From positions 62,001 to 126,000 of the forward strand of contig PHBP01000002.1 in NCBI GenBank assembly GCA_002842035.1: a stretch of DNA of 64,000 nt. The letters run 5' to 3'. Positions 1 to 64,000 of the stretch are shown piece by piece. How positions within the stretch are numbered: the first letter of the stretch is position 1; every line of letters starts with the position of its first letter. Position numbers and translations under genes: made by a program. Source of the DNA: Candidatus Cloacimonetes bacterium HGW-Cloacimonetes-2 (GTDB lineage Bacteria > Cloacimonadota > Cloacimonadia > Cloacimonadales > Cloacimonadaceae). The notes under the pieces were generated by a model that did not search any database, was not told where the DNA came from, and worked only from the letters and a program-made list of their open reading frames with translations.

Positions 1-433
1 AGCCAATAAAGAACAAATACGGAAAGATGATTCTGGTGAGCTTGATAGCCCATAATGCAGTCTCCGGAGCTAATCCCGGATACAACAAAGCTACCAGCGG
101 TTTGGCAAAGATTATCCCCAGGATAGTCAGTACTGCTAAGAACAAAGTAAGTATAGACAGCACATTGAGCGCAAAGTCAAACTGCTTGTTCCTGTCTCCC
201 TCGGAGCCTATCTCATTGTAGATTGGTACAAAAGCTGTAGATAAAGCCCCTTCTCCAAAGAGCCTGCGGAGAAGATTTGGTATCGTATAAGCCACATTAA
301 AGGCATCATTCAGAAAGCCTGCTCCAAAGAAGAAAGCCATCACCTGATCCCGCAAAAGCCCAAATATCCTGCTCAAGAAGACCGCTGAGGACATCAAGGC
401 AATGTTCTTGGCAAGCTTGCGGTTATCAGCCAT
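1..433 (-). CDS. murJ: Lipid II flippase MurJ (MviN), N-terminal part only
   Basis: This is the N-terminal part (about 144 residues) of MurJ, the inner-membrane flippase that moves the peptidoglycan precursor lipid II across the membrane. The gene runs off the left edge, so its C-terminal half is missing. Reading from 433 downward, the protein begins MADNRKLAKNIALMSSAVF and then shows the family signature around SRIFGLLRDQVMA, FGAG..NDAF.VAYTIPNLLRRLFGEGALS and AFVPIYNE. Long hydrophobic helices follow. The start codon overlaps the stop of the upstream holB gene by one base (TGATG), so the two are probably translationally coupled. Identification is confident although only part of the protein is visible. 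Confidence 0.93.
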   Translation of the reverse strand, partial: MADNRKLAKNIALMSSAVFLSRIFGLLRDQVMAFFFGAGFLNDAFNVAYTIPNLLRRLFGEGALSTAFVPIYNEIGSEGDRNKQFDFALNVLSILTLFLAVLTILGIIFAKPLVALLYPGLAPETALWAIKLTRIIFPYLFFIG

Positions 434-1548
434 CAGTTTCCTGCCCTGAGAAACAGCCTCAAGGAGTAGAATATCTTATTGATGATCAGGCCCAGATTGA
501 CATTGCCTTTGATCTTACGGCTCAAATCCTCACAACTAAGCAGAAAATTCCTAGCCTTTTCTGCCACGTTATCAGAATTCATACCCAGATCCAGCAGCAG
601 CTCAATCTTATCGATATTGGTGATCAACTCAGGATTGTGTGGCAGAATGGCTATATCATTTACGATAATCGAGAGAAACCTCAGCAGTTCCATACAGAGC
701 TCGGCATTAAGCTGATCCTTCAGCTTGATACTGAGATTAAAGTAAGCCCATTCATCATTCCGAGATGCCATATCCAATATTGTAAAAGCCATCTCGCGCA
801 TACTGTCACTTTCTTCTCCGGCGATCCTGGCTGCTTCTTTGAAGCTTCCATCAGCAATCCTGGCTGCACTACGCGACAAACCTATATTCGTATCAAAACG
901 CTCTCTCAACATCTGCTCTATTACAGATGCGGACAGAGGCTTGAAGAAGACCTGCTGGCAACGTGACAGGATTGTAGGCAAAAGAGCCTGTATCCTCTCA
1001 GTGATGAGGATGATCACAGTATTTGCAGGGGGTTCTTCCAGGCGCTTCAGGAAAGCATTGGCAGTGCTGGGATTCATCATATCGGCATCTTCAATGATCA
1101 CTATACGATACTTGGCCTCAGTAGCAGAAAGCTCCAAACGCTTCAAGAGCATCATAACACTTTCCTTGCGAATCTCAATGGAGCTGCCAAAGATGAAGTC
1201 TTGCCAGGGATGATCAATCTTGTTTTGGATATATCCTTGATAGAGTTTTAAGGCATCTGCTTTCTTGATCTCTCCATCCAGACTCATATCCAGGTTGGTG
1301 GTGGGGAAGAGATAAAGAAAGTCTGTATGTTCAAAGCTAAGGAACTTGTGGCACGAACTGCACACACCGCAGGGTCTGAATTCACTTACTGACAGGCAAT
1401 TCAGCGCCATCCCGAAGTACAGAGCCGTAGTAAACTTGCCCACGCCGTCCCTACCGTGAAACAAGTAAGCCTGTGCTATCCGGTCGTTTGCTATCTGCGT
1501 GGAAAGCAAGTTAATAACGTGATCTTGTCCCTTTATCTGGCGAAACAT
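433..1548 (-). CDS. holB: DNA polymerase III delta-prime subunit
   Basis: Clamp-loader delta-prime subunit (371 aa), an AAA+ protein that helps load the sliding clamp at replication forks. Visible marks are a P-loop GRDGVGK (residues 32-38), a zinc-binding cysteine set (C51, C60, C63, C66), a Walker-B-like IIEDAD (151-156), the family stretch NAFLKRLEEPP and an SRC motif (195-197). The intact P-loop leaves open that it could bind ATP or be a gamma/tau-like paralogue, but its length and the lack of a long C-terminal extension favour delta-prime. It overlaps the gene upstream (GNAT) and the gene downstream (murJ) by one base each, indicating an operon. Confidence 0.9.
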   Translation of the reverse strand: MFRQIKGQDHVINLLSTQIANDRIAQAYLFHGRDGVGKFTTALYFGMALNCLSVSEFRPCGVCSSCHKFLSFEHTDFLYLFPTTNLDMSLDGEIKKADALKLYQGYIQNKIDHPWQDFIFGSSIEIRKESVMMLLKRLELSATEAKYRIVIIEDADMMNPSTANAFLKRLEEPPANTVIILITERIQALLPTILSRCQQVFFKPLSASVIEQMLRERFDTNIGLSRSAARIADGSFKEAARIAGEESDSMREMAFTILDMASRNDEWAYFNLSIKLKDQLNAELCMELLRFLSIIVNDIAILPHNPELITNIDKIELLLDLGMNSDNVAEKARNFLLSCEDLSRKIKGNVNLGLIINKIFYSLRLFLRAGN

Positions 1549-2153
1549 CAGACGATGGTAATCTTGCTGCGTCCTGCGTCTTCAGATGTACTGCGTTTGA
1601 ATATCTCCTTCACATAAGGACTTTCAAAATCAGCAGCGAGTATATCATAGACCTTGACATCGTGATATTCCCCAGCCATAAAGGCAAACTGCCTGCGTGT
1701 ACCGACCAGTTTGAAACCGATCTTTTCATAGCATCTGATCGCGCGTTGATTGAAGGCTACAACCTCCAGCCAGATGTTGTTGAGATTGAGAATATTGAAG
1801 CCAAAATCAAGCGCCAGAGCTGTTGCTTCGGTGCCTATTCCTTGATTCCAATAGTTCTTTTCGCCGATAAAGATCCCAAAGATTGCTCTGCGATGAATCT
1901 CATTGACCTCGTGAAGTCCGCAATTACCGATCACTTTGTTCGTGTCTTTTTCTACTATGGCAAAGACGTGATTACAACGCATCAGTTTCTCAAGAATAAC
2001 TCTTTCTGCATCCTGATCCACTATCATAGATGAAAAGAGCACAAACTGCCCGATTTCAAGATCGTTCACCCATTCTGTATATTTCTCCACGTCCTCCAGT
2101 GAGACCGGGGAAAGATAGCATTTCTCTCCAACTAACTTCCTAAAATACTTCAT
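1548..2153 (-). CDS. GNAT-family N-acetyltransferase (RimJ/RimL type)
   Basis: A 201-residue GNAT acetyltransferase that would transfer acetyl from acetyl-CoA to an amino group; the substrate is unknown. The acetyl-CoA-binding motif is NQGIGTEA (103-110), and the family C-terminal motif N.RAIRCYEKIGF lies at 135-147. The order of motifs resembles RimJ/RimL and spermidine acetyltransferases. An in-frame start exists 12 codons upstream (2189), but a good ribosome site (CAGGAG, 2162-2167) lies just before the ATG at 2153, so 2153 was chosen. The stop overlaps the holB start by one base. The last 20 residues are polar and may be a flexible tail. Confidence 0.85.
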   Translation of the reverse strand: MKYFRKLVGEKCYLSPVSLEDVEKYTEWVNDLEIGQFVLFSSMIVDQDAERVILEKLMRCNHVFAIVEKDTNKVIGNCGLHEVNEIHRRAIFGIFIGEKNYWNQGIGTEATALALDFGFNILNLNNIWLEVVAFNQRAIRCYEKIGFKLVGTRRQFAFMAGEYHDVKVYDILAADFESPYVKEIFKRSTSEDAGRSKITIV

Positions 2154-2271
2154 TTTAATCACTCCTGAATTATTATCTTGGGACACCATAAAGGCGTCAT
2201 CAACTCGTATCGTTTCTTTAGCGTCAATAGCCTTTTGTCAAGTTAAAAAAAGTACTTGCTTCCTGCTTGAC

Positions 2272-2320
2272 AGGATGCTTCTATCCTGCTTCTATCCTGC
2301 TTGAATCCTGGATGAACATA
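2272..2320 (+). repeat. 11-bp-periodic intergenic repeat module, copy A
   Basis: In the 228-bp gap between the GNAT gene and the acyltransferase lies a short tandem array with an 11-bp period: an AGGATGCT cap, then TCTATCCTGCT twice, then TGAATCCTGGA and TGAACATACAG. The same arrangement recurs near 12.2, 42.7 and 53.8 kb. The cap and first unit can pair (AGGAT with ATCCT). The rest of the gap shows no gene. Confidence 0.75.
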
Positions 2321-2381
2321 CAGGAAGCAGCTTATGTATCAGCATCTTATAAGAATCGGTCAAATAGGGGCGCAAAAGGAC

Positions 2382-3272
2382 TCAATTGAACATATCAAAG
2401 GCTGATTTCCAGCGCTTGTGCACCCAAAACCACTGCTCGGGATACTGCTTGATATACTTAATCAGAATGTCATCAAGCTCTTGCAGGACGGTTATATAGT
2501 TTTCGGCTTTGTCCTCAAGCTCAGGATGATAGACCATCTTCTCAAAACAAAAGATTGTCTTTTCTTCATCAGTACGCAGGGCAAATCCCGGCACAATCGG
2601 AACTTTGTAACGCAGGGACAGCTTGGCGACTCCTATCCAGTGTGAAGCCGGATAACCCATAAAATCGAAAGTAAGGCCAGTCTTGCCGGCATTTTGATCT
2701 GCCAGTATCGCCACCATCTCATTGCGGTTCAAGCGCTCGATGATGTCCCTAAGACCTCTGCGCATATCGATTACTCCCACCCCATAACGAGTGCGGATAT
2801 TATCAGTATAATCGTTGAACAGGCGATTACGCTGTTTTTTGGTAATGACTGATAATGGTATGCCAAAGGCAGGCATTATGCGGGCTGCTTCCCAATTTCC
2901 GAAGTGTGCAGTGCCCAAAATAGCGCCGCGTCCCAAAGCAAAAGCTTCCTGAACGTATTCGATACCACGGGTGCTGCAACGGGCGATCAGTTGTTCATCG
3001 GTGAGGAGATATTCTTCTGCCGAATTCAGCGCCATCATTCGATAGAGCCGCTTGAGGATGCTCTTTTCCTTGCGCTTATCCAGGTCGGGAAAGACTTTCT
3101 TTAGCTGGATAGATGCTACTTTTCTGCGGATTCCCAAGCCGTACCCAATCAAGAAAAACAATGCACAGAGGATCTCTTTGGATAGTTTATAAGGCAGTAA
3201 CTTGAGCTTGAAGATTGCTGCCCTGAAAGCGATGTATTCTATTCTGTTTTGAATCTTGGTCTTTAGTTTCAT
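2382..3272 (-). CDS. LpxL/HtrB-family lysophospholipid (lipid A) acyltransferase
   Basis: A 296-residue acyltransferase of the LpxL/LpxM/HtrB family, which adds secondary acyl chains to lipid A at the inner membrane and supports a lipopolysaccharide-bearing outer membrane. The catalytic H-x4-E motif is HFGNWE (H123, E128). Further family marks are the stretch ending in VAILADQNAG and the C-terminal EQWFWVHKRWK. A hydrophobic segment at about 36-48 is the likely membrane contact. The ATG lies 3 bp after the stop of the aldo/keto reductase gene with no clear ribosome site, which suggests translational coupling. The exact acylation position on lipid A cannot be read from sequence. Confidence 0.88.
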   Translation of the reverse strand: MKLKTKIQNRIEYIAFRAAIFKLKLLPYKLSKEILCALFFLIGYGLGIRRKVASIQLKKVFPDLDKRKEKSILKRLYRMMALNSAEEYLLTDEQLIARCSTRGIEYVQEAFALGRGAILGTAHFGNWEAARIMPAFGIPLSVITKKQRNRLFNDYTDNIRTRYGVGVIDMRRGLRDIIERLNRNEMVAILADQNAGKTGLTFDFMGYPASHWIGVAKLSLRYKVPIVPGFALRTDEEKTIFCFEKMVYHPELEDKAENYITVLQELDDILIKYIKQYPEQWFWVHKRWKSAFDMFN

Positions 3273-3275
3273 AGA

Positions 3276-4403
3276 TCAGGCGAAATAATCTCTTACTTTC
3301 TTCAGCTCATCCGGGATGGCTATCTTTTGTGGGCATTTGGGGACGCACGCTCCGCAGTTCGTGCATTTGTTGGCTCTGGCATTTTCCGGGATAAACATCG
3401 CATATTCACGGCTGTGGCGTTTCTGATCGTTGAACATCATCGCCTCATTGTAAACGCCGAAATTAGAGGGAATTGCCACTCCATAAGGGCAGGGCATACA
3501 ATATCGGCACTCAGAACAGAGAATAGGGACCCGCTTGATATATGCTCTGCGAACTTTCTGGTAAAGCTTGATCTCGGAATCATCCAGAGATCCGACAGGG
3601 CAAATATCTGCAAGCCTTAGGTTCTCATTAAGCTGCTCCATTGTTGACATTCCGCTCAAGAGAGTACTTACGTTTTCCCAATTCCAGACCCAACGCAGGG
3701 CTCGCTCGACCATACTGCGTTTATTGGGTGCTCTCTTCCAAAGCTTCTCAATCTCGGGAGGGATAGGGGAGACCAGCTTGCCACCGCGTAGAGGTTCCAT
3801 TGCCACGACGCTAATTCCTCGGGATTCAGCTAGTTTGTAGCCCTTGAATCCAGCCTGGTAATGAGTATCCAGATAGTTAAACATAATCTGGCAGAAAGTC
3901 CAGTCGTAGGCATCGACGATCTTCTTGAAGGTCTTATAGTCATCGTGAAAAGAGAAACCGATATGGCGAATCTTACCCATAGCCTGGGCTTGTTCCATAA
4001 ACTTCATTACTTTCATCTTGCGCAGGCTTGTCCAGGATTTCCTGTTCAAAGCGTGAAGCAGATAGTAATCAATATAATCAGTACCCAGTTTGTCCAGTTG
4101 CTCGTCAAGATAGCGCATCATATCAGATGGCTCCTTGATCAACCAGCAGGGAAGCTTGGTAGCCAGATAGATAGATTTGCGGTCGTGCTGGGCAAGAAAT
4201 CCCTTGAGAAAGCTTTCGCTGGCTCCGCCATGATAAGGATATGCTGTGTCGTAATAGTTTACACCATTGGCATAGGCATGCTCCAGCATTGCCATCGATT
4301 GCTCCTCATCGATCACTCCTTCGGGAGAGGTCGGAAAGCGCATACAACCAAAGCCCAGGATGCTAAGTTTATCGGGGCTTTTTGGCATAGTTCTGTATTG
4401 CAT
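3276..4403 (-). CDS. Aldo/keto reductase with C-terminal 4Fe-4S ferredoxin domain
   Basis: A 375-residue protein with an aldo/keto reductase barrel (about 10-270) followed by an iron-sulphur region (about 290-365). The usual catalytic tetrad is recognisable as D52, Y57, K83 and H117. The C-terminal cysteines form the groups C.EC.YCMPC and C.NCGAC..KC, matching the ferredoxin-like tail of the 4Fe-4S-containing AKR subfamily common in anaerobes. It probably exchanges electrons between NAD(P)H or a carbonyl substrate and an iron-sulphur partner; the substrate is unknown. AAAGGAG precedes the ATG. It lies between the parvulin lipoprotein and the acyltransferase in the same transcript direction. 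Confidence 0.87.
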   Translation of the reverse strand: MQYRTMPKSPDKLSILGFGCMRFPTSPEGVIDEEQSMAMLEHAYANGVNYYDTAYPYHGGASESFLKGFLAQHDRKSIYLATKLPCWLIKEPSDMMRYLDEQLDKLGTDYIDYYLLHALNRKSWTSLRKMKVMKFMEQAQAMGKIRHIGFSFHDDYKTFKKIVDAYDWTFCQIMFNYLDTHYQAGFKGYKLAESRGISVVAMEPLRGGKLVSPIPPEIEKLWKRAPNKRSMVERALRWVWNWENVSTLLSGMSTMEQLNENLRLADICPVGSLDDSEIKLYQKVRRAYIKRVPILCSECRYCMPCPYGVAIPSNFGVYNEAMMFNDQKRHSREYAMFIPENARANKCTNCGACVPKCPQKIAIPDELKKVRDYFA

Positions 4404-4413
4404 ACAAACTCCT

Positions 4414-6132
4414 TTATCTATTCATAGGGATAATGCGAACCCTTGCAGCAGCTACCTTTTGGTTGATCCAGTTGTTGAACCAATCCTCTGAGAGGCTTTC
4501 CACATAAAGTCTTCGCATTATGACAGGATCAGCATTATAAGATCTGGGATACTCGACCCTGCGCACAATCGGGATCACGATCAAATCATCCAGGATGTAA
4601 AATGCAGGGGATTCCTTGCGTTGCTGGGCTCTGAGGGCTTTGTAATACAGCAAGTGAAGATCCAGGCCTGATACGGGATCATTTATACTCTGCCCTCGCA
4701 TCGGAGTGAGCTGGTATCTTGTATCACCGGGATTTAGTTGATATGCCGGAGCACTCTGATCCAGCCAGATACGGGCTTGCTGTTTGGTAAGATCAAGCTT
4801 TTGAGTATGAATCAGTATCTGATTGATCTGATCTCTCACCTCAGCCAGGGGCTTTGGCTCACGGGCTTGCTTTTGCATAAGATCGACAACTATCCAGGAT
4901 GAAAACTTGCGAGAATAGACCGGCTCTAGGATTCCTGGCCTGTTAACACTTTCTAGCTGTGTATTGATGGAGCTTAGCGCTTCTTCATCTTCCAACCAGA
5001 TTGATTCGGGGCTTACCCTGCTTACGTCGCAAATAGGCAAATCCATCTCATCGCAAGCACGTTCAAAACCTACCAAAGTAGTAAGCTCTTTGAGGTTCTG
5101 AGCTAGTCTGCGGCTGGCTGTAATGCTGGCTTCTCTCGCCTTGATTGGCATTGAGAGCTTGGTGAGCTTTACCATCGATCTTGTGAGCTGCTCCATCCTG
5201 TAAACATCTATCGATTCAGATGTTTGGATGGGAACGCTGAAAGCACCGGGAGCCAGCTCCAGAACGGCTGCTTTGATCTCTCTATCCAGATCCGGGATAA
5301 ACAGAAAGCCCATATCAGAAATGGTGATTCCGGCTCTGCTTGCAGCATCTCCACGAGTGATAACTTCGAAGCTTTGACCTTCTCTGAGCAAGCTCATAAT
5401 GCTGTCTCTCACTGCTTCTGTATAAGCTATGTCTGTATCGGATGGGATTGCTTCGATTTTGGCATAACGAAGGGTGTAAAAAGGTTCTCTCAAATAGCTT
5501 TGTAGATTAGCATTGTAATAGGCCTCAATATCGAGATCGGAGATGCGGATGTTTTGGCTATTGCTGTCAAAGATCAGCCAATCTATATCAGCTCGAGCAC
5601 CCAAAATCTGATTGATCGACCTGCGTTCACTACGTGTAAGGAACTCGTGATCAATCAGCTTTTCTTTCAGCTTCATAATCGGAATTACATTGTCGTAATA
5701 GTGTTTGCGTACAGGGCGGAGATTGTATGGGGAATCGTAGTTTAGAGATTGCTGATAGGCACGGATGTCAAAGGTGTTATTAACCTTGAACCAGGGAGAA
5801 TTGCGGACGTAATCAGGCGGATTTGCCATCAGTGTGTCAATGACTTCCTGGTGACTTACTTTGATATTGTATTTGTCGTAGTAGTCTTTGAGTATGATAA
5901 ACTTAGTGATATTGAGCCAGGTGGTTTGTTCCAAAGCCTTGCGTTCCTCAGTATCCGGTGGACGTCCGTTTTCGGTATAGAAGTTTTCGTAGTGGCTTCT
6001 ATATGAGTCCATAAACTCGGAGTAGGGGATAGGAGTGCCGTTTACGACTCCGGCAGAATTGGCTGTATTGATGCTGCAGGCGGTGATCAGTGCTGCCAGA
6101 GCAAGGAATGCGAAGAGGATGAGTTTTCTCAT
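4414..6132 (-). CDS. Parvulin-type peptidyl-prolyl isomerase lipoprotein (SurA/PpiD-like)
   Basis: A 572-residue exported protein with a lipoprotein signal: a short basic start, a hydrophobic stretch, and ALITAC with the lipidated cysteine at residue 19. Residues about 25-200 look like a SurA/PpiD-type helical chaperone domain. Residues about 200-320 contain a parvulin-like region (an ARYAKIEA-like strand, then GQSFEVI.RGDAAS and DMGFLFIPDLD) with weak conservation of catalytic positions. A second long helical/beta region follows. It probably assists folding of outer-membrane or secreted proteins in the periplasm. Its ATG overlaps the mutS stop by 4 bp. Isomerase activity is uncertain because the catalytic residues are not clearly preserved. 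Confidence 0.75.
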   Translation of the reverse strand: MRKLILFAFLALAALITACSINTANSAGVVNGTPIPYSEFMDSYRSHYENFYTENGRPPDTEERKALEQTTWLNITKFIILKDYYDKYNIKVSHQEVIDTLMANPPDYVRNSPWFKVNNTFDIRAYQQSLNYDSPYNLRPVRKHYYDNVIPIMKLKEKLIDHEFLTRSERRSINQILGARADIDWLIFDSNSQNIRISDLDIEAYYNANLQSYLREPFYTLRYAKIEAIPSDTDIAYTEAVRDSIMSLLREGQSFEVITRGDAASRAGITISDMGFLFIPDLDREIKAAVLELAPGAFSVPIQTSESIDVYRMEQLTRSMVKLTKLSMPIKAREASITASRRLAQNLKELTTLVGFERACDEMDLPICDVSRVSPESIWLEDEEALSSINTQLESVNRPGILEPVYSRKFSSWIVVDLMQKQAREPKPLAEVRDQINQILIHTQKLDLTKQQARIWLDQSAPAYQLNPGDTRYQLTPMRGQSINDPVSGLDLHLLYYKALRAQQRKESPAFYILDDLIVIPIVRRVEYPRSYNADPVIMRRLYVESLSEDWFNNWINQKVAAARVRIIPMNR

Positions 6133-8774
6133 GGTTGTCCCTTTTTATGCTTGTTTTGTAAATCGTGTAAGTATTGCCAGGCTTGGATTGGCGTAATGCT
6201 GTCCAAATCAAGCTCCAATATTTCTTTGAGGATTGCGTTCTCTTCTTCTGCCTTGTCGATCAAGACTTCAAAGATATCTATCTGAGGTGTGTTTTGGTTT
6301 AGACGTTTACGAATAGCTGCAGTCAGCCCCTGGGGGCTGATCTCGTGCTCCTCGAGGTTTCTGAGTATCTCCTTGGCGCGTCTGATCACCTTATCTGGCA
6401 TTCCTGCCAGCCTGGCTACCTGGATGCCATAACTTTGATCTGCTCCGCCACGTTCTATCTTTCTAAGGAAGATCATCTGATCACCATACTCGCGAACAGC
6501 TACGTTGTAGTTTCTGATGTCCGGGTAGATGTTTTCAAGCTCAGTGAGTTCATGATAATGCGTAGCAAAGAGCGTAAGAGCTTTCTTATGCTTTTGAATA
6601 TGTTCTATTATAGACCAGGCAAGGCTGAGACCATCAAATGTGGATGTGCCTCTACCGATCTCATCCAGGAGAATCAGAGATTGCGGCGTAGCAGAATGTA
6701 AGATATTGGCAGTCTCGATCATCTCAACCAGAAATGTACTTTGTCCCTGCGCCAGATTATCCGAGGCACCCACACGTGTAAAGACTCTATCAAAGATTGG
6801 CAGGCTCATCTTAGCAGCCGGAACGTAGCTTCCTATCTGAGCCAGGATCACCAAGAGACCTACTTGGCGCAGGTATGTGGATTTACCTGCCATATTGGGT
6901 CCTGTGATGATGGCAATGCTGGTATCTGGATAATCCAGCATCGTATCATTTGGGATAAACTCATCACTGATCAGTTTCTCAATGACCGGGTGACGCCCCT
7001 CAACAATCGTTAGCTCTCTATTCTCTACAAAGTCCGGTCTGGTGTAGTTGTTCTGCCAAGCCAGGTAGGCTAGTGCAGAATAAGTATCAATCAAGCCTAT
7101 CAATTCACCCAGATTCTGCAAAACAGCCGTATATCCGGCTACTTCGCTTCTCATCTGCTTAAAGAGCTCATACTCCAGATTCTTGATTTTCTCTTCCGAG
7201 CTCAAGACCTTGGCTTCATATTCCTTTAACCTGGGTGAGATATAGCGTTCAGAATTAGCCAGGGTCTGCTTTGCCGTATAGTAATCAGGTACTTTGCTCT
7301 TGTGAACAGCAGTCACTTCGATGTAATAACCAAAGACCCTGTTGTATCCTACTTTCAGGGAGGGAATACCGGTCTTGTTGCGTTCGTCTTCTTCCAGCCT
7401 GGCGATCCAGCTTTTGCCATCGTGGATCAGGCTGAGGAGTTCGTCGAGCTCTTCAGTATAACCTTGTTTGAAGATACCACCCTCAGTAATCTGTAGGGGC
7501 GGATTGTCTCTTAAAGAAGTCTCGATCAATTCGATCAGATCATCATAGCCCTGGAGTCTGTGAATCCAATCTTTGAAAAGAGGGCTATCGAATCTGGAGA
7601 CCAGTGAAGCAAGTTCGACTGCTGTCTGCAGATAGTTCTTGAGGCTTAGAAGCTCTCTGGGATTGATACGCAGGGATGAGACTCTGGATACCAATCTGGT
7701 GATATCGCCGACGTTCTTCAAGACAGAGCGCAAGTCCTTCAGATAAGCAGTATGCTTCATCAAATCCTGCAGATGATTCTGCCTGTTGATAATAGCGGAA
7801 ATGTCCAGTAGAGGATGCAATAGCCACTGTTGTAAGAGTCTCGTGCCCATCGGTGTGAGCGTCTGATCAATTACAGATAATAAGCTACCGTACTTATTAC
7901 CATATCTGATGGAACGCAGTAGCTCAAGATTGCGCCTGCTGATCTCATCCAATTGCATATATTGGGATAAAGAATAATAGCTAAGTGACGAGATATGATC
8001 AAGGGGTATCTTGTAAAGGCTCTGGACATAGCCCAGCGCGCCACCCGCTGCCACTACTCCGCAATGCTTGCCTTGTGCTCCATAGGCTTCCAAGCTGGTC
8101 ACCCCAAAGTGCTTCTTCAAGACACTTTGAGCTTCCTGAATCTGAAAGTGCCAGCTATCAAAAACGGTGACAGTCGGCTTGTGTTCCAAATTGAGTGCCT
8201 GTACAAATCCCTCTGCACTGCTGGTGGGCACTACGATCTCAGCAGATCTGAGCCTCATCAGTTCATTTGCCAGCTCTTGTTTATCCAGCTCAGTAAAAAG
8301 AAACTCTCCGGTCGAAAGGTCAAGATAGGAGAGCCCGATTAGTTTATCCGGATTCTCGTAGTAGATTGCACTGAGATAGACATTATCACTGCCGGATAGG
8401 AGGTTGTTATCCAAGACTGTTCCGGGCGTAATGATCTCCGTTACTTCACGTTTTACTACCCCAACGGCTTTCTTTGGATCTTCCACTTGCTCGCAGATTG
8501 CTACCTTCAAGCCGGCTTTGATCAGTTTATCCAGATAATTATCCAGTGCGTGATAGGGGAAACCTGCCAATGGCACAGGCTTGTCTTCGTTTTTTCCTCT
8601 GGTAGTGAGAGTGATATTGAGTACTTTGGAGCTGGTATAGGCATCCTCAAAGAAAGTCTCGTAGAAGTCACCCATCCTAAAGAGCACAAGCTTATCCGGA
8701 TGCTTCTTCTTTACCTCAAAGTATTGCCTAAGCATCGGCGTCAGCTTAGTGTCTTCAGTCTTTGTTATGCTCAT
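6129..8774 (-). CDS. mutS: DNA mismatch repair protein MutS
   Basis: Full-length MutS (881 aa), which recognises mismatches and short loops and starts mismatch repair. The mismatch-wedge motif F37-Y-E39 sits in GDFYETF. The ATPase has Walker A GPNMAGKS starting at residue 625, Walker B LILLDEIGRGTST and the TH.HEL segment. The C-terminal helix-turn-helix/dimer region is present. A TTG-initiated extension of 7 codons (8795) is possible, but the ATG at 8774 aligns with the family N-terminus and overlaps the upstream stop by one base (TGATG), so it was preferred. No MutL is visible in this window. Confidence 0.97.
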   Translation of the reverse strand: MSITKTEDTKLTPMLRQYFEVKKKHPDKLVLFRMGDFYETFFEDAYTSSKVLNITLTTRGKNEDKPVPLAGFPYHALDNYLDKLIKAGLKVAICEQVEDPKKAVGVVKREVTEIITPGTVLDNNLLSGSDNVYLSAIYYENPDKLIGLSYLDLSTGEFLFTELDKQELANELMRLRSAEIVVPTSSAEGFVQALNLEHKPTVTVFDSWHFQIQEAQSVLKKHFGVTSLEAYGAQGKHCGVVAAGGALGYVQSLYKIPLDHISSLSYYSLSQYMQLDEISRRNLELLRSIRYGNKYGSLLSVIDQTLTPMGTRLLQQWLLHPLLDISAIINRQNHLQDLMKHTAYLKDLRSVLKNVGDITRLVSRVSSLRINPRELLSLKNYLQTAVELASLVSRFDSPLFKDWIHRLQGYDDLIELIETSLRDNPPLQITEGGIFKQGYTEELDELLSLIHDGKSWIARLEEDERNKTGIPSLKVGYNRVFGYYIEVTAVHKSKVPDYYTAKQTLANSERYISPRLKEYEAKVLSSEEKIKNLEYELFKQMRSEVAGYTAVLQNLGELIGLIDTYSALAYLAWQNNYTRPDFVENRELTIVEGRHPVIEKLISDEFIPNDTMLDYPDTSIAIITGPNMAGKSTYLRQVGLLVILAQIGSYVPAAKMSLPIFDRVFTRVGASDNLAQGQSTFLVEMIETANILHSATPQSLILLDEIGRGTSTFDGLSLAWSIIEHIQKHKKALTLFATHYHELTELENIYPDIRNYNVAVREYGDQMIFLRKIERGGADQSYGIQVARLAGMPDKVIRRAKEILRNLEEHEISPQGLTAAIRKRLNQNTPQIDIFEVLIDKAEEENAILKEILELDLDSITPIQAWQYLHDLQNKHKKGQP

Positions 8775-9919
8775 CAATAGCGGACTGCAAAGCAATCTAT
8801 ATTATGTGATATCAGCAGGTTTCTGGCAGTCTCTGCTTCCGCAGCGCTACTAAAAGGTCCACTCATTACGACCCAGGTATTTCTGCCGCCTTGCTGTTCT
8901 GGAAAGTAAAGTGATTGGAGATTCTTTGTGCAAATCTCATTAGCACGGGACAGCGCGTTAGCTTCGACCGAGAACCTTCCCGCCTGCAGGTAATATCCGC
9001 TATTGGGCCGGACATTTACTCTCCGTGGCTCCAGCGTCGTACCACCGGGAACTACCGGCAAAGACACAGTATTCTGCGGATTCGCTGTACCGATGCTATC
9101 GGAAGGCACAGGGATATTGAGCTCTGTATAAGGGTAAAGGAAGGAAATATCGACCTGACTGCGGTTAGTTGATCTCAGAGCAAACAGCTTGTCTTCTATC
9201 TGATAGGCTACTTGGGTAAATTTATTGGATTCATAAGACCTACGATAGTTTGCCACCGCTTCTGTGATATTCCCTGCTTTTTCATAAGCTGATGCGAGCT
9301 GATAATAGAAATACTGCTCATCACTGGGCAAACCTGGCTTATCTTTTAGTCTGTTCAGTGTTGACACGGCGTTTTGGTATCGCCTCAAGGTCATCTGTGA
9401 ATCTGCCATCAAGTAGAAAGCTTTTTCGATCAGGGCATTAGTGCCAGACAACCTGATGAAGCTGTCTGCAAAACTAATACAATCCTCGTGCTGATCCATC
9501 TGCATAGCGCAAACTGCCTGCCAATAAAGTCTATCCACTATATCTGGATGCGTGATCCTCCTCAGGATACTATGGCATCCTTGAAGGTCGTGCTCCAGGA
9601 GCAGGATCTTCCCCAGCTCCAGCATACTCATTTGCCCGTAATATGTAGAGGGATAGCGCTCAATGTTTTGATTGAAGACTGGCTTGGCATCCGCCAGACC
9701 TGCTTTGAGCAAGGCTGTATAATGCAGTACAAAGGCTCGTTCTTCATCAGTTGACGGCCTCAGTCTAAGCAATTGATCGGCGGCATTATCCAGTTGTCCA
9801 GCCTCAAAGCTGGTTCTAAGCGCTGCAAAATCCCGCCTCAATTCCACAGCAGACAAATTACCCAAGACACATAAGAAAGCCAATAACAGCGTAATGAACA
9901 GATATGGCTTTGTCTTCAA
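8774..9919 (-). CDS. Exported TPR-like protein with C-terminal SPOR domain
   Basis: A 381-residue exported protein. Residues 1-24 form a signal peptide (hydrophobic LFITLLLAFLCVLG then a small-residue cleavage site). Residues about 30-250 are helical repeats of tetratricopeptide style, such as the pairs around YLMADSQMTLRRYQNA and YYQLASAYEKAGN. The last 75 residues are a SPOR domain (YYLQAGRFS..ANA..., ending VVMSGPFSS.AEAE.ARN...), which binds denuded septal peptidoglycan. This suggests a cell-envelope or division role. The start is TTG at 9919, preceded by GGAGA at suitable spacing. The stop overlaps the mutS ATG. Confidence 0.8.
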   Translation of the reverse strand: MKTKPYLFITLLLAFLCVLGNLSAVELRRDFAALRTSFEAGQLDNAADQLLRLRPSTDEERAFVLHYTALLKAGLADAKPVFNQNIERYPSTYYGQMSMLELGKILLLEHDLQGCHSILRRITHPDIVDRLYWQAVCAMQMDQHEDCISFADSFIRLSGTNALIEKAFYLMADSQMTLRRYQNAVSTLNRLKDKPGLPSDEQYFYYQLASAYEKAGNITEAVANYRRSYESNKFTQVAYQIEDKLFALRSTNRSQVDISFLYPYTELNIPVPSDSIGTANPQNTVSLPVVPGGTTLEPRRVNVRPNSGYYLQAGRFSVEANALSRANEICTKNLQSLYFPEQQGGRNTWVVMSGPFSSAAEAETARNLLISHNIDCFAVRY

Positions 9920-9934
9920 GAGCTATCTCCGGAT

Positions 9935-11197
9935 CTAATTACTCATCGAATTCAGCAGATCGGCATTGGTCTCCGTTGCCTGCATTTTCTTGCGCAGTGT
10001 CTCAATACCCTGGATCGGACTGACAGTCTTGAGGAATTTCCTCAGGACGTACATACGATTGAGCTCATTCTTGGTGAGCAGCAGTTCTTCTCTGCGTGTA
10101 CCTGATTTGATCAGATCTATTGCAGGATACAAGCGCATATCGGAAATCTGGCGATCAAGCACCAACTCCATATTACCGGTTCCCTTGAATTCTTCAAAGA
10201 TCACCTGGTCCATCTTGCTACCTGTTTCGATCAAAGCGGTAGCAATAATCGTAAGGCTGCCGGCTTCTTCTGTATTTCTGGCTGCACCAAAGAACTTCTT
10301 GGGCTTGATCAATCCATTGGCATCAACACCACCGGAAAGCACCTTGCCGCTGGATGGAGTATTGTTGTTATAAGCTCTGGCAAGCCTTGTAATACTATCC
10401 AATACTATCACTACATCCTGATTGAGCTCGATCATTCGCTTGGCTTTTTCAAGCACCATCTCGCTGACTGCAGTGTGATTCTTGGGAGATTCATCAAAGG
10501 TAGAGCTGATTACTTCGCGGTTACCGGGCTTTAGTATCTTCTTCATTTCAGTAACTTCTTCCGGTCTTTCATCGACCAAAAGAACTATCAGATACACCTC
10601 GGGATGATTGGTGAGGATTGCATTGGCAGTATCCTGGAGGAGTATGGTCTTACCGGTTCTGGGAGCTGCCACAATCAGCCCGCGCTGTCCCTTGCCGATG
10701 GGGGTGAAGAGGTTGACTATTCTGGTGGAGTAATTCTTGGTGTCAAATTCCAGATTGAGCCGTTCGGTAGGATAGTAAGGGGTCAGCTCGTCAAAAGTCC
10801 TGAGATCCTGCATACAATTAGGCGGCAAGCCATTGATGGATTCCACTCTGAGCAGAGCGTAATACTTTTCACCTTCTTTGGGTGAACGGACAGGGCCGGA
10901 TACCATATGCCCGGTTTTAAGACCAAATCTGCGGATTTGAGTCAATGAGACATAGACGTCATCGCGCCCCGGATTGTAGTTATTGGCTGCAAATCTCAAG
11001 AATCCGAATCCATCATCCATTATTTCCAGGCAACCGGTGACGAAGGTAAGGCCTTCTTGTCCTGCTTGATACTCAAGCATCGCAAAGATCAGCTCCTTCT
11101 TTTGCATTTGTGTATAGCCGGGTATTCCCAGCTTCTTTGCCAATTTTGTTAATTGAGCAGGGCTTAGTGTAAACAGATCGTCTTCTATAAGCATCAT
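9935..11197 (-). CDS. rho: Transcription termination factor Rho
   Basis: Rho (420 aa), the hexameric RNA-dependent ATPase/helicase that terminates transcripts. The N-terminal helical domain (TLSPAQLTKLAKKLGI) is followed by the RNA-binding cold-shock fold with RNP1-like DGFGFLR (62-68). The P-loop is AAPRTGKT (177-184), and the Q/R-loop region contains GGVDANGLIKPKKF. The length matches the family and there is no large insertion. AAAGGAG precedes two adjacent ATGs at 11197 and 11194. It is followed in the same direction by the SPOR gene after 15 bp. Confidence 0.98.
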   Translation of the reverse strand: MMLIEDDLFTLSPAQLTKLAKKLGIPGYTQMQKKELIFAMLEYQAGQEGLTFVTGCLEIMDDGFGFLRFAANNYNPGRDDVYVSLTQIRRFGLKTGHMVSGPVRSPKEGEKYYALLRVESINGLPPNCMQDLRTFDELTPYYPTERLNLEFDTKNYSTRIVNLFTPIGKGQRGLIVAAPRTGKTILLQDTANAILTNHPEVYLIVLLVDERPEEVTEMKKILKPGNREVISSTFDESPKNHTAVSEMVLEKAKRMIELNQDVVIVLDSITRLARAYNNNTPSSGKVLSGGVDANGLIKPKKFFGAARNTEEAGSLTIIATALIETGSKMDQVIFEEFKGTGNMELVLDRQISDMRLYPAIDLIKSGTRREELLLTKNELNRMYVLRKFLKTVSPIQGIETLRKKMQATETNADLLNSMSN

Positions 11198-11207
11198 TTA
11201 TCTCCTT

Positions 11208-11921
11208 TTACTTGTGTCCTATTATCATTAGCCGGTTTGCACTTGCGCAACCGACATCGCCTAATCTCTTTATCAGTTCTTTACCTTCCCGGATCAAATC
11301 CTCTGCATCTCCGGCTAATTCCAGGCGCTTTAAGGCATCCTGGCAATTGCGGATCAGATTGTCGCAGTTCTGAGCGTTTTTGGGATTATCAACCGGGAGA
11401 AAGTAATCATATATCTCTGTCTTTTTGAGTTTTAGCTTTTCTACCAATGCAATGAGCTCATCTTTAGTAAAGGTCTCATTGTGCGAAATGCCAAATTTTC
11501 TGTCTATAGATGCCAACCAGTGATGCATTATAATATGGCTCTTCTGGGCATCACTCTGTACTCCGTCCCGATACATCTCGCTGATCACAAATAGCCCCTT
11601 TTTCTTTAAGACTCTTTTCAGCTCGCCAAAGATAGCGATCGGATCGGCAAGATGATGGATGGAATTGGCTATGGTGATCGTATCGAAATGCTCATCATCA
11701 AAGGCTAATGAGCTAAGATCCATTCTATAGATTTCAATGTTGTTTTCGGGGAATAGCTTCTCAGCATAACTTACACACTTCTCCGAGCTATCCACTCCGA
11801 TAACTTGCTCGTAAGTACGGAAACTGCTTTTGATGGTATTAATGAATTCGCCTCTGCCGGTGGCTGCATCAAGCACGATTCCACCATCGATCATAGCTAA
11901 TCTTAGAAGTACATCTTTCAT
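11208..11921 (-). CDS. Class I SAM-dependent methyltransferase
   Basis: A 237-residue methyltransferase with a Rossmann fold. Motif I is VLDAATGRGE (16-25), motif II VIGVDSS, and the post-motif segment is FDTITIANSIHHLADP, followed by LKRVLKKKGLFVISE. This pattern is typical of UbiE/Methyltransf_11 proteins; the substrate is unknown. A longer TTG-initiated reading frame begins at 11963, but the ATG at 11921, with an AGGATT element upstream, is a more ordinary start. It precedes rho by 10 bp and is probably the first gene of the rho transcript. Confidence 0.82.
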   Translation of the reverse strand: MKDVLLRLAMIDGGIVLDAATGRGEFINTIKSSFRTYEQVIGVDSSEKCVSYAEKLFPENNIEIYRMDLSSLAFDDEHFDTITIANSIHHLADPIAIFGELKRVLKKKGLFVISEMYRDGVQSDAQKSHIIMHHWLASIDRKFGISHNETFTKDELIALVEKLKLKKTEIYDYFLPVDNPKNAQNCDNLIRNCQDALKRLELAGDAEDLIREGKELIKRLGDVGCASANRLMIIGHK

Positions 11922-12156
11922 TGTGATTGCAATCCTCGCTTGTGATTTTGATTGAAGCAGCAATACCCGTGCTTTCTCTCAATTATTATTTGGATTTTGT
12001 GTATCAATACGCTCAGTTCTTACTCTGAAAGCCATACTGATTCCGTCAAGCTTTTTTTTGCTTGTGAACAAGCTTTCAAATCATTATCGGAACACCATTT
12101 TTATCGCTCCCATCATCCAGACTAAAAGCCCTCGGACTCTCCGCTTGCATGACACA
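11922..12156. other. Gene-free upstream region of the methyltransferase-rho transcript
   Basis: I see no coding frame here. On the minus strand there is a TTGACG element near 12045, in a stretch rich in A/T runs, that could be a -35 box, but no convincing -10 partner at 16-18 bp. Promoter activity for the methyltransferase-rho transcript is likely somewhere in this interval but cannot be fixed by reading. Confidence 0.35.
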
Positions 12157-12240
12157 ATGCTAAAGCATTGCCGGATAGACAGATGATACTTCTTCAAGCA
12201 GGATTCAAGCAGGCTACAAGCAGGGTAGAAGCATCCTATC
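12157..12240 (-). repeat. 11-bp-periodic intergenic repeat module, copy B
   Basis: On the minus strand this reads GATAGGATGCT, TCTACCCTGCT, TGTAGCCTGCT, TGAATCCTGCT, TGAAGAAG: five units in strict 11-bp register, as at 2.3, 42.7 and 53.8 kb. The ATGCTAAA box at 12157 matches a position in the longer 42.7/53.7 kb copies, so this looks like a partial copy of the long element. The remaining DNA to 12406 holds a small hairpin (TCTCCC with GGGAGA near 12310) and no gene. Confidence 0.75.
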
Positions 12241-12406
12241 AATAGGAGCGCACTTTGCAAAGCCTCTGCTTAAGCTCGCTCATATATATCTGCCAGCTCT
12301 CTCCCTCATATCTCCCTCTTTGTGGGAGAATCGTGGGAGATACCTGGGTGTGGCGTACGATTAAGCTTAAGAGGAGGCTCAATAAAAGCTAAAAAAGGTT
12401 GGATGC

Positions 12407-13180
12407 TTAGATATATTCCAGGACTCTGGACTTGCGGTCTGATATCTTCAGGCGTTTGAGCAAATCAACCGGTAGATCGTCGTAATGATCGTGCAGATGG
12501 TCTTCCTGGTGGGCATCAGAGGCAAGGGTAAACAATCTGCCGCCCATTTGGAGATAGAGATCTATATAAAAAGGTTCCGGAATCACAGATTGATAGACCT
12601 TGCGAAAGCAGGCATAGTTCAGTTCGAGGGCAATCTCACGGTCGATAATGGTTCTAAAGATATCCCGGATGATCGGTACGCAGTGCTTTTCATCGGGAAA
12701 GGCAGAGTAAAAACGCTTGTAAACGCCCAAGTGGGCAAGCACATCTATCTTGCAATTCTCTACCAGCTCCAGATTTGACAGGTAGTACTCGGTAAGGGCA
12801 GCCTTGTCCATCTTGCGCTTGATCGGGATAGCGAGATTGGTGTGGTCCTTCAGGAAATGCACCGATCCCAGGATGATATCAAAGTCAAATTGCTCTACCA
12901 GTCGATACGCAAAGTCACTGTGGCATTGGTAATCACCTATCTCGATGCCTTTGAGGATCAATAGATCGGGATTTGCGGCAATCAGATTATCCAGTCTTTT
13001 CAGGTATCTAAAGAGCGAGGGAGCACCAAAGTAACCCAGTTCCTGGGGTAGTAGATCAAGGTGCTCAGTAATAGCAATGATATCGTAAGATAGTTTCTTG
13101 GCTATAGTTACCAGATCAACAGCTTTAAGTCTGCTATCGTAACTATCTTCTGTATGAATATGATAATCTGCTCTGATCAT
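12407..13180 (-). CDS. PHP-domain phosphoesterase (histidinol-phosphatase HisK-like)
   Basis: A 257-residue PHP-superfamily metal-dependent phosphoesterase. Metal-binding motifs are DYHIHTE (H7, H9), ITEH (H40), ILGSVHF, DVLAHLG and LASDAHQ. The size and motif order fit the HisK/YtvP-type histidinol-phosphatase group, but there are no other histidine genes here, so another phosphate ester is equally possible. The ATG overlaps the stop of the activase gene by 4 bp (ATGA), marking one operon with the activase and M16 peptidase upstream. Confidence 0.8.
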   Translation of the reverse strand: MIRADYHIHTEDSYDSRLKAVDLVTIAKKLSYDIIAITEHLDLLPQELGYFGAPSLFRYLKRLDNLIAANPDLLILKGIEIGDYQCHSDFAYRLVEQFDFDIILGSVHFLKDHTNLAIPIKRKMDKAALTEYYLSNLELVENCKIDVLAHLGVYKRFYSAFPDEKHCVPIIRDIFRTIIDREIALELNYACFRKVYQSVIPEPFYIDLYLQMGGRLFTLASDAHQEDHLHDHYDDLPVDLLKRLKISDRKSRVLEYI

Positions 13181-13950
13181 TTCTTTCCTGCCAGTATTGC
13201 AGCGCCTAAAGCGCCGGTGATTTCGGGATCAGGTGGAAGCATTAGGGAGAGCTTTAGCTCTTGTTCCAGGCAATATCTGATATCATCTGATTGGGCTACT
13301 CCACCAGTAAAGACAATGGGTTCTTGATTTGCCAGACCTGCCATCTGGGAATGTATCCGCTTGGCAATGGAGCGATTAACTGAGCGGGCTATATTGGCTG
13401 AACTTACAGCTTGGGACATCAAGCCGATGATCTCGGATTCCGCAAAGACAACACAGGTACTGCTAAGGGCATAATCTTGATCTGATCGGGCTGCGACCGA
13501 TGATAAGTGCCCGATCTCCAAGCCGAGGCGCATAGCCGTCATCTCGAGGAATCTGCCTGTGCCTGCCGCACACTTGTCATTCATTACAAAGTCCACAACT
13601 CGGGAATTATCGTCCAATGCAATAATCTTTGAATCCTGACCACCGATATCGATTATGGTGCGTGTTCCGGGGATCAAATAGCAGATACCTGCGGCATGAC
13701 AACTGATCTCGGATAGGGTGTTGGCAGCATCTTTCCAGAGATGGCGGCCGTAACCTGTAACAGCGCTGTGGGTTATCGCGGAGATATCGAGATCACTCGG
13801 GACTTGGGACAAGAGGTATTTTACGCTGTCAACGGGATTGACCTCTGTGCCGCAGTAGTCTGTGTGGATAATGGTCTGGGACACTGTGTCAAAGAGGCAT
13901 ATCTTGGTATTGCGAGAGCCGATGTCTATTCCTAAACTGATCATAATCAC
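13177..13950 (-). CDS. 2-hydroxyacyl-CoA dehydratase activase (HgdC/BcrAD-type ATPase)
   Basis: An ASKHA-fold ATPase that uses a 4Fe-4S cluster to send a low-potential electron to a 2-hydroxyacyl-CoA dehydratase. Marks are GIDIGSRNTK at the N-terminus, TIIDIGGQDSK, the cluster-ligating segment NDKCAAGTGRFLE and a second cysteine in STCVVFAESE, plus VFTGGVA near the C-terminus. The start may be GTG at 13950 (GTGA overlap with the M16 stop) or ATG at 13944. No HgdAB-type dehydratase subunits lie beside it, so its partner must be elsewhere or it serves another reductive enzyme. It fits an amino-acid-fermenting anaerobe. Confidence 0.9.
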   Translation of the reverse strand: MIMISLGIDIGSRNTKICLFDTVSQTIIHTDYCGTEVNPVDSVKYLLSQVPSDLDISAITHSAVTGYGRHLWKDAANTLSEISCHAAGICYLIPGTRTIIDIGGQDSKIIALDDNSRVVDFVMNDKCAAGTGRFLEMTAMRLGLEIGHLSSVAARSDQDYALSSTCVVFAESEIIGLMSQAVSSANIARSVNRSIAKRIHSQMAGLANQEPIVFTGGVAQSDDIRYCLEQELKLSLMLPPDPEITGALGAAILAGKK

Positions 13951-16577
13951 ACCATACTGAAAATAAAGTAGTCTTCCTTGTTCAAGTAGATTCGTGAAGC
14001 CTGGTAGATGGATTCAGGGCTTACTTGTCTGATTCTCTCTTCCCTGTGGAAATAGTAATCCGGTGGATAGCCCAAAGCCAGCAGGTTTGCCATAGATGAG
14101 GCTAACCAGGAGGCACTTTCGCAATCAAAACGCTGCATTCCCAGGATATAGCTTTTGCTCATACTAATCTCATCCTTGGAGAGTCCTCTCCTTTGAACAT
14201 CCATCAGGATCTCTTTCATCAAAGTGCGTACCTGTTTTACATCCTCAGGCGAACAAAGAGCGAAAGCATACCAAAAGCCAAAAAAAGATATGGCATTGTA
14301 TTCGAATCCGGCTTGGTAGGCAAGACCGTATTTCTCCCTGAGGATATTGAAAAACCTTGAGCCAATCTCACCGCCAATGGCTTGGCTGATAATATTGAAA
14401 GCGGCATTGAGCTCTTCGTCATTGGCTCGGGGAGCGAATGAACCAATCTGGACTACCGCCTGATCGCTGTGATGCTTGTGAGTAATCTGGTGAGATCTGC
14501 TTGTCTGGTAGTAGGGGAGAGCTTCCAAAGAGTCTGCAGGAACAGCACGGGAAGCAAAGAGATTCTCTGTAAGACTATAGATTTCATCCGGACTATGATT
14601 GCCTACGATACTGAGAGATAGTTTTGCGGGGTTGCGCAGGTATTTGTGCCAATTGGGAAGACCATCGAGGCTTATACGTTCCATATCCGATAAACGTCCT
14701 GAAGTGCTTGAGACGTTGTTCGCCTTGCCAAAAAGCATTGAAAGCCAGCGATTGAAGGCATAGGTGACCGGGAAGTCTTTATCACGGCGTAGATTGTCCA
14801 AGGAAGTATGTTTGAGAGTAAGGAAATGCTTGCGGTCGTAGCTGGGCTGAAAAAGGAGCTCTGCCATCAATGCCAAAGCTCTGGGAAGATCAGCCCGAAA
14901 ACACTTCCCGCGCCAGCCAGTGCAATCCATCTGATGCGAAACGCGGATATTCAGCCCCCATTGCCTGGAGTAATCCTGGATTTGTTCAAAGCTATGCTCT
15001 TCTGATCCATAGAGCAGGCAGGTGCTGGCGAAGTAGTTATACCCGCGAGTAGCAGGTGTCTCCATCAATTGTGACATATCAGTGGAAAGAGCAAAGCCGC
15101 TGACGGGTTTGGATGGGCTTTGTTTATGAAGTACCTTGAAGCCATTCTCAAAAACCCAATAATAGGCATTGGGAGCGAGCTCAGCAATATCCATAGAAAG
15201 GTTTTTGCTGCTGGCGGATGCAGTCAACCAGGAAGTGGTGCTTGTATCTGATACTGGCTTGTGCTTACTCTGGGCTTTGGTTTCAGCTTGGTAGAGCTTG
15301 TTATCAAGTCCTGCAAAGGATAGGCCGGCTGAGTAGAAACCAGGACTGGAGCTATTCCAGTAGCGCTGAACAACCGATCTTACTGCAGCTTGATCAATGC
15401 CCTCAATTTCTTCAGGATAACTGAGCAACCTGCGATAATCGCCCAATAGCTCATCCGCAGCGATGGCAGAGGCAAGCGATTCCATCGAATCAAAATCATA
15501 CAGCCAACCGTGGATGAGATCCTTATGGATCAGAGCAAAACTATCCCCGGGTGGATCAAAGTCCATTGCTTTTTGGTATTCTTCTTTGAAGGCAGCGATG
15601 ATAGGAGCTACGTTGCGAGCGTCCAAAGGGCTAAGCAGGATGATCGAGATACCGGAAAGTAAACCACTTACGGATAGGACTCTTACTCCAGAGCAAAGCC
15701 TTTCCTTTTCTACCAATCGTTTGTGCAGTAGAGATGGCTTGCCAATCGCCAGATAACGCATCGCAATAAGGGTATGCTGTCCATCAGGGTGCCGATCGCT
15801 GAGTTCCGGCACTACGATCGCGAGGTAGGGATTATCCGTCTTGATGGGAGTCTCGACAATGCGAGAGGGATTAAGCTCCGGATTAAGCCACTTATCCTTG
15901 AGACTGCTATCCAATGTGTTTTTGGGGTTTTGCCAATCTCCAAAATAAGTATCTATGCTATCTCTTAGAGATTCAGGATCAAACTGACCGCAAGCTACCA
16001 GAAAGCAATTATCAGGCCGATAATAGCGGGAGTAAAATTCTCTTAGTGCTGCTGGTTTTGAATTCTTGATTTGTTTGGTCGTACCTATGATCGGAAAGCG
16101 CAGTGGATTGTGCTGGAAGTAATCGGCTTGGATAAACTCCGTAAATGCCATCTCGGGATCATTGTCATATTGTCTGATCTCTTCGCAGATAATCTCTTTC
16201 TCCATCTTTACATCCATATCTGTGAAGCTCGTGTGACGGAGCAGTTCACTTAGCAGCATAATGCCGATGGTAAGATGTTCTGATGGCAAGAGCAGATAGT
16301 AGCAAGTGGAATCAAAATCCGTATAAGCGTTAAAAGAACCACCCAAAAGGGAGACATAGTCCGAAATATTGTTGTGTGGAAAGCTCTTGGTAGCCTTGAA
16401 GACAAGATGCTCCAGGAAGTGGGAAAAACCACGGGTATTGTCATCTTCAAAAGCAGAGCCGATCCTTACAATTGCCTGCAAACAGACGATGGCATTGTCG
16501 TGATCGTTGTAATAGATATACTTGAATCCGTTGTCGAGGCTACGATCCCCGATCTTAAGAGCTATTGTGTAATTCAT
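13947..16577 (-). CDS. M16 family zinc metallopeptidase
   Basis: An 876-residue pitrilysin/insulinase-type protease carrying both halves of the usual clamshell. The inverted zinc motif is H53-F-L-E56-H57, with the downstream glutamate in EKEIICEEIRQ. The N-terminal half (about 1-420) is followed by a second M16-like half (about 460-876) lacking the HxxEH motif, with the R/Y-type segment around EKYGLAYQAGFEYN. No signal peptide is visible, so it may be cytoplasmic or exported without a classical leader. The stop overlaps the activase start. The substrate is unknown. Confidence 0.9.
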   Translation of the reverse strand: MNYTIALKIGDRSLDNGFKYIYYNDHDNAIVCLQAIVRIGSAFEDDNTRGFSHFLEHLVFKATKSFPHNNISDYVSLLGGSFNAYTDFDSTCYYLLLPSEHLTIGIMLLSELLRHTSFTDMDVKMEKEIICEEIRQYDNDPEMAFTEFIQADYFQHNPLRFPIIGTTKQIKNSKPAALREFYSRYYRPDNCFLVACGQFDPESLRDSIDTYFGDWQNPKNTLDSSLKDKWLNPELNPSRIVETPIKTDNPYLAIVVPELSDRHPDGQHTLIAMRYLAIGKPSLLHKRLVEKERLCSGVRVLSVSGLLSGISIILLSPLDARNVAPIIAAFKEEYQKAMDFDPPGDSFALIHKDLIHGWLYDFDSMESLASAIAADELLGDYRRLLSYPEEIEGIDQAAVRSVVQRYWNSSSPGFYSAGLSFAGLDNKLYQAETKAQSKHKPVSDTSTTSWLTASASSKNLSMDIAELAPNAYYWVFENGFKVLHKQSPSKPVSGFALSTDMSQLMETPATRGYNYFASTCLLYGSEEHSFEQIQDYSRQWGLNIRVSHQMDCTGWRGKCFRADLPRALALMAELLFQPSYDRKHFLTLKHTSLDNLRRDKDFPVTYAFNRWLSMLFGKANNVSSTSGRLSDMERISLDGLPNWHKYLRNPAKLSLSIVGNHSPDEIYSLTENLFASRAVPADSLEALPYYQTSRSHQITHKHHSDQAVVQIGSFAPRANDEELNAAFNIISQAIGGEIGSRFFNILREKYGLAYQAGFEYNAISFFGFWYAFALCSPEDVKQVRTLMKEILMDVQRRGLSKDEISMSKSYILGMQRFDCESASWLASSMANLLALGYPPDYYFHREERIRQVSPESIYQASRIYLNKEDYFIFSMV

Positions 16578-16580
16578 CGA

Positions 16581-17366
16581 TTAGTGCGGCTGATCAAGAC
16601 TGCGCGAGATCATAGCATAGGCATTGTGATTGTGTATGGATTCGTAATTGTCGGATTCAACATGAAATTCCAGTATTCTCTCATCTGAGCCTAGCTTTTG
16701 GGTCAGCTCCCTCACTATGTCTTCTACGAACTTGGGATTGTTGTATGCCTTTTCAGTGACATACTTCTCATCCACCCGTTTTAGGAGTGGATAAATTGGG
16801 CAACTGGAAGCCTCTTCTGCCAGGCTGATGAGTTCTTCCAGCCAGACGAATCCAGTATAGCGCACCTTGATTGTGATCTCAGAGCGTTGGTTATGCGCTC
16901 CCCATTCGCTGATCTCTTTGGAGCATGGACAAAGCGTGGTGACAGGCACTTTTACGCCAATCCACAGCTTGAATTCATCACGAAAACTGGCGTTGAATTC
17001 GCAGGGATAGTTCAAGAGAGAGCTTATCTTTGAGACCGGTGCAGATTTCTTTACAAAATAAGGGAAACAGATATCTGCGTAGGCTGCATCAGCTTTGAGT
17101 TTATCCTTTAGCTCTCTGAGGAAAGGCTCCAGGCTCTCTATCAGCTTGTCTTCGTGATAGCGATTGAGAACTTCCAGGAAGCGGGACATATGAGTGCCAC
17201 GCATATTATGGGGAAGCTCTACATAGAGATTGAGATCGGCGACAGTGGGTTGAGAACCATTAGCTCTGTCCTCGACCTTGATAGGGTATTGAATGCCCTT
17301 CACGCCTACCTTGTCGATAGTGATCTTTCTAAGATCGGGTTTTGATTGTATATCAGGGATTGTCAT
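16581..17366 (-). CDS. folE2: GTP cyclohydrolase FolE2 (type IB)
   Basis: A 261-residue GTP cyclohydrolase IB, which makes 7,8-dihydroneopterin triphosphate from GTP for folate or queuosine-type pathways. Family marks are RGTHMSRF (H59), the catalytic/metal cysteine segment LCPCSKEIS (C146, C148), GAHNQRS (H158) and the late ESIHNHNAYA. FolE2 is commonly used when zinc is scarce, because it tolerates other metals. The ATG overlaps the apbE stop by 4 bp. No zinc-responsive operator is visible. The rest of the folate pathway is not in this window. Confidence 0.95.
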   Translation of the reverse strand: MTIPDIQSKPDLRKITIDKVGVKGIQYPIKVEDRANGSQPTVADLNLYVELPHNMRGTHMSRFLEVLNRYHEDKLIESLEPFLRELKDKLKADAAYADICFPYFVKKSAPVSKISSLLNYPCEFNASFRDEFKLWIGVKVPVTTLCPCSKEISEWGAHNQRSEITIKVRYTGFVWLEELISLAEEASSCPIYPLLKRVDEKYVTEKAYNNPKFVEDIVRELTQKLGSDERILEFHVESDNYESIHNHNAYAMISRSLDQPH

Positions 17367-18388
17367 AAATTCTCTTTGAGTCCTAGCTCCTGCATTCCCT
17401 TGCTCTTGAGGGAAACTGTAGTTCCGTTGTTGTTATAGTAAATTACGGCGTTGGCTTGAGGGATTGTCTTGATGAGTTCAATAGCTTTCACCGGCTCCAT
17501 CAGAAAGAGCGCGGTTGACAAACCGTCCGCCCAGGCAGCAGAAGGGTGAACTACGGTAACAGAATAGGTATTCTCAACCGGATAGCCTGTCTTAGAATCG
17601 AGAATATGATGATACATCCTGCCTTGATATTCAAAGTACTGCTGGTAATCACCTGATGTCCCCAAAGACAAGTTATCCATTCTGAATGAAGCAATTTCTT
17701 CATTGGGCTTTCTGGGATGCTGGATCATTATCACCTGGGGTATAGATGAGCCAAAGAGAATCATACTGCTGCGGCAGGAAATGTAACCCTTGGTCAAGCC
17801 AATTGACAGCATATAGTCTTTGGCTTTATCCAGGATGTATCCTTTGGCAATAGCTCCAAATGATAGCTGGAGGCTATCAGTTTTGGTGATCTGGTGGTTG
17901 TTAAATCGTAATCGGTTAAAACCGACCTTTGTAAGCTGGTGCTTGATCTCCATAGAATCGGGAGGACTGGCGACAGTACTGTCTTCAATAGATATCTGCT
18001 CACCTCCGAAATCCCAGAGATCAAAGACCGGTTTGATACTTACATCAAACTTTCCATCTGTCAGTTGATAGAGACTATCCGCTAGAACCAGTATCTCATA
18101 AGCATCAGGATCCATCTCCATAGTGCCTTTGGAAAGTTTGTTAAACTTACTGATCCAGCTATCATCATCATACTCGTCAAGTTTGGCTTCCATTTTCTCT
18201 ATGTAATCAAAGACGGATTCTATGTCTTTGCCCACATTCTTGTTCTTGGAGCTAGCGCTTATTTCGACGTATGTATCCAGAAGAAAACGTGTCTTTGTTT
18301 CAGTATAGGAGCGATTGAAGTATCTCCAGGCACCCCAGGATATCACTAAGATCAGGACGATAAGGGAGACAATTTCTTTTCTATTCAT
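17363..18388 (-). CDS. apbE: ApbE-family FAD:protein FMN transferase, membrane-anchored
   Basis: A 341-residue ApbE-family flavin transferase, which attaches FMN covalently to partner proteins such as Rnf/Nqr subunits outside the cytoplasm. Residues about 5-22 form one hydrophobic anchor. Conserved parts are FD.SIKPVFDLW, FGAIAKGYILDKA, LGTSGDYQQYF, YHHILD..TGYP and SAAWADGLSTALF. One point is unusual: the normally glycine-rich GG(D/N) turn after the AKGY helix is replaced by CRSSM. AGGGGA precedes the ATG. No flavinylation target is adjacent. It overlaps folE2 by 4 bp. Confidence 0.87.
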   Translation of the reverse strand: MNRKEIVSLIVLILVISWGAWRYFNRSYTETKTRFLLDTYVEISASSKNKNVGKDIESVFDYIEKMEAKLDEYDDDSWISKFNKLSKGTMEMDPDAYEILVLADSLYQLTDGKFDVSIKPVFDLWDFGGEQISIEDSTVASPPDSMEIKHQLTKVGFNRLRFNNHQITKTDSLQLSFGAIAKGYILDKAKDYMLSIGLTKGYISCRSSMILFGSSIPQVIMIQHPRKPNEEIASFRMDNLSLGTSGDYQQYFEYQGRMYHHILDSKTGYPVENTYSVTVVHPSAAWADGLSTALFLMEPVKAIELIKTIPQANAVIYYNNNGTTVSLKSKGMQELGLKENL

Positions 18389-18400
18389 AGTCCCCTCCTA

Positions 18401-19192
18401 TCATCTGTGGTACTCAAGCAATTCAAAATCGATTAGTTTACGTGTGTAGTCACGAACGGCAAACCAGAAGAAGGGCACAATGTATAGAAGGCCGACTAGC
18501 AGCAGAGCTGTAGCGATTGAGGCAAGTATCCCAATCAACAGAGCCATAAGATAAAGATTCCAGCGAAGATCGTGAAAATGCCTGTAAGATAGGCGAATTG
18601 CTCTGAAAACGCCGATCTGTTTGATCTCCATCAAAGCCGGAACGGGCAGGATGATCGCCATCCAGTAATTGACCAGAACCAGCCAGACCAATCTGAGGAT
18701 TGGATCACTGCCAAAGCTGGGCATCCCAAAACAGATCAGATATATAAAGGCATAATAGAAACCGGTTACTATACCAAGTAACAAGTATTTAGGATACTGC
18801 TTCATGGCCAGGGAGTAGTCTTTTAGAGATATCTGGTAATCTTCTCTTTTCCCTATATGGGCAAAAGCAACCAAAAGGAATGGTGCGAATACAGAGAAAA
18901 CTATGATCTTGAGGAGTATTCCCAGCAGTAGGTTGATAGTATTAGAGCTGTGAAAACTGAATTGAACTTGTGTGAAGACAATCCCGGCTAGGGTCAACGG
19001 CACTACACCAAAAATGATCGAAGCTGCAGCAGCAGGTATAGATTGAGCCCGCAAGGGACTAAGGGAATGCCATGTTTCCTTCATTGAAGCTATTGCGGAA
19101 AGTTGTTTAGATGGGACTTCTGTCTGGCGTCCGCAATTGACGCACCACACGTCATGATCAGCCAAGCGGGTATTACAGTGTTTACACCTCAT
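18401..19192 (-). CDS. Zinc-ribbon multi-pass membrane protein, function unknown
   Basis: A 263-residue integral membrane protein. It starts with a zinc ribbon, CKHC...C.NC, in the first 25 residues, then a linker and about five or six hydrophobic segments between residues 50 and 250. I do not recognise a specific family; the layout resembles bacterial zinc-ribbon plus DUF4013-like membrane proteins of unknown role. GGAGA precedes the ATG. It lies between nrdJ (15 bp upstream) and apbE (12 bp downstream) in one transcript, but neither neighbour explains it. Confidence 0.65.
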   Translation of the reverse strand: MRCKHCNTRLADHDVWCVNCGRQTEVPSKQLSAIASMKETWHSLSPLRAQSIPAAAASIIFGVVPLTLAGIVFTQVQFSFHSSNTINLLLGILLKIIVFSVFAPFLLVAFAHIGKREDYQISLKDYSLAMKQYPKYLLLGIVTGFYYAFIYLICFGMPSFGSDPILRLVWLVLVNYWMAIILPVPALMEIKQIGVFRAIRLSYRHFHDLRWNLYLMALLIGILASIATALLLVGLLYIVPFFWFAVRDYTRKLIDFELLEYHR

Positions 19193-19207
19193 AATATCTC
19201 CAATAGA

Positions 19208-21451
19208 TTAGCATTTGGACCATCCGCAACTGGGACACTTTAGGCATCCTTCGACGTGCTCGATAGTAGTAGAGCAATCGGGACAAAGAGCACTGGATTT
19301 GAATACCGGCTCCGCAGTCTTCTCATCAGAGACATCTATCTTTATCGATGCCAGTTCGCCCTTATCTTTCATATTGAGAAATTGCTCCAAGGCTTGACCT
19401 ACGGCATCGCCGCAAGAGGTAATCATCTTGCCTTTGTGCCACATCGGGGATTGGCATCTGATACCTTTAAGCTGCCTGATGATGGATTCCACTTTGATGT
19501 TTGACCGCATTGCCAGAGATGATAATCTGGCTATTGCTTCGAGCTGGGCAGAAGCACAACCGCCCACTTTTCCCATCTGGACAAATACTTCGCATGCACC
19601 ACGATCGTCTGTATTGATGGTTACATACATATGGCCGCAGCCGGTCTCGAGTCTTTGAGTAATGCCATGAGTGACTTCCGGTCTGCTACGAGGAGCAACC
19701 TGAGGATCAGTGCTGCTTTTTACACTAGTGCCTGTAGAGAGTACCTGATTGTCCCTGCTTCCATCCCGATATACGGTCACACCCTTGCACCCAAGCTGAT
19801 AAGCCATCTCATAAGCGGTGCGAATATCTTCTACTGAAGCATCTGAAGGGAAATTGATGGTCTTACTCACTGCATTATCTGTGTATTTCTGAAATGCAGC
19901 CTGCATCCTGATATGCCATTCAGGGCTGATATCATGAGCAGTTTGAAATACTTCTCTCAGGGCAGCGGGAATCTTGTCGTTGTGAGAGATTGAGCCAGTC
20001 TGTGAAATCTCATCCAGTATAGCTTTATCAAGTAAACCTTCTGCCTCCAGAGCTTCCTCCAGCCATTTGTTTACATACAGAAGCTTCTCTCCGTCCATTA
20101 CATTCTTTACGAAAACCAAAGAAAACTGAGGTTCGATACCACTGGAAGTATCCAGGATCATACTGATTGTTCCGGTGGGTGCTATAGTTGTAAGTGTAGC
20201 GTTTCTAATCCCATTCTTCTTTATGGATGCTATCAGATCAGGCCAGTTGCACCTAATGCCATCTCTATCCAATGAACCGTTGGAGTAAATGCTGCCGACA
20301 AAATTGGGGAAACTGCCTTTATCAGAGGCGAGCTCCATAGAGCGCTCTTTTGCAGTGAAATCAATGAACTCCATAATCTGTCCTGCCAGCTCAACAGCTT
20401 GATCACTGGCATATGGCATCCTGAGTTGATACAGCATATCTGACCAGCCCATCACTCCGAGACCAATCTTGCGATTGGATTTGACCATCTCATCTATCTG
20501 AGCTAATGGAAACTGAGAGCGATCAATAACATCATCCAGAAAATCAACACTGGTTCTGACTGTATCCCTGAGTTTGTCCCAATCAACTTGCTTATCCTTG
20601 ATCATTACTGCCAGATTCAGTGAGCCAAGATTACAAGCTTCATTAGGTAATAGGGGCTGCTCGCCACAGGGATTTGTGGATTCAATTTTGCCAATATTTG
20701 GAGTCGGATTAGCTTCATTGATTCTATCTAAAAAGATGATGCCGGGTTCACCATTTCTATGTGCCATCTCTACAATCAGGCTAAAGACGGTTCTGGCGTT
20801 TAAGCTGCCTTTCTTCTCACCAGTAGCTGGAGAGATCAGATCATAGTCCTCATTGGAATAGACAGATTGCATAAAGGACTCTGTAATACCCACGCTTATA
20901 TTGAAATTAGTGAGCTCTTTGAGATCTTCTTTGCAGGTGATGAAATCCAGTATCTGAGGATGATCGACATTGAGGATCGCCATATTGGCTCCACGCCTTG
21001 TTCCGCCTTGTTTCACTGCGTCTGTAGCAGCGTTGAAGACTTTCATAAAGGAAAGCGGTCCACTGGAAACCCCATTGGTCGATCTTACCCGAGCATTGGC
21101 CTCTCTTAACCGGCTAAATGAGAATCCTGTTCCTCCACCACTTTTATGTATCAGAGCAGCATTCTTAACGGTTTCAAAAATGCTGTCCATACTATCTTCT
21201 ATCGGTAATACAAAACAAGCAGAGAGTTGTTGAAGATCGTTTCCGGCATTCATCAGAGTGGGGGAGTTTGGCAAGAAACAGCCTGAATCAAGCAGGGATT
21301 TGTATTTATCACACTTTACCGGATCATTTGAACTGATATCCTTGGCAACACGGGTGATTAACTTCTCCCAATCTTCCACGGTCTCACCCTGGTCATTTTT
21401 GTTGAAGTATCTTTTATCTAATACCTTAAGAGCGTTTTCACTTAGCTGCAT
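19208..21451 (-). CDS. nrdJ: Adenosylcobalamin-dependent (class II) ribonucleotide reductase
   Basis: A 747-residue class II RNR, which reduces ribonucleotides to deoxyribonucleotides with an adenosylcobalamin radical and therefore works without oxygen. The conserved N-terminal cysteine is in LSACFVLP, and the active-site loop is NPCGEQPLLPNEACNLGS. A TSCPD-type domain (TGCGHMYVTIN.D) and a C-terminal zinc ribbon (CPDC...CLKCPSCGWSKC) end the protein; the C-terminal cysteines can pass electrons to the active site. The ATG at 21451, preceded by GAGGTG, is preferred over the adjacent TTG. No B12 riboswitch fits in the 8-bp gap to kce, so regulation must be elsewhere. Confidence 0.96.
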   Translation of the reverse strand: MQLSENALKVLDKRYFNKNDQGETVEDWEKLITRVAKDISSNDPVKCDKYKSLLDSGCFLPNSPTLMNAGNDLQQLSACFVLPIEDSMDSIFETVKNAALIHKSGGGTGFSFSRLREANARVRSTNGVSSGPLSFMKVFNAATDAVKQGGTRRGANMAILNVDHPQILDFITCKEDLKELTNFNISVGITESFMQSVYSNEDYDLISPATGEKKGSLNARTVFSLIVEMAHRNGEPGIIFLDRINEANPTPNIGKIESTNPCGEQPLLPNEACNLGSLNLAVMIKDKQVDWDKLRDTVRTSVDFLDDVIDRSQFPLAQIDEMVKSNRKIGLGVMGWSDMLYQLRMPYASDQAVELAGQIMEFIDFTAKERSMELASDKGSFPNFVGSIYSNGSLDRDGIRCNWPDLIASIKKNGIRNATLTTIAPTGTISMILDTSSGIEPQFSLVFVKNVMDGEKLLYVNKWLEEALEAEGLLDKAILDEISQTGSISHNDKIPAALREVFQTAHDISPEWHIRMQAAFQKYTDNAVSKTINFPSDASVEDIRTAYEMAYQLGCKGVTVYRDGSRDNQVLSTGTSVKSSTDPQVAPRSRPEVTHGITQRLETGCGHMYVTINTDDRGACEVFVQMGKVGGCASAQLEAIARLSSLAMRSNIKVESIIRQLKGIRCQSPMWHKGKMITSCGDAVGQALEQFLNMKDKGELASIKIDVSDEKTAEPVFKSSALCPDCSTTIEHVEGCLKCPSCGWSKC

Positions 21452-21459
21452 CAATCACC

Positions 21460-22299
<840 letters not shown>

Positions 22300-22313
22300 C
22301 TATAATAATATTT

Positions 22314-23123
22314 CTATATTTCGTCTGTGAACCAGCTCTCAAACAATCGAACTCTCTTAAGGCTCATTATCGGGCTCTCAAGTATGTTCTGAGAGATCTG
22401 AAGGAACTTCGCTTCGTTATCACTAACAAAAAAGCTGTCTGTGCCCTTTGCACCATCTGTCTCTTCCGGTATCAAACGCTTCAGGTAGCTAGCTATAGCA
22501 TCTGCGCTATCCACCAATCTGATCTTTTCACCCACAGTTTCCTGTATAGTTTGCTTTAACAATGGATAATGCGTGCAACCCAATACCAGCGTATCAATAT
22601 CTTTGTCTTCAAAGTATGATAGATAGTGCTTTGCTATGGACTTGGTGATATCGCCATCCTGCCAACCTTCTTCAACGATTGGCACGAATAGGGGACAGGC
22701 TTTGGAATACACGACAGCGTCAGGAATAAGCTTGGTAATCGCTTGACTATATGCACCTGATCTCACGGTTGCTTCGGTACCGATAATCCCAATTCTTTTG
22801 CTTTTCGTGTAAAGCGCCGCTTGCTCTGCACCGGGATCGATAACTCCGATGATTGGGATACCTGTAAGTTCCTTGATCTTGTCGAGTGCATAGGCTGATG
22901 AAGTATTACACGCGACAACAAGTATCTTTATCCCCTGTTGTAGCAGAAACCTGGAGTTTTGGATCGAGTAATCAATGATCGTATTTGGAGATTTTGGTCC
23001 GTAAGGAACTCTGGCCGTATCTCCAAAGTACACCAAGTCTTCTTCAACAAAGTGGTTTCTGATTGTCTTGTAAACGGTTAAGCCGCCTACACCAGAATCA
23101 AATATACCTATTGGTTTCTTCAT
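22314..23123 (-). CDS. murI: Glutamate racemase
   Basis: A 269-residue glutamate racemase, which supplies D-glutamate for peptidoglycan. The two catalytic cysteines are C72 (ACNTSSA) and C183 (GCTHYP); the N-terminal GIFDSGVGG and the YFGDT.R.PYG segments are also conserved. The length is normal. It starts 6 bp after the rnr stop in the same direction and is separated from kce by 23 bp. Confidence 0.97.
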   Translation of the reverse strand: MKKPIGIFDSGVGGLTVYKTIRNHFVEEDLVYFGDTARVPYGPKSPNTIIDYSIQNSRFLLQQGIKILVVACNTSSAYALDKIKELTGIPIIGVIDPGAEQAALYTKSKRIGIIGTEATVRSGAYSQAITKLIPDAVVYSKACPLFVPIVEEGWQDGDITKSIAKHYLSYFEDKDIDTLVLGCTHYPLLKQTIQETVGEKIRLVDSADAIASYLKRLIPEETDGAKGTDSFFVSDNEAKFLQISQNILESPIMSLKRVRLFESWFTDEI

Positions 23124-23129
23124 TAATCC

Positions 23130-25421
23130 TCATCTGCCGTGTTTCATCTTAGTCTTGTTGCTGGCATACTTTTTTGATCGTGTCTTTACGTCAATCCCTT
23201 TTCCTGCCGTATGTCTCTTCTTCTTATCAGACATTGATATTCGCCCGCCATTTGTCTTTGGGATGGTCTTGACTACGGAATGGATATGATTATCAGGCTC
23301 TTCGGCAAACTCTAGATAGACATCATCACTAACCTCTACTATCTGAACAATTACTTTATCCAACAGCTGATAATAGTATCCAGTGCTCTTGTTTATAAAG
23401 CGCATCTCTCTGTCCAAATAGACAAATGACCTGCTAATGAAGTTACTGGAGCGTAAGACAGCTGTTAGAGGTATCTCATTAAGTCTTACTAGTAATCCGG
23501 AGCTGTTTGTACCTATGACCATGCCGGTAAATCGCTCACCAACCTTGTCTTTCAAATAGGCTAGCTTGTAAATTCGTTCGATCTCCCTCTCCGCTTCATC
23601 TGCCAGTAGCTCTCTCTCTGAAGATACTGTGGCATAGAAAGCTACTTGCTTTGGCTTGAAGGCAAATGTCTGCGATTTACAGATATAAGTCTTGCAAAGG
23701 TGATGAATCACAAGGTCACACAGTCGGCGAATAGGAGACGTAAAGTGAGTGTAATACTCAATTGCCAGACCAAAGTGCCTCTGATGCTCGGTAGTATACT
23801 TAGCTTTTTTCATACTTCTCAGTATTATCCGGTCAAACACCCTATGATAATCAGGATTCGGTAATGAGTGGAGGATACCCTGAACAGTCTTGTTGGGGTT
23901 TTCCCTGATACTACATTCTATCCCATAAGACCCAAGGGTCTCAAAAAGCTTCTCCAGCTTCTCCCAATCAGGATCTTCGTGAATACGGTACATCACGGTG
24001 GGGGAGACTTGGGCCAGCTTCTTTGCTGTATACTCATTGGCAACTAGCATAAAGTTTTCGATCATCTTGTGTGATTCAGTTTCTTCAGCCAGGCTCATCT
24101 TGTGTAGAAAGCCCTCAGAGTCGTAGTGAAACTCGATCTCCGGGAGGTCAAAGAATATGTATCCTGCATCCATACGTTTTCGGGACAATAGTGAAGATAG
24201 CTTTCTTGATTCTGCCAGGGCTGTCTTGATCTCAGAATCCAGCTCAAGTAGTCCGCTTTCAAAGAATTCATCAACTTGCTCATAAGCTAGCCTGATATTT
24301 GATCGGATGATGCTTTCAACCATCTCTTGGCGCAGAATAGCACCGTTCCCATCAAAATCTGTAACAACTGTCATCGTCAGCTTATCTTCATCGGGGCGTA
24401 GGCTGCAAACTCCATTTGATAGCATTTCCGGTAGCATAGGGATGACTTTTTTAGGGAAGTAGAAGCTATTTCCGCGCTGAACTGCTTCCTGAAAAATTGG
24501 GCTGTCCGGTTTAACATAATGAGCAACGTCGGCGATATGAACATAGAGTCTCCATCCATCATTGATTCTTTGGATAGAGATTGCATCATCAAAGTCTTTG
24601 GCAGATGAGGGATCAACAGTGTAAGTCAGTAGTCCGCGATAGTCCTTTCGCTTGGATAATTCAAATTCACCTATAGTATCACTGATTGATGTCAAGCTAT
24701 CAAGTACAGAACTAGGAAACTCAAGGGGCAACTGAAACTGTCTTAACACAGCCATCAATTCGACGGCTGGATCTCCTGAATCACCCAATATCTCGATTAC
24801 CTTACCGGATGGAGCAATACTGGTTTTGGGATTACCCCAATTTGTGACCTCCAGTACCACTTTCTGATTCTCTCTGGCTCCCCCGGTATCCAGAATGGAA
24901 AACCAGTTGTGTATCTTGGGACTGCTGCATATAAACAGGAGCTTATTACCGGAAGATCTGAGATCTCCGGCCATCCTGGTATTCGCGCGATCTATGATTC
25001 GTCTAACAATGCATCTATCTGGCTTGCCTGCTCTGAAGTATGGCTCAATCCCTACTTTATCATTGTGGTATGCATTTAGCGTATCTTCCGAACTTACATA
25101 GAAGTCTCCTTTCTCAGTGCGAACGAATGCAAATGAGTAGTTCCGCGAAAGGGAAGTAGCGTCAAAAACCCCTTCAAGCAATTGAGGGCTGATCTCTCGA
25201 GGAATTACAGAATCATCCTGGTGATAGTCCTTTAACTTATACTTCTTTTGTGTCTTGACCAATACCCCTAATTCATGCAGACTGCTTATAGCTGCTTTAT
25301 ACAGAGATTTCTCGCTTTTTGTGGCTGAGCACTTCACTACGATCTCATTGTATGACAAGCCCTTATTGCTAGTATCCTCTAGAATTTTAACGATCTTTCG
25401 TTGTTCTTTTGTTAGCTTCAA
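23130..25421 (-). CDS. rnr: Ribonuclease R
   Basis: A 763-residue RNase R, the 3'-to-5' exoribonuclease that degrades structured RNA. It carries an N-terminal winged-helix segment (about 1-65), cold-shock RNA-binding domains (about 80-240), the RNB catalytic domain with VDPSSAKDFDDAIS, a C-terminal S1 domain (about 640-720) and a lysine/arginine-rich tail. The start appears to be TTG at 25421, preceded by AAGGGA; no ATG follows soon enough to keep the winged helix. It is followed closely by murI. Confidence 0.95.
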   Translation of the reverse strand: MKLTKEQRKIVKILEDTSNKGLSYNEIVVKCSATKSEKSLYKAAISSLHELGVLVKTQKKYKLKDYHQDDSVIPREISPQLLEGVFDATSLSRNYSFAFVRTEKGDFYVSSEDTLNAYHNDKVGIEPYFRAGKPDRCIVRRIIDRANTRMAGDLRSSGNKLLFICSSPKIHNWFSILDTGGARENQKVVLEVTNWGNPKTSIAPSGKVIEILGDSGDPAVELMAVLRQFQLPLEFPSSVLDSLTSISDTIGEFELSKRKDYRGLLTYTVDPSSAKDFDDAISIQRINDGWRLYVHIADVAHYVKPDSPIFQEAVQRGNSFYFPKKVIPMLPEMLSNGVCSLRPDEDKLTMTVVTDFDGNGAILRQEMVESIIRSNIRLAYEQVDEFFESGLLELDSEIKTALAESRKLSSLLSRKRMDAGYIFFDLPEIEFHYDSEGFLHKMSLAEETESHKMIENFMLVANEYTAKKLAQVSPTVMYRIHEDPDWEKLEKLFETLGSYGIECSIRENPNKTVQGILHSLPNPDYHRVFDRIILRSMKKAKYTTEHQRHFGLAIEYYTHFTSPIRRLCDLVIHHLCKTYICKSQTFAFKPKQVAFYATVSSERELLADEAEREIERIYKLAYLKDKVGERFTGMVIGTNSSGLLVRLNEIPLTAVLRSSNFISRSFVYLDREMRFINKSTGYYYQLLDKVIVQIVEVSDDVYLEFAEEPDNHIHSVVKTIPKTNGGRISMSDKKKRHTAGKGIDVKTRSKKYASNKTKMKHGR

Positions 25422-25430
25422 AATCCCTTC

Positions 25431-25871
25431 TTAGTATTGTTTACCAACTTTCTCAAGCAGAATCTCAATCAACTTAGCTCTTTCTGATTTATCAACACTG
25501 AATCTAAGCGATTGCCCTCTAAAGCTATCAAGTCGCCGAGGCATCTTAAACGTGCTGAGCATAATGCCATGTTTATCTTGATAGAAGCAACCGAAGTCAC
25601 CATACTTTCTATCAATCTTGACGATTCGCATATACGTAATCTCGATACCGCTTTCATAAAACCTGTATTCGGTCACTATGAAGTAGGGGAGAAGGTTCAA
25701 AATCAAGAGCAGCATACCGCCATAGTAGAAAATAGGGTAACCCCATTGAATAATTGTAATGCCGTATAACAAAACGGCCACTAAAAACAAGAATGAAACC
25801 AGGAGTATAGAAGCGTAAGGACGCTCTAAAAAGGGGCATGATTTCCATGAAAGTATTGGATCAGGCGACAT
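25431..25871 (-). CDS. Small two-helix membrane protein, function unknown
   Basis: A 146-residue protein with two adjacent hydrophobic segments (about 22-60), followed by a soluble beta-rich part that resembles a bacterial PH-like domain (ESGIEITYMRIVKIDRKYGDF). I do not recognise a named family. The ATG at 25871 is preferred over a TTG three codons earlier; either way the start overlaps the end of yicC (by 11 bp from the ATG). It sits between yicC and rnr in one transcript. Confidence 0.6.
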   Translation of the reverse strand: MSPDPILSWKSCPFLERPYASILLVSFLFLVAVLLYGITIIQWGYPIFYYGGMLLLILNLLPYFIVTEYRFYESGIEITYMRIVKIDRKYGDFGCFYQDKHGIMLSTFKMPRRLDSFRGQSLRFSVDKSERAKLIEILLEKVGKQY

Positions 25872-26742
25872 TCTGGACAATCTCCCTGCATTTCTCGACT
25901 TCTTCTTTGATAATCAGGATAAACACGAAAGAATCTTTTGTGGAGAACTTAGATCCAAGAGTGTTAGCTTCTCTCTGTAGCTCTTGGCTTATAAAATTCA
26001 ACGATTTACCGATGTCTATACTGGAATCCTTAGCCAGGCATTCCCTGAAAGTCTTTATATGGCTAATGATGCGGCTAATCTCTTCTTGTATATCGTATTT
26101 ATCTATATAGATTGCAAGTTCTTGAACCAGCCTTTGTTCCAGATTATCTATTTTGTAGCCATTTAGTATCTCATTTATCCGGGTATTTAGATTCTCAAAC
26201 AATTCGGTCCTGTATGGTTGTATCAAGTTTTGTATGCCGGATATACCGCGTTCAATCTGATCCAATGAAATCAAGAGTGTTGCTCTGATTCCCTCAGCTT
26301 CTTCTCTCATCGTATCAGCAAGCTTATCTATTGCCTCAATAGCACATGAATTGAAGAGATCATAAAGCTCTTTGTCTTCCTCTGATCCAGCAGCGTTTTC
26401 AATAACTCCAGGCTCTTTAATTATCTCTGCGAGAGTGACATCCATCGGGATATTCAATACGTTTGAAGCTTCTTGCATCAATGCGTAGTACTTCAGTAAC
26501 TTAGCCTGATTAATGCCAAGCTTAGGATCTCTATGATCGGAAAGATTTGCTCTTACTTCAACAGCCCCACGACTAATTCTGGTCGCTAGTAGTTGTCTAA
26601 AAGCCATTTCGAAGGGGGAGAGCTCCCTGGGAAGATAAAGCCTCAAATCCAGATACTTGGAGTTAACCGACTTTATCTCAATATCAAGACTAATTCCAGA
26701 TTCATTTCTGGAGGCCTTGCCATATCCTGTCATACTCTTCAT
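25861..26742 (-). CDS. yicC: YicC-family endoribonuclease
   Basis: A 293-residue YicC/YloC-type protein. The family start MKSMTGYGKA is clear, as are IEIKSVNSKYLDLRLYLP near the N-terminus and the C-terminal DIGKSLNFISQELQREANTLGSK. Members have been reported to act as endoribonucleases affecting mRNA and small-RNA turnover. Placement just before RNase R suggests a shared RNA-decay theme, though that link is inference. The 129 bp upstream (26743-26871) contain no gene and probably hold its promoter. Confidence 0.92.
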   Translation of the reverse strand: MKSMTGYGKASRNESGISLDIEIKSVNSKYLDLRLYLPRELSPFEMAFRQLLATRISRGAVEVRANLSDHRDPKLGINQAKLLKYYALMQEASNVLNIPMDVTLAEIIKEPGVIENAAGSEEDKELYDLFNSCAIEAIDKLADTMREEAEGIRATLLISLDQIERGISGIQNLIQPYRTELFENLNTRINEILNGYKIDNLEQRLVQELAIYIDKYDIQEEISRIISHIKTFRECLAKDSSIDIGKSLNFISQELQREANTLGSKFSTKDSFVFILIIKEEVEKCREIVQNVA

Positions 26743-26871
26743 TTTGTTTATCCTTATATACCTTGATTAGTTGATGGGGTAGAGGCATTACCCAACGCGA
26801 TCCCCAACATACAGTTAAGCTCAATCGATGCAGGTTTACATAACATAGATTAATACAATTGATGCACTTGC

Positions 26872-28152
26872 TTACTCGCATATCAGGGTGCCTGCTGTAG
26901 CTGCGATTACCTGAGCCTTAACAAAACTACCAATCAGTGCAACATCGCCCGAAAGAACCGCAATTTTATAATCATCAGTTTTACCGCTTACTTGTTCATT
27001 ACTTTTTCGACTCAAAGCTTCCACATACACTTCGATCTCAGTACCGATCTTGTCTTGGAATTTCTCCAGAGTGATCTGCCGTTGCAGATCAATCATTCGC
27101 TGCAACCTATGAAGTCGAATATCTTCAGACACCTGATTATCATACTCCGCAGCATCTGTTCCTTCTCGATTGCTATACTTGAAGCAAAATGCATAATCGA
27201 ATCGTATTTCGCTAATCGCCTTCAGAGTATTTTCAAATTGACTCTCGGTCTCACCGGGGAATCCAGCTATCAAATCTGTTGTTATTGCGATTTCGGGCAT
27301 GGCGCGTCTTAGCTTATCTACCAGAGCTTTATAGTGACTGTAATCATACTTCCGGTTCATTCTTTCCAAGATCTCGCTATCTCCGGATTGCATCGGTAAG
27401 TGTATATGCTTTGATATCTTAGGATTCCTAGCCATTACTTCGATCAATTCATCAGAGAGATCTTTGGGATGAGAAGTGATAAATCTCAAGCGATATTGCT
27501 TGTTTAATCCAGATAACCTGTCGAGTAGCATCGGGAAACTAACACCTTCGTATTGATATGAGTTTACATTCTGACCCAATAGCGTAATATCGTACTTGCC
27601 GGATGAGATAGCTTGCTCTACTTCATACTCAATCTCACGATAATCTCGACTCCTTTCGCGTCCTCTTACATGTGGCACAATACAATATGAGCAGAAATTG
27701 TCACAACCCCGCATTATAGTAACAAAGGCGCAATGTGGATCGTGGTGCTTTGGAACCAGATCATCATAAACCTGTTTAGAATCTTGTTCGACAATGGCAG
27801 AGTCTTCTAATTCCGCAATCATATCGGGTAGTTTCAGATACTGATCAACTCCGACTACCAGATCTACTCCAATTCCTTTTTCTATGAGGCTCTTCCCCAT
27901 CCTCTGCGCCATACAACCAACTACCGCAATCTTTAGCCTGCTATTGACTGTCTTTCTGGCGCGTTCACAACTGATTCTACCCAAGACTCTATCTTCCGCA
28001 TGCTGGCGTACCGAGCATGTGTTAAATATAATCAATTCAGCCTGGTCCAAATCCTCTGCTTCTGAATGGCCGGCTTTATCCAGAATTGTAGTGATCAACT
28101 CACTATCGCTTACGTTCATTTGACAACCGTATGTCTCAATATAATACTTCAA
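26872..28152 (-). CDS. miaB: tRNA-2-methylthio-N6-dimethylallyladenosine synthase MiaB
   Basis: A 426-residue radical-SAM methylthiotransferase that modifies A37 of tRNAs reading U-initial codons. The auxiliary cluster cysteines are C10, C46 and C80; the radical-SAM triad is C150, C154, C157 (CDNFCSYC). A C-terminal TRAM domain is present. The start is TTG at 28152, supported by AGAGGA upstream and by the need to keep C10; it overlaps the previous stop by 4 bp. The motifs at NTCSVR and PHVRGRERSR favour MiaB over MtaB or RimO. Confidence 0.95.
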   Translation of the reverse strand: MKYYIETYGCQMNVSDSELITTILDKAGHSEAEDLDQAELIIFNTCSVRQHAEDRVLGRISCERARKTVNSRLKIAVVGCMAQRMGKSLIEKGIGVDLVVGVDQYLKLPDMIAELEDSAIVEQDSKQVYDDLVPKHHDPHCAFVTIMRGCDNFCSYCIVPHVRGRERSRDYREIEYEVEQAISSGKYDITLLGQNVNSYQYEGVSFPMLLDRLSGLNKQYRLRFITSHPKDLSDELIEVMARNPKISKHIHLPMQSGDSEILERMNRKYDYSHYKALVDKLRRAMPEIAITTDLIAGFPGETESQFENTLKAISEIRFDYAFCFKYSNREGTDAAEYDNQVSEDIRLHRLQRMIDLQRQITLEKFQDKIGTEIEVYVEALSRKSNEQVSGKTDDYKIAVLSGDVALIGSFVKAQVIAATAGTLICE

Positions 28153-30098
28153 TCTTTCCTCTTACTATGCTTCCATCTGCCAAAACCTGCAGATATCCCA
28201 TCAGTACAGACCATTATCTTATCAGCGTTAATAATGTCCAGCAAAATGACTAATGCCTGTGAACTGATCCCCATAATTGCTGTATCAGAGACATTGGTGG
28301 AGATTGCTTTGCCTGAATCCGACTTACCTTCCTCTACATACTTTCTAAGATATAATAAATCATTCTTGGAGATTTGCACCAGTTCTTTTCTGTAGAGCGG
28401 CTTAACTGATTTATTGATAACCTGATACAAAAGTGCAGTCGTCAATCCAACGCTTATCACCCTATCAATCACATTATCTCCGATACATGCAACAAAGCTT
28501 TGTAGCCTTTTTACAAAAGCGTCAAAGCCGCAACTTTCCTCATAGAGATCGAGTAAGCCTATATCAATGCTTTGTGAACGAGCTATCTTCTTCGACACAA
28601 CATATATGAGTTCAATACTGCGTCCACCAATATCGATGATCAAATTCTTGCCACCACCCAAATATGGTCTGGCAGCCCAATAAGCCATTTTTGATTCATC
28701 CTTCCCGGATAATATCCTAAGCTCTTCCCCACTCCTGGTTTTGATCCATTCTGTGATGATGTTAATATTCTCTGCCTTACGGGCAATAGCAGTAGCCAGA
28801 TAATCCTTATCAGAGGTTATTGATTTGTCAATTGCCTGTATTTGCTTGATAGCTCTCTTGGTCCTATCAAGCCCTGCTTTCTGAACATTCCTGCCATCAT
28901 AATGCCTTCCCAGCCCGGTACTCAGCTGAGTCTGGTGGATAGGAATACCACGGTCAGCATCGAACAGGCAGTAATTAAGATTGTTCGATCCTATATCATA
29001 AACCGATCTAAGTTTACCATATTTCTTAACAATTATATAATCTACAATGATCCTTGCTGCTATCTCAGCATTACGATTGCGATACATTGATGGAATTCTC
29101 TGATCCCGTGGTTTAATCGCTTGTTTGATCAATCGCTTCCATTCAGCTTTTGTTCCCGAAATCAGCTCATACTTGACAGGATACTTGTCCAAGCCCATCA
29201 CCAAGACCCCATCTTCAGGATAATCTGGTCTGGATTGATAGATGATTGGCTTTCCAAACTGCGCTGCTTCAGCAAAGCTGCTGTAACCGGGCTTTGTCAC
29301 CAATATATCGGCTGCTTTTACATAATCAATGAAATCATCTTCTTTAGAGATATATATATGGTTTGAAGCTACGATACTGCTATCTGGAGATACTATTAAT
29401 CCGTTATAGACCTTACACAGCTCCTCAATCTTCATCCGAAGACCCTCTTCTCCCCCACTACTTACCAATATAAGGGGTGTCTTCTTATCTATGCCACACT
29501 TATCACGTATATCCAGGTATCGATCTTTCTTTCTCGCTAACAAACCTAGCTTCGCTGCATTTGGAAAACCACAAATACTCATATTGCTAGAAAATGGAAG
29601 CCTGTAGCTTCTATCCACAATATTGTAAAGTCCATAGATCTTATTCAATATAGTGCGCATACTCCGATCAGTCCTGTATAGGGTTACATAGATATAAAAC
29701 CAATCAAAGTTGCTGATGGCAAAGACCGGAATACCAGCATAGGCCGCTGCTTCGCATGCCAGGAAGGGCACATCACAAATGATCAAATCGATCTGATTGG
29801 CTCTTAGAAAGTCAATCTCAGTATCCAGAATTGTATTACGGTTGGAAAGCAGATCAATCAGATCAGTTTTAGTTCTCACCAAGTTGACAGTCAAGCCTTC
29901 ATCGTGTCTTACCCCAAAATCCAGATTGGCTTCTGAAACTTCAGAAAGTCCATTTATCAATCCACCAAAGAGATGGCGGGGGCGATTTGTCCGGATAAAG
30001 GTATAGATACCATATTTGTTTAGTTCTTCTGCCAGAGCTGCCATTCTGGTAGCGTGTCCAAAACCATGATTGGAGGGATAGATGGCGAATTTTAACAC
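28149..30098 (-). CDS. Fusion of a GT-B-like glycosyltransferase and a Ppx/GppA phosphatase domain
   Basis: A 649-residue protein with two unrelated halves. Residues 1-355 look like a GT-B glycosyltransferase or L-arabinokinase-type N-domain: the NHGFGHATR start, LIICDVPFLACEAAAYAGIP, LILVSSGGEEG and the donor-site stretch TKPGYSSFAEAAQFGKPIIY. Residues about 365-640 look like a Ppx/GppA exopolyphosphatase: VYDIGSNNLNY, then LSGKDESKMAYWAA (degenerate against the usual LSGEEEA), then NLIIDIGGRSIELIYV. The start is GTG at 30098. It lies between the NusG-II gene and miaB, overlapping miaB by 4 bp. The fused function is unknown to me. Confidence 0.75.
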   Translation of the reverse strand: MLKFAIYPSNHGFGHATRMAALAEELNKYGIYTFIRTNRPRHLFGGLINGLSEVSEANLDFGVRHDEGLTVNLVRTKTDLIDLLSNRNTILDTEIDFLRANQIDLIICDVPFLACEAAAYAGIPVFAISNFDWFYIYVTLYRTDRSMRTILNKIYGLYNIVDRSYRLPFSSNMSICGFPNAAKLGLLARKKDRYLDIRDKCGIDKKTPLILVSSGGEEGLRMKIEELCKVYNGLIVSPDSSIVASNHIYISKEDDFIDYVKAADILVTKPGYSSFAEAAQFGKPIIYQSRPDYPEDGVLVMGLDKYPVKYELISGTKAEWKRLIKQAIKPRDQRIPSMYRNRNAEIAARIIVDYIIVKKYGKLRSVYDIGSNNLNYCLFDADRGIPIHQTQLSTGLGRHYDGRNVQKAGLDRTKRAIKQIQAIDKSITSDKDYLATAIARKAENINIITEWIKTRSGEELRILSGKDESKMAYWAARPYLGGGKNLIIDIGGRSIELIYVVSKKIARSQSIDIGLLDLYEESCGFDAFVKRLQSFVACIGDNVIDRVISVGLTTALLYQVINKSVKPLYRKELVQISKNDLLYLRKYVEEGKSDSGKAISTNVSDTAIMGISSQALVILLDIINADKIMVCTDGISAGFGRWKHSKRKD

Positions 30099-30109
30099 TT
30101 AATCTCTTC

Positions 30110-30472
30110 TCATTGGGCTATCAAAGCTTTGTTGCCCTCACGATTCCTAATCTCTACCACTAATTCATTTGGTAAACAGATGATCGGTAAGCTGCTGCTG
30201 GCACCTTGTTTTACGCAGCGTTTATCCGGACAATCCGCTTCTATCATTTTTACTTTTCCGTTTTTGATTTCAACAGCATTATGCTCATCAATTCTAATGA
30301 TTCTATCAATTGCTATGGGATACTCACCCCTGAATCTGCCTTGTTTATAGATCAGTACCATAGCATCGTCCGGGCTGTTTCTTCTATAAATTAGCATTCC
30401 GATTGCTAAGGTTACTAGCACTGTTATCAAGATTAGATCTGCTATGCTTAAGTTTTTTACTATGCTTTTCAC
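30110..30472 (-). CDS. NusG domain II-containing membrane-anchored protein
   Basis: A 120-residue protein with one N-terminal hydrophobic helix (about 12-30) and a NusG-II-type beta barrel (about 40-118) with the family cysteine pair CPDKRC. Such proteins are common in anaerobes and often sit near Rnf, ApbE or isoprenoid genes, but their role is unproven. The start is GTG at 30472, overlapping the radical-SAM stop (GTGA). Confidence 0.8.
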   Translation of the reverse strand: MKSIVKNLSIADLILITVLVTLAIGMLIYRRNSPDDAMVLIYKQGRFRGEYPIAIDRIIRIDEHNAVEIKNGKVKMIEADCPDKRCVKQGASSSLPIICLPNELVVEIRNREGNKALIAQ

Positions 30473-31455
30473 GCAAACACACCTGTTATAACGGACCTGC
30501 AGTACTTACAAGATCCATCCCCTGTAATCATTAGTTCGCTTTGAAGTCGATCACGTGTAATCAGTGTTTGTCCACAGCTTGGACATTTAGTACTGATGTA
30601 TTCACTAACTCCGATATTGCCGGCATATACGAAATGCATCTTGTCTGATGCTATCTTGCACGCCTCGATGACAATACCAATTTCTGTAGCTTCAATCCTC
30701 GCTTTATAAGCAGGATGATAAGCCGAGAAGTGGATGGGTATGTCTTTGCTAATCCCGGAGCAAATCTCTATCAAGCGATTAAAATCGTCCGGAGCATCAT
30801 TCTCGGTAGGAATGATGAGATTGGTTATCTCCAGGTGCACTTTCCTCTTTAACACTGTCTTTATTGCTGCGATCACTGGCTCGATTGATCCCTTGCATGC
30901 TCGTTTGTAAAACTCATCACTTGCAGATTTTATATCTATGTTCATTGCTTTTACATAGCTACAGAGCTCTTCCAATGGCTCAATGTTTACATAGCCATTG
31001 GTCACTAATACTATATCAATTCCATTTGCCAGGCACGCGAAGTCCTTTATATACTCAAACCAGGTAATCGGTTCTGTATAGGTAAAGGCTACTTGTTTCA
31101 AACCATTACTCAAAACAAGTTCATTTAGTGCTTCCGGGCTTAGCTCTATTGTCTTGCACTCCAGTAGGCTGATTTGGTAGTTCTGGCAAAAGTAACAGCC
31201 CAGATTACAAGAATTAGGTCCCAAAGATAGAATCTGGCTTCCCGGTCTAAAGTGGTAGAGGGGCTTTTTCTCGATCGGATCAATTGCAATACCGGTACAT
31301 TTGGCATAATTTGTAGCATACAAGGTTCCTGCATGGTTGGTTCTACTACGGCAAATCCCGCTCCTACCATCCGGGATGATACAATAATGCGGACACAAAT
31401 CGCATCTCACATTATTGTCTTCCAGTTTGGTCCAGTATTCCGCTAACCGATCCAT
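30469..31455 (-). CDS. AmmeMemoRadiSam-type radical SAM enzyme
   Basis: A 328-residue radical SAM protein of the group formerly called pyruvate formate-lyase activating enzyme-like. The cluster motif is C83-x3-C87-x2-C90 (CNLGCYFC). An N-terminal cysteine group (C18, C21, C25, C35) and a C-terminal zinc ribbon (CPSCG ... CKYC) flank the barrel. Architecture matches AmmRS, which normally works with Memo and AMMECR1 proteins; neither partner is in this window. The ATG overlaps the waaA stop by 13 bp. Confidence 0.85.
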   Translation of the reverse strand: MDRLAEYWTKLEDNNVRCDLCPHYCIIPDGRSGICRSRTNHAGTLYATNYAKCTGIAIDPIEKKPLYHFRPGSQILSLGPNSCNLGCYFCQNYQISLLECKTIELSPEALNELVLSNGLKQVAFTYTEPITWFEYIKDFACLANGIDIVLVTNGYVNIEPLEELCSYVKAMNIDIKSASDEFYKRACKGSIEPVIAAIKTVLKRKVHLEITNLIIPTENDAPDDFNRLIEICSGISKDIPIHFSAYHPAYKARIEATEIGIVIEACKIASDKMHFVYAGNIGVSEYISTKCPSCGQTLITRDRLQSELMITGDGSCKYCRSVITGVFA

Positions 31456-32681
31456 CTTCCTATGCTATCCAAATGCTTATCTAGTGATTTGCTGTTTTCT
31501 TCCAAGACACTTTTTGCTGCAAGTCCCATTTGTGATCTCATTTGAGGATCATCCAGTAAGTATTTTACGTCTGTTTCAAGCTTTGATGCCTTAGATATCT
31601 TGATTCCGCCTCTAATACTGAGTTGTCTTACGGAATCACGACAGGAGTTGTGGTATTGTCCCATTATGATCGCCCTGGAGTAATAAGAAGGCTCTAGGGG
31701 ATTATGCCCACCAAAGTCATAAAATGATCCGCCAACAATCGCCAAGTCACAAACAGCATAAGCTTCGTTTAAATGCCCCAGGACATCTATGATATGAATC
31801 GGTTTTACCTCCTCTCCACTGGAATGCAAGCTATACTCCATACTGCTTAATAGCTCGCTTACTTCTTTGATCCGCTTGGGATGCCTGATGGCTATGATCA
31901 GTTTCAATCCCCGGTATTGTCTATTGAGCTTTTGAAATACCTGAAGGATCAAGCGCTCTTCACCGGGACGACTACTTCCAAAGCAGATCACTAGGTCGCT
32001 ATCCAGATATCCCCATTGCTTTCTCACTGTCATTCGATCATAGTCAGTCAGATTCAAGGCATACTTTAGATTACCGCTATATTCAGCTTTTATCCCAAAT
32101 ACATACTCAAATCTTGCTTTATCATCTTCAGTCTGGCAATTGATCTCTTTGATTGCTCTGCCCAAGTATCTTACCAAGCGGCTGAATCGCATATATCGGA
32201 TATGGGTCTTATCCGTCATCCTTGCATTGAGGAATACCACAGGAACTTGCTTCCCGGCTGCCCAAGCAAGCATATTCGGCCATATCTCTGTTTCCATTAT
32301 TAAAATCAAGCTGGGATTAATCATCTTTAGCTGCCTTTGTCTAAGATGATAAACGTCCAGAACAGCGAGATCTGCCCTGATCCTGCTATCGATCTGCGAA
32401 GCTATCTTCAAGCCTGTCAATGTAGTCGTTGTAATATGTATCTGCTTCTCCGGATACTTATCCAAGATCTGTCTTACTAGTGCTTTAAGTGCGTTGATCT
32501 CACCTACTGATGCACAGTGAACCAGTATCCCACCCTGGCTATCAGGAGCTTTGGGTCTGATAGCAGCGATATAACCTTTTGATCGTAATATGGGCACAAT
32601 GATAGGATAGGTGATTAGATAGATCAATTCACTCAGGACTTGATACATTGTTAGAAGCAGGATCGCCGATATGTTCTTCAT
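31443..32681 (-). CDS. waaA: 3-deoxy-D-manno-octulosonic acid transferase WaaA (KdtA)
   Basis: A 412-residue Kdo transferase that adds Kdo to lipid IVA on the cytoplasmic side of the inner membrane. It has an N-terminal hydrophobic anchor (LLLTMYQVLSELIYLI), the acceptor-binding VHCASVGEINA and LIIMETEIWPN segments, FLNARM, the CFGSSRPGEE loop and the donor-site GGHNPLEP. A longer reading frame extends upstream, but it runs through the terminator and tRNA gene, so the ATG at 32681 is chosen. This ATG lies only about 17 bp after the tRNA terminator, leaving little room for a promoter. Confidence 0.95.
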   Translation of the reverse strand: MKNISAILLLTMYQVLSELIYLITYPIIVPILRSKGYIAAIRPKAPDSQGGILVHCASVGEINALKALVRQILDKYPEKQIHITTTTLTGLKIASQIDSRIRADLAVLDVYHLRQRQLKMINPSLILIMETEIWPNMLAWAAGKQVPVVFLNARMTDKTHIRYMRFSRLVRYLGRAIKEINCQTEDDKARFEYVFGIKAEYSGNLKYALNLTDYDRMTVRKQWGYLDSDLVICFGSSRPGEERLILQVFQKLNRQYRGLKLIIAIRHPKRIKEVSELLSSMEYSLHSSGEEVKPIHIIDVLGHLNEAYAVCDLAIVGGSFYDFGGHNPLEPSYYSRAIIMGQYHNSCRDSVRQLSIRGGIKISKASKLETDVKYLLDDPQMRSQMGLAAKSVLEENSKSLDKHLDSIGRWIG

Positions 32682-32697
32682 TTGATTTCCATATAAG

Positions 32698-32724
32698 TAA
32701 AAAAGGACGCCACAAGTGGCGTCC
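32698..32724 (-). terminator. Rho-independent terminator after tRNA-Asp
   Basis: A perfect 9-bp stem GGACGCCAC / GTGGCGTCC with a 2-base loop, followed on the minus strand by a run of seven T. It lies just after the CCA end of tRNA-Asp and before waaA. Confidence 0.9.
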
Positions 32725-32730
32725 AATCTA

Positions 32731-32808
32731 TGGCGGGAGCGACGAGACTCGAACTCGCGGCCTTCTGCGTGACAGGCAGACGTTCTAACCAAACTGAACT
32801 ACGCCCCC
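32731..32808 (-). tRNA. tRNA-Asp (anticodon GUC)
   Basis: The minus strand folds as a 78-nt tRNA. The acceptor stem pairs GGGGGCG with CGCUCCC (one G-U pair). The anticodon arm reads CTGCCTGTCACGCAG with anticodon GUC, and the T-arm contains GAGTTCGAGTCTC. Discriminator G and an encoded CCA end complete it. The anticodon-arm sequence is that typical of bacterial tRNA-Asp. Confidence 0.96.
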
Positions 32809-32835
32809 AGCGCTGTTCAAATAACGTTGATTGAA

Positions 32836-32866
32836 GGCATATTTCCGGCAGCCCTTTTTTTGTCAA
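32836..32866 (-). promoter_or_regulatory. Putative sigma70-like promoter of tRNA-Asp
   Basis: On the minus strand a perfect TTGACA (32866-32861) is followed by TATGCC (32841-32836). The spacing is 19 bp, longer than ideal. It lies about 28 bp upstream of the tRNA 5' end. Confidence 0.5.
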
Positions 32867-32941
32867 GAACAAAATATCATTTCCTTTGCATCCCTGCTTG
32901 GGCTCCTTTTGAAAATACGCCTCGTGCTGCTTCATAAGCTA

Positions 32942-35470
32942 TTATCTGGCATTTGCTTGAATAGACCAGTGTTCCGGGCTTACAATTCTTCCGTTTCCTC
33001 TTCTGATGATCGAATCTCCTGATTCGATTCTGGCACCTTCCATCAATACAATAGTTCCATCTAATATCAACTTTGCCTTGCTCTCAAATCTTAAGACTGC
33101 TCCAGGCATTAGTATCAACCTGGCGTTCTGGCCGATTGTGAGTTTTGATTTGCGTGACATTACGCAATCTCCGGTTATCATTGCTTCACCATCGATCTGG
33201 TTACTGCCTCGAAATCGTTCAGGCATAGTCCCCACTAGTTTATACAACCTGCCTTCTCCGGCAGGAAGGTCGATTACCACATTTCTTCCTGATCCCACTT
33301 GCATAGTACCATCAAAAGGATCATACATTGCAGGATACTTGCCCGTCAATCTAGCTGCAGATCTGCTGAGTCTGATGTTAAGCTGTTGAGGGTTAGCCTC
33401 GGGGAAGCACCTCTCATATTCTTGTGGTGCTACAAACTTAGCTTCTTCATATTGACTACTGGCACGGAAGTAATTTCCTCTGCGATTCAATACAAATAGG
33501 TAATCCAGACCATCGAGGTTCTTATAATTTGCCACTTGGATGTAACCGGAATAGGGTGCATTGGTCTCTGATGGCAAATGGATGTTGCTGATTCCGATCG
33601 CTCTTTCGTATGTATTCGCCCGGTTTGATCCGGTCTTTAATACTCTGGTATCCTGCCAGCGCATTCCTCTGATCATCGTCCCATACAGCTTGACTCTCGG
33701 ATTACTCTCAGCAACTGCTCTCCAGGTGATGGAATCGACCACTACCGGCTCGTATTGCCCTCGATCTGAGTAAGATGTCATCACAGAGTGATCGCCGTAT
33801 CCAGCTCTTGTTTGGAAGCTTTGGAATCGGTAATGATAGACTCCATCTGCGCCATAGCACAATGGTAAGTAGTTCAGTACTTTCTGAGTTGCAACAGGCG
33901 CTTGCACCCAGCCAGTCCATTGATCTCTTCCTCCGATATTCGCCCAACGTCCAAATGTCTGCACGATCGGATAAAACTTTCTGCCTTCTGCTTCAAGGGA
34001 GTAAGTCTTTGCCATACGGTAAGACCTATCCACTTTAAATTCGTACAAATCCTGAATAAATGGTACATCCTCGGAATCTCCCCGACCGTTCCAATTCATT
34101 TCCGGTATCACAGGATAGATATCCGTAGCCATAATGCTTGGCTCTGCGATATCCCGAAAAGCTTCCAGATGATTGTAATACTTCTTTTGCTTCGCATCTA
34201 TCACCATCTGCTGATTCAGATAGTCGTAATTTGCTGTAAAGAATTCCACATCAATCCCATTGAATAGATTTTCGACGGTCTTGTAAGTCTCAAACATACC
34301 CTGAAACGGCTCATCGTGGCTATACATTCCTGCGATATTGCCCCTACTCTGATTACGCAGTTGTTCCCAACGTCTAATCACTCCATTGCGGTAGGTGTTA
34401 TTCATTGTTCTCATATCGTAATGGATCTGATTTTCAATCTCTATCCAATCGAGGTATAGATCACACCTACCTCTGGACCATAGTCTGGGATTTAGATTGA
34501 TCAATCTTAGCGTAGTTCCCGATGGATCAGTTGCCGGGTTGTTATCAAAATCATCTGTCAGTATTCCTGCCTGGATCAATTCTGCATAAGCCAGTTTGAG
34601 TTCCACCGTAATATATTGAGCTTCAGGACCTGCTGCTTTTAGATCTCTCAGTGTCAAATCAGTTTGTCTTACGATACTGCCGTTGCTTATTGATGATCTA
34701 TGCCCGATGGGAGTCATATTACGTGAGAAACCAGTTCCTTCCAGCCTGAGCCCTTGGGCGGAGAAGCTTAGCAATGTGTCGGAAAGAGCGAGGTTTTGAT
34801 CGAGATTGTCGATCTTGATTCTATATCTTACATAGAAGTATTGGTTCTCATATCCGGGGGGATTGGTCTTGAAAACATCCCAAAGCTTACTGGCACGGCT
34901 ATAACCACCCCATTTATTTATCCATCTGTACTTCAGATCGGTATAAGCATAGCCTTCGCCCTCTCCCCTTCTAAGTAACCATGCGTAACCATAGGACGCG
35001 CTGGTATCCGGGATAGCCCTGCCCAATCTGCGTAGATGAGCTTCATCTCTGGAGGCATACCAATACTGGCTCTTCTGGCTATCACCGGGTTTTACATCAG
35101 CTTCGCTGGAAAACTCTGCTTCAAACCTGTTTGATACATTAGTGGATAGCGCTCCAATCGCATAGTGCATCAGGTTGTTTGGATCATTCGACCAGCTTCT
35201 GTCATAGATCAGAGCATCAATTCCATATCTATCCAGGATATCAAAGAGAGTTGGCAGATCATTTTCCCTGCTATCGGTCTCGATCAGAGTAGAATTATAG
35301 CCCAGAGTCTGTAGATTCCGGCTGATCTCTTCTCTATTCTGATAAAAGAAGGGAAAGCTATTGCGGATATTGGTATAAGTCCCCAGGGGGAATTCCGCTG
35401 AGTGCTTGGCGCTGTAAAGCCCGGTTGACAGGCAGATCAGGACTGATAGTACTAAAAGTATTCTCTTCAT
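32942..35470 (-). CDS. Large secreted protein, unknown family
   Basis: An 842-residue exported protein with a signal peptide (KRILLVLSVLICLSTGLYS). I do not recognise the main part, residues 25-760, which is rich in aromatic residues and has acidic clusters around residues 325-480; a glycosidase-like fold is possible but unsupported. The last 90 residues contain short strands (KLTIGQNARLILMPGAVLRF, KLILDGTIVLMEGARI) that look like the rungs of a right-handed beta-helix. There is no C-terminal sorting domain, unlike its upstream neighbour. The ATG at 35470 has AGGAAAGG before it; a GTG at 35482 would overlap the upstream stop. Confidence 0.7.
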   Translation of the reverse strand: MKRILLVLSVLICLSTGLYSAKHSAEFPLGTYTNIRNSFPFFYQNREEISRNLQTLGYNSTLIETDSRENDLPTLFDILDRYGIDALIYDRSWSNDPNNLMHYAIGALSTNVSNRFEAEFSSEADVKPGDSQKSQYWYASRDEAHLRRLGRAIPDTSASYGYAWLLRRGEGEGYAYTDLKYRWINKWGGYSRASKLWDVFKTNPPGYENQYFYVRYRIKIDNLDQNLALSDTLLSFSAQGLRLEGTGFSRNMTPIGHRSSISNGSIVRQTDLTLRDLKAAGPEAQYITVELKLAYAELIQAGILTDDFDNNPATDPSGTTLRLINLNPRLWSRGRCDLYLDWIEIENQIHYDMRTMNNTYRNGVIRRWEQLRNQSRGNIAGMYSHDEPFQGMFETYKTVENLFNGIDVEFFTANYDYLNQQMVIDAKQKKYYNHLEAFRDIAEPSIMATDIYPVIPEMNWNGRGDSEDVPFIQDLYEFKVDRSYRMAKTYSLEAEGRKFYPIVQTFGRWANIGGRDQWTGWVQAPVATQKVLNYLPLCYGADGVYHYRFQSFQTRAGYGDHSVMTSYSDRGQYEPVVVDSITWRAVAESNPRVKLYGTMIRGMRWQDTRVLKTGSNRANTYERAIGISNIHLPSETNAPYSGYIQVANYKNLDGLDYLFVLNRRGNYFRASSQYEEAKFVAPQEYERCFPEANPQQLNIRLSRSAARLTGKYPAMYDPFDGTMQVGSGRNVVIDLPAGEGRLYKLVGTMPERFRGSNQIDGEAMITGDCVMSRKSKLTIGQNARLILMPGAVLRFESKAKLILDGTIVLMEGARIESGDSIIRRGNGRIVSPEHWSIQANAR

Positions 35471-35478
35471 ACCTTTCC

Positions 35479-38400
35479 TCACTTGATCAGCATCATCTTC
35501 AAGGTCTTTGTGGTCCTGTTTGTTCTGATCTTGGCAAAGTAGATTCCGGAGCCGACAGTCCTGTTATTTGTATCTAATCCATTCCAGACAAATTGCTTCA
35601 TCCCGGCAGGACTGATCTCATCGCACAATGTCTTCACCAATTGGCCTCTGATATTGTAGATATCCAGCCTTACCGGTGATTTCTCTGCAAGGTTAAATCT
35701 GATCGTAGTGCTTGGATTAAACGGATTGGGATAGTTCACAAAGGAACTTATGGCAGGGATCACCTCTTCGTCATTGGAGACGTAGAAGTTCCTGATCTTG
35801 ATCGTTCCTTCAATCCAACCTTCACCTTCCGGAAGATAGCTAAAGCTGCTGCCATCATATAGATTGTGGCTGATTCCATTGAGAGTGATTGTCACAGTCC
35901 AGGTCTCAGGGATATTGAGAGTCTGAATATCAAAATTCAAGGGCTCGGCTGAGGGTGACCAAACAGCTATGTTCCATATCTTGGTAGCCTCCGGATTATC
36001 GCCAAATCCGCTTACAAAGTCACGCGAAAGGTGTCTTTCAGTATATGTACTATCCGCCTGAGCTTCACGCTCTATCCTGATATATGTCATATTAGCCGGC
36101 ATATTATAGCTCTTTGGCAAGTCGTAATAAAAGTCATAATCGTTGGTTGCCAAGGCATTCGTTCCCACCGTGACGACATCAGAGTATTGAGAGGAATCAG
36201 TTACCTTCAGCATCATCTCCCAATCTGGGGAAATCGGATAGATGGCATTTTTATCTTGGTATGGCAGGAAGTTTATCTGAGGCTCCAGACTCTGCAAGCC
36301 ATAGTACTTCACGAAAAATGCTTCACATGGCTCAATCATATCAACCTGCTGATACATCCCATTTCTAAAAACATAGACAGCCGGGGATATCAAGCCTTGT
36401 GACAGCATCTCGCCCATTGTAAAGACAGTAGTTCCCAATACAAAGCGGATATCCTTTAAGTGGTAGGTGTGCAGATGCGGATTGGGCACAAAGTTCCATC
36501 CTGTATAGATAGGATAGCTTACCTCGTCTCTCAAGACGGGATTGAGGGTGCTATAGAAGCTGGGCTCCGGATTATTGATCCAATAAGCCATACTAGGCAA
36601 AAAGTCTGTTGTTTCCACAGGTGTTTGATCTATCCAGGTAACTGCTGTAGCTCCATTGCCAAAGACATCAGTAACCGAAAGTAACGATTCCGGCCAGGGA
36701 TTGGAACGCATCTTATAGCCTTCCATATTGCTTACAAAGCTCATTGCCGGCACCATACCAAAAGTGTAGCTGCTAAGAAACCGTGTAACAACACCATCGA
36801 TTGCGGTCACATCGACTGCAAGCTTGCAAGCCTGTAAATCGACCGTCTGCGGAATCAGGTAGTTGAAGCTATTGACCTGGGTAGTCAGATTTTCAGCTAT
36901 TGTGGTCTCATTGGTCGCATTGATGATCTTCAAATCTGCATGATCCACCAGGAAGGGATAGGTATAAGACCAGCTAAAGCTAGCAGTAGTGCCACCCTGA
37001 TAGATCCTATTGGGTTGATATCCGATAGTGGCCTTGGGCTGCAGATTACCCCAGAAGAGATTCATAGTTCTTACATTGCTATTGGCAACGCTAAAGCTAT
37101 ATGGACTGCTGCTCAGGTCGTGCCAGCTTGCTCCATCCTGCAGATAGAGCTTTTCCGCCCTGCCAAAATTGTCTGAAGCCTCGATGTACAATGTCTGTCC
37201 GATGATATCGCTGCGTACGCGCATCACCCAGCTATTGATGGCCTCATCCAGATCATAAAATCCCTTTACTTCTCGGGAAAGAGATGTTCCGCTGCTGCCC
37301 CAATACTGCTGCCAGAAGGCGTTCCAGACATAGTTCGTTCCGCTGGGATTGCCTTTGATTACATCCCAGTAACTATCCTGGCCATCACTGGCAAAAGGAT
37401 TGATCGCGAAACTGATACTATCCTGAGCAGTCCCGGCTGCATTACGGATGCTGATCGTATGGATCGCTACAGGCATAGCTTCCACCGGCACATTGTGTAT
37501 ATACTCGGTATTTGCGCTATTTGTGCTGCTGATCTTGTACATATAAGCGCTATAATTATCTACGTTGTTATCCCACCACTCGTAACTGGTGCTGCCCTGA
37601 GCCAGAGCCGGATTGCTGAGCCAGGAATCCATCATCTCCCAGCCACCGCCTGCTCTGCGATAGATCTTGAAGCCCTGATTGGCAGTCTGTCCGCTTACGT
37701 TCCAGCTTAGTCTGATGGTGTCATCCATACCATGAGCATAGATTGCGGTGATATTAGCTGGTGCTAATGCGGTCGAAACCTGGTTTGATACAATTGAGAA
37801 ATTGCCATTTTTGTCCTTGGCTCTCAAGGCAAAATAGTAGGTATTGGCATTATTGAGCCCTGTCACTGTGATTGATTCTGCTGCCTGAGATGCCAGATAG
37901 GCATTTTGATTGCGTCTAAAGATCTGGAAGTTGTCCGTGCCAATTGGCTGGGTAGCATAGAGCACTTCATAGCTATCAAAATCATAGTCATCGCAACGAT
38001 TCCAGCTAAGAGTCACGCTATTCAGCGAGGGATTGGTCAGCACCAGGTTGCTTGGTGCTGTGGGTGCTGAATCATCGTTCATTTCAAACAGGTCATCCAT
38101 CAGATCGTTCAAATCGCTTACCCACTTCCAGTAGTAGGCAATAAACAGATCATGGGTACGGCTATAGTCCCAACGTCCTTGATTCTGATTCCAGCCATAA
38201 AACCACTTGAGATTGTTCTCGGTCTGTTCGTAGCAATTGGGAAGTTCGTCCATTTCAATATGAAAGAAAGGATCATAGCTATCATAATCTGTCCAGCCGG
38301 ATAATGTATAGATCATCTGCTGATTCTGCGAATAGGCAGGCAGAGTAATCTGATCGTTTACCGGATACTCATTCACCCCATCCGAATAGGTAAAAGCGTG

Positions 38401-39378
38401 TGTGGAATAAAATACGGAATAGTAATCCTCGTGATATACATCTGAATGGATGCCAAAGCTATTAGCCGGAAAGACCAGGTGGCTGCCCTTGTGGATCAGA
38501 TCATTCTTGTGGCGGGATAGATCACGGATTGGCAGATTGGGGCAATACTTCTGGTAACCGGCAGAAATCTGCAGATTTGCCATTCCTTCGTGCCTGTTCC
38601 AATCGTAAGAGTGAATCTGAGGAGAGAATTCTCTTAAAGAAAACTGGCTGCGAATATCATCGGCAAATGCCTGGTAAGCTTTGTTGTAAGGATGTGCAGC
38701 AACACGTGTAGGATCGCTGAGTGACTTGGTATTGGTAAAGGGAGCCTGATTTGTCCATTTTACTTCCCTGCCTGCGCCGTTGAAGAGGATATACTTGGCA
38801 TCCCATAGTTTAAATGACTCAATGCCCAAGGGTACTGTGGAGAAATCGTCACAGGGATGCGGGATCGTAACGATCACAGGCCTTGTCGCCTGTGGATTGG
38901 AGATATAGAGGCCCCAGCCATAAGCAAAGCTGCCGTTTTCGTCATCATACTCGTCAGCTGTGCCATTGTCGTCGTAATAGATCATTGAGAGGGTTTCTCG
39001 CAGCAAATAATAGGTGCGATTGGTATCAGTATCGATAAATTGCACTACCTGATACGGGAAGGCTGCAGTCTCGATCGCAGCCTGAGCCTCATCATAAAGT
39101 CCTGTCGTAAACAGGTTGATCACATTTGTCCAATCTGCCAGCTCTGTAGTATTCGCGATCCTGAAATCACCAAATCCATTGGTCTGTCTGTCAAATGGAG
39201 CATAAAGATTGTAATTGGCAGAGGCTATTCCCTCCGAAACGTGTGATAACCAGTTGTCGTAGGCGCTATTGGGCTCATTACCATAGATAAAACCGGATAA
39301 AGAACCGGTCTCGGTAATCACAGCACCCAAATGTGCCACAATGATCATAAGCAGTATGAGCGGCAGGGCTTTCTTCAT
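35479..39378 (-). CDS. Secreted protein with fibronectin-III-like region and Por-type C-terminal sorting domain
   Basis: A 1299-residue secreted protein. Residues 1-18 are a signal peptide. Residues about 20-425 form an unrecognised N-terminal domain with IPHPCDDF and SYDWNRHEG segments that could bind metal. Residues about 430-640 hold two fibronectin-III-like repeats (PSNLVLTNPSLNSVTLSWNR, then ITAIYAHGMDDTIRLSWN). The last 85 residues are a FlgD-like Por/type IX sorting domain: NYPNPFNPSTTIRFNL, VRLDIYNIRGQLV, GSGIYFAKI. That predicts outer-membrane transport and surface attachment or release. AGGAG precedes the ATG. It is coupled to the 842-aa gene downstream. Confidence 0.82.
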   Translation of the reverse strand: MKKALPLILLMIIVAHLGAVITETGSLSGFIYGNEPNSAYDNWLSHVSEGIASANYNLYAPFDRQTNGFGDFRIANTTELADWTNVINLFTTGLYDEAQAAIETAAFPYQVVQFIDTDTNRTYYLLRETLSMIYYDDNGTADEYDDENGSFAYGWGLYISNPQATRPVIVTIPHPCDDFSTVPLGIESFKLWDAKYILFNGAGREVKWTNQAPFTNTKSLSDPTRVAAHPYNKAYQAFADDIRSQFSLREFSPQIHSYDWNRHEGMANLQISAGYQKYCPNLPIRDLSRHKNDLIHKGSHLVFPANSFGIHSDVYHEDYYSVFYSTHAFTYSDGVNEYPVNDQITLPAYSQNQQMIYTLSGWTDYDSYDPFFHIEMDELPNCYEQTENNLKWFYGWNQNQGRWDYSRTHDLFIAYYWKWVSDLNDLMDDLFEMNDDSAPTAPSNLVLTNPSLNSVTLSWNRCDDYDFDSYEVLYATQPIGTDNFQIFRRNQNAYLASQAAESITVTGLNNANTYYFALRAKDKNGNFSIVSNQVSTALAPANITAIYAHGMDDTIRLSWNVSGQTANQGFKIYRRAGGGWEMMDSWLSNPALAQGSTSYEWWDNNVDNYSAYMYKISSTNSANTEYIHNVPVEAMPVAIHTISIRNAAGTAQDSISFAINPFASDGQDSYWDVIKGNPSGTNYVWNAFWQQYWGSSGTSLSREVKGFYDLDEAINSWVMRVRSDIIGQTLYIEASDNFGRAEKLYLQDGASWHDLSSSPYSFSVANSNVRTMNLFWGNLQPKATIGYQPNRIYQGGTTASFSWSYTYPFLVDHADLKIINATNETTIAENLTTQVNSFNYLIPQTVDLQACKLAVDVTAIDGVVTRFLSSYTFGMVPAMSFVSNMEGYKMRSNPWPESLLSVTDVFGNGATAVTWIDQTPVETTDFLPSMAYWINNPEPSFYSTLNPVLRDEVSYPIYTGWNFVPNPHLHTYHLKDIRFVLGTTVFTMGEMLSQGLISPAVYVFRNGMYQQVDMIEPCEAFFVKYYGLQSLEPQINFLPYQDKNAIYPISPDWEMMLKVTDSSQYSDVVTVGTNALATNDYDFYYDLPKSYNMPANMTYIRIEREAQADSTYTERHLSRDFVSGFGDNPEATKIWNIAVWSPSAEPLNFDIQTLNIPETWTVTITLNGISHNLYDGSSFSYLPEGEGWIEGTIKIRNFYVSNDEEVIPAISSFVNYPNPFNPSTTIRFNLAEKSPVRLDIYNIRGQLVKTLCDEISPAGMKQFVWNGLDTNNRTVGSGIYFAKIRTNRTTKTLKMMLIK

Positions 39379-39464
39379 ATCTATTCTCCTAGTCTTTCAT
39401 TTACTTAGGGCTTTTTTTCATCCTCTGCTCTGTTTCATTATCCGTCAAGCAGCTTTTTTAATAT

Positions 39465-39497
39465 AGTAAAAACCGGGGAAGCTATGCCTCCCCGGTT
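39465..39497 (-). terminator. Terminator of the 158-aa gene
   Basis: The stem AACCGGGGA / TCCCCGGTT (39471-39479 with 39489-39497) has a 9-base loop. On the minus strand it is followed by TTTTTACTATATT. It lies 12 bp beyond the stop of the gene ending at 39510. The 80 bp between it and the next gene show nothing else. Confidence 0.85.
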
Positions 39498-39509
39498 CTT
39501 TCACGCCGA

Positions 39510-39986
39510 TCAGCCTTGCAGGATCAGGTTGTCAAGCTGAGTGTAATTGGTCACGGTTTTAAGGTAGCCGGCATCCACTGCTTTTGAGACTGATCTGGCT
39601 GGCGATTCCAAGCTGATTATATCAGCCAGGCTGATCGTCTTCAGATCGATGTGCGTGGGATCACTATCGTACCAAGCCCACATAATCTTGATGAAGATTG
39701 ATTTCGAGCTGGGCATTTGCCGCAAATGCTTAGACGACTTTGGCAGGTTTTGTCTGGCATTCTTTTCGGCATAAGTCTTGAGATCCTGAATGTATAGGGG
39801 ATCAGCCTCTTTGTAGAGGTCATTCAGGTGTTTCGAAATCTCGGACATTAGCTGATGCGGCTCCCCGAGGGTCGGATAGACGTATTGACGTCCAATACAC
39901 AGACGGTTGTTGTACCAGCTTGAGTACACAACCTCACCATACTTGCCGGAGTAACTTGATACTCCATTGTTGAAGGATACTTTCAT
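39510..39986 (-). CDS. Unknown 158-aa protein, paralogue of the gene at 42974
   Basis: A 158-residue protein of no family I recognise. Its N-terminus MKVSFNNGVSSYSGKYGEVV matches the layout of the 148-aa protein at 42974 (MKV.F.NG...SG..G), and a second conserved block (SIFIKIMWAW ... IDLKTISLADIISLE ... SVSKAVDAG) aligns with that protein's C-terminal half. There is no signal peptide or membrane segment. AGGAG precedes the ATG and a strong terminator follows, so it is a single-gene unit. The gene sits at the edge of the accessory zone. Confidence 0.7.
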   Translation of the reverse strand: MKVSFNNGVSSYSGKYGEVVYSSWYNNRLCIGRQYVYPTLGEPHQLMSEISKHLNDLYKEADPLYIQDLKTYAEKNARQNLPKSSKHLRQMPSSKSIFIKIMWAWYDSDPTHIDLKTISLADIISLESPARSVSKAVDAGYLKTVTNYTQLDNLILQG

Positions 39987-40517
39987 GTATCACTCCTATA
40001 ATCAGGGGCTTTAAATTTGGTCATTCCAGTCTGCCTTCCGAGTTATGATCATTACTGATCTTACTATCTCTAACTCAGTCTGAGCAGTCGGAATTACCAT
40101 CCCCTATAATCCTACGGTTTCCATTTCTCTCTAATTTGCTTCCATCATAAAACTTAATATGCGATCTGTCTGCTAACAGCCATATAAATCAGTGTATAAC
40201 GAGTCCTAATTCAATCCTCTTAATTGTAATAGTGCTTGAACGCAAAACCGTAACGCGATATACTTAAAGCAATTAATGATATAGCATTTAGTTTAACTAT
40301 TTTTAATGCTTGTTTTGTATCTTACTTGTAATCAATAACATACAAGTTCATTAAAAAATGTGATTATCCTTGACAAAAAAACAGCAATGGCGTTAATGTA
40401 CGCATATACCCTCCTGATCTATGGCTATTGCCATAAATAATCAGTCAGGAATTAGGGAAAGGATTAATATGGAAGACCCTTTTTTTGCTAAAAGGGAAAA
40501 GAAAGGAGGTAAGGAGA
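39987..40517. other. AT-rich gene-free region and structured leader
   Basis: No coding frame is visible in these 530 bp. A TTGACA at 40370 with weak -10 candidates near 40394 may start a plus-strand transcript. Downstream, TATGGC pairs with GCCATA and CTGAT with ATCAG (40410-40455), giving a two-stem hairpin in the leader. A very strong ribosome site (AAAGGAGGT, 40502-40510) precedes an ATG at 40518 that opens only 29 codons. Confidence 0.45.
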
Positions 40518-40528
40518 ATGAATGTCGT

Positions 40529-41092
40529 ATGTCGCACAACGAGCTTAACACGCTCAAGGGATACAAGTATGTATCCTAACTTCGTCTTAACCCGGGTAAA
40601 CTTATAGATGTTACCCGACTTTACTGCCTCGATCAGCCTGCAGCTGTAAAGTATATCGATGAACAGGATTCAGATGCCATCTATGTACCGGAGATCGACG
40701 CTTATATTCAGCAAGGAACTGACCAGCTTATTGAAATGACAGATGATAAGACTCTGTCTGAAATCAAGAAAGCTGTAAGGGCGATAACGTATAAACTTCA
40801 AATAGCAACGGAAAACAATGACCTTGCCGTTGCTGAGGATTGCAAGTCTCAGTTGGAGAAGTTCAATGATTACGTTTCAAAAGTTACTACTCCGCGTGGC
40901 AAGATCAAATACTTTGCAGACAGGACTCGGAGACATCAGTCTTCAGTGTATAGGGCTGTACAGCTTTATATAAAACAACTGCGCTTTATTGATGCTGCCG
41001 AAGCTGATTATATTGCAAAGCACGTAGTAATTGGAAGGGTATGCTATTGGTCTGTAGATCCAATCGATAGCCAGAGCATACTATCCGCTTAG
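40529..41092 (+). pseudogene. Unknown gene interrupted by an in-frame stop
   Basis: One reading frame runs from an ATG at 40529 to a stop at 41092, apart from a single TAA at 40577 (codon 17). The sequence after the TAA (LRLNPGKLIDVTRLYCLDQP...) looks like real protein for 52 codons before the next possible start, an ATG at 40736 that has no ribosome site. This suggests a 187-residue protein broken by a nonsense change. The C-terminal part is basic and helical (TRRHQSSVYRAVQLYIKQLR) and might bind nucleic acid; I recognise no family. The alternative is a shorter 118-aa gene starting at 40736. Confidence 0.5.
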
Positions 41093-41099
41093 AGAAAAC

Positions 41100-41127
41100 G
41101 CCCCCGCTTCGGCGGGGGCATTTGTTT
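41100..41127 (+). terminator. Rho-independent terminator
   Basis: An 8-bp GC stem GCCCCCGC / GCGGGGGC closed by a UUCG tetraloop, then ATTTGTTT. It lies 8 bp after the stop at 41092, showing that transcription of the interrupted gene was meant to end here. Confidence 0.9.
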
Positions 41128-41128
41128 A

Positions 41129-41157
41129 TTGACAAATCTTTGGCAATTTCATAGTAT
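41129..41157 (+). promoter_or_regulatory. Sigma70-like promoter for the 230-aa gene
   Basis: TTGACA (41129-41134), a 17-bp spacer and TAGTAT (41152-41157). The predicted start is about 30 bp before the ATG at 41194. It overlaps the T-tail of the preceding terminator. Confidence 0.8.
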
Positions 41158-41193
41158 GTCTTTATCAACAATCGGATTACAAGGAGTGTAGAA

Positions 41194-41886
41194 ATGTACA
41201 GCGAGGACTCATCTAATACCGGTAAACCTCAAGCCCTTCCCTTGGGCAATGATCGATTTACCCAAAGCCAATTGGACTACTTCAAGCTTAGAACCGAAGC
41301 CTATATCTCAATCTGGGAAGATACTATGCTTTGCGAGCTAATCAATTGCAATCTGTCTGACTATAGGTCTTTGTACTCAATGCGTAACGCCCTGCAAAGA
41401 GTCTATTGGGGTAATCATCTCAGAGAGGATCAGCTTTACAGGCTGATCCAGGCAGATTTGCGCATTTATACTGATCCCGACTATTCCAATATTGACAGCC
41501 AGTATCGTGATTTAATAGAAGAACTACTGGATCAGCACAATCTGATCTTCCTTTATCGAGAAAACAATCAGGAACATTACACTGATCGCGTTGAGGAAAA
41601 TCCAAATATCGATTACAAGTTCTATCAGTGGCAATGCGTCCTGAATAACCTGGGCGATAACTGGGAAAATGAAGAAAAGACTAAAGACTCTCTGATCTCC
41701 AGGTGGCAACTTGACCTTTTATATAAATCCGGTAGATTGTCTAGTGAGCAGACCACTAAACTAATAGAGCTTGATAAAAAGGTAATGCTATCCCCCAATT
41801 CCATCTATATGAACCGCTTCGAGCGTAGATTTATCTATAGCTTCCTTATGTCTCAAGGTGTATTCGATCGTATGTCGAAAGAATGA
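41194..41886 (+). CDS. Unknown soluble 230-aa protein
   Basis: A 230-residue protein without a signal peptide or membrane helix and of no family I recognise. It is acidic and tyrosine-rich, mostly predicted helical, with stretches such as LYSMRNALQRVYWGNHLREDQLYRLIQADLRIY that could pack as helical repeats. AAGGAG (41181-41186) and a consensus promoter support expression. It lies in the accessory zone between a broken gene and a truncated DUF3800 gene. No terminator follows before the next promoter. Confidence 0.7.
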   Translation: MYSEDSSNTGKPQALPLGNDRFTQSQLDYFKLRTEAYISIWEDTMLCELINCNLSDYRSLYSMRNALQRVYWGNHLREDQLYRLIQADLRIYTDPDYSNIDSQYRDLIEELLDQHNLIFLYRENNQEHYTDRVEENPNIDYKFYQWQCVLNNLGDNWENEEKTKDSLISRWQLDLLYKSGRLSSEQTTKLIELDKKVMLSPNSIYMNRFERRFIYSFLMSQGVFDRMSKE

Positions 41887-41925
41887 TGATGTTGATACCA
41901 AAATGGAATATCTAAAAAAAAGGAC

Positions 41926-41953
41926 TTGACATCAGGTTAGATCCGAATAAATT
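41926..41953 (+). promoter_or_regulatory. Sigma70-like promoter with no intact gene behind it
   Basis: TTGACA (41926-41931), a 16-bp spacer and TAAATT (41948-41953). AAGGAG follows at 41981 with an ATG at 41992, but that frame ends after eight codons. The signal set looks like the preserved 5' end of a lost gene. Confidence 0.65.
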
Positions 41954-41991
41954 GTAATTATCTCATCTACCATGATGTAGAAGGAGTAACG

Positions 41992-42015
41992 ATGCCGTCT
42001 ATAAATAGGCGGCAT
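41992..42015. repeat. Near-perfect palindrome at a gene-remnant junction
   Basis: ATGCCGTCTAT and ATAGGCGGCAT flank an AA loop, with one T/G mismatch that is a wobble pair in plus-strand RNA. It contains the plus-strand ATG and the stop of the minus-strand DUF3800 remnant. Confidence 0.7.
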
Positions 42016-42214
42016 TAGCCATTTTAAAGCAGTAGTATTCCTTTAGCAGTCTTTGATGATCTCTAGATCTGTCAACTATGTAAGCTTTAATGTCCGTGGA
42101 TATGCTTCTAACATGCTCTCTATCTACCCAAACTGCCCCTATCACCATGCTTTTCTGACCATCATTCTCCAGGTGGCACGATTCATCACAATAAACATTA
42201 TAGACTTTACACAT
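41999..42214 (-). pseudogene. Truncated DUF3800 protein (N-terminal 71 residues)
   Basis: The 71-residue product has the start of a DUF3800 protein: YNVYCDESCHLENDGQKSMVIGAVWV corresponds to the usual short strand with the acidic DES motif and the following hairpin. DUF3800 proteins, RNase H-like in fold, are normally 200-300 residues, so this one stops early inside the palindrome at 41992-42015. The start is well formed (GGAGAAGGAG before the ATG at 42214) and it is preceded 2 bp away by a small reading frame. It is most likely the 5' remnant of a larger gene cut off at this junction. Confidence 0.6.
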
Positions 42215-42216
42215 TG

Positions 42217-42372
42217 TTAAACTCCTTCTCCCATCTCCTCATCGACCTGTTTATAGAGCGGATCGATCTCTGTCTGAAGGCGGATGGTATGTGCCAGAGC
42301 AGTTACCACCTTGCAATAGTGGATTGGATCTACCACATCCTTCAAATAGTTCGTAAATAGCTGAGTATCCAA
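42217..42372 (-). CDS. Small 51-aa protein with TTG start, upstream of DUF3800
   Basis: A 51-codon frame opening with TTG at 42372, preceded by GAGGTG at good spacing, and ending two bases before the ATG of the DUF3800 remnant. The product (LDTQLFTNYLKDVVDPIHYC...) is amphipathic and acidic, ending EEMGEGV. The last codons contain the ribosome site of the next gene, a typical coupled pair. No family is recognised. It could be an accessory partner of the DUF3800 protein. Confidence 0.5.
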   Translation of the reverse strand: MDTQLFTNYLKDVVDPIHYCKVVTALAHTIRLQTEIDPLYKQVDEEMGEGV

Positions 42373-42471
42373 ATCAGCACCTCACTCAGTGAATTTCACT
42401 TTCTTGCAATAAGTTTTACATTATATATTTGGTCAATGCCTTTTTTAGTTTTTGGGGTTACGGGTAGCGAA

Positions 42472-42616
42472 TGTGGGAGCGACATCCTGTCGCTCTGATA
42501 GGCTGTGCGTCAGGATGACGCACCTACACAGGCTGGACAGGGATTGATTTTGAGTGAGATGTGGGAGCGAGCTCCTGTCGCTCTGATATGCAGTGCGTCG
42601 GGATGACGCACCTACA
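42472..42616. repeat. Two tandem REP-like palindrome doublets
   Basis: Two 57-bp units (42472-42528 and 42560-42616) are repeated with an 88-bp period. Each holds two hairpins, GAGCGACA/TGTCGCTC and GTGCGTCA/TGACGCAC. Their outer sequences TGTGGGAGCG and CGCACCTACA make the two hairpins an inverted pair of one REP-like consensus TGTRGGWGCG. This is the doublet arrangement of bacterial BIMEs. No transposase for them is visible. Confidence 0.85.
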
Positions 42617-42653
42617 ATAATGGCTTTGGGCAGCCCTCTCTCCCCTATCCCCT

Positions 42654-42865
42654 CTGCCTGATAGGATGCTTGTATCCTGCTTCTACCCTGCTTGAATCCT
42701 GCTTGAACAAGCATCAAACAACTGCGATATATGCACTTAGCATACCGGCACCCAATAGGCAAGCGTAAAGCACTGTCTTCTAAAGAATTGCCGGGAGATT
42801 CCCGGGCCTATCCCGGGTCTATCGCAGGTGTGGGCCTGTGGATCTCCCGGCTTGGGGCTTGCCTC
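42654..42865 (+). repeat. 210-bp structured repeat, copy C
   Basis: Its reverse complement matches 53595-53804 along its whole length, roughly four positions in five by eye. The tail (42662-42713) is the 11-bp-periodic module. The head contains a long inverted repeat GCCGGGAGAT (42790-42799) with ATCTCCCGGC (42842-42851) enclosing smaller stems. The interval to the next gene otherwise shows only A-rich DNA. Confidence 0.9.
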
Positions 42866-42936
42866 TTCCCCGCACTTTCTTCAGTGAGAATAGAAAAAAA
42901 ATCAGTGATGGAAGCAAAAAGCACCCAAATGGAATC

Positions 42937-42963
42937 CGTAATATAGTAGAACGAAATATTACG
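42937..42963 (+). promoter_or_regulatory. Inverted repeat just before the ribosome site
   Basis: A perfect CGTAATAT / ATATTACG with an 11-bp spacer ends directly before the GAGG ribosome site of the gene at 42974. It could be an operator or an RNA hairpin affecting translation. Confidence 0.5.
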
Positions 42964-42973
42964 AGGTAAGAAA

Positions 42974-43420
42974 ATGAAAGTTGCATTTCAAAATGGCATC
43001 ACCGGATTCAGCGGAAGAGCGGGAGATCTGATCTTTTGCTACAACAAACTCTTTCAAACTGTCTATGCCCGGCGCAATACCTATCCTGCACGCACACAAG
43101 AAAATGAAAGGATTGGCAGGATCACCGGGCATCTCTACAAACTCCAGATATCCGAAGATTACAAAGAGGATATGAGGCTGTATCTGACGCGTTACAACGC
43201 CCTGAGGGAAAATCACAGGCAACCGCTGCCAAACTGGTCTTCCCTGTACCTGAAGCTGATGTACAAGATGGCAAAAGCGATGCCGGAGCTGGATTTGAGC
43301 ACTATCACCAGGGATCAGATCCACAGCCTGGAACTACCCTGTATCAGTATCAAAAAGGCAATCGAGGCTGGGCTCTTGCCCAAAGTCCTGGGTTGGCAGC
43401 GCTACACTAATCTCTTTTAG
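42974..43420 (+). CDS. Unknown 148-aa protein, paralogue of the gene at 39510
   Basis: A 148-residue protein similar along its whole length to the 158-aa product at 39510-39986. Both open with MKV.F.NG...SG..G, share an RR/RQ..YP block near residue 35 and a C-terminal block LYLKLM/IFIKIM ... DL.TI...I.SLE ... S..KA.EAG. There is no signal peptide, and I recognise no family. GAGG precedes the ATG, with a perfect inverted repeat overlapping it upstream. It follows a repeat nest and precedes a secreted protein. Confidence 0.7.
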   Translation: MKVAFQNGITGFSGRAGDLIFCYNKLFQTVYARRNTYPARTQENERIGRITGHLYKLQISEDYKEDMRLYLTRYNALRENHRQPLPNWSSLYLKLMYKMAKAMPELDLSTITRDQIHSLELPCISIKKAIEAGLLPKVLGWQRYTNLF

Positions 43421-43502
43421 CAGGATTTTCAAACAAAGCACTTGACAGTCCTTGCCCAGGTAAGAGCATTGACAAATATATCTGTAATGAACAGGGGAAC
43501 CA

Positions 43503-44714
43503 ATGAAAAGATTGCTCTTTATAGTGATAATTGCGATGCTGATTCTGCCGGCACTCTGCCAGATAGCGCAGATTCCGTATCTGCCGAAAAGCCCTATTGA
43601 TCCGGCTGAAAGCAAAGACAATAATGAACAGACCAGAATGATCTATAGCTGGAACGGCACTTGGCAGGTGATCGGCAGGATCATTACGGATTATCAGGAG
43701 CAGGAGCCTCAAATGTCCGCTCTGGAAGAGCAGTACAGCGGAGGAATCTGGACTCCTTACCACAAGACCGAGACGCATCTGGACAATCTCCAGAGGCCAT
43801 ATTTGCAAAAAAACTACCTCTATAGCGGTGGTACTTGCCAGCAGAGCAGAGCCATCCATACGATCTATCAGGGCTCGGATATAGAGGAAATCAGATACTA
43901 TAGCTGGTGGATCAGCGAGAGCAATCACGGGGCTCTGGATAGCAGAGTGGAAAACGTCTATAGCGGTGGACGCCTGTGGCTGGTGATCACCTATACAGTG
44001 ATCGATGGCAGCCAGGAGCAGACCAGCCTGAGCAGCTATTTCTATGACAATCAAAACCGCATCAGCCTGATCGAAACGACCACCACCTATTCAGGAATTT
44101 CAGACTATACCAGAATGCATTATAGCTACAACAATCTCAACCTTTTGGCGGAGATTCTCTGTGAATACGGGAGTTCGCCTACGAGCTACTTGCAATATTA
44201 CAAGTATATCTATAGCTACAACAGCCAAAACCTGTTGGCAGAACTGCTGATCCAAAACAACAGCATAGTAACAGGACTAAGATCCTGGGAAGATATGGGG
44301 CGCTTTCTCTACACCTACAATAGCATCGGGCAAAAGACAGAGTCTATCTATCAGGAAATGCACTCAAGCGGTAGCTGGATAAACCGGGATCGGGAGGTCT
44401 ACACCTATCTGCCGGTGGATAATAGCGATCCGTATCTGCCTGCTCCCTTCCGCCTGAAGGCGTATCCAAATCCCTTTAGAGAGTCGGTCTCGATCGCTAC
44501 CTCCCGGGATATCTCTTTTGCCAGACTTTTGGCATTTGATACAAGAGGCAGATTAGTGCGTAGCTGGAATATTGAAAATGCCATTACAGGGCATGAACTA
44601 CTGCGTTGGAATGGCTGTGATAGAGATGGAAAGAGGCTTCCGAGCGGTATCTACTACTTTAGGCTGTTGGAAGGCGACCACAACGAAACCATCAGAACGA
44701 TGCTGATTAACTAA
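43503..44714 (+). CDS. Secreted protein with YD-like repeats and Por-type sorting domain
   Basis: A 403-residue secreted protein. The signal peptide is MKRLLFIVIIAMLILPALC. Residues about 40-320 carry repeated Tyr-rich strands of the kind seen in RHS/YD repeats (YSYNNLNLLAEIL, YSYNSQNLLAELL, YTYNSIGQK). The C-terminal 80 residues are a FlgD-like sorting domain (LKAYPNPFRESVSI ... ARLLAFDTRGRLV ... LPSGIYYFRL), predicting export by a Por/type IX-like system and surface display. GGGGA precedes the ATG. Its partner or ligand is unknown. Confidence 0.8.
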   Translation: MKRLLFIVIIAMLILPALCQIAQIPYLPKSPIDPAESKDNNEQTRMIYSWNGTWQVIGRIITDYQEQEPQMSALEEQYSGGIWTPYHKTETHLDNLQRPYLQKNYLYSGGTCQQSRAIHTIYQGSDIEEIRYYSWWISESNHGALDSRVENVYSGGRLWLVITYTVIDGSQEQTSLSSYFYDNQNRISLIETTTTYSGISDYTRMHYSYNNLNLLAEILCEYGSSPTSYLQYYKYIYSYNSQNLLAELLIQNNSIVTGLRSWEDMGRFLYTYNSIGQKTESIYQEMHSSGSWINRDREVYTYLPVDNSDPYLPAPFRLKAYPNPFRESVSIATSRDISFARLLAFDTRGRLVRSWNIENAITGHELLRWNGCDRDGKRLPSGIYYFRLLEGDHNETIRTMLIN

Positions 44715-44740
44715 GACAACGGGATATAAAGAGGATACTT

Positions 44741-45088
44741 ATGTACCAATACATAATCAAGACGGTGATATCGGCTGTTGTAATTGTAGCTGTAAGTGAG
44801 ATTTCCAAGAGATCATCTTTGATCGGCGGTATCCTCGTATCGCTGCCTGTGGTCTCCATTTTGGCACTTGTCTGGCTGTGGCTGGATACCGGGAGCAAAG
44901 AGAGCGTGGCATCCTTATCCAGGAACGTCTTTTGGATGGTTTTGCCTTCGCTGGTGCTCTTTATCAGTTTGCCTTTGCTACTCAAAAAGATGGGTTTTGG
45001 CTGGGCAATGGCGCTTTCCGCACTGCTGACAATCGGGGCGTATTATCTGATGATCCTGATCCTCAATGCTTTGGGAGTGAAGCTTTAG
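44741..45088 (+). CDS. DUF3147-like four-helix membrane protein
   Basis: A 115-residue membrane protein with four hydrophobic segments (about 5-20, 28-48, 63-82, 88-112). Length, the SKRSSLIGGILVSLPV motif and helix pattern fit the DUF3147 family of unknown function. GAGG precedes the ATG. It ends 15 bp before the convergent hydrogenase operon, with no obvious terminator between them. Confidence 0.75.
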   Translation: MYQYIIKTVISAVVIVAVSEISKRSSLIGGILVSLPVVSILALVWLWLDTGSKESVASLSRNVFWMVLPSLVLFISLPLLLKKMGFGWAMALSALLTIGAYYLMILILNALGVKL

Positions 45089-45103
45089 ATAGTTTTAGCC
45101 AGA

Positions 45104-46282
45104 TCAGACAAAGACGATCCGGGTTGACTTCAGGTATTTCTTTTCCAGGACTTTGCAATACTGCTTCATCAGATTGCGCCTGATCTCCAGATCTTTGGGC
45201 AGGGCAGGATCTTGATGGGCATCATTAATCTTTGTGCCTACCACAAATTCGATGATATCGCTATCGAGCAGGAGCTTCATCAGGCGTCGCACGGCATTAT
45301 CCGGCATAGTGTCGAGATTGGCATCTTCTTCCAGGGCAGAGAGGCAGCGGGAGAGGGTGATCGTACCCTCGGTCACCAGATCAAATCCTTTCATCGTGGC
45401 TGTAGGCGGAATCTCTGAATTGGTGCGTAATTCACGCAGGTTGACCTTGATATTGGTGCCTAGTTCGCGAGCCAATATCGCGGCGGTTGTGCCTCCGCAG
45501 ATTACCTTCTTGCCGGTAAATTCCTGAGCCAGCTCGGCGAGGATGGGATCGTGTTCCTTTTTGTAGGGAGGTCCTGTAAAGACCAGGGTGCGGCGGGGAT
45601 TACGCAGGTAGAGGGCAGCGCAGGTAATATCGTCTGCAGCCTTGTTACCATCGTATTCGCGGGCTTTTTGGGCGATGATCTTGCTGATTTCTCCGGCGGA
45701 GAGGCGGGGATTGCCGGTGATCAGATCCCGGATGTAGTCCTCAACGCGTTTCTCCTGCCAGCCCAGCGGCAGATGCGGCAGTCCCATACCGGATTGGCTC
45801 ACGCCATCCGAGTAATAGATAATGCGGTCTTCCGGCTGTAGCTCCAGTTCCGAGTAGTAGAGGTGGCTCTTGCGGAAGCTCTTGATGGGTATTTCCTGCT
45901 TTTCCACCTTGATCAATTCGCCGTTGCGGATGAGCGCGTACGGAGGATTGTCGTGTTCTATGATCCTTACTTTGCCATCGAAACCGGCATCGATAATGGT
46001 GAAAGTGCTATAGCCGATGTGGCGGTAGGAGCAGACGGGAAGGGTCTCGAGGATCACCTCGGCTGCACGTTTGATATCCATTCGTGAGCTGATAAAACCG
46101 GCAGCCATAGTGGTCGTCAAAGTGGCAAGCACACTGGCTTTGATCCCGCTGCCCAGGCCATCGGCAAGCACGCTTACGATGCGATCCGGGGTCTTGATGC
46201 TATAGAAACTATCACCACAGGACTGGTATCCGTGTTTGCAGATCTGGTAATAATCGGCTTCGAGAAAGTAATCCGGCATCAT
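45104..46282 (-). CDS. SpoIIE/PP2C-type serine phosphatase, hydrogenase-associated
   Basis: A 392-residue protein with an N-terminal PP2C-like SpoIIE phosphatase domain (residues 1-225). Metal-site segments are SVLADGLGSGIKAS and IIYYSDGVSQSGMG, with DDIT near its end. Residues about 230-392 form a second, unrecognised domain (LVFTGPPYKKEHDPILAELAQEF..., GGTTAAILAREL). Genes of this type recur next to sensory [FeFe]-hydrogenases, where a role in H2-dependent signalling has been proposed. The ATG overlaps the stop of the sensory hydrogenase by one base (TAATG). It is the last gene of the rex-hyd operon. Confidence 0.82.
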   Translation of the reverse strand: MMPDYFLEADYYQICKHGYQSCGDSFYSIKTPDRIVSVLADGLGSGIKASVLATLTTTMAAGFISSRMDIKRAAEVILETLPVCSYRHIGYSTFTIIDAGFDGKVRIIEHDNPPYALIRNGELIKVEKQEIPIKSFRKSHLYYSELELQPEDRIIYYSDGVSQSGMGLPHLPLGWQEKRVEDYIRDLITGNPRLSAGEISKIIAQKAREYDGNKAADDITCAALYLRNPRRTLVFTGPPYKKEHDPILAELAQEFTGKKVICGGTTAAILARELGTNIKVNLRELRTNSEIPPTATMKGFDLVTEGTITLSRCLSALEEDANLDTMPDNAVRRLMKLLLDSDIIEFVVGTKINDAHQDPALPKDLEIRRNLMKQYCKVLEKKYLKSTRIVFV

Positions 46283-47973
46283 TAATCCTTTGAGGAAAAG
46301 CTCTGCACGATGGAAGAGAGCAGGACTTCGCTATCGGCTGCGTTTTCCCCCAGAAGAAAGGCTATCTGCTGGACGGTTGTGAGGTTTTTGCGCATCACTT
46401 CCTGAGCCTTTTCGATGATCTGTTCACGCTGGATCACAGGCTCAGTGATGTCCTGGAGAATACCGCCCAGTAGCAGGTGTTTTTGGATGGAAAAGAGGGT
46501 AAGTCGAATGATCTTGCCACCAAAGCGGATATCCTGTATCTTGACCTCTGTGCCTTCGCGAATGGCATCGGCAAAGAGATTGTGAAAGGGAATCAGTCGT
46601 TCCAGATAGGCACCTTCCAGATCCGGATCGGCAATACCCACGATCTCTGCGTCTCCTCCAATGATATTGATGAAGGGAGCATTGGATTCTATTATCTTGA
46701 GGTTTTCATCTACGATCACGACTCCGGAGGGCATTGCCTTGATCAGGGCTGCGGCTTTGTTCTGAGCCAGCTTTCGCAGGTAGGAAACGCACATTGCGGG
46801 CTCGGCTTTGGCTTCGATCAAGGCAGAGGCGAAATCCTTGCAGGTATCATATCCACAGCCTCCGCAATTGAGCTCGTCCTCTCCCCTCTTCTTGCCAATG
46901 CGAAGCAGGGCTTCGGCAATCTCTGCCTTGGTGTGCTGCTCCTGAACGATCTCGCGGCTGGCATAGATTGCGCTGATATCCAGAGGGGCTACTTGAGATA
47001 AGGTTGAGGAGGGAGGAGTCTCTATCTGGACACGGTAGCGCTTTTGGGCAGTAGAGCCGCGTTTGGTAACGCCAGGGCCATTGACGCAGCCACCGGCACA
47101 AGCCAGGGCTTCGATGAAGATTGGACGATCAATCGGAAAGCTGTCGAGTTCTTCCAATGCCTGCGTGATTTCCTGTACTCCGGAAAAGCTCATAAAGAGA
47201 GTGTCTTCGGGTGGATTACAGCATTTGATGCCATCGATCATACCGCCATCGATGGGATAGAGTCCGCCTTCGGCAGCGCTAGTGGGAACAAAGCTTTGTC
47301 CGGAAACAAGCTTTGTCCAATCCAGGCTTTTGAGATTGAACCAGCGCCTTAGATCGGCAAAGGTGAGCGAGACATCAAAGATATCTTTGGTTTCATTCTT
47401 CTTTGCTACGCAAGGGCCTATGAAGACGATCCCGATCTCTGCTCCATAGGTGTTTTTGAGTAGCTTGCTGTGGGCTTGCAGAGGCGAGACCACTGGCGTG
47501 ATATACTTCACAAGATGCGGATAATACTGCTCTATCAAGTGAATTACGCTGGGACAAGCGGAGGATATCTGGATGCCTGCACCCTCTTCACGCAAGAGAG
47601 CTGCGCAGGCAGCTGAAACCACCTGCGCACCCAAGGCTGTCTCCGATACTCCGGCAAAACCAAGCTCCATTATTGCTGCAATCAGCTTTTGGCTGTCTAT
47701 CCCGCTGAATTCTGTGCGAAAGGATGGAGCCAGCGAGACATAGACTTGCTCTTTGGACTTCAGCAGCTTGATCGCATCACCCAGGTCGTTGCGTATCTTC
47801 TTTGCACCCACTGGGCAGACTTCTGTGCAGTGACCACAGAGGATACAGGCTTCGGGGATTACTTGTGCGCTGCCATCGACTACCCGGATGGCTTTGACCG
47901 GGCAGCCTCGAACGCACTTGTAACAATCCTGGCATTCGGTCTTTTCGGTGTATATCGGTTTCAGTTTATTCAT
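46282..47973 (-). CDS. Sensory-type [FeFe]-hydrogenase with PAS domain (HsfB-like)
   Basis: A 563-residue protein. Two 4Fe-4S ferredoxin motifs open it (CQDCYKCVRGCP, CILCGHCTEVCP). The hydrogenase core has modified H-cluster motifs: SACPS in place of TSCCP, GPCVAKK, and CAGGCVNGPG. A further cysteine cluster (CGGCGYDTC) precedes a PAS domain (about 400-520). Loss of the second cysteine in the first motif and the PAS module fit the group C sensory hydrogenases, which detect H2 rather than turn it over at high rate. It overlaps the ferredoxin gene by 4 bp and is followed by the SpoIIE phosphatase, its likely output partner. Confidence 0.85.
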   Translation of the reverse strand: MNKLKPIYTEKTECQDCYKCVRGCPVKAIRVVDGSAQVIPEACILCGHCTEVCPVGAKKIRNDLGDAIKLLKSKEQVYVSLAPSFRTEFSGIDSQKLIAAIMELGFAGVSETALGAQVVSAACAALLREEGAGIQISSACPSVIHLIEQYYPHLVKYITPVVSPLQAHSKLLKNTYGAEIGIVFIGPCVAKKNETKDIFDVSLTFADLRRWFNLKSLDWTKLVSGQSFVPTSAAEGGLYPIDGGMIDGIKCCNPPEDTLFMSFSGVQEITQALEELDSFPIDRPIFIEALACAGGCVNGPGVTKRGSTAQKRYRVQIETPPSSTLSQVAPLDISAIYASREIVQEQHTKAEIAEALLRIGKKRGEDELNCGGCGYDTCKDFASALIEAKAEPAMCVSYLRKLAQNKAAALIKAMPSGVVIVDENLKIIESNAPFINIIGGDAEIVGIADPDLEGAYLERLIPFHNLFADAIREGTEVKIQDIRFGGKIIRLTLFSIQKHLLLGGILQDITEPVIQREQIIEKAQEVMRKNLTTVQQIAFLLGENAADSEVLLSSIVQSFSSKD

Positions 47974-48212
47974 AACTGTAGCAGTTCTTTATCCAGTATT
48001 GCCGGCAAGTCCTCGGAGTGAACCTCGTGGTAGGGATTGCCGTTGATTGAGAGATTGGGTCCTTTGGAGCATTCGCCCATGCAGAGCGAACCTTCTATAT
48101 GGACGCTTTCACTAAGACCTTTGGTTCTAAGGTACTCCTCTATCACCTTGAGGTTTTCTCTGTTTTCCCTAGCAAAGCAGGAACTTCCCATGCAGATATG
48201 GATGGTCTTCAT
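47970..48212 (-). CDS. Thioredoxin-like [2Fe-2S] ferredoxin
   Basis: An 80-residue thioredoxin-fold ferredoxin. Its four cysteines follow the family spacing: C7 and C12 (CMGSSC) and C44, C48 (LCMGEC). It resembles the C-terminal domain of HydA and the N-terminal part of HydB, and similar small genes accompany sensory hydrogenases in other anaerobes. It probably passes electrons between the hydrogenase modules. It overlaps hydA (TAATG) and the sensory hydrogenase (ATGA). Confidence 0.88.
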   Translation of the reverse strand: MKTIHICMGSSCFARENRENLKVIEEYLRTKGLSESVHIEGSLCMGECSKGPNLSINGNPYHEVHSEDLPAILDKELLQL

Positions 48213-50209
48213 TAGTCCCTCACAGAGGCTTCTTTGCTGATCAGTTCCTTAATCTCTGCTAGTTTGGCATGGTGAATCACTTTGTCGCCAATACTGATGG
48301 TCGGGCCTTTGTCACATTGCTCGCTGCAGAAGGTGGCACCTATATCAAAGCGATTGCCCCAAGCATTCTCCTCGACCATTTGAAGGGTCTTGGCAAGGAT
48401 GTCCTGAGAACCACGCAGATAGCAGGAGGTACCTACGCAGACGCGAACCTTGCAACGATCCTCACTGCCTGTGCCGGAAAGGCTCAGCTCGTCATCATCG
48501 ATACGTTTACGATGTTTGTAAGCAGTATGCAGCAGTTCGTGTGCCTTGTGGCTATTGGGCTTGTCCAATAGAGCATCATAGAGCTCTGTAATAAAGGGAT
48601 TGTCCTGAGCTCTGTGCATAGGCATAGTCTTGTCAGCGTGATAAATTGACGTAGTACGATCCTTACGCTGCTTTTGGGATTGGACAATTGGCTGTCCTGC
48701 TCCGCCTGTGCAACCTCCCGGGCAAGCCATCACTTCAACGATATCATAATGTGTTTCTCCATTGACTATCTTGTCGCATAGCTCTTGTGCATTGCGAAGT
48801 CCATGCACTACAGCCATCTTGAGATTACCATCAGCAAGGCTGGCTTCACGCAGACCGGAACTACCACGTACTTCTTGCAGTACGATGCTTTCGGGTACAG
48901 GAATATCAAATTTGTCTGCAGCATATCGAAGTACTGCTTCGCTTACTCCACCGCTATTGCCAAAGATCACTCCGGCTCCGGTGGCAAAGCCCATTGGCAG
49001 ATCCATTGATTCAGGCTCTAGTCCACCCAGATCGATACCTGCTTCTTTGATCATTCTGCCCAATTCCTGAGTTGTAAGCACCACATCAACATCAGCGATG
49101 CCTTCGTGAGTAAACTCAGGACGCTTGCATTCATACTTCTTGGCGGTGCAAGGCATTATTGAAACTATAAAGAGCTTCTCTTTCTCTACCTTGAGCAGCT
49201 CCGGCAAGCGTTCTTTGGCAATTGCTCCAAACATCTGCTGGGGAGAGCGGCAACTGGAGAGATTGCCCAGGAGCTGGGGATAGCTTTGCTCTGCATACTT
49301 CACCCAGGCAGGGCAGCAGGATGTGAAAATCGGGAGCTTTTCGCCCTTGGCCTTACGAGAGATAAACTCATTTGCTTCTTCGATCACAGTAAGATCGGCA
49401 GAGAAAGCTGTATCAAAGACCTTCTCAAAGCCCAATATCCGCATTGCAGCGACCATCTTACCAGTCGTGATGTCTCCGGCTGGGAGATTGAACATCTCGC
49501 CCAAGGCTACTCGCACAGCGGGTGCAATCTGAGCAACTACGTATCTGTCATTGCTGTGGATAGCATCCCAGACTTGGGGAATATGGCTCTTGACTGTAAT
49601 AGCACCGGTGGGACATACAGCAGCGCACTGTCCGCAATTGACACAATCCACCTGGGATAAGCTTTTGCCATAGGCTGCAGCTACATTGACGTTTTGACCA
49701 CGAGCCGCAAAGTCTATCGCGCCTATGCCTTGAATCTCATCGCAGAACCTTACGCAATCACCACAGAGTACGCATTTATTGGGATCTCTTACTAGTGATT
49801 CGCTACCGAGATCTTTGGGCTTGCGCTCACGTGTCTGACGAAAACGAACCTTGTCTATCGATAGTCTGTTTGAGATATCACGCAGTTTGCAATCAGATGC
49901 ACGACTGCACTTTGTGCATTCCTGATCGTGATTGGCAAGCAGCATCTCGACGATAGTTTTACGCAGCTTGAGAATCTGATCTGTATGCGTCTTGATCCGC
50001 ATTCCTTCAAAAGGCTCCGTAGAGCAGGAAGTCACCAAACCTCTTCCCTCCAGCTCGACCATACAAAGCCTGCAAGCACCATAGATACTGAGCTCACTGT
50101 GGTAACAAAAGGTCGGAATCTCGATATGTGCCTTGCGAGCCAGGGCAAGGATATTGGTCTCGCCTTCCCAAAGGACAGGCCGGTCATTTATATAGATGTA
50201 TTTGTCCAT
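48212..50209 (-). CDS. hydA: Bifurcating [FeFe]-hydrogenase catalytic subunit HydA
   Basis: A 665-residue catalytic subunit that makes H2. Domains in order are a plant-type [2Fe-2S] (C35, C46, C49, C62), His-Cys3 (H94, C98, C101, C107), two 4Fe-4S (C146-C156 and C189-C199), the H-cluster domain with TSCCPAW (297-), MPCTAKK (352-358) and EVMACPGGC (492-500), and a C-terminal thioredoxin-like [2Fe-2S] domain (about 580-660). This layout with HydB and HydC is that of the trimeric enzyme that oxidises NADH and reduced ferredoxin together. GGGGAGA precedes the ATG. No maturation genes (hydEFG) are in the window. Confidence 0.95.
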   Translation of the reverse strand: MDKYIYINDRPVLWEGETNILALARKAHIEIPTFCYHSELSIYGACRLCMVELEGRGLVTSCSTEPFEGMRIKTHTDQILKLRKTIVEMLLANHDQECTKCSRASDCKLRDISNRLSIDKVRFRQTRERKPKDLGSESLVRDPNKCVLCGDCVRFCDEIQGIGAIDFAARGQNVNVAAAYGKSLSQVDCVNCGQCAAVCPTGAITVKSHIPQVWDAIHSNDRYVVAQIAPAVRVALGEMFNLPAGDITTGKMVAAMRILGFEKVFDTAFSADLTVIEEANEFISRKAKGEKLPIFTSCCPAWVKYAEQSYPQLLGNLSSCRSPQQMFGAIAKERLPELLKVEKEKLFIVSIMPCTAKKYECKRPEFTHEGIADVDVVLTTQELGRMIKEAGIDLGGLEPESMDLPMGFATGAGVIFGNSGGVSEAVLRYAADKFDIPVPESIVLQEVRGSSGLREASLADGNLKMAVVHGLRNAQELCDKIVNGETHYDIVEVMACPGGCTGGAGQPIVQSQKQRKDRTTSIYHADKTMPMHRAQDNPFITELYDALLDKPNSHKAHELLHTAYKHRKRIDDDELSLSGTGSEDRCKVRVCVGTSCYLRGSQDILAKTLQMVEENAWGNRFDIGATFCSEQCDKGPTISIGDKVIHHAKLAEIKELISKEASVRD

Positions 50210-50224
50210 TATTATCTCCCCTTA

Positions 50225-52117
50225 TTAGCTGATGGCTTTGAACTTACAGGTGCTTACGCAAGCACCGCACTTGATGCAGACCAGCGGATCGATACTATGC
50301 GGCTGTTTTACTTCACCGCTGATCGCGCCAACCGGACAGACTCTCTTGCAAAGGGTGCAGCCCTTGCAAATCTCCGGATCAATAGAGATCGGAGTGAGAG
50401 CTTTGCAAGAACGAGTAGGGCAATACTTTACCTTGACGTGAGCTTCGTACTCATCGCGGAAATAGCGCAGTGTGGAGAGCACAGGATTGGGTGCTGACTT
50501 GCCAAGCCCGCAAAGGGAAGTGATCTTCACCGCTTCACCGGCTTCCTGCAAAAGCTCCAAAGTCTCCTCCGTAGCTTCTCCGGCTACCACATCTTCCAGC
50601 ATCTCGAGCATCTGTCGTGTGCCTTCACGGCAGGGCACGCACTTCCCGCAGGATTCGTGCTGAGTAAAGGTCATAAAGTAGCGGGCAGTCTCGACCATAC
50701 AGGTGCTGTCGTTCATCACGACCATACCACCTGAGCCAACCATCGCACCAATAGTACCCAGTGAATCAAAATCCAGAGGGAAATCCAGATGTTCGCGAGT
50801 AAGGCAACCACCGCTGGGACCGCCTATTTGCACTGCTTTGAAGGCATCGTTGTTGATCTTGCCATCTTTATCAAGGACGCCACCGCCAATCTCAAAGACG
50901 ATCTCACGGATAGTCGTGCCAAAGGGAACTTCGATCAGTCCTGTATTGGCAACGTGTCCGGTAAGAGCAAAGGTCTTTGTGCCGGGAGATTTGGCTGTGC
51001 CAACACTGCGGAACTTATCCACTCCCTGTTGCAAGACGATAGGCACAAGGGCAAGGGTCTCAACGTTGTTGATCACAGTCGGCTTGCCAAAGAGTCCTTT
51101 CTGAGCAGGGAAAGGCGGCTTGGGATTGGGCATTCCACGCTTGCCTTCGATTGATGCCAGGAGAGCTGTTTCTTCTCCGCAGACAAATGCACCGGCACCT
51201 TCCATCACATTGATGCGAAAGCCTTTACCACTGCCAAAGACGTCGTCGCCCAGGATACCGTAATCTTCGGCAATCTTGATCGCTTTGCGGATACGTGTGC
51301 AAGCCAGCGGATACTCCATACGGACATAAACATAGCCTTCATCAGCACCGATAGCTCTGGCTGCAATCATCATTCCTTCGATCACGCTGTGGGGATTGCC
51401 TTCCAGGATAGATCTATCCATAAAAGCACCCGGATCACCTTCGTCTCCGTTGCAAACCACATACTTCTTTTCGTTGTCTTCACGACGGGCAAAATCCCAC
51501 TTTAATCCTGTGGAAAAGCCACCGCCGCCACGTCCACGCAAGCCGCTATCCTGATAGAGCTTGCAGAGTTCTTCCGGGCTGTATTTGGTGTAGGCATCAC
51601 GAGCGGAAAAGTAACCGCCATGCGCAATGTATTCACTGATATTCTCAGGATCAACGTGCCCGCAATCCTTGAGCCCGGTACGGCTTTGGCGCGTGTAAAA
51701 AGGTATCTCGGCTGTGCCTTTGTAGGCCTTGCCGCTCACCGGATCGTGATATAGCAAGCGCTCGATCAGCTCATCCCTGAGGATTGATTTCTCTACAATC
51801 TCTTCTGTATCTTCAGGTTTCACGTGGCCATACATAATACCTGCAGGCTCAATTGTGACCAGCGGACCTACCTGGCAAAAGCCCTGGCAACCGCTACCGA
51901 CCATATAGACATCGTGATCCTTGTGATCGGTGTGATCATCAGATTTGAGCGATACAGTAATATCCAGGCCTCTGAGGGCGATAGAGTTTTTGAGGCTCTC
52001 AAAGACTTTGAGCGAACCATTGGCAATACAACCGGTTCCTGCGCAGACCACTATACGCTTCTTGCAGCGTGCACGAGCTTCATTGTAGGCATCGCGAATT
52101 TGTTCCAGCTTAGGCAT
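50225..52117 (-). CDS. hydB: Bifurcating hydrogenase flavoprotein subunit HydB (NuoF-like)
   Basis: A 630-residue NuoF-like subunit that binds FMN and NADH and is the likely bifurcation site. It has an N-terminal thioredoxin-like [2Fe-2S] domain (VVCAGTGC ... GCQGFCQ, residues about 20-115), the flavin/NADH core with GLRGRGGGGFSTGLKW and AGAFVCGEETALLASIEG, the 4Fe-4S motif SCGKCVPCREGT, and two C-terminal 4Fe-4S motifs (CKGCTLCKRVCP, CIKCGACVSTC). The start overlaps the hydC stop by 8 bp, and hydA follows after 15 bp. Confidence 0.96.
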   Translation of the reverse strand: MPKLEQIRDAYNEARARCKKRIVVCAGTGCIANGSLKVFESLKNSIALRGLDITVSLKSDDHTDHKDHDVYMVGSGCQGFCQVGPLVTIEPAGIMYGHVKPEDTEEIVEKSILRDELIERLLYHDPVSGKAYKGTAEIPFYTRQSRTGLKDCGHVDPENISEYIAHGGYFSARDAYTKYSPEELCKLYQDSGLRGRGGGGFSTGLKWDFARREDNEKKYVVCNGDEGDPGAFMDRSILEGNPHSVIEGMMIAARAIGADEGYVYVRMEYPLACTRIRKAIKIAEDYGILGDDVFGSGKGFRINVMEGAGAFVCGEETALLASIEGKRGMPNPKPPFPAQKGLFGKPTVINNVETLALVPIVLQQGVDKFRSVGTAKSPGTKTFALTGHVANTGLIEVPFGTTIREIVFEIGGGVLDKDGKINNDAFKAVQIGGPSGGCLTREHLDFPLDFDSLGTIGAMVGSGGMVVMNDSTCMVETARYFMTFTQHESCGKCVPCREGTRQMLEMLEDVVAGEATEETLELLQEAGEAVKITSLCGLGKSAPNPVLSTLRYFRDEYEAHVKVKYCPTRSCKALTPISIDPEICKGCTLCKRVCPVGAISGEVKQPHSIDPLVCIKCGACVSTCKFKAIS

Positions 52118-52610
52118 TTTCCTTCTCCTCTGCTTCGATTTTAGCGATCAGTTGTAAAGCCTGCTCAGGCGTAACCTGACCGTGTACCTCGTCATCAACA
52201 ACCAACACGGGCGCCAGACCGCAAGCTCCCAGGCAGGAGACGGTCTCAAAAGTGTACATCATATCGTCTGTGGTGATCTTCTTGGGCGTAAGATTGAGCT
52301 TTGCCCGGATCGCATCGATCACAGCGGAAGAACCACGCACGTGGCAGGCAGTACCATCACACATCTTTAGGATATGCTTACCTTTGGGCTCGAGAGAAAA
52401 GTGGCTGTAAAAGGTAGCCACGCCATAGAGACGGGCTGGAGAGACGCCCAGGGAAGTAGCGATAAAGGTCATCACTTCCTGAGGCAAATAGCGGTATTCT
52501 TCTTGCACCGCCTGCAAAATCGGGATGATCTTGGTCTCGCTGCGTTCAAAGCGATCCAGAATCTCCATCACCTTGTTGAAGCTGTGAGCTGCTGCGTAAG
52601 TCGCACTCAT
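52110..52610 (-). CDS. hydC: Bifurcating hydrogenase subunit HydC (NuoE-like)
   Basis: A 166-residue thioredoxin-fold NuoE-like subunit with one [2Fe-2S] cluster. The ligand cysteines lie in CDGTACHVRGS and the later SCLGACGLAPV. The preceding helical region (ETKIIPILQAVQEEYRYLPQEVM) is typical. AGGAG precedes the ATG at 52610. It is the first structural gene of the hydrogenase operon, 93 bp after rex. Confidence 0.95.
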   Translation of the reverse strand: MSATYAAAHSFNKVMEILDRFERSETKIIPILQAVQEEYRYLPQEVMTFIATSLGVSPARLYGVATFYSHFSLEPKGKHILKMCDGTACHVRGSSAVIDAIRAKLNLTPKKITTDDMMYTFETVSCLGACGLAPVLVVDDEVHGQVTPEQALQLIAKIEAEEKENA

Positions 52611-52703
52611 TGTTACTCCTGTATCTATTTTTTAATGATTTATTAAGACGTACTTTTAGAACCAAGGTAAAACTTGTGATTTGGCTCGGAACCTGCGACT
52701 ATG

Positions 52704-53354
52704 CTATATCAAGTCCCGGGGAGCAGTATTGTAAAGCTTTTCAGCAACTCTGCGCGATAAGACGGCAAGAGAAGCGCTCATATCGATGTTTTCGACTATG
52801 ATCTCGGTTGGTAGCTCCAGCTTGACCGGAGTAAAATTCCAAATGGCGATAACGCCGTTTTCAACCATCAGATTTGCCACTTCCTGCGCTGCTTCGGCAG
52901 GAGTCGTAATAATCCCGATATGGACGTGCAATCTGGATAAAAGATTAGTAAACTTGTCCATTCCATAGATCGGGATGCCATGCAGATATGAACCAGTGGC
53001 TTCAGGCTTGGCATCAAAGGCGGCAATAATGCGCAGCCCCTTGCGACTAAGCTCCGAATATCCCATCAATGCCTTGCCCAGATGACCTACGCCTACCAGG
53101 AAGCAGGAGCTAACATCATTCCAATTGAGACATTGCTCGATGGCATTGATCAGATCGTCGATGCGATGGCCAACCTTGGGCGTGCCGACCACACCTGTGT
53201 AAGCCAGGTCTTTGCGAACCTGCGTCATATGTACATCGGTAAAGACCGCTATCTTGGTAGCAGTAACGGTTCTGATCCCGGTCTTCTTGAGCTGGTATAG
53301 AGTCTCAAGATACTTGGGCAATCTCTTCAGAGTCAAAATCGGTATCGAATCCAT
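52704..53354 (-). CDS. rex: Redox-sensing transcriptional repressor Rex
   Basis: A 216-residue Rex repressor, which senses the NADH/NAD+ ratio and releases DNA when NADH is high. An N-terminal winged helix (residues 1-75, with TQVRKDLAYTG) precedes the Rossmann domain with GVGHLGKAL (88-96) and AAFDAKPEATG. A domain-swapped C-terminal helix ends the protein. GAGGA precedes the ATG. Its place before hydCBA predicts that it controls the hydrogenase and probably itself. No textbook Rex palindrome is visible in the flanking DNA; an imperfect repeat array lies just upstream. Confidence 0.94.
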   Translation of the reverse strand: MDSIPILTLKRLPKYLETLYQLKKTGIRTVTATKIAVFTDVHMTQVRKDLAYTGVVGTPKVGHRIDDLINAIEQCLNWNDVSSCFLVGVGHLGKALMGYSELSRKGLRIIAAFDAKPEATGSYLHGIPIYGMDKFTNLLSRLHVHIGIITTPAEAAQEVANLMVENGVIAIWNFTPVKLELPTEIIVENIDMSASLAVLSRRVAEKLYNTAPRDLI

Positions 53355-53375
53355 CTTTTATCCTCGCTTCTGGGC

Positions 53376-53424
53376 GTTATCAATAATCTGTTATCGATAT
53401 TTCTGTATCGACTAAATCTGTCAA
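53376..53424 (-). promoter_or_regulatory. Possible rex promoter with three tandem 15-bp repeats
   Basis: In plus orientation three units follow one another: GTTATCAATAATCT (53376), GTTATCGATATTTCT (53390) and GTATCGACTAAATCT (53405). A minus-strand TTGACA (53424-53419) abuts the third unit, with weak -10 candidates inside the second. The array therefore covers the likely rex promoter and is an operator candidate. Confidence 0.45.
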
Positions 53425-53460
53425 GATAATTCTACTCTCTTTTTATCGACTTACTCGTAA

Positions 53461-53475
53461 TGCTATAATATAGCA
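53461..53475. promoter_or_regulatory. Short perfect palindrome with TATAAT core
   Basis: TGCTATAATATAGCA has 7-bp arms around one base and lies 107 bp upstream of the rex start. It could be a second operator or part of a divergent promoter. The function is unknown. Confidence 0.35.
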
Positions 53476-53594
53476 GTGTTATAGAACGGCACTTTTCTCG
53501 ATCATTAGTCTTTCAATCTGCATTGACTAATTATGACTAACACTACTATCTCTACTCTCTGCCCCCTATCCTTTATGAAGCAGATGCAGGGAGC

Positions 53595-53804
53595 AGGCAA
53601 GCACCAAGCCGGGAGATCCACAGGCCTACGCCTGCGATAGACCCGGGATAGACCCGGGAATCTCCCGGCAATTCCTTAGGAGACAGTACTTTAGCCTTGC
53701 CTCTTGGGTGGTATGATGCTAAACGTATATACAACAGTCGTTTGATGCCTGTTCATACAGGGTTCAAGCAGGGTACATACAGGGTAGAAGCATCCTACAG
53801 GCAT
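53595..53804 (-). repeat. 210-bp structured repeat, copy D
   Basis: This is the inverted partner of 42654-42865. The head has GCCGGGAGAT (53608-53617) and ATCTCCCGGC (53660-53669), enclosing CAGGC/GCCTG and two CCCGGG boxes; the tail (53742-53799) is the 11-bp-periodic module. Differences between copies largely spare the outer stem. The rest of the 53355-53990 gap holds no gene. Confidence 0.9.
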
Positions 53805-53921
53805 GATACGAAGCAGGGAAAATGCCGCAAAGCCAGACCCGTAGATCACTTCAAAGCTATCGCAGAGCCACGTTTGTATCATATCCTATACCTTCTTCCG
53901 CCACATAGGGGAAAATAGGGC

Positions 53922-53951
53922 TTGACAAAGAGGCTTTGATCCGCGTAGAAT
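53922..53951 (+). promoter_or_regulatory. Sigma70-like promoter for the tandem ATP-grasp genes
   Basis: TTGACA (53922-53927), an 18-bp spacer and TAGAAT (53946-53951). The expected start leaves a leader of about 33 bases before the ATG at 53991. Confidence 0.8.
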
Positions 53952-53990
53952 GAAAAAAGTTACAAATCACTGTTGTTGAGGATGATGCTT

Positions 53991-56960
53991 ATGAAGATGG
54001 AAGAACTGAACTATTATTATAACAAGTTCAAATTCGGTGAGGACATATTCCACCAGTTGATGCAGAAGCGTGTGCGGGACATCCTGTTGGTTTCAACGTT
54101 TTACGATGCATTTATCTTTGAACAGGATGGCAGACTTTCGGAGCAAATCTTTGGCGAATACCGTCAGCTCAATCTTACTACAGCACCGCGCATAACCAGC
54201 GTTCCGACCGGTGAGGATGCCCTCGAAATCCTCAAGAAGCAGAGCTTTGATCTCGTGATCACAATGATGCGTATAGGTGATATCGGGCCATTTCAACTCG
54301 CAAAAGAGATCAAGTCCAAACAGCCGGATTTGCCGGTTTTGCTGCTTCTAAATGTCGCATCTGATTACGTAATCTGGGAGAATCATACCGAAGACAGGCA
54401 GTATATCGATGACGTTTTCCTCTGGAACGGTGATACGAAGCTGTTTTTGGCAATGGTCAAGAACGTTGAAGACCAGATGAACGTGGCTTTTGACACAGCT
54501 CACGGATTGGTACGTGTGATCCTGCTGGTCGAAGATTCGCTGCATTATTACTCCCTGTTTTTGCCTTCTCTGTATTCTGTGATAATGAAGCAGACACAGC
54601 GGTTGATCGAAGAAGAAGTAAGCGATATCAACAAAAGGCTCAGGATGCGTATCCGTCCCAAGGTGCTATTGGCGCACGATTACGAAGAAGCAGTCGAGCT
54701 TTATGACCGTTACAAGGAATATATGCTCTGTGTGATCTCTGATATCCGCTACAAAGTAGGCGGAGAGGTCGATCCCAAGGCTGGTTTCAAGCTAATTGAT
54801 CACGTGGTCAGCAGCAATTCTGAGCTACCCATCATCCTGCAGAGTTCTGAGGATGAAAACGAAGAGCCAGCCAGAGCCAAGGGTGCGCATTTCCTGAACA
54901 AAAACTCCAAGCATCTATTTTCTGATCTTAGGGCTTTTATGGTTTATAATCTGGGTTTTGGCAATTTTATCTTTCGTAGCGCGGATGGCTCGGTTATCGA
55001 TGAAGCTGCCAATATCGCGGAATTTGAGGAGAAAATCCTCACCGTGCCCGAAGAGACCATAGTTTTTCACAGTAAGTTCAATCACTTTTCAAACTGGCTG
55101 ATAGCCCACGGTGAAGTACAGATTGCCAAGCGCATCAGGCCGATGAAGATAGATGACTTCTCCAGCAAAGAGGAGCTAAGACAGTTTCTGCATCATACCT
55201 TCAGGACGGTTAGAATAGATAAAAACCGGGGAAAGATCATCAATTTTGATGCAGTCTCGCTGGCGGAGATGAACCAGATTATCAGGCTGACAGAAGGTTC
55301 TCTGGGTGGTAAAGGGCGCGGTCTGGCATTTCTCAATGCTTTGCTTTGCACGATGGATTACGAACGCAAATACGAGAATATCTCGATCTCTCTGCCCTCC
55401 ACCGCAATCATTGGAACTAATGAATTTGATAGTTTTGTGGAATCCAACAATATCCAGGAAAAGGTGGTCGGCAAGACTGATGATGAGATAGATTGCATCT
55501 TTATTGCCGGGAAACTTTCCAGGCAATTGGTGGAAAGACTGCAGATATATCTGGATCATATCCACTATCCCGTGGCTGTGAGATCTTCTTCGCTATTGGA
55601 AGATTCTCAGGCTCAGCCTTTGGCAGGTGTTTACCGCACCTTTATGCTGCCTAATAATCATAATGATCCGCATTACCGTCTGGTGCAATTGATGAATGCG
55701 ATCAAGCTGGTCTTTGCTTCGGTCTATCTGTCTGATGCCAGGGCATTTCTGGAAGCTCTGAATTTTAAGGCGGAAGAAGAAAAGATGGCGGTGATTATTC
55801 AGGAAGTGGTGGGTAGTCCCAAAGGTGAAAACTATTACTATCCCCAAATTTCGGGCGTGGCTCAATCTTATAACTTCTACCCCACCTCGCATATGCAGCA
55901 TACGGATGGAATAGCCAATATTGCTTTGGGATTGGGCAAATCAGTGGTTGAAGGAAAGCTGAATTTCCGCTTTTGCCCCAAGTATCCGGAGACTGAAATG
56001 CTGCCCCAGATGGAGATGATGCGTACAAGTCAAAAGGAGTTTTATGCCCTTGATCTCTCCAGAAGCGATTTTGACCTCAAGAAAGGCGAGGAGATTACTC
56101 TCGCCAAGCTCTTGATCAAAGATGCGGAGCAGCACAATGTACTAAGGTACATCGCCTCGGTGTGGGATTTTGAAAACTACCGGCTCACAGATAACCTTGA
56201 TGAGAAGGGAATGAAGGTGCTTACCTTTGCCGGGATATTGAAGTATAACTACTTCCCACTTGCCAAGATAGTCGAGGAACTGCTGGAGATTGGAGAGATC
56301 GCCCTGGGTATCCCGGTCGAGATTGAGTTTGCCGTCAATCTGGAATATGATTCGATTCATAATCATAAGCCTACCTTCTATATTTTGCAGATCAGACCTC
56401 TTTCGGTGAATACGGATGCCTATCGGATCGATGCGGAGAAGTTGGTGAAGAATGAGCTTTTGATGTACACTGAGCATGGGATGGGCAATGGTGTTATCGA
56501 TGATCTTTATGATGTAGTTTTCCTTGATCCCAATTGTTTTGACAAGACAAAGACGGTCGAGATGCAGGCTGAGATCGAGCGATTCAACGAGAAGATGGCT
56601 CGGGAAGGCAAGCGTTATATGTTGATCGGTCCCGGTAGATGGGGTTCCAGAGACCGTTTCCTGGGGATACCGGTGCGTTGGCCTCAAATCAACCGTGCCA
56701 AGGTTATCCTGGAGACTGGGCTGAGTGATTTTATTGTTGAAGCGAGCCAGGGAACACACTTCTTCCACAATCTGGTAGCGATGAATGTGGGCTATTTTAC
56801 GATTCCATATGTATCACAGACAGACTTTGTGGATTGGAACTGGCTCTTGGATCAGGAGGAGATAGAGCGAGGTAACTACTTTGTACATTTGGCTTTTAAG
56901 AAGCCATTGATAGTGAGAATGGATGGAAAGACTGGACTGGCGGTAATCCACAAAGTGTAG
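53991..56960 (+). CDS. Double receiver-like / PEP-synthase-type ATP-grasp protein, copy 1
   Basis: A 989-residue protein. Residues about 25-160 form a receiver-like domain without the phospho-acceptor Asp. Residues about 173-320 form a second receiver-like domain with a candidate acceptor D251 (VISDIRYK). Residues about 430-815 are the ATP-binding domain of PEP synthase/pyruvate phosphate dikinase: GSLGGKGRGLAFL (436-448), VAVRSSSLLEDS, PLAGVYRTF and QIRPLS. The C-terminal 130 residues (GPGRWGSRDRFLG, SQGTHFFHN) are not part of classical PEP synthase. The phosphohistidine (GG.TSH) and PEP-barrel domains are absent. The ATG at 53991 follows GAGG by 9 bases. It probably transfers phosphate from ATP to an unknown acceptor. 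Confidence 0.8.
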   Translation: MKMEELNYYYNKFKFGEDIFHQLMQKRVRDILLVSTFYDAFIFEQDGRLSEQIFGEYRQLNLTTAPRITSVPTGEDALEILKKQSFDLVITMMRIGDIGPFQLAKEIKSKQPDLPVLLLLNVASDYVIWENHTEDRQYIDDVFLWNGDTKLFLAMVKNVEDQMNVAFDTAHGLVRVILLVEDSLHYYSLFLPSLYSVIMKQTQRLIEEEVSDINKRLRMRIRPKVLLAHDYEEAVELYDRYKEYMLCVISDIRYKVGGEVDPKAGFKLIDHVVSSNSELPIILQSSEDENEEPARAKGAHFLNKNSKHLFSDLRAFMVYNLGFGNFIFRSADGSVIDEAANIAEFEEKILTVPEETIVFHSKFNHFSNWLIAHGEVQIAKRIRPMKIDDFSSKEELRQFLHHTFRTVRIDKNRGKIINFDAVSLAEMNQIIRLTEGSLGGKGRGLAFLNALLCTMDYERKYENISISLPSTAIIGTNEFDSFVESNNIQEKVVGKTDDEIDCIFIAGKLSRQLVERLQIYLDHIHYPVAVRSSSLLEDSQAQPLAGVYRTFMLPNNHNDPHYRLVQLMNAIKLVFASVYLSDARAFLEALNFKAEEEKMAVIIQEVVGSPKGENYYYPQISGVAQSYNFYPTSHMQHTDGIANIALGLGKSVVEGKLNFRFCPKYPETEMLPQMEMMRTSQKEFYALDLSRSDFDLKKGEEITLAKLLIKDAEQHNVLRYIASVWDFENYRLTDNLDEKGMKVLTFAGILKYNYFPLAKIVEELLEIGEIALGIPVEIEFAVNLEYDSIHNHKPTFYILQIRPLSVNTDAYRIDAEKLVKNELLMYTEHGMGNGVIDDLYDVVFLDPNCFDKTKTVEMQAEIERFNEKMAREGKRYMLIGPGRWGSRDRFLGIPVRWPQINRAKVILETGLSDFIVEASQGTHFFHNLVAMNVGYFTIPYVSQTDFVDWNWLLDQEEIERGNYFVHLAFKKPLIVRMDGKTGLAVIHKV

Positions 56961-56973
56961 TAGGCAGCAGGCA

Positions 56974-59916
56974 ATGATCAATTCGAATTATTGGTCAGCA
57001 GAACTGGAAAGGCTGGAGCAGCTAATGCCTTATCGCGTTCAGCACGTCCTGCTGATTGCGTCCTTGTACGATTCATTTGTGTTTGAGGTCGATGGTTTCC
57101 TGGCAGAGCAAGTGGCATCAGACTTTTATTTGCTCAATCTCAGTACTCAGCCGGGTATCTTTCACGCATCGGGCACTGAGGGTGCGCTCAAGCTGCTTGA
57201 GTTGGAAAAGATCGATATAGTGGTCGTGCATCTGGCTTCGATGCGCACAATCGCACTTGAGCTTTTACGCGCTGTCAAGGACAAGTATCCCGATACACCG
57301 GTCTTTTTCCTCCTGGGAGCGCCGCTGGATCTGATGTTTGTCGAGAATCACATCCCAGATCTGGCTCCGGTAGATGATTTCTTTTATTGGAATGGTGATT
57401 CAAAGCTATTTCTGGCTATGATCAAGCTCTGGGAAGAGCATCAGAATCTGCAGCACGATACATCTCTGATGCAAGTACCTGTGATCCTCGTGATTGAGAC
57501 CTTTATACCTTATTACTCACAGTTTTTACCGTTATTTTTGGAGCTTATACTGCAATTGAACCAGTCTGTGATCAGAGGAGAGCATCAGGATGTAAACAAA
57601 GCTCTCTATATGAAAGCCAGGCCGAGGGTGATACTCTTGCACGACTACCAGACAGCGGTCGAGACCTATGAGAAGTATAGCGGGAATGTGATCGGTATTA
57701 TCAGCAATATCAATTACGATCACCGGGCTCAGACGGATCGTGATGCGGGACTCAGGCTCCTGCAGTATATCCGTAAACGCAAGCCCACTTTGCCATTTCT
57801 CTTGCAGTCATTCAACCCTATGTATAGGGATATCGTTACAGCCAGCGAAGGTGACTTCCTCTACAAAGACTTGCCCGGCCTGAGGGTGCAAGTCAAGAGA
57901 TGGCTGGAATCGGAGGTCGGATTTGGCAGATTTGTCTTTAGGGGTGCTGATCACGTCAAGATCGATGAAGCAGGAACTTTGATTGGTTTTGTGCATAGAT
58001 TAAGTGTAATCCCGGATGATTCTTTGGAATATCACTATCGTGGGGGACATATCTGTAATTGGCTCAAGACTCACGCAGAGCTTGCTTTGGCGGAGTATAT
58101 CGGAGGCTTGAAGGATTACCAGTCGGTTTCGCAACTGAGAGATGACTTATGCGAGGCTTTCAGTTCACTGATCTCATTCCGCAGAAGGGAAAAGATCCAG
58201 GATTGGAACGAAGAAGCTGATCTGCAGATGAATCTGATCTACAAGATCGGAGATGATTCGATCGGAGGTAAAGGACGCGGGCTGGCATTCCTGAATGTGA
58301 TGCTAAATCGCTATAGCGAGATCTGCGAGAAGTATCCCGGAGTCAATATCAGCGTGCCGGTTGCGGCTATCCTTGCCACAGGTGAGTTTGATAAGTTTAT
58401 CAATGCTAATCCAATGCTTCAGGGAATTGGGACAAGGGACGATCTGACTGATAAAGAGATCGATGAGCTCTTTCTGGAGTGTACTATACCCTATGATACG
58501 TTACAGATACTAAGCCAGGTAATTGAACAAACGAGATATCCTCTGGCTATCCGTTCCTCCAGTGTACTTGAGGATTCCATTACCAATCCTTTTGCGGGAG
58601 TCTTTAGAACCTTTCTGATCCCCAATAGCCACACCAAGGATGAGCTCAGGCTGCAACAACTTATTCAGGCTGTAAAGCTCGTTTATGCCTCAATGTATCT
58701 GAAAGGAGCACGCGTCTATCGAGAATCGCTAAGGATACCATCCCGCGAGGAAAAGATGGCAGTGATTATACAGAAAGTGGCAGGCTCTATGCATGGGGAT
58801 TACTTCTACCCTTTGGTCTCCGGAGTAGCTCAATCATACAATTACTATCCCAGTACCAATATGAAGCACGAGGATGGAGTCGTTACCTTATCAACAGGCC
58901 TGGGTAAGACAGCGGTGGAACGGGAGCGTACATTTGCTTTTTGCCCCAGGTATCCCAATAAAGATATGTTTACAGCTATCAATATTGTGGAGGGAGCTCA
59001 GAGAAGACTCTATGCCATTATGCCGGAGAAGAGGGATTTTGATCTGCGCAGCGGAGAAGATTCATCTCTGGGGAGACTGAGGATTTCTCAAGCGCTTTTA
59101 GAGAATGAACTGGAACTGCTTTCCTCCGTATGGGATCACGATAACAAGGAGTTTATAGCTGGTAAATACGCCAAAGGGCCTCGCGTGATAACATATCGAT
59201 CATTGCTCCATTACAGGCAGTATCCACTTGCTGATATACTAAAGGACTTTCTGGAGCTTGGCAGGCTGGTGATGGGTTGCGAGATCGAGATGGAATTTGC
59301 CTTTGATGTAGATAGCCGAAGATCCGAAGCAAGCTTTTATCTATTGCAGATACGACCGATCACAGTAAGTCAAAAGCTCTACTCCAGCTCTCTTGAGCAT
59401 TGGGCAGCCAAGCGAGAGCAGTTGCTGGCATTTTCTTCTTATGCCTTGGGAAGCGAGATGGATGAAGAGCTGGATATAATTGTGTATATACACCCATCCA
59501 AGTTTGACATTATCAAGACAGAAGAGATAGCAGCAGAGCTGGAAGATATCAATCAACAGCTCAAAGCAATGGACAAGAAATACATCCTGGCAGGAGCAGG
59601 CAGGTGGGGCTCCAGTGATAGATTTCTGGGTGTGCCCGTGGCGTGGAGTCAGATCTCAGCAGCTAAACTCATTATTGAAGTAGTGCTTCCCAATATGTCT
59701 ATAGAAGCCTCTCACGGCTCTCATTTTTTCCATAACCTCTTCTCAATGAATGTAGGCTATCTAACGATTTGGGACAAGGCAGCTAAAGACTTTATCGACT
59801 GGGATGCAATGGAAGAAATGGAGCCCTTGATCACAGGCAAGTATATCAGTGTGTGTAAATATAAAGCAAGTCTCAAGATTTTATTTGACGGAAAGAACGC
59901 AGTCATATTAAAGTGA
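56974..59916 (+). CDS. Double receiver-like / PEP-synthase-type ATP-grasp protein, copy 2
   Basis: A 980-residue paralogue of the preceding gene, 13 bp downstream and colinear with it throughout. The same blocks are present: SIGGKGRGLAFLN, LAIRSSSVLEDS, PFAGVFRTF, QIRPITV, then GAGRWGSSDRFLG and SHGSHFFHN. A key difference is in the second receiver-like domain, where the candidate acceptor Asp of copy 1 is Asn (IISNINYD). The first receiver-like domain also lacks an acceptor Asp. As in copy 1, no phosphohistidine or PEP-barrel domain is found. Close packing and kept motifs suggest a paired complex or a regulator/catalyst pair; this is inference. Confidence 0.8.
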   Translation: MINSNYWSAELERLEQLMPYRVQHVLLIASLYDSFVFEVDGFLAEQVASDFYLLNLSTQPGIFHASGTEGALKLLELEKIDIVVVHLASMRTIALELLRAVKDKYPDTPVFFLLGAPLDLMFVENHIPDLAPVDDFFYWNGDSKLFLAMIKLWEEHQNLQHDTSLMQVPVILVIETFIPYYSQFLPLFLELILQLNQSVIRGEHQDVNKALYMKARPRVILLHDYQTAVETYEKYSGNVIGIISNINYDHRAQTDRDAGLRLLQYIRKRKPTLPFLLQSFNPMYRDIVTASEGDFLYKDLPGLRVQVKRWLESEVGFGRFVFRGADHVKIDEAGTLIGFVHRLSVIPDDSLEYHYRGGHICNWLKTHAELALAEYIGGLKDYQSVSQLRDDLCEAFSSLISFRRREKIQDWNEEADLQMNLIYKIGDDSIGGKGRGLAFLNVMLNRYSEICEKYPGVNISVPVAAILATGEFDKFINANPMLQGIGTRDDLTDKEIDELFLECTIPYDTLQILSQVIEQTRYPLAIRSSSVLEDSITNPFAGVFRTFLIPNSHTKDELRLQQLIQAVKLVYASMYLKGARVYRESLRIPSREEKMAVIIQKVAGSMHGDYFYPLVSGVAQSYNYYPSTNMKHEDGVVTLSTGLGKTAVERERTFAFCPRYPNKDMFTAINIVEGAQRRLYAIMPEKRDFDLRSGEDSSLGRLRISQALLENELELLSSVWDHDNKEFIAGKYAKGPRVITYRSLLHYRQYPLADILKDFLELGRLVMGCEIEMEFAFDVDSRRSEASFYLLQIRPITVSQKLYSSSLEHWAAKREQLLAFSSYALGSEMDEELDIIVYIHPSKFDIIKTEEIAAELEDINQQLKAMDKKYILAGAGRWGSSDRFLGVPVAWSQISAAKLIIEVVLPNMSIEASHGSHFFHNLFSMNVGYLTIWDKAAKDFIDWDAMEEMEPLITGKYISVCKYKASLKILFDGKNAVILK

Positions 59917-59963
59917 ACAGCGTGTGTATGTATTGAAAAGAACCGTGTATAACGTAAAAATAA

Positions 59964-61313
<1,350 letters not shown>

Positions 61314-61329
61314 TAAACTTGTGAACTGG

Positions 61330-61361
61330 CTATCCGGGAACTCCGGTTCCCGGATAGTCTT
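61330..61361 (+). terminator. Hairpin/terminator between gdhA and the histidine kinase
   Basis: An 11-bp stem CTATCCGGGAA / TTCCCGGATAG with a 6-base loop, followed by TCTTATAT. It is a weak-tailed terminator candidate that ends 6 bp before the next ATG. Confidence 0.65.
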
Positions 61362-61363
61362 AT

Positions 61364-62491
61364 ATGGATGATATGAAGAGTAAAGCAATTAACGAAGCAG
61401 GTATTCTGGCAGCTCTGCAAGAGCGCGTCAAAGAACTCGATTGTCTATACCAGATTGGCGATATAGCACAACAGCCTGATCTGGAGACACGTGAAATACT
61501 CAGCAGGATAATCAGTATTATCCCTGCAGCAATGCAATATCCCCATCTCGCCGGAGCAAGACTGATGCTGGATGGAAACGCCATCAGTAGCCACACAGTA
61601 GTTCAAGGTCCTGTCCAAATCAGCGCTGATATCTTTGTGAACTACATCAACCGTGGCATACTGGAAGTCTTTTATCAAAGCGAGTCCGATGGCTCTCTAC
61701 CAAGCTTTCTCCCGGAAGAAGAGCGCTTGCTGAATACGATTGCCAAGCAAATCTCGCTGGTGATCGAGCGCCGCAGCGTAGAAGAATACAATAGCAAACT
61801 GCAAGAACAGCTCAGACACGCAGACAGATTGGCCACGATAGGTCAGTTAGCTGCAGGAATTGCTCACGAGATCAATGAGCCTCTTGCTACAATTATGGGC
61901 TATGCCCAATTGATCGATGAGGAAGAAGACATCTCTCAGCAGGTCAAACAAGACACAGGGCGCATCATTAGCGCCGCCTTGCATGCCCGGGAAGTAATCC
62001 GTAAACTGATGCTTTTCTCGCGGCAGGTTCCCCCGAATAAGGTGGAACTAAATCTGAACAAAGTTATCACCGATGGCTTCTACTTTTTGGAAAGCCGTTG
62101 CGAAAGACAATCCATAGAGATTGAAAAAGATCTTGATCCTGCCAATCCCACCATTGTAGCCGATGCCAGCCAGATTCATCAGGTGATGGTCAATCTGGTA
62201 GTAAACGCTATGCATGCGATGCCAGAAGGCGGAAAGCTCACTTTGCGTACCAAACAACTGAAAGACTCCGTCCTCTTCAGTGTAGCTGACACAGGCACGG
62301 GGATGACTGACGAGATCAAAAGCAAGGTCTTTATACCATTTTATACTACGAAGGACATCAATCAAGGCACAGGGCTGGGGCTCTCTGTGGTTCACGGCAT
62401 TATTAGCAGCCACAACGGCAAAATCGAGGTGGATAGCAAACTGGGTAAAGGCAGCATTTTTAACATCTATTTTGAGGTAAGACATGCCTGA
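61364..62491 (+). CDS. Soluble sensor histidine kinase with GAF-like domain
   Basis: A 375-residue histidine kinase. Residues about 10-135 form a GAF-like sensor without membrane helices. A short coiled segment leads to the H-box AGIAHEINEPLA (phosphorylated His), then the N-box NLVVNAMHAMPEGG, and G-boxes DTGTGMT and GTGLGLSVVHGI. No ribosome site precedes the ATG at 61364; the next ATG (61373) has none either. Its stop region overlaps the response regulator by 8 bp, so the two are a pair. The signal is unknown; the neighbouring gdhA hints at nitrogen or amino-acid status. Confidence 0.9.
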   Translation: MDDMKSKAINEAGILAALQERVKELDCLYQIGDIAQQPDLETREILSRIISIIPAAMQYPHLAGARLMLDGNAISSHTVVQGPVQISADIFVNYINRGILEVFYQSESDGSLPSFLPEEERLLNTIAKQISLVIERRSVEEYNSKLQEQLRHADRLATIGQLAAGIAHEINEPLATIMGYAQLIDEEEDISQQVKQDTGRIISAALHAREVIRKLMLFSRQVPPNKVELNLNKVITDGFYFLESRCERQSIEIEKDLDPANPTIVADASQIHQVMVNLVVNAMHAMPEGGKLTLRTKQLKDSVLFSVADTGTGMTDEIKSKVFIPFYTTKDINQGTGLGLSVVHGIISSHNGKIEVDSKLGKGSIFNIYFEVRHA

Positions 62492-63815
62492 CAACAAGAC
62501 TCCGATTCTGATCGTGGATGATTCAATTGATACTCTGGAGATGATAGCCCGAAAGCTCAATTCGCATGGCTTTAGCTGCTATAGTGCCCAAAGCGTGGAA
62601 CGGGCTCTTGATATACTTGGCAAGACCGAGATTGATCTTGTTTTGACAGATTATAAGATGCCTAAACACAGCGGATTGGACTTGATCCGCCACCTCAGGG
62701 ATCATCATCCTAATACGCGTGTGATAATGATTACAGGCTATCCGACCATTGAAGGAGCAGTAGAGGCTGTGAAGTTTGGAGCTGAAGAATATCTTACAAA
62801 GCCATTTACAGATGAGGAGTTGTTCGGCGCTATCAGCAGTGCCCAAGCCAAGATATTGCAGCAAAAGATCGCCACCAAGCCTCATTCCACCCAGGGCAAT
62901 CCTTATGGAATGATCGGCTTATCAACTCCAATGACCAAGGTTTACAATAGCATCAAGAAATCAGCAGCAAACAACGCCACCGTACTGATCAGCGGTGAAA
63001 GCGGAACCGGTAAGGAACTGGTTGCCAGAGCTATCCACTACAATTCCAAACGTAGCAAAGCTCCTTTTGTGCCTGTCAATTGTGGTGCTATTCCCGAAAC
63101 GCTGCTCGAAGCAGAGTTATTCGGCTACACAAAGGGATCTTTTACCGGAGCAACCGAGACCAGAGCCGGCTATTTCCTCACTGCGGATGGAGGTACGATC
63201 TTCCTCGATGAAATCAGTGAAACCTCCCTATCGATGCAGGTCAAGTTACTCCGGGTTCTGCAAGACAAACAGGTCACTATGATCGGCTCAAAACAAGCCC
63301 GCTCTGTCAATATTCGCGTAATCGCATCTACAAACAAAGACCTGCAACAGCTTATCCTTCAGGGCAGCTTTAGGGAAGATCTGTATTACAGGCTAAACGT
63401 CCTGCCTATCGCCCTGCCTGCCTTACGCGAACGCGGCGATGATGTATCCATCCTGGCCAGCCACTTCCTCGAGAAGTTTGCCCGCGAAAACGCACAAACT
63501 CCGCCTCATATCTCTGATGATGCTTTGGAGGCTTTGAAGAAATACCAATGGCCTGGAAACGTCCGTGAGCTGGAGAATCTGATCTACAGGCTGATGGTGA
63601 TGAGCGAAGACCGCCAGATCAATGTAAGCGATTTGCCCGATTATCTCAAATTCACAATCAACCGTAGCAAAAACCTCAACCGTAGCCTGGAAGAGGTTGA
63701 AATGGAGTATATTTCCGATGTCTTGGCATCTGTCAATGGTAACAAAAGTCTTGCTGCCAGAATCTTGAAGATTGACAGAAAAACGCTGCACAACAAGCTG
63801 AACATCAAGGAATAA
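62484..63815 (+). CDS. Sigma54-dependent response regulator (NtrC/AtoC family)
   Basis: A 443-residue activator: receiver domain (acceptor D56 in VLTDYKMP), AAA+ sigma54-interaction domain (Walker A GESGTGKE, Walker B GGTIFLDEI), and a C-terminal Fis-type helix-turn-helix (NKSLAARILKIDRKTLHNKL). The sigma54-contact loop reads GSFTGA instead of the usual GAFTGA. It overlaps the histidine kinase gene by 8 bp. Its targets are unknown, and I could not identify a -24/-12 promoter with confidence in this window. Confidence 0.94.
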   Translation: MPDNKTPILIVDDSIDTLEMIARKLNSHGFSCYSAQSVERALDILGKTEIDLVLTDYKMPKHSGLDLIRHLRDHHPNTRVIMITGYPTIEGAVEAVKFGAEEYLTKPFTDEELFGAISSAQAKILQQKIATKPHSTQGNPYGMIGLSTPMTKVYNSIKKSAANNATVLISGESGTGKELVARAIHYNSKRSKAPFVPVNCGAIPETLLEAELFGYTKGSFTGATETRAGYFLTADGGTIFLDEISETSLSMQVKLLRVLQDKQVTMIGSKQARSVNIRVIASTNKDLQQLILQGSFREDLYYRLNVLPIALPALRERGDDVSILASHFLEKFARENAQTPPHISDDALEALKKYQWPGNVRELENLIYRLMVMSEDRQINVSDLPDYLKFTINRSKNLNRSLEEVEMEYISDVLASVNGNKSLAARILKIDRKTLHNKLNIKE

Positions 63816-63828
63816 ACAGGAGTGATAA

Positions 63829-64000
63829 ATGATTCTGGACCTGATAAGCAAATCACGTAGTTACCGCCGTTTTGATCACAACCGTGCCATTAGCAGAGCA
63901 GAACTCGAAGCCCTCATAGAGGCTGCTCGCCTCAGCCCCAGCGCTGCCAATCTGCAAAACCTGAGATTCTTCATTTCCTGGGAAGATTCTACCAATAATG
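63829..64000 (+). CDS. Nitroreductase-family protein, N-terminal part only
   Basis: The first 57 codons of a nitroreductase-family flavoprotein run off the right edge. The visible part, MILDLISKSRSYRRFDHNRA then LIEAARLSPSAANLQNLRFF, contains the FMN-binding arginines and the SPSAANLQ segment typical of the family. AGGAG precedes the ATG. It follows the response regulator by 13 bp and may share its transcript. The substrate cannot be inferred from this fragment. Confidence 0.87.
   Translation, partial: MILDLISKSRSYRRFDHNRAISRAELEALIEAARLSPSAANLQNLRFFISWEDSTNN

Follow-up and report, generated by a model that had tools for sequence, protein, structure and literature searches.

The window, the whole 64,000-bp stretch analysed here, belongs to a genome (G000) of 2,507,010 bases in 14 contigs and carries two inverted copies of an intergenic repeat. 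A repeat search of the window delimited the inverted arms at 42662–42893 and 53566–53797 (232 nt, 82% complementary), which bears out the claim of the first-pass annotation that the reverse complement of positions 42654–42865 aligns with 53595–53804. Both copies are composites of two elements, designated E1 and E2. In the first composite, E1 occupies positions 42644–42762 of the minus strand (model match at 42647–42760, 88.6 bits, and alignment; TRF array at 42667–42705) and is joined to E2 at 42763–42893 of the same strand, with a hairpin formed by GCCGGGAGAT (42790–42799) and ATCTCCCGGC (42842–42851) and 11-bp units inside it. In the second composite, on the plus strand, E2 (53566–53696, hairpin 53608–53617/53660–53669) is adjoined by an E1 with a degenerate right end (53697–53815; model match at 53700–53797, 65.8 bits). 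The 10-bp outer stem described previously is present in both copies; its sequence shows no difference between them, so these two copies alone are uninformative on compensation. The 11-bp-periodic tail is also confirmed, with TRF period 11 at 42667–42705 and 53757–53786, and each copy has a stronger fold than every one of 200 shuffles preserving its dinucleotides (z −5.4 and −4.5). Two more E1 copies lie in the window: one without E2 (2253–2371, minus strand, 84.6 bits) and one followed by the start of another element, E4 (12138–12256, plus strand, 89.3 bits).

Besides the interval itself, the search of G000 gave full-length matches at the 53.6–53.8 kb copy and at a third composite copy, G000:C2:425155–425378 (88%); about 40 further matches covered just the tail. 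The E1 tail makes up half of the interval 42654–42865, and the composite of E2 and E1 occurs at three unrelated loci. The Rfam scan of the window revealed one tRNA and no family matching the element.

Several other features of the window can be mentioned. Two copies (91%) of GTGGGAGCGACATCCTGTCGCTC...GTGCGTCAGGATGACGCACCTACA adjoin the interval at 42471–42528 and 42559–42616; they resemble the GTAG-hairpin repeats flanking the genome's only Y1 transposase match (L127) on both sides and thus are probably ordinary REPINs with a RAYT. Two small proteins, encoded at 39510–39986 and 42974–43420, look alike by eye (MKVxFxNGxxxxSG start) and had no NCBIfam match; a related inverted repeat is located upstream of each (40104–40147 and 42906–42949). 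One window protein contains a T9SS sorting domain.

E1 and further 11-bp families in the same genome

E1 is a fixed-length element of about 115 bp made of 11-bp units. The first-pass annotation had proposed searching the full genome and its relatives for the repeat. A sequence-only model, with the best 150 candidates scored per genome, found 86 E1 copies in G000 and none in G001 and G002, two other genomes of the genus. A profile built from 20 copies detected 34 good copies in the 464 kb examined (the window and 20 further stretches). The alignment of 25 of them is ungapped over approximately 119 columns, with a mean column identity of 77%. Conservation is highest in the 11-bp array TTCATGCAGGA TTCAAGCAGGA TAGAAGCAGGA TACAAGCATCC and far lower in the left half, where a few letters are conserved. 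Inspected by eye, the ends GCTCCCTTT.../...AAAGGGAGC look like an inverted repeat in several copies and weakly so in others, the ends of E2 and E6 are similar to them, and about five of the 34 copies run into the start of E4. A non-exhaustive search covering about 18% of the genome letters found no autonomous partner with E1 ends.

Of the E1 copies, 33 had a gene called on either side, and every one of them is intergenic, lying in 9 convergent, 19 tandem, and 5 divergent gaps. According to the simple purpose-made gene caller used for these gap and orientation counts, there are 92 gaps of at least 130 bp (16 convergent, 48 tandem, and 28 divergent), 33 of which contain E1. In tandem gaps, 10 copies are oriented with the genes and 9 against them; there is no orientation bias.

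E2 is an 11-bp-phased hairpin present in at least eight copies, seven found by pattern plus L147 in the stretches examined. All eight fold (z −3.5 to −6.3), with a register that varies from copy to copy, since the 11-bp spacing of the units lets the hairpin shift by a unit. The number of units also differs among the copies, so alignment columns are not homologous pairs, and the E2 alignment was left out of the pair counts. Stem conservation with variable joints, as described previously, thus holds for E2, but not for the E1 tail.

The period itself is more widespread than either element. Self-matches in the 464 kb (counting window of 44, at least 28 matches) were found at 34 loci at lag 11 and seven at lag 22, and none of the remaining lags between 6 and 23 gave more than two. 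Intergenic gaps of G000 also contain at least four more families with 11-bp phasing: E4 (unit GTGGGAGATAC), E5 (unit TTGATTTGCTC), and E6 (unit GATCACTAGGG with GGTGGCCACC or a similar palindrome), all found as lag-11 matches, and E3 (GATTCACAGGG), which was seen beside E1 and has a fold z of −10.0. A fold z below −3 was obtained for 10 of the 38 arrays of this genome.

Arrays of other sequence in related genomes

Relatives from the family of the window's genome contain 11-bp arrays of other sequence, or dialects, many of which are long inverted repeats. The dialect GTCAATACGGA occurs in G010, G015, and G027; AAGACTCGGCG, GGTTAAGGATG, and GCGGCGGAACT in G001; and AAGCGGTATGA and GCAGGCATGCT in G002; further dialects occur besides these. 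The array folds reach z values of −12.9 in G001, −12.7 in G027, and −15.8 in G015. The G001 locus L295 includes a near-perfect palindrome (5904–6043, z −12.9) with arms of about 30 bp consisting of GCGGCGGAACT-like 11-bp units, which is unusually long for a stable bacterial palindrome.

Two successive TCANTACGGA units were found in 12 of the 124 genomes of the phylum, all from the window's family (12 of 49, compared with 0 of 75 outside it), with counts from 1 to 242, and the distribution of this dialect is patchy inside a single genus. One dialect of the relatives has 140–240 pattern matches per genome in four species. AAGCGGTNTGA was found in two of the 49 family genomes, with 52 matches in G002 and one in G032. 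The dialects are absent from many genomes of the same genus. No lag-11 excess was detected either in 278 kb of the other families of the order or in a mixed control of 273 kb with the searched pattern masked; each gave three matches, no more than at other lags. Among the 16 family genomes sampled besides G000, six had no lag-11 match, the samples being small; of the ten with matches, the sole one of G012 and one of the two of G016 look like chance. A single AT-rich tandem outside the family, AATTATGCAAC at 11 bp in G043 from another family of the order (L199, 14403–14482), may also be due to chance. When the named genome collection was searched for relatives with a DNA pattern, 38 scattered matches were obtained, concentrated in no single taxon.

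A unit motif shared by the dialects (approximately WTCANNNNGGR) was suggested by eye and rejected: in the rotation and strand alignment of 18 units, 110 of 300 permutations were as good, and for two sets of eight units, the numbers were 154 and 16 of 300. The copies in the window belong to a large, unnamed kind of intergenic element, in which the letters change by species and the 11-bp beat stays.

Spacing of the copies and candidate explanations

The E1 copies are overdispersed, and three relatives with other dialects agree. The 68 neighbour distances on eight contigs of known length have a minimum of 5,025 bp. No pair is closer than 4.8 kb, against 15.1 expected for uniform placement within contigs (none of the 4000 simulations gave zero), and on contigs C8 and C10, there are none against 9.4–9.7 expected from permutations among real intergenic gaps (0 of 4000 as low); this threshold, like that of 4.2 kb used below, was chosen after the distances were known. 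The minimum distance is 4,878 bp in G015 (76 elements, 28 neighbour distances, 9.6 pairs expected), 7,278 bp in G010 (73 elements, 6.4 pairs expected), and 8,409 bp in G002 (42 elements, 2.8 pairs expected). The G010 and G015 assemblies are fragmented, so close pairs may be missed there, whereas G000 is not fragmented in this way. In G010, array matches are located 100–250 bp from the starts of its contigs C1, C9, C45, C51, C80, C133, C139, C169, and C183; the arrays probably break this assembly.

The density of E1 also varies. Per 100 kb, it is 7.3 on C3, 7.0 on C8, 6.2 on C10, and 1.2 on C11 (chi2 33.3, 8 df, p 5.5e-5), and C2 has 10 copies in its first 150 kb and five in the remaining 381 kb. 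C3, C8, C10, and the first 150 kb of C2 differ up to six-fold from C11, C1, and the rest of C2. The GC skew on C8 and C10 indicated no usable origin or terminus.

These properties suggest that the 11-bp elements are not an RNA but small DNA sites that are mobile or organise the chromosome. The explanation that we tentatively prefer, as plausible rather than probable, is that they are protein-binding arrays that behave as small, non-autonomous mobile elements, each with an immunity zone like that of Mu and Tn7. The element body is an array of 11-bp units, inverted around a dyad in E2 and in many elements of the relatives, with each unit probably serving as one binding site, on one helix face, for a multimeric sequence-specific protein. 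In this view, the elements most likely disperse like MITEs or foldback elements through machinery recognising the array, and a copy would suppress further insertion up to about 5 kb away, in the manner of Mu and Tn7 ends, which act via an AAA+ partner. Mobility is indicated by the fixed length, the inverted-looking ends, the composites at several loci, and the absence from sister species; a DNA-binding protein is indicated by the conserved array letters, the independently varying arms, and the missing strand bias. In size, the exclusion zone matches Mu cis-immunity, which is strongest around 5 kb (PMC7350765), and this favours non-autonomous elements with immunity. The dispersal, the 11-bp phasing, the unit sequence specific to each species, the lack of covariation of the RNA type, and the 5-kb exclusion are observed, whereas the protein, mobility as the source of the dispersal, and immunity as the source of the spacing are inferred. 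The earlier proposal of a mobile element or protein-binding array thus stands in outline, given the 86 E1 copies, the composites at three loci, and the absence from two sister species. A phage or plasmid origin was also considered and rejected, since no match was found.

Some observations are at variance with the mobile-element explanation. There is no enrichment of target-site duplications at E1 for k = 2–10 at boundary offsets of −8 to +8 and −14 to +8. Arrays of other families also avoid E1: of the 11 non-E1 arrays on C8 and C10, four directly adjoin an E1 copy (within 356 bp) and seven lie at least 4.2 kb away, while for a place picked at random on C8, the probability of lying 0.5–4.2 kb from E1 is 0.51. 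Avoidance across families is not predicted by the immunity of one family.

Since the exclusion seems to be cross-family, the density differs between regions, and arrays recur at orthologous gaps, sites organising the host chromosome are kept as a strong rival, possible although somewhat unlikely. A family-specific nucleoid, segregation, or domain-boundary protein would bind the arrays, which would be needed every 5–20 kb in certain regions; the spacing would be functional, and the units would co-evolve with the protein. The uneven density (6–7 per 100 kb on C3, C8, and C10) and the regular spacing on C8 (CV 0.49, P = 0.0002) agree with this, but spacing on C10, C1, and C2 is irregular overall (CV 1.0–1.1). 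Orthologous gaps were compared in 74 cases, in 27 of which the gap measured at least 60 bp in one or other genome. Among these 27, an array in the sister's own dialect was present at three of five E1 gaps and at none of the 22 others, which fits conserved positions as well as mobility; two of the three arrays were called by the shared string CCATCCTTAACCTCAGT, and the automatic threshold alone gives one of five. This comparison is confounded by gap length: counted by hand for the non-E1 gaps of at least 130 bp in G000, the figure is 0 of 6. The many genomes of the same genus without dialects and the location of different families side by side within 0.4 kb likewise speak against host sites. 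A broader, more speculative version is a family-wide chromosome-spacing system, in which a protein would read 11-bp units, one per helical turn; the dialects would be replaced between species, while the period, the inverted layout, and the minimum spacing of about 5 kb would persist, and the arrays would divide part of the chromosome into loops.

A role at the RNA level, with transcribed inverted arrays forming long hairpins, 3′-end structures, terminators, or processing sites, is improbable. It would account for the strong folds of E2 and E3 and of arrays in several relatives (z to −15.8), for a phasing of exactly 11 bp, which is one turn of the A-form, and for the presence of E1 in 9 of the 16 convergent, but only 5 of the 28 divergent gaps of at least 130 bp. 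However, the RNA that the first-pass annotation had considered was not supported: RNAalifold on 25 E1 copies gave five weak pairs and a covariation of 0, E1 shows no strand preference (10 and 9), and most arrays of G000 fold poorly. In G015, the arms vary independently and without compensation, matching in 16 of 28 cells, with 16.8 expected from shuffling (two variable positions in 14 inverted arrays among the matches listed); in G009, they match in 7 of 12 against 7.0 (four arrays). In G064, they match in 13 of 14 against 9.6 (P = 0.03; seven arrays, four of them alike), which runs counter to the preferred explanation and is probably one inherited change. The array units look as though they are read singly, not paired, and as far as tested, a structured RNA is not supported.

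Very improbably, the spacing is a by-product of copies less than 5 kb apart being lost by recombination or hidden by assembly: repeats do break contigs in G010 and G015, where close pairs could be missed, but G000 is in 14 contigs, its E1 copies differ sufficiently from one another (77% identity) for an assembly to resolve them and for recombination between them to be poor, and it shows zero pairs against 15.1.

Comparison with known systems

FB elements have tandem sub-repeats within inverted repeats. Like MITEs and miniature foldback elements, the elements described here are short, non-coding, multi-copy, and dispersed in gaps, with ends that look inverted in several copies and sub-repeats within inverted arms; unlike them, they keep a strict 11-bp phase over unrelated sequences and a 5-kb exclusion, and no target duplication was found. 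They share with REP/REPIN sequences and their RAYTs the intergenic location, the palindromic character, the species-specific sequence, and the high copy number, but E1 is devoid of the GTAG/GGAG-plus-hairpin unit. Membership of E1 among REPINs was rejected: the one Y1 transposase (RAYT) locus of the genome, L127, is flanked by other repeats, GTAGGTCCGTC.. hairpins of the REPIN type.

The ends of Mu and Tn7 are arrays of protein-binding sites. The likeness consists in the arrays of sites, putative here, and in the exclusion of copies from each other's neighbourhood, which for Mu is strongest within about 5 kb (PMC7350765); the difference is the lack of a 5-bp duplication, and the transposase and its AAA+ partner are putative. 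In the ParR/parC system, direct 11-bp binding units (iterons) form two arrays; the unit length is the same, whereas here there are tens to more than 100 chromosomal copies. Macrodomain sites of the matS/MatP type are dispersed over the chromosome with regional density. The present elements resemble them in both respects; in contrast to matS, each is an array of units rather than one short site, and its unit sequence turns over between species.

A limited literature search turned up no account of bacterial repeats that form a class by their period and not by their sequence. Through the exclusion zone, tens of copies in each genome are linked to a single process. If the zone reflects immunity, the copies would form a genome-wide natural record of target immunity conferred by elements of about 115 bp; if the spacing is functional, they would provide domain sites that can be mapped directly in an uncultured group.

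Follow-up and report, generated by a model that had tools for sequence, protein, structure and literature searches.

A tandem pair of receiver and ATP-grasp proteins linked to glutamate dehydrogenase in Cloacimonadota

Two adjacent genes of a Cloacimonadota bacterium, here called A and B, encode paralogous proteins that join two receiver domains to a PPDK-type ATP-grasp domain and a conserved C-terminal domain (CTD). They are directly followed by gdh, the gene of glutamate dehydrogenase (GDH). Because relatives of A and B adjoin gdh in many phyla, the two proteins are tentatively read as dedicated, signal-gated and ATP-dependent regulators of the adjoining GDH. The window, meaning the whole analysed stretch of 64,000 nucleotides, contains the following features around the pair.

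48212-52610, minus strand: HydA/HydB/HydC-like [FeFe] hydrogenase genes (translations read)
52704-53354, minus strand: Rex-like regulator (translation read)
53922-53951, plus strand: sigma-70-like promoter, TTGACA-18-TAGAAT
53991-56960, plus strand: gene A (P0001), ATG start, 989 aa, REC1-REC2-linker-PPDK_N-CTD
56974-59916, plus strand: gene B (P0002), ATG start, 980 aa, the second copy
59976-61313, plus strand: gdh, glutamate dehydrogenase (ELFV dehydrogenase; PF00208 8.9e-91, PF02812 2.2e-50)
61364-62491, plus strand: soluble histidine kinase (HisKA 3.3e-12, HATPase_c 4.4e-23)
62484-63815, plus strand: NtrC-type sigma-54 response regulator (Sigma54_activat 3.6e-70, Response_reg 1.8e-27)

An earlier note on this DNA had described two neighbouring paralogues of 989 and 980 aa. 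Both open reading frames were verified; they lie on the same strand, separated by 13 bp, and their products are 39% identical over the full length. An in-frame TTG at 53973 is a possible alternative start of gene A, but the ATG at 53991 is preferred because of the promoter position and the GAGG ribosome site preceding it. Judged by consensus match alone, the promoter (11 of 12 positions) is the best of the region. The gdh gene lies immediately 3' of gene B, the gene of the NtrC-type regulator overlaps that of the histidine kinase, and the order A, B, gdh, histidine kinase, NtrC-type regulator is kept on one strand, the genes being closely spaced or overlapping. A sigma-54 promoter in front of gene A would have linked this gene to the NtrC-type regulator. 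The idea was rejected: a scan of the window gave 27 weak matches versus 33 expected, and none before gene A is convincing. Upstream, the Rex-like and HydABC-like genes (48212-53354, minus strand) are divergent neighbours of gene A. HydABC-like genes also occur near the A/gdh cluster in loci of several phyla (L069, L071, L073), hinting that amino-acid fermentation is connected with hydrogen production. Two separate observations concern the surroundings. In Cloacimonadota, the cluster repeatedly ends with a gene of the nitroreductase family (L031:3105-3674, L034:3556-4134, L037:10281-10850, L028:8497-8907). Elsewhere in the window, an open reading frame with a TTG start (31443-32792, minus strand) overlaps at its 5' end with a tRNA-Asp (32731-32808, minus strand), so the true start of the frame is probably further downstream.

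Both proteins have the layout receiver-receiver-helical linker-PPDK_N (ATP-grasp)-CTD, with the following boundaries.

54072-54440, plus strand: REC1 of A, residues ~28-150, degenerate (Pfam Response_reg 64-119, residue table, fold)
54504-54950, plus strand: REC2 of A, residues ~172-320, acceptor site complete
54966-55280, plus strand: helical linker of A, residues ~326-430, weakly DUF5752-like
55299-56435, plus strand: PPDK_N ATP-grasp domain of A, residues 437-815 (Pfam 2.1e-38)
56448-56957, plus strand: CTD of A, residues ~820-989, motifs GPGRWGSxDxxLGIP and SxGTHFF
58255-59376, plus strand: PPDK_N of B, residues 428-801 (Pfam 2.4e-33)
59377-59913, plus strand: CTD of B (from alignment)

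Pfam, the structure model and homology agree with the architecture proposed earlier, i.e., two receiver-like domains, a PPDK-type ATP domain and a conserved CTD. PPDK_N (PF01326), as found in PEP synthase and PPDK, is recognized in both proteins. A Pfam search of A and B gives no match to PEP-utilizers (PF00391) or to PEP-utilizers_C (PF02896, the TIM barrel). This absence is taken as real, since the genuine PPDK of the genome (L030) shows its three PPDK domains in the identical search, which also recognizes PF00391 in a further protein encoded there, of 1381 aa. Hence, the earlier claim that the phosphohistidine swivel and the PEP barrel are missing stands, and no standard phosphohistidine or PEP-binding domain was detected in either protein. 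The motifs GGKGRGL, RSSS..EDS, EEKMA, GLGK, E-EFA and LQIRP are present in A and B and kept across ~60 relatives; the ATP-site motifs RSSS..EDS and QIRP, which the earlier note had already singled out, are thus intact in both. The full-length model of A was built from a 7-sequence alignment and has a pLDDT of 63 overall, mostly 75-90 in the receivers and below 50 in parts of the ATP-grasp domain, and is usable for the receivers and the CTD only. A fold search with this model gives the tandem-receiver protein PleD as the best PDB match, followed by PPDK (1kbl) and rifampin phosphotransferase. Within the linker, H360 and H365 are invariant in alignment A1; its DUF5752 score is below the curated cut-off in P0001, and one relative barely exceeds it.

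The receivers differ in their residues. REC2 of A has the residues of a two-component response regulator (E181, D182, D252 with codon 54744-54746, S285 and K304), whereas REC1 and REC2 of B do not. Pfam Response_reg is above threshold in A (4.4e-9) and sub-threshold in B (0.2), so that the label of receiver in B rests on homology. In a table of 49 sequences, REC1 is without the acid pair and the acceptor Asp in every member. The REC2 acceptor set is kept in A-type proteins of every sampled phylum and in the first or single copies of Cloacimonadota, including the single-copy loci L039, L045 and G085, and is gone from the second copies of pairs, both in B (D to N or S) and in A2 (L041-L044, G110). 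Protein B of the window thus has no acceptor Asp in either receiver (D to N in REC2) and retains the ATP site and the CTD motifs. Going by these residues, conventional phosphorylation of REC1 is excluded in A and B alike, and REC2 would be phosphorylation-competent in A alone of the two. Tandem receivers of which one is degenerate are known from PleD-type regulators; in A, however, the degenerate receiver comes first, and the output is an ATP-grasp domain instead of GGDEF. REC1 of all tabulated sequences and REC2 of second copies, B included, are aspartate-less receivers (ALRs). The receiver-PPDK_N combination was listed in 2015 as enriched in such receivers, with a bacterial function not assigned (PMC4395418). 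Those ALR-PPDK proteins likewise carry a receiver on a PPDK-type effector, and the Asp is missing from REC1 and REC2 of B; A-type proteins differ from them by a complete, Asp-containing REC2.

The ATP-grasp domain places A and B among enzymes of known chemistry. PEP synthase (PpsA) and PPDK share with them an ATP-grasp with GGKG, RSS..ED and LQ.R motifs, but A and B have neither swivel nor PEP barrel and carry tandem receivers in front and a different C-terminal domain. In a PDB profile search, the ATP-grasp part matches PEP synthase and rifampin phosphotransferase (RPH; 5hv6, 5fbs), the latter, grouped with PigC/RedH, being its closest solved sequence relative. The full-length NCBIfam models of PigC/RedH and PEP synthase score 14-51 bits, below their cut-offs of 999-1350. 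RPH carries rifampin-binding and phosphohistidine domains; neither is recognizable in A or B. A metabolic role is therefore to be weighed: A and B could be AMP-forming kinases whose CTD binds a small molecule, in the manner of the substrate domains of RPH or PigC, phosphorylating or ligating a metabolite related to glutamate or 2-oxoglutarate, with the receivers regulating flux. The nearest sequence relatives being substrate-specific dikinases and ligases (RPH, PEP synthase and the PigC/RedH models), as well as the metabolic neighbourhood of GDH and HydABC-like hydrogenase, are consistent with it. However, all of these relatives have a swivelling phosphohistidine domain, which is absent here and not obvious in trans, and the receivers and the switchless duplicate point to regulation more than to catalysis, which makes the metabolic kinase rather unlikely. 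The earlier suggestion of a signalling or metabolic phosphotransferase with built-in regulation is plausible but unspecific; the neighbourhood favours control of GDH, a connection absent from the earlier note.

The CTD belongs to no Pfam family, and a PDB sequence search with it gave no meaningful match. Modelled alone, it reaches a pLDDT of 82 and a pTM of 0.81; a fold search with this model found nothing convincing in the PDB (best E 0.04, TM 0.25) or among viral models. In alignment A3 (44 diverse sequences), the invariant CTD residues include R883, W884, D888, E908, S919, G921 and H923 (numbering of A; H923 codon 56757-56759). The resemblance of SxGTHFF to GGxTSHAA raised the candidate of a diverged phosphohistidine swivel. 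Profile comparisons with PPDK and the 1381-aa protein were negative, as was the fold search, and swivel homology was hence rejected; H923 may nevertheless play the same role as the swivel His. A stand-alone phosphohistidine domain acting in trans was rejected as well, as PF00391 occurs in just three proteins of the genome, each of them larger (PPDK, the 1381-aa protein and one of 576 aa). The 1381-aa protein (L029:2668-6813; G000:C2, about 38667-42812) is an observation in its own right: it consists of an unassigned N terminus of ~880 aa, PPDK_N and a C-terminal phosphohistidine domain, and has no PEP barrel.

The linkage to gdh is the main evidence for the preferred reading, regulation of GDH. 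In Cloacimonadota, gdh comes next after B in 10 of 10 loci that have B and a downstream flank (the window, L026-L028, L031, L034-L038), and histidine kinase and NtrC-type genes share the cluster with A, B and gdh. Downstream of the pairs of A and A2, gdh comes next in L041, L042, L044 and L080, and not in L043; the single-A loci L032, L039, L048, L064 and L076 show no gdh adjacency. Outside Cloacimonadota, gdh lies within 5 kb in 8 of 14 genomes versus 0.12 expected (P about 4e-14, which treats genomes as independent and overstates significance); these are G149, G175, G178, G190, G205, G221, G227 and G254, and no gdh lies within that distance in G127, G154, G177, G229, G243 and G272. GDH is present in every family-bearing genome tested outside Cloacimonadota. 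In the phylum of G178, 10 of 16 genomes have gdh next to the gene, mostly in convergent orientation, and the linkage thus outlasts rearrangement. Two gdh genes flank gene A in Parabacteroides and Phocaeicola, one of them divergent from it and the other several kb away; in Prevotella (L050), gdh was looked for and is not adjacent. Overall, gdh recurs directly next to genes of the family, in many cases at 13-600 bp and in varying orientation. Pair and gdh also come and go together. In the GTDB family of the window, the pair and a second gdh are jointly present or absent (21/3/1/22, Fisher 3.6e-9), a table that treats genomes as independent, so its significance is overstated, and that contains a few pair calls from partial contigs. 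Presence and absence are both seen within genera g3, g4, g6 and g10, and since such within-genus switches are repeated in four genera, they hold regardless of genome independence.

A diverged, receiver-less form of the family consists of PPDK_N and CTD (about 580 aa). Its partner of ~1050 aa has an N-terminal region, PPDK_N, CTD and a nucleotidyltransferase reminiscent of GlnD/GlnE-type nitrogen control, and the two are often joined by a 285-aa protein of unassigned family. A second type of gdh adjoins this pair in L033, L040, L046, L047, L083, L102 and L103, with histidine kinase and NtrC genes upstream in L033, L046 and L083. An alternative is that A and B are general energy or redox signalling proteins and that the proximity of gdh reflects a shared amino-acid-fermentation island (HydABC, Rex), with no GDH-specific role. 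The HydABC-like genes near the cluster in the window and in the three further loci, and the missing gdh adjacency in 6 of 14 outside genomes, are what such an island would predict; the immediate recurrent neighbour, however, is gdh rather than hydrogenase, in varying orientation, the diverged receiver-less system likewise stands beside a gdh, and pair and gdh are lost together. This makes an island effect the least probable of the explanations weighed here.

The family is old and widespread. A match to A is found in 99 of 125 Cloacimonadota genomes. In a sample of 165 other bacterial genomes that spans families, at least 14 have relatives of nearly full length; the phylum of G178 has them in 56 of 80 genomes, and the phylum of G190 in 5 of 5. 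Relatives outside Cloacimonadota are mostly single copy. To the question raised in the earlier note of whether the proteins always occur as pairs, the neighbourhood survey gives a negative answer; obligatory pairing is ruled out by the single copies usual in most other phyla, and the tandem pair is a derived state of Cloacimonadota and a few other genomes. In the tree, the B copies cluster as a single clade, nested in the Cloacimonadota sequences and set off by a very long branch (1.66). Bacteroidales relatives, annotated as "PEP/pyruvate-binding domain-containing protein," are homologous and co-linear over the full length, CTD included; WP_041525632.1, for example, shows 38-39% identity over about 98% of the length, shares the CTD motifs, adjoins gdhA as a single copy and has no named function. 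Relatives of A and B were also sought in viral contigs, where none was confirmed, and in plasmid records, where three Bacteroidales relatives lie on records that appear chromosomal. In Parabacteroides and in a genome of another phylum, genes of a RapZ-C/APH-like kinase and a nucleotidyltransferase adjoin gene A (L049:11003-14214, with an endonuclease/phosphatase-family gene; L086:3636-5785); they probably represent conserved synteny with a separate function.

The phosphorylation, acceptor, target and sign of regulation that we infer take the following form. A partner histidine kinase, perhaps that of the cluster, would phosphorylate D252 in REC2 of A, whose acceptor residues are present; the cluster kinase could also serve the NtrC-type regulator alone. 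REC1 and the helical linker would pass the signal to the ATP-grasp domain, which would run PPDK/PEP-synthase-type chemistry. As the swivelling phosphohistidine domain is missing, the CTD is the most likely taker of the phosphoryl group, and H923, which is invariant, the best candidate acceptor; that the CTD has no resemblance to a phosphohistidine domain counts against this proposal. From the CTD, the phosphoryl group would go to GDH or to a partner controlling it, switching GDH activity with the nitrogen or redox state. Protein B, the duplicate in which the switch was lost while the ATP site and CTD persisted, would probably be the constitutive half of an A-B complex. As sequence-level evidence, the linkage fits a protein that acts on GDH as well as one that just shares its pathway.

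The title of a 1996 article (Baggio & Morrison 1996, cited in PMC4539542) speaks of trans-acting gene(s), downstream of gdhA, on which the GDH activity of Bacteroides thetaiotaomicron depends. An A-type protein is perhaps this factor; the orientation of the gene in Parabacteroides and Phocaeicola is insufficient alone to equate the two. A 3-kb fragment reportedly restored GDH activity in trans in E. coli in that work; such a fragment could hold a gene of about 2.97 kb. A trans-acting effect on activity, as in the title, would also suit a non-catalytic, ATP-sensing activator or assembly factor that binds ATP and GDH and whose complex is altered by receiver phosphorylation with no phosphoryl transfer. 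Such a factor would explain why no phosphate-acceptor domain is recognizable and is in line with the loss of the switch in one duplicate. However, conservation in ~60 sequences of many phyla extends to all ATP-grasp motifs and, in the CTD, to the His/Asp/Glu/Arg set, which exceeds the needs of simple binding and makes this reading improbable, if slightly less so than the fermentation island.

A published characterization of this architecture, which the earlier note would have taken as refuting, was found in part only: the combination is listed (PMC4395418) and the Bacteroidales proteins are annotated; a literature search for a functional study of the receiver-PPDK_N-CTD family found none. The architecture itself is already visible in databases. 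As far as searched, no description exists of the linkage to gdh, of the split between the receivers, of pairs as a derived state, of the parallel system without receivers or of the unmatched CTD.

GDH is a main enzyme of ammonia assimilation or amino-acid fermentation in gut Bacteroidales and anaerobic digesters, where the control of its activity is, to our knowledge, poorly understood. A family of many phyla that stays with gdh through rearrangement, duplication and loss is a concrete and testable candidate controller. It has a phosphotransferase core without the canonical phosphate carrier and a CTD without a known fold match, so both chemistry and fold may be new. The "PEP/pyruvate-binding" proteins of Bacteroidales would require re-annotation. 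A more far-reaching version, which we regard as doubtful though a little less so than the metabolic kinase, is an ancient and unrecognized nitrogen control, in which a two-component-gated ATP-grasp dikinase, with His923 of the CTD replacing the swivel, reversibly modifies GDH. If true, it would explain how a trans-acting gene controls GDH activity in Bacteroides, and two parallel versions, receiver-bearing and nucleotidyltransferase-bearing, would exist, each with its own GDH type.
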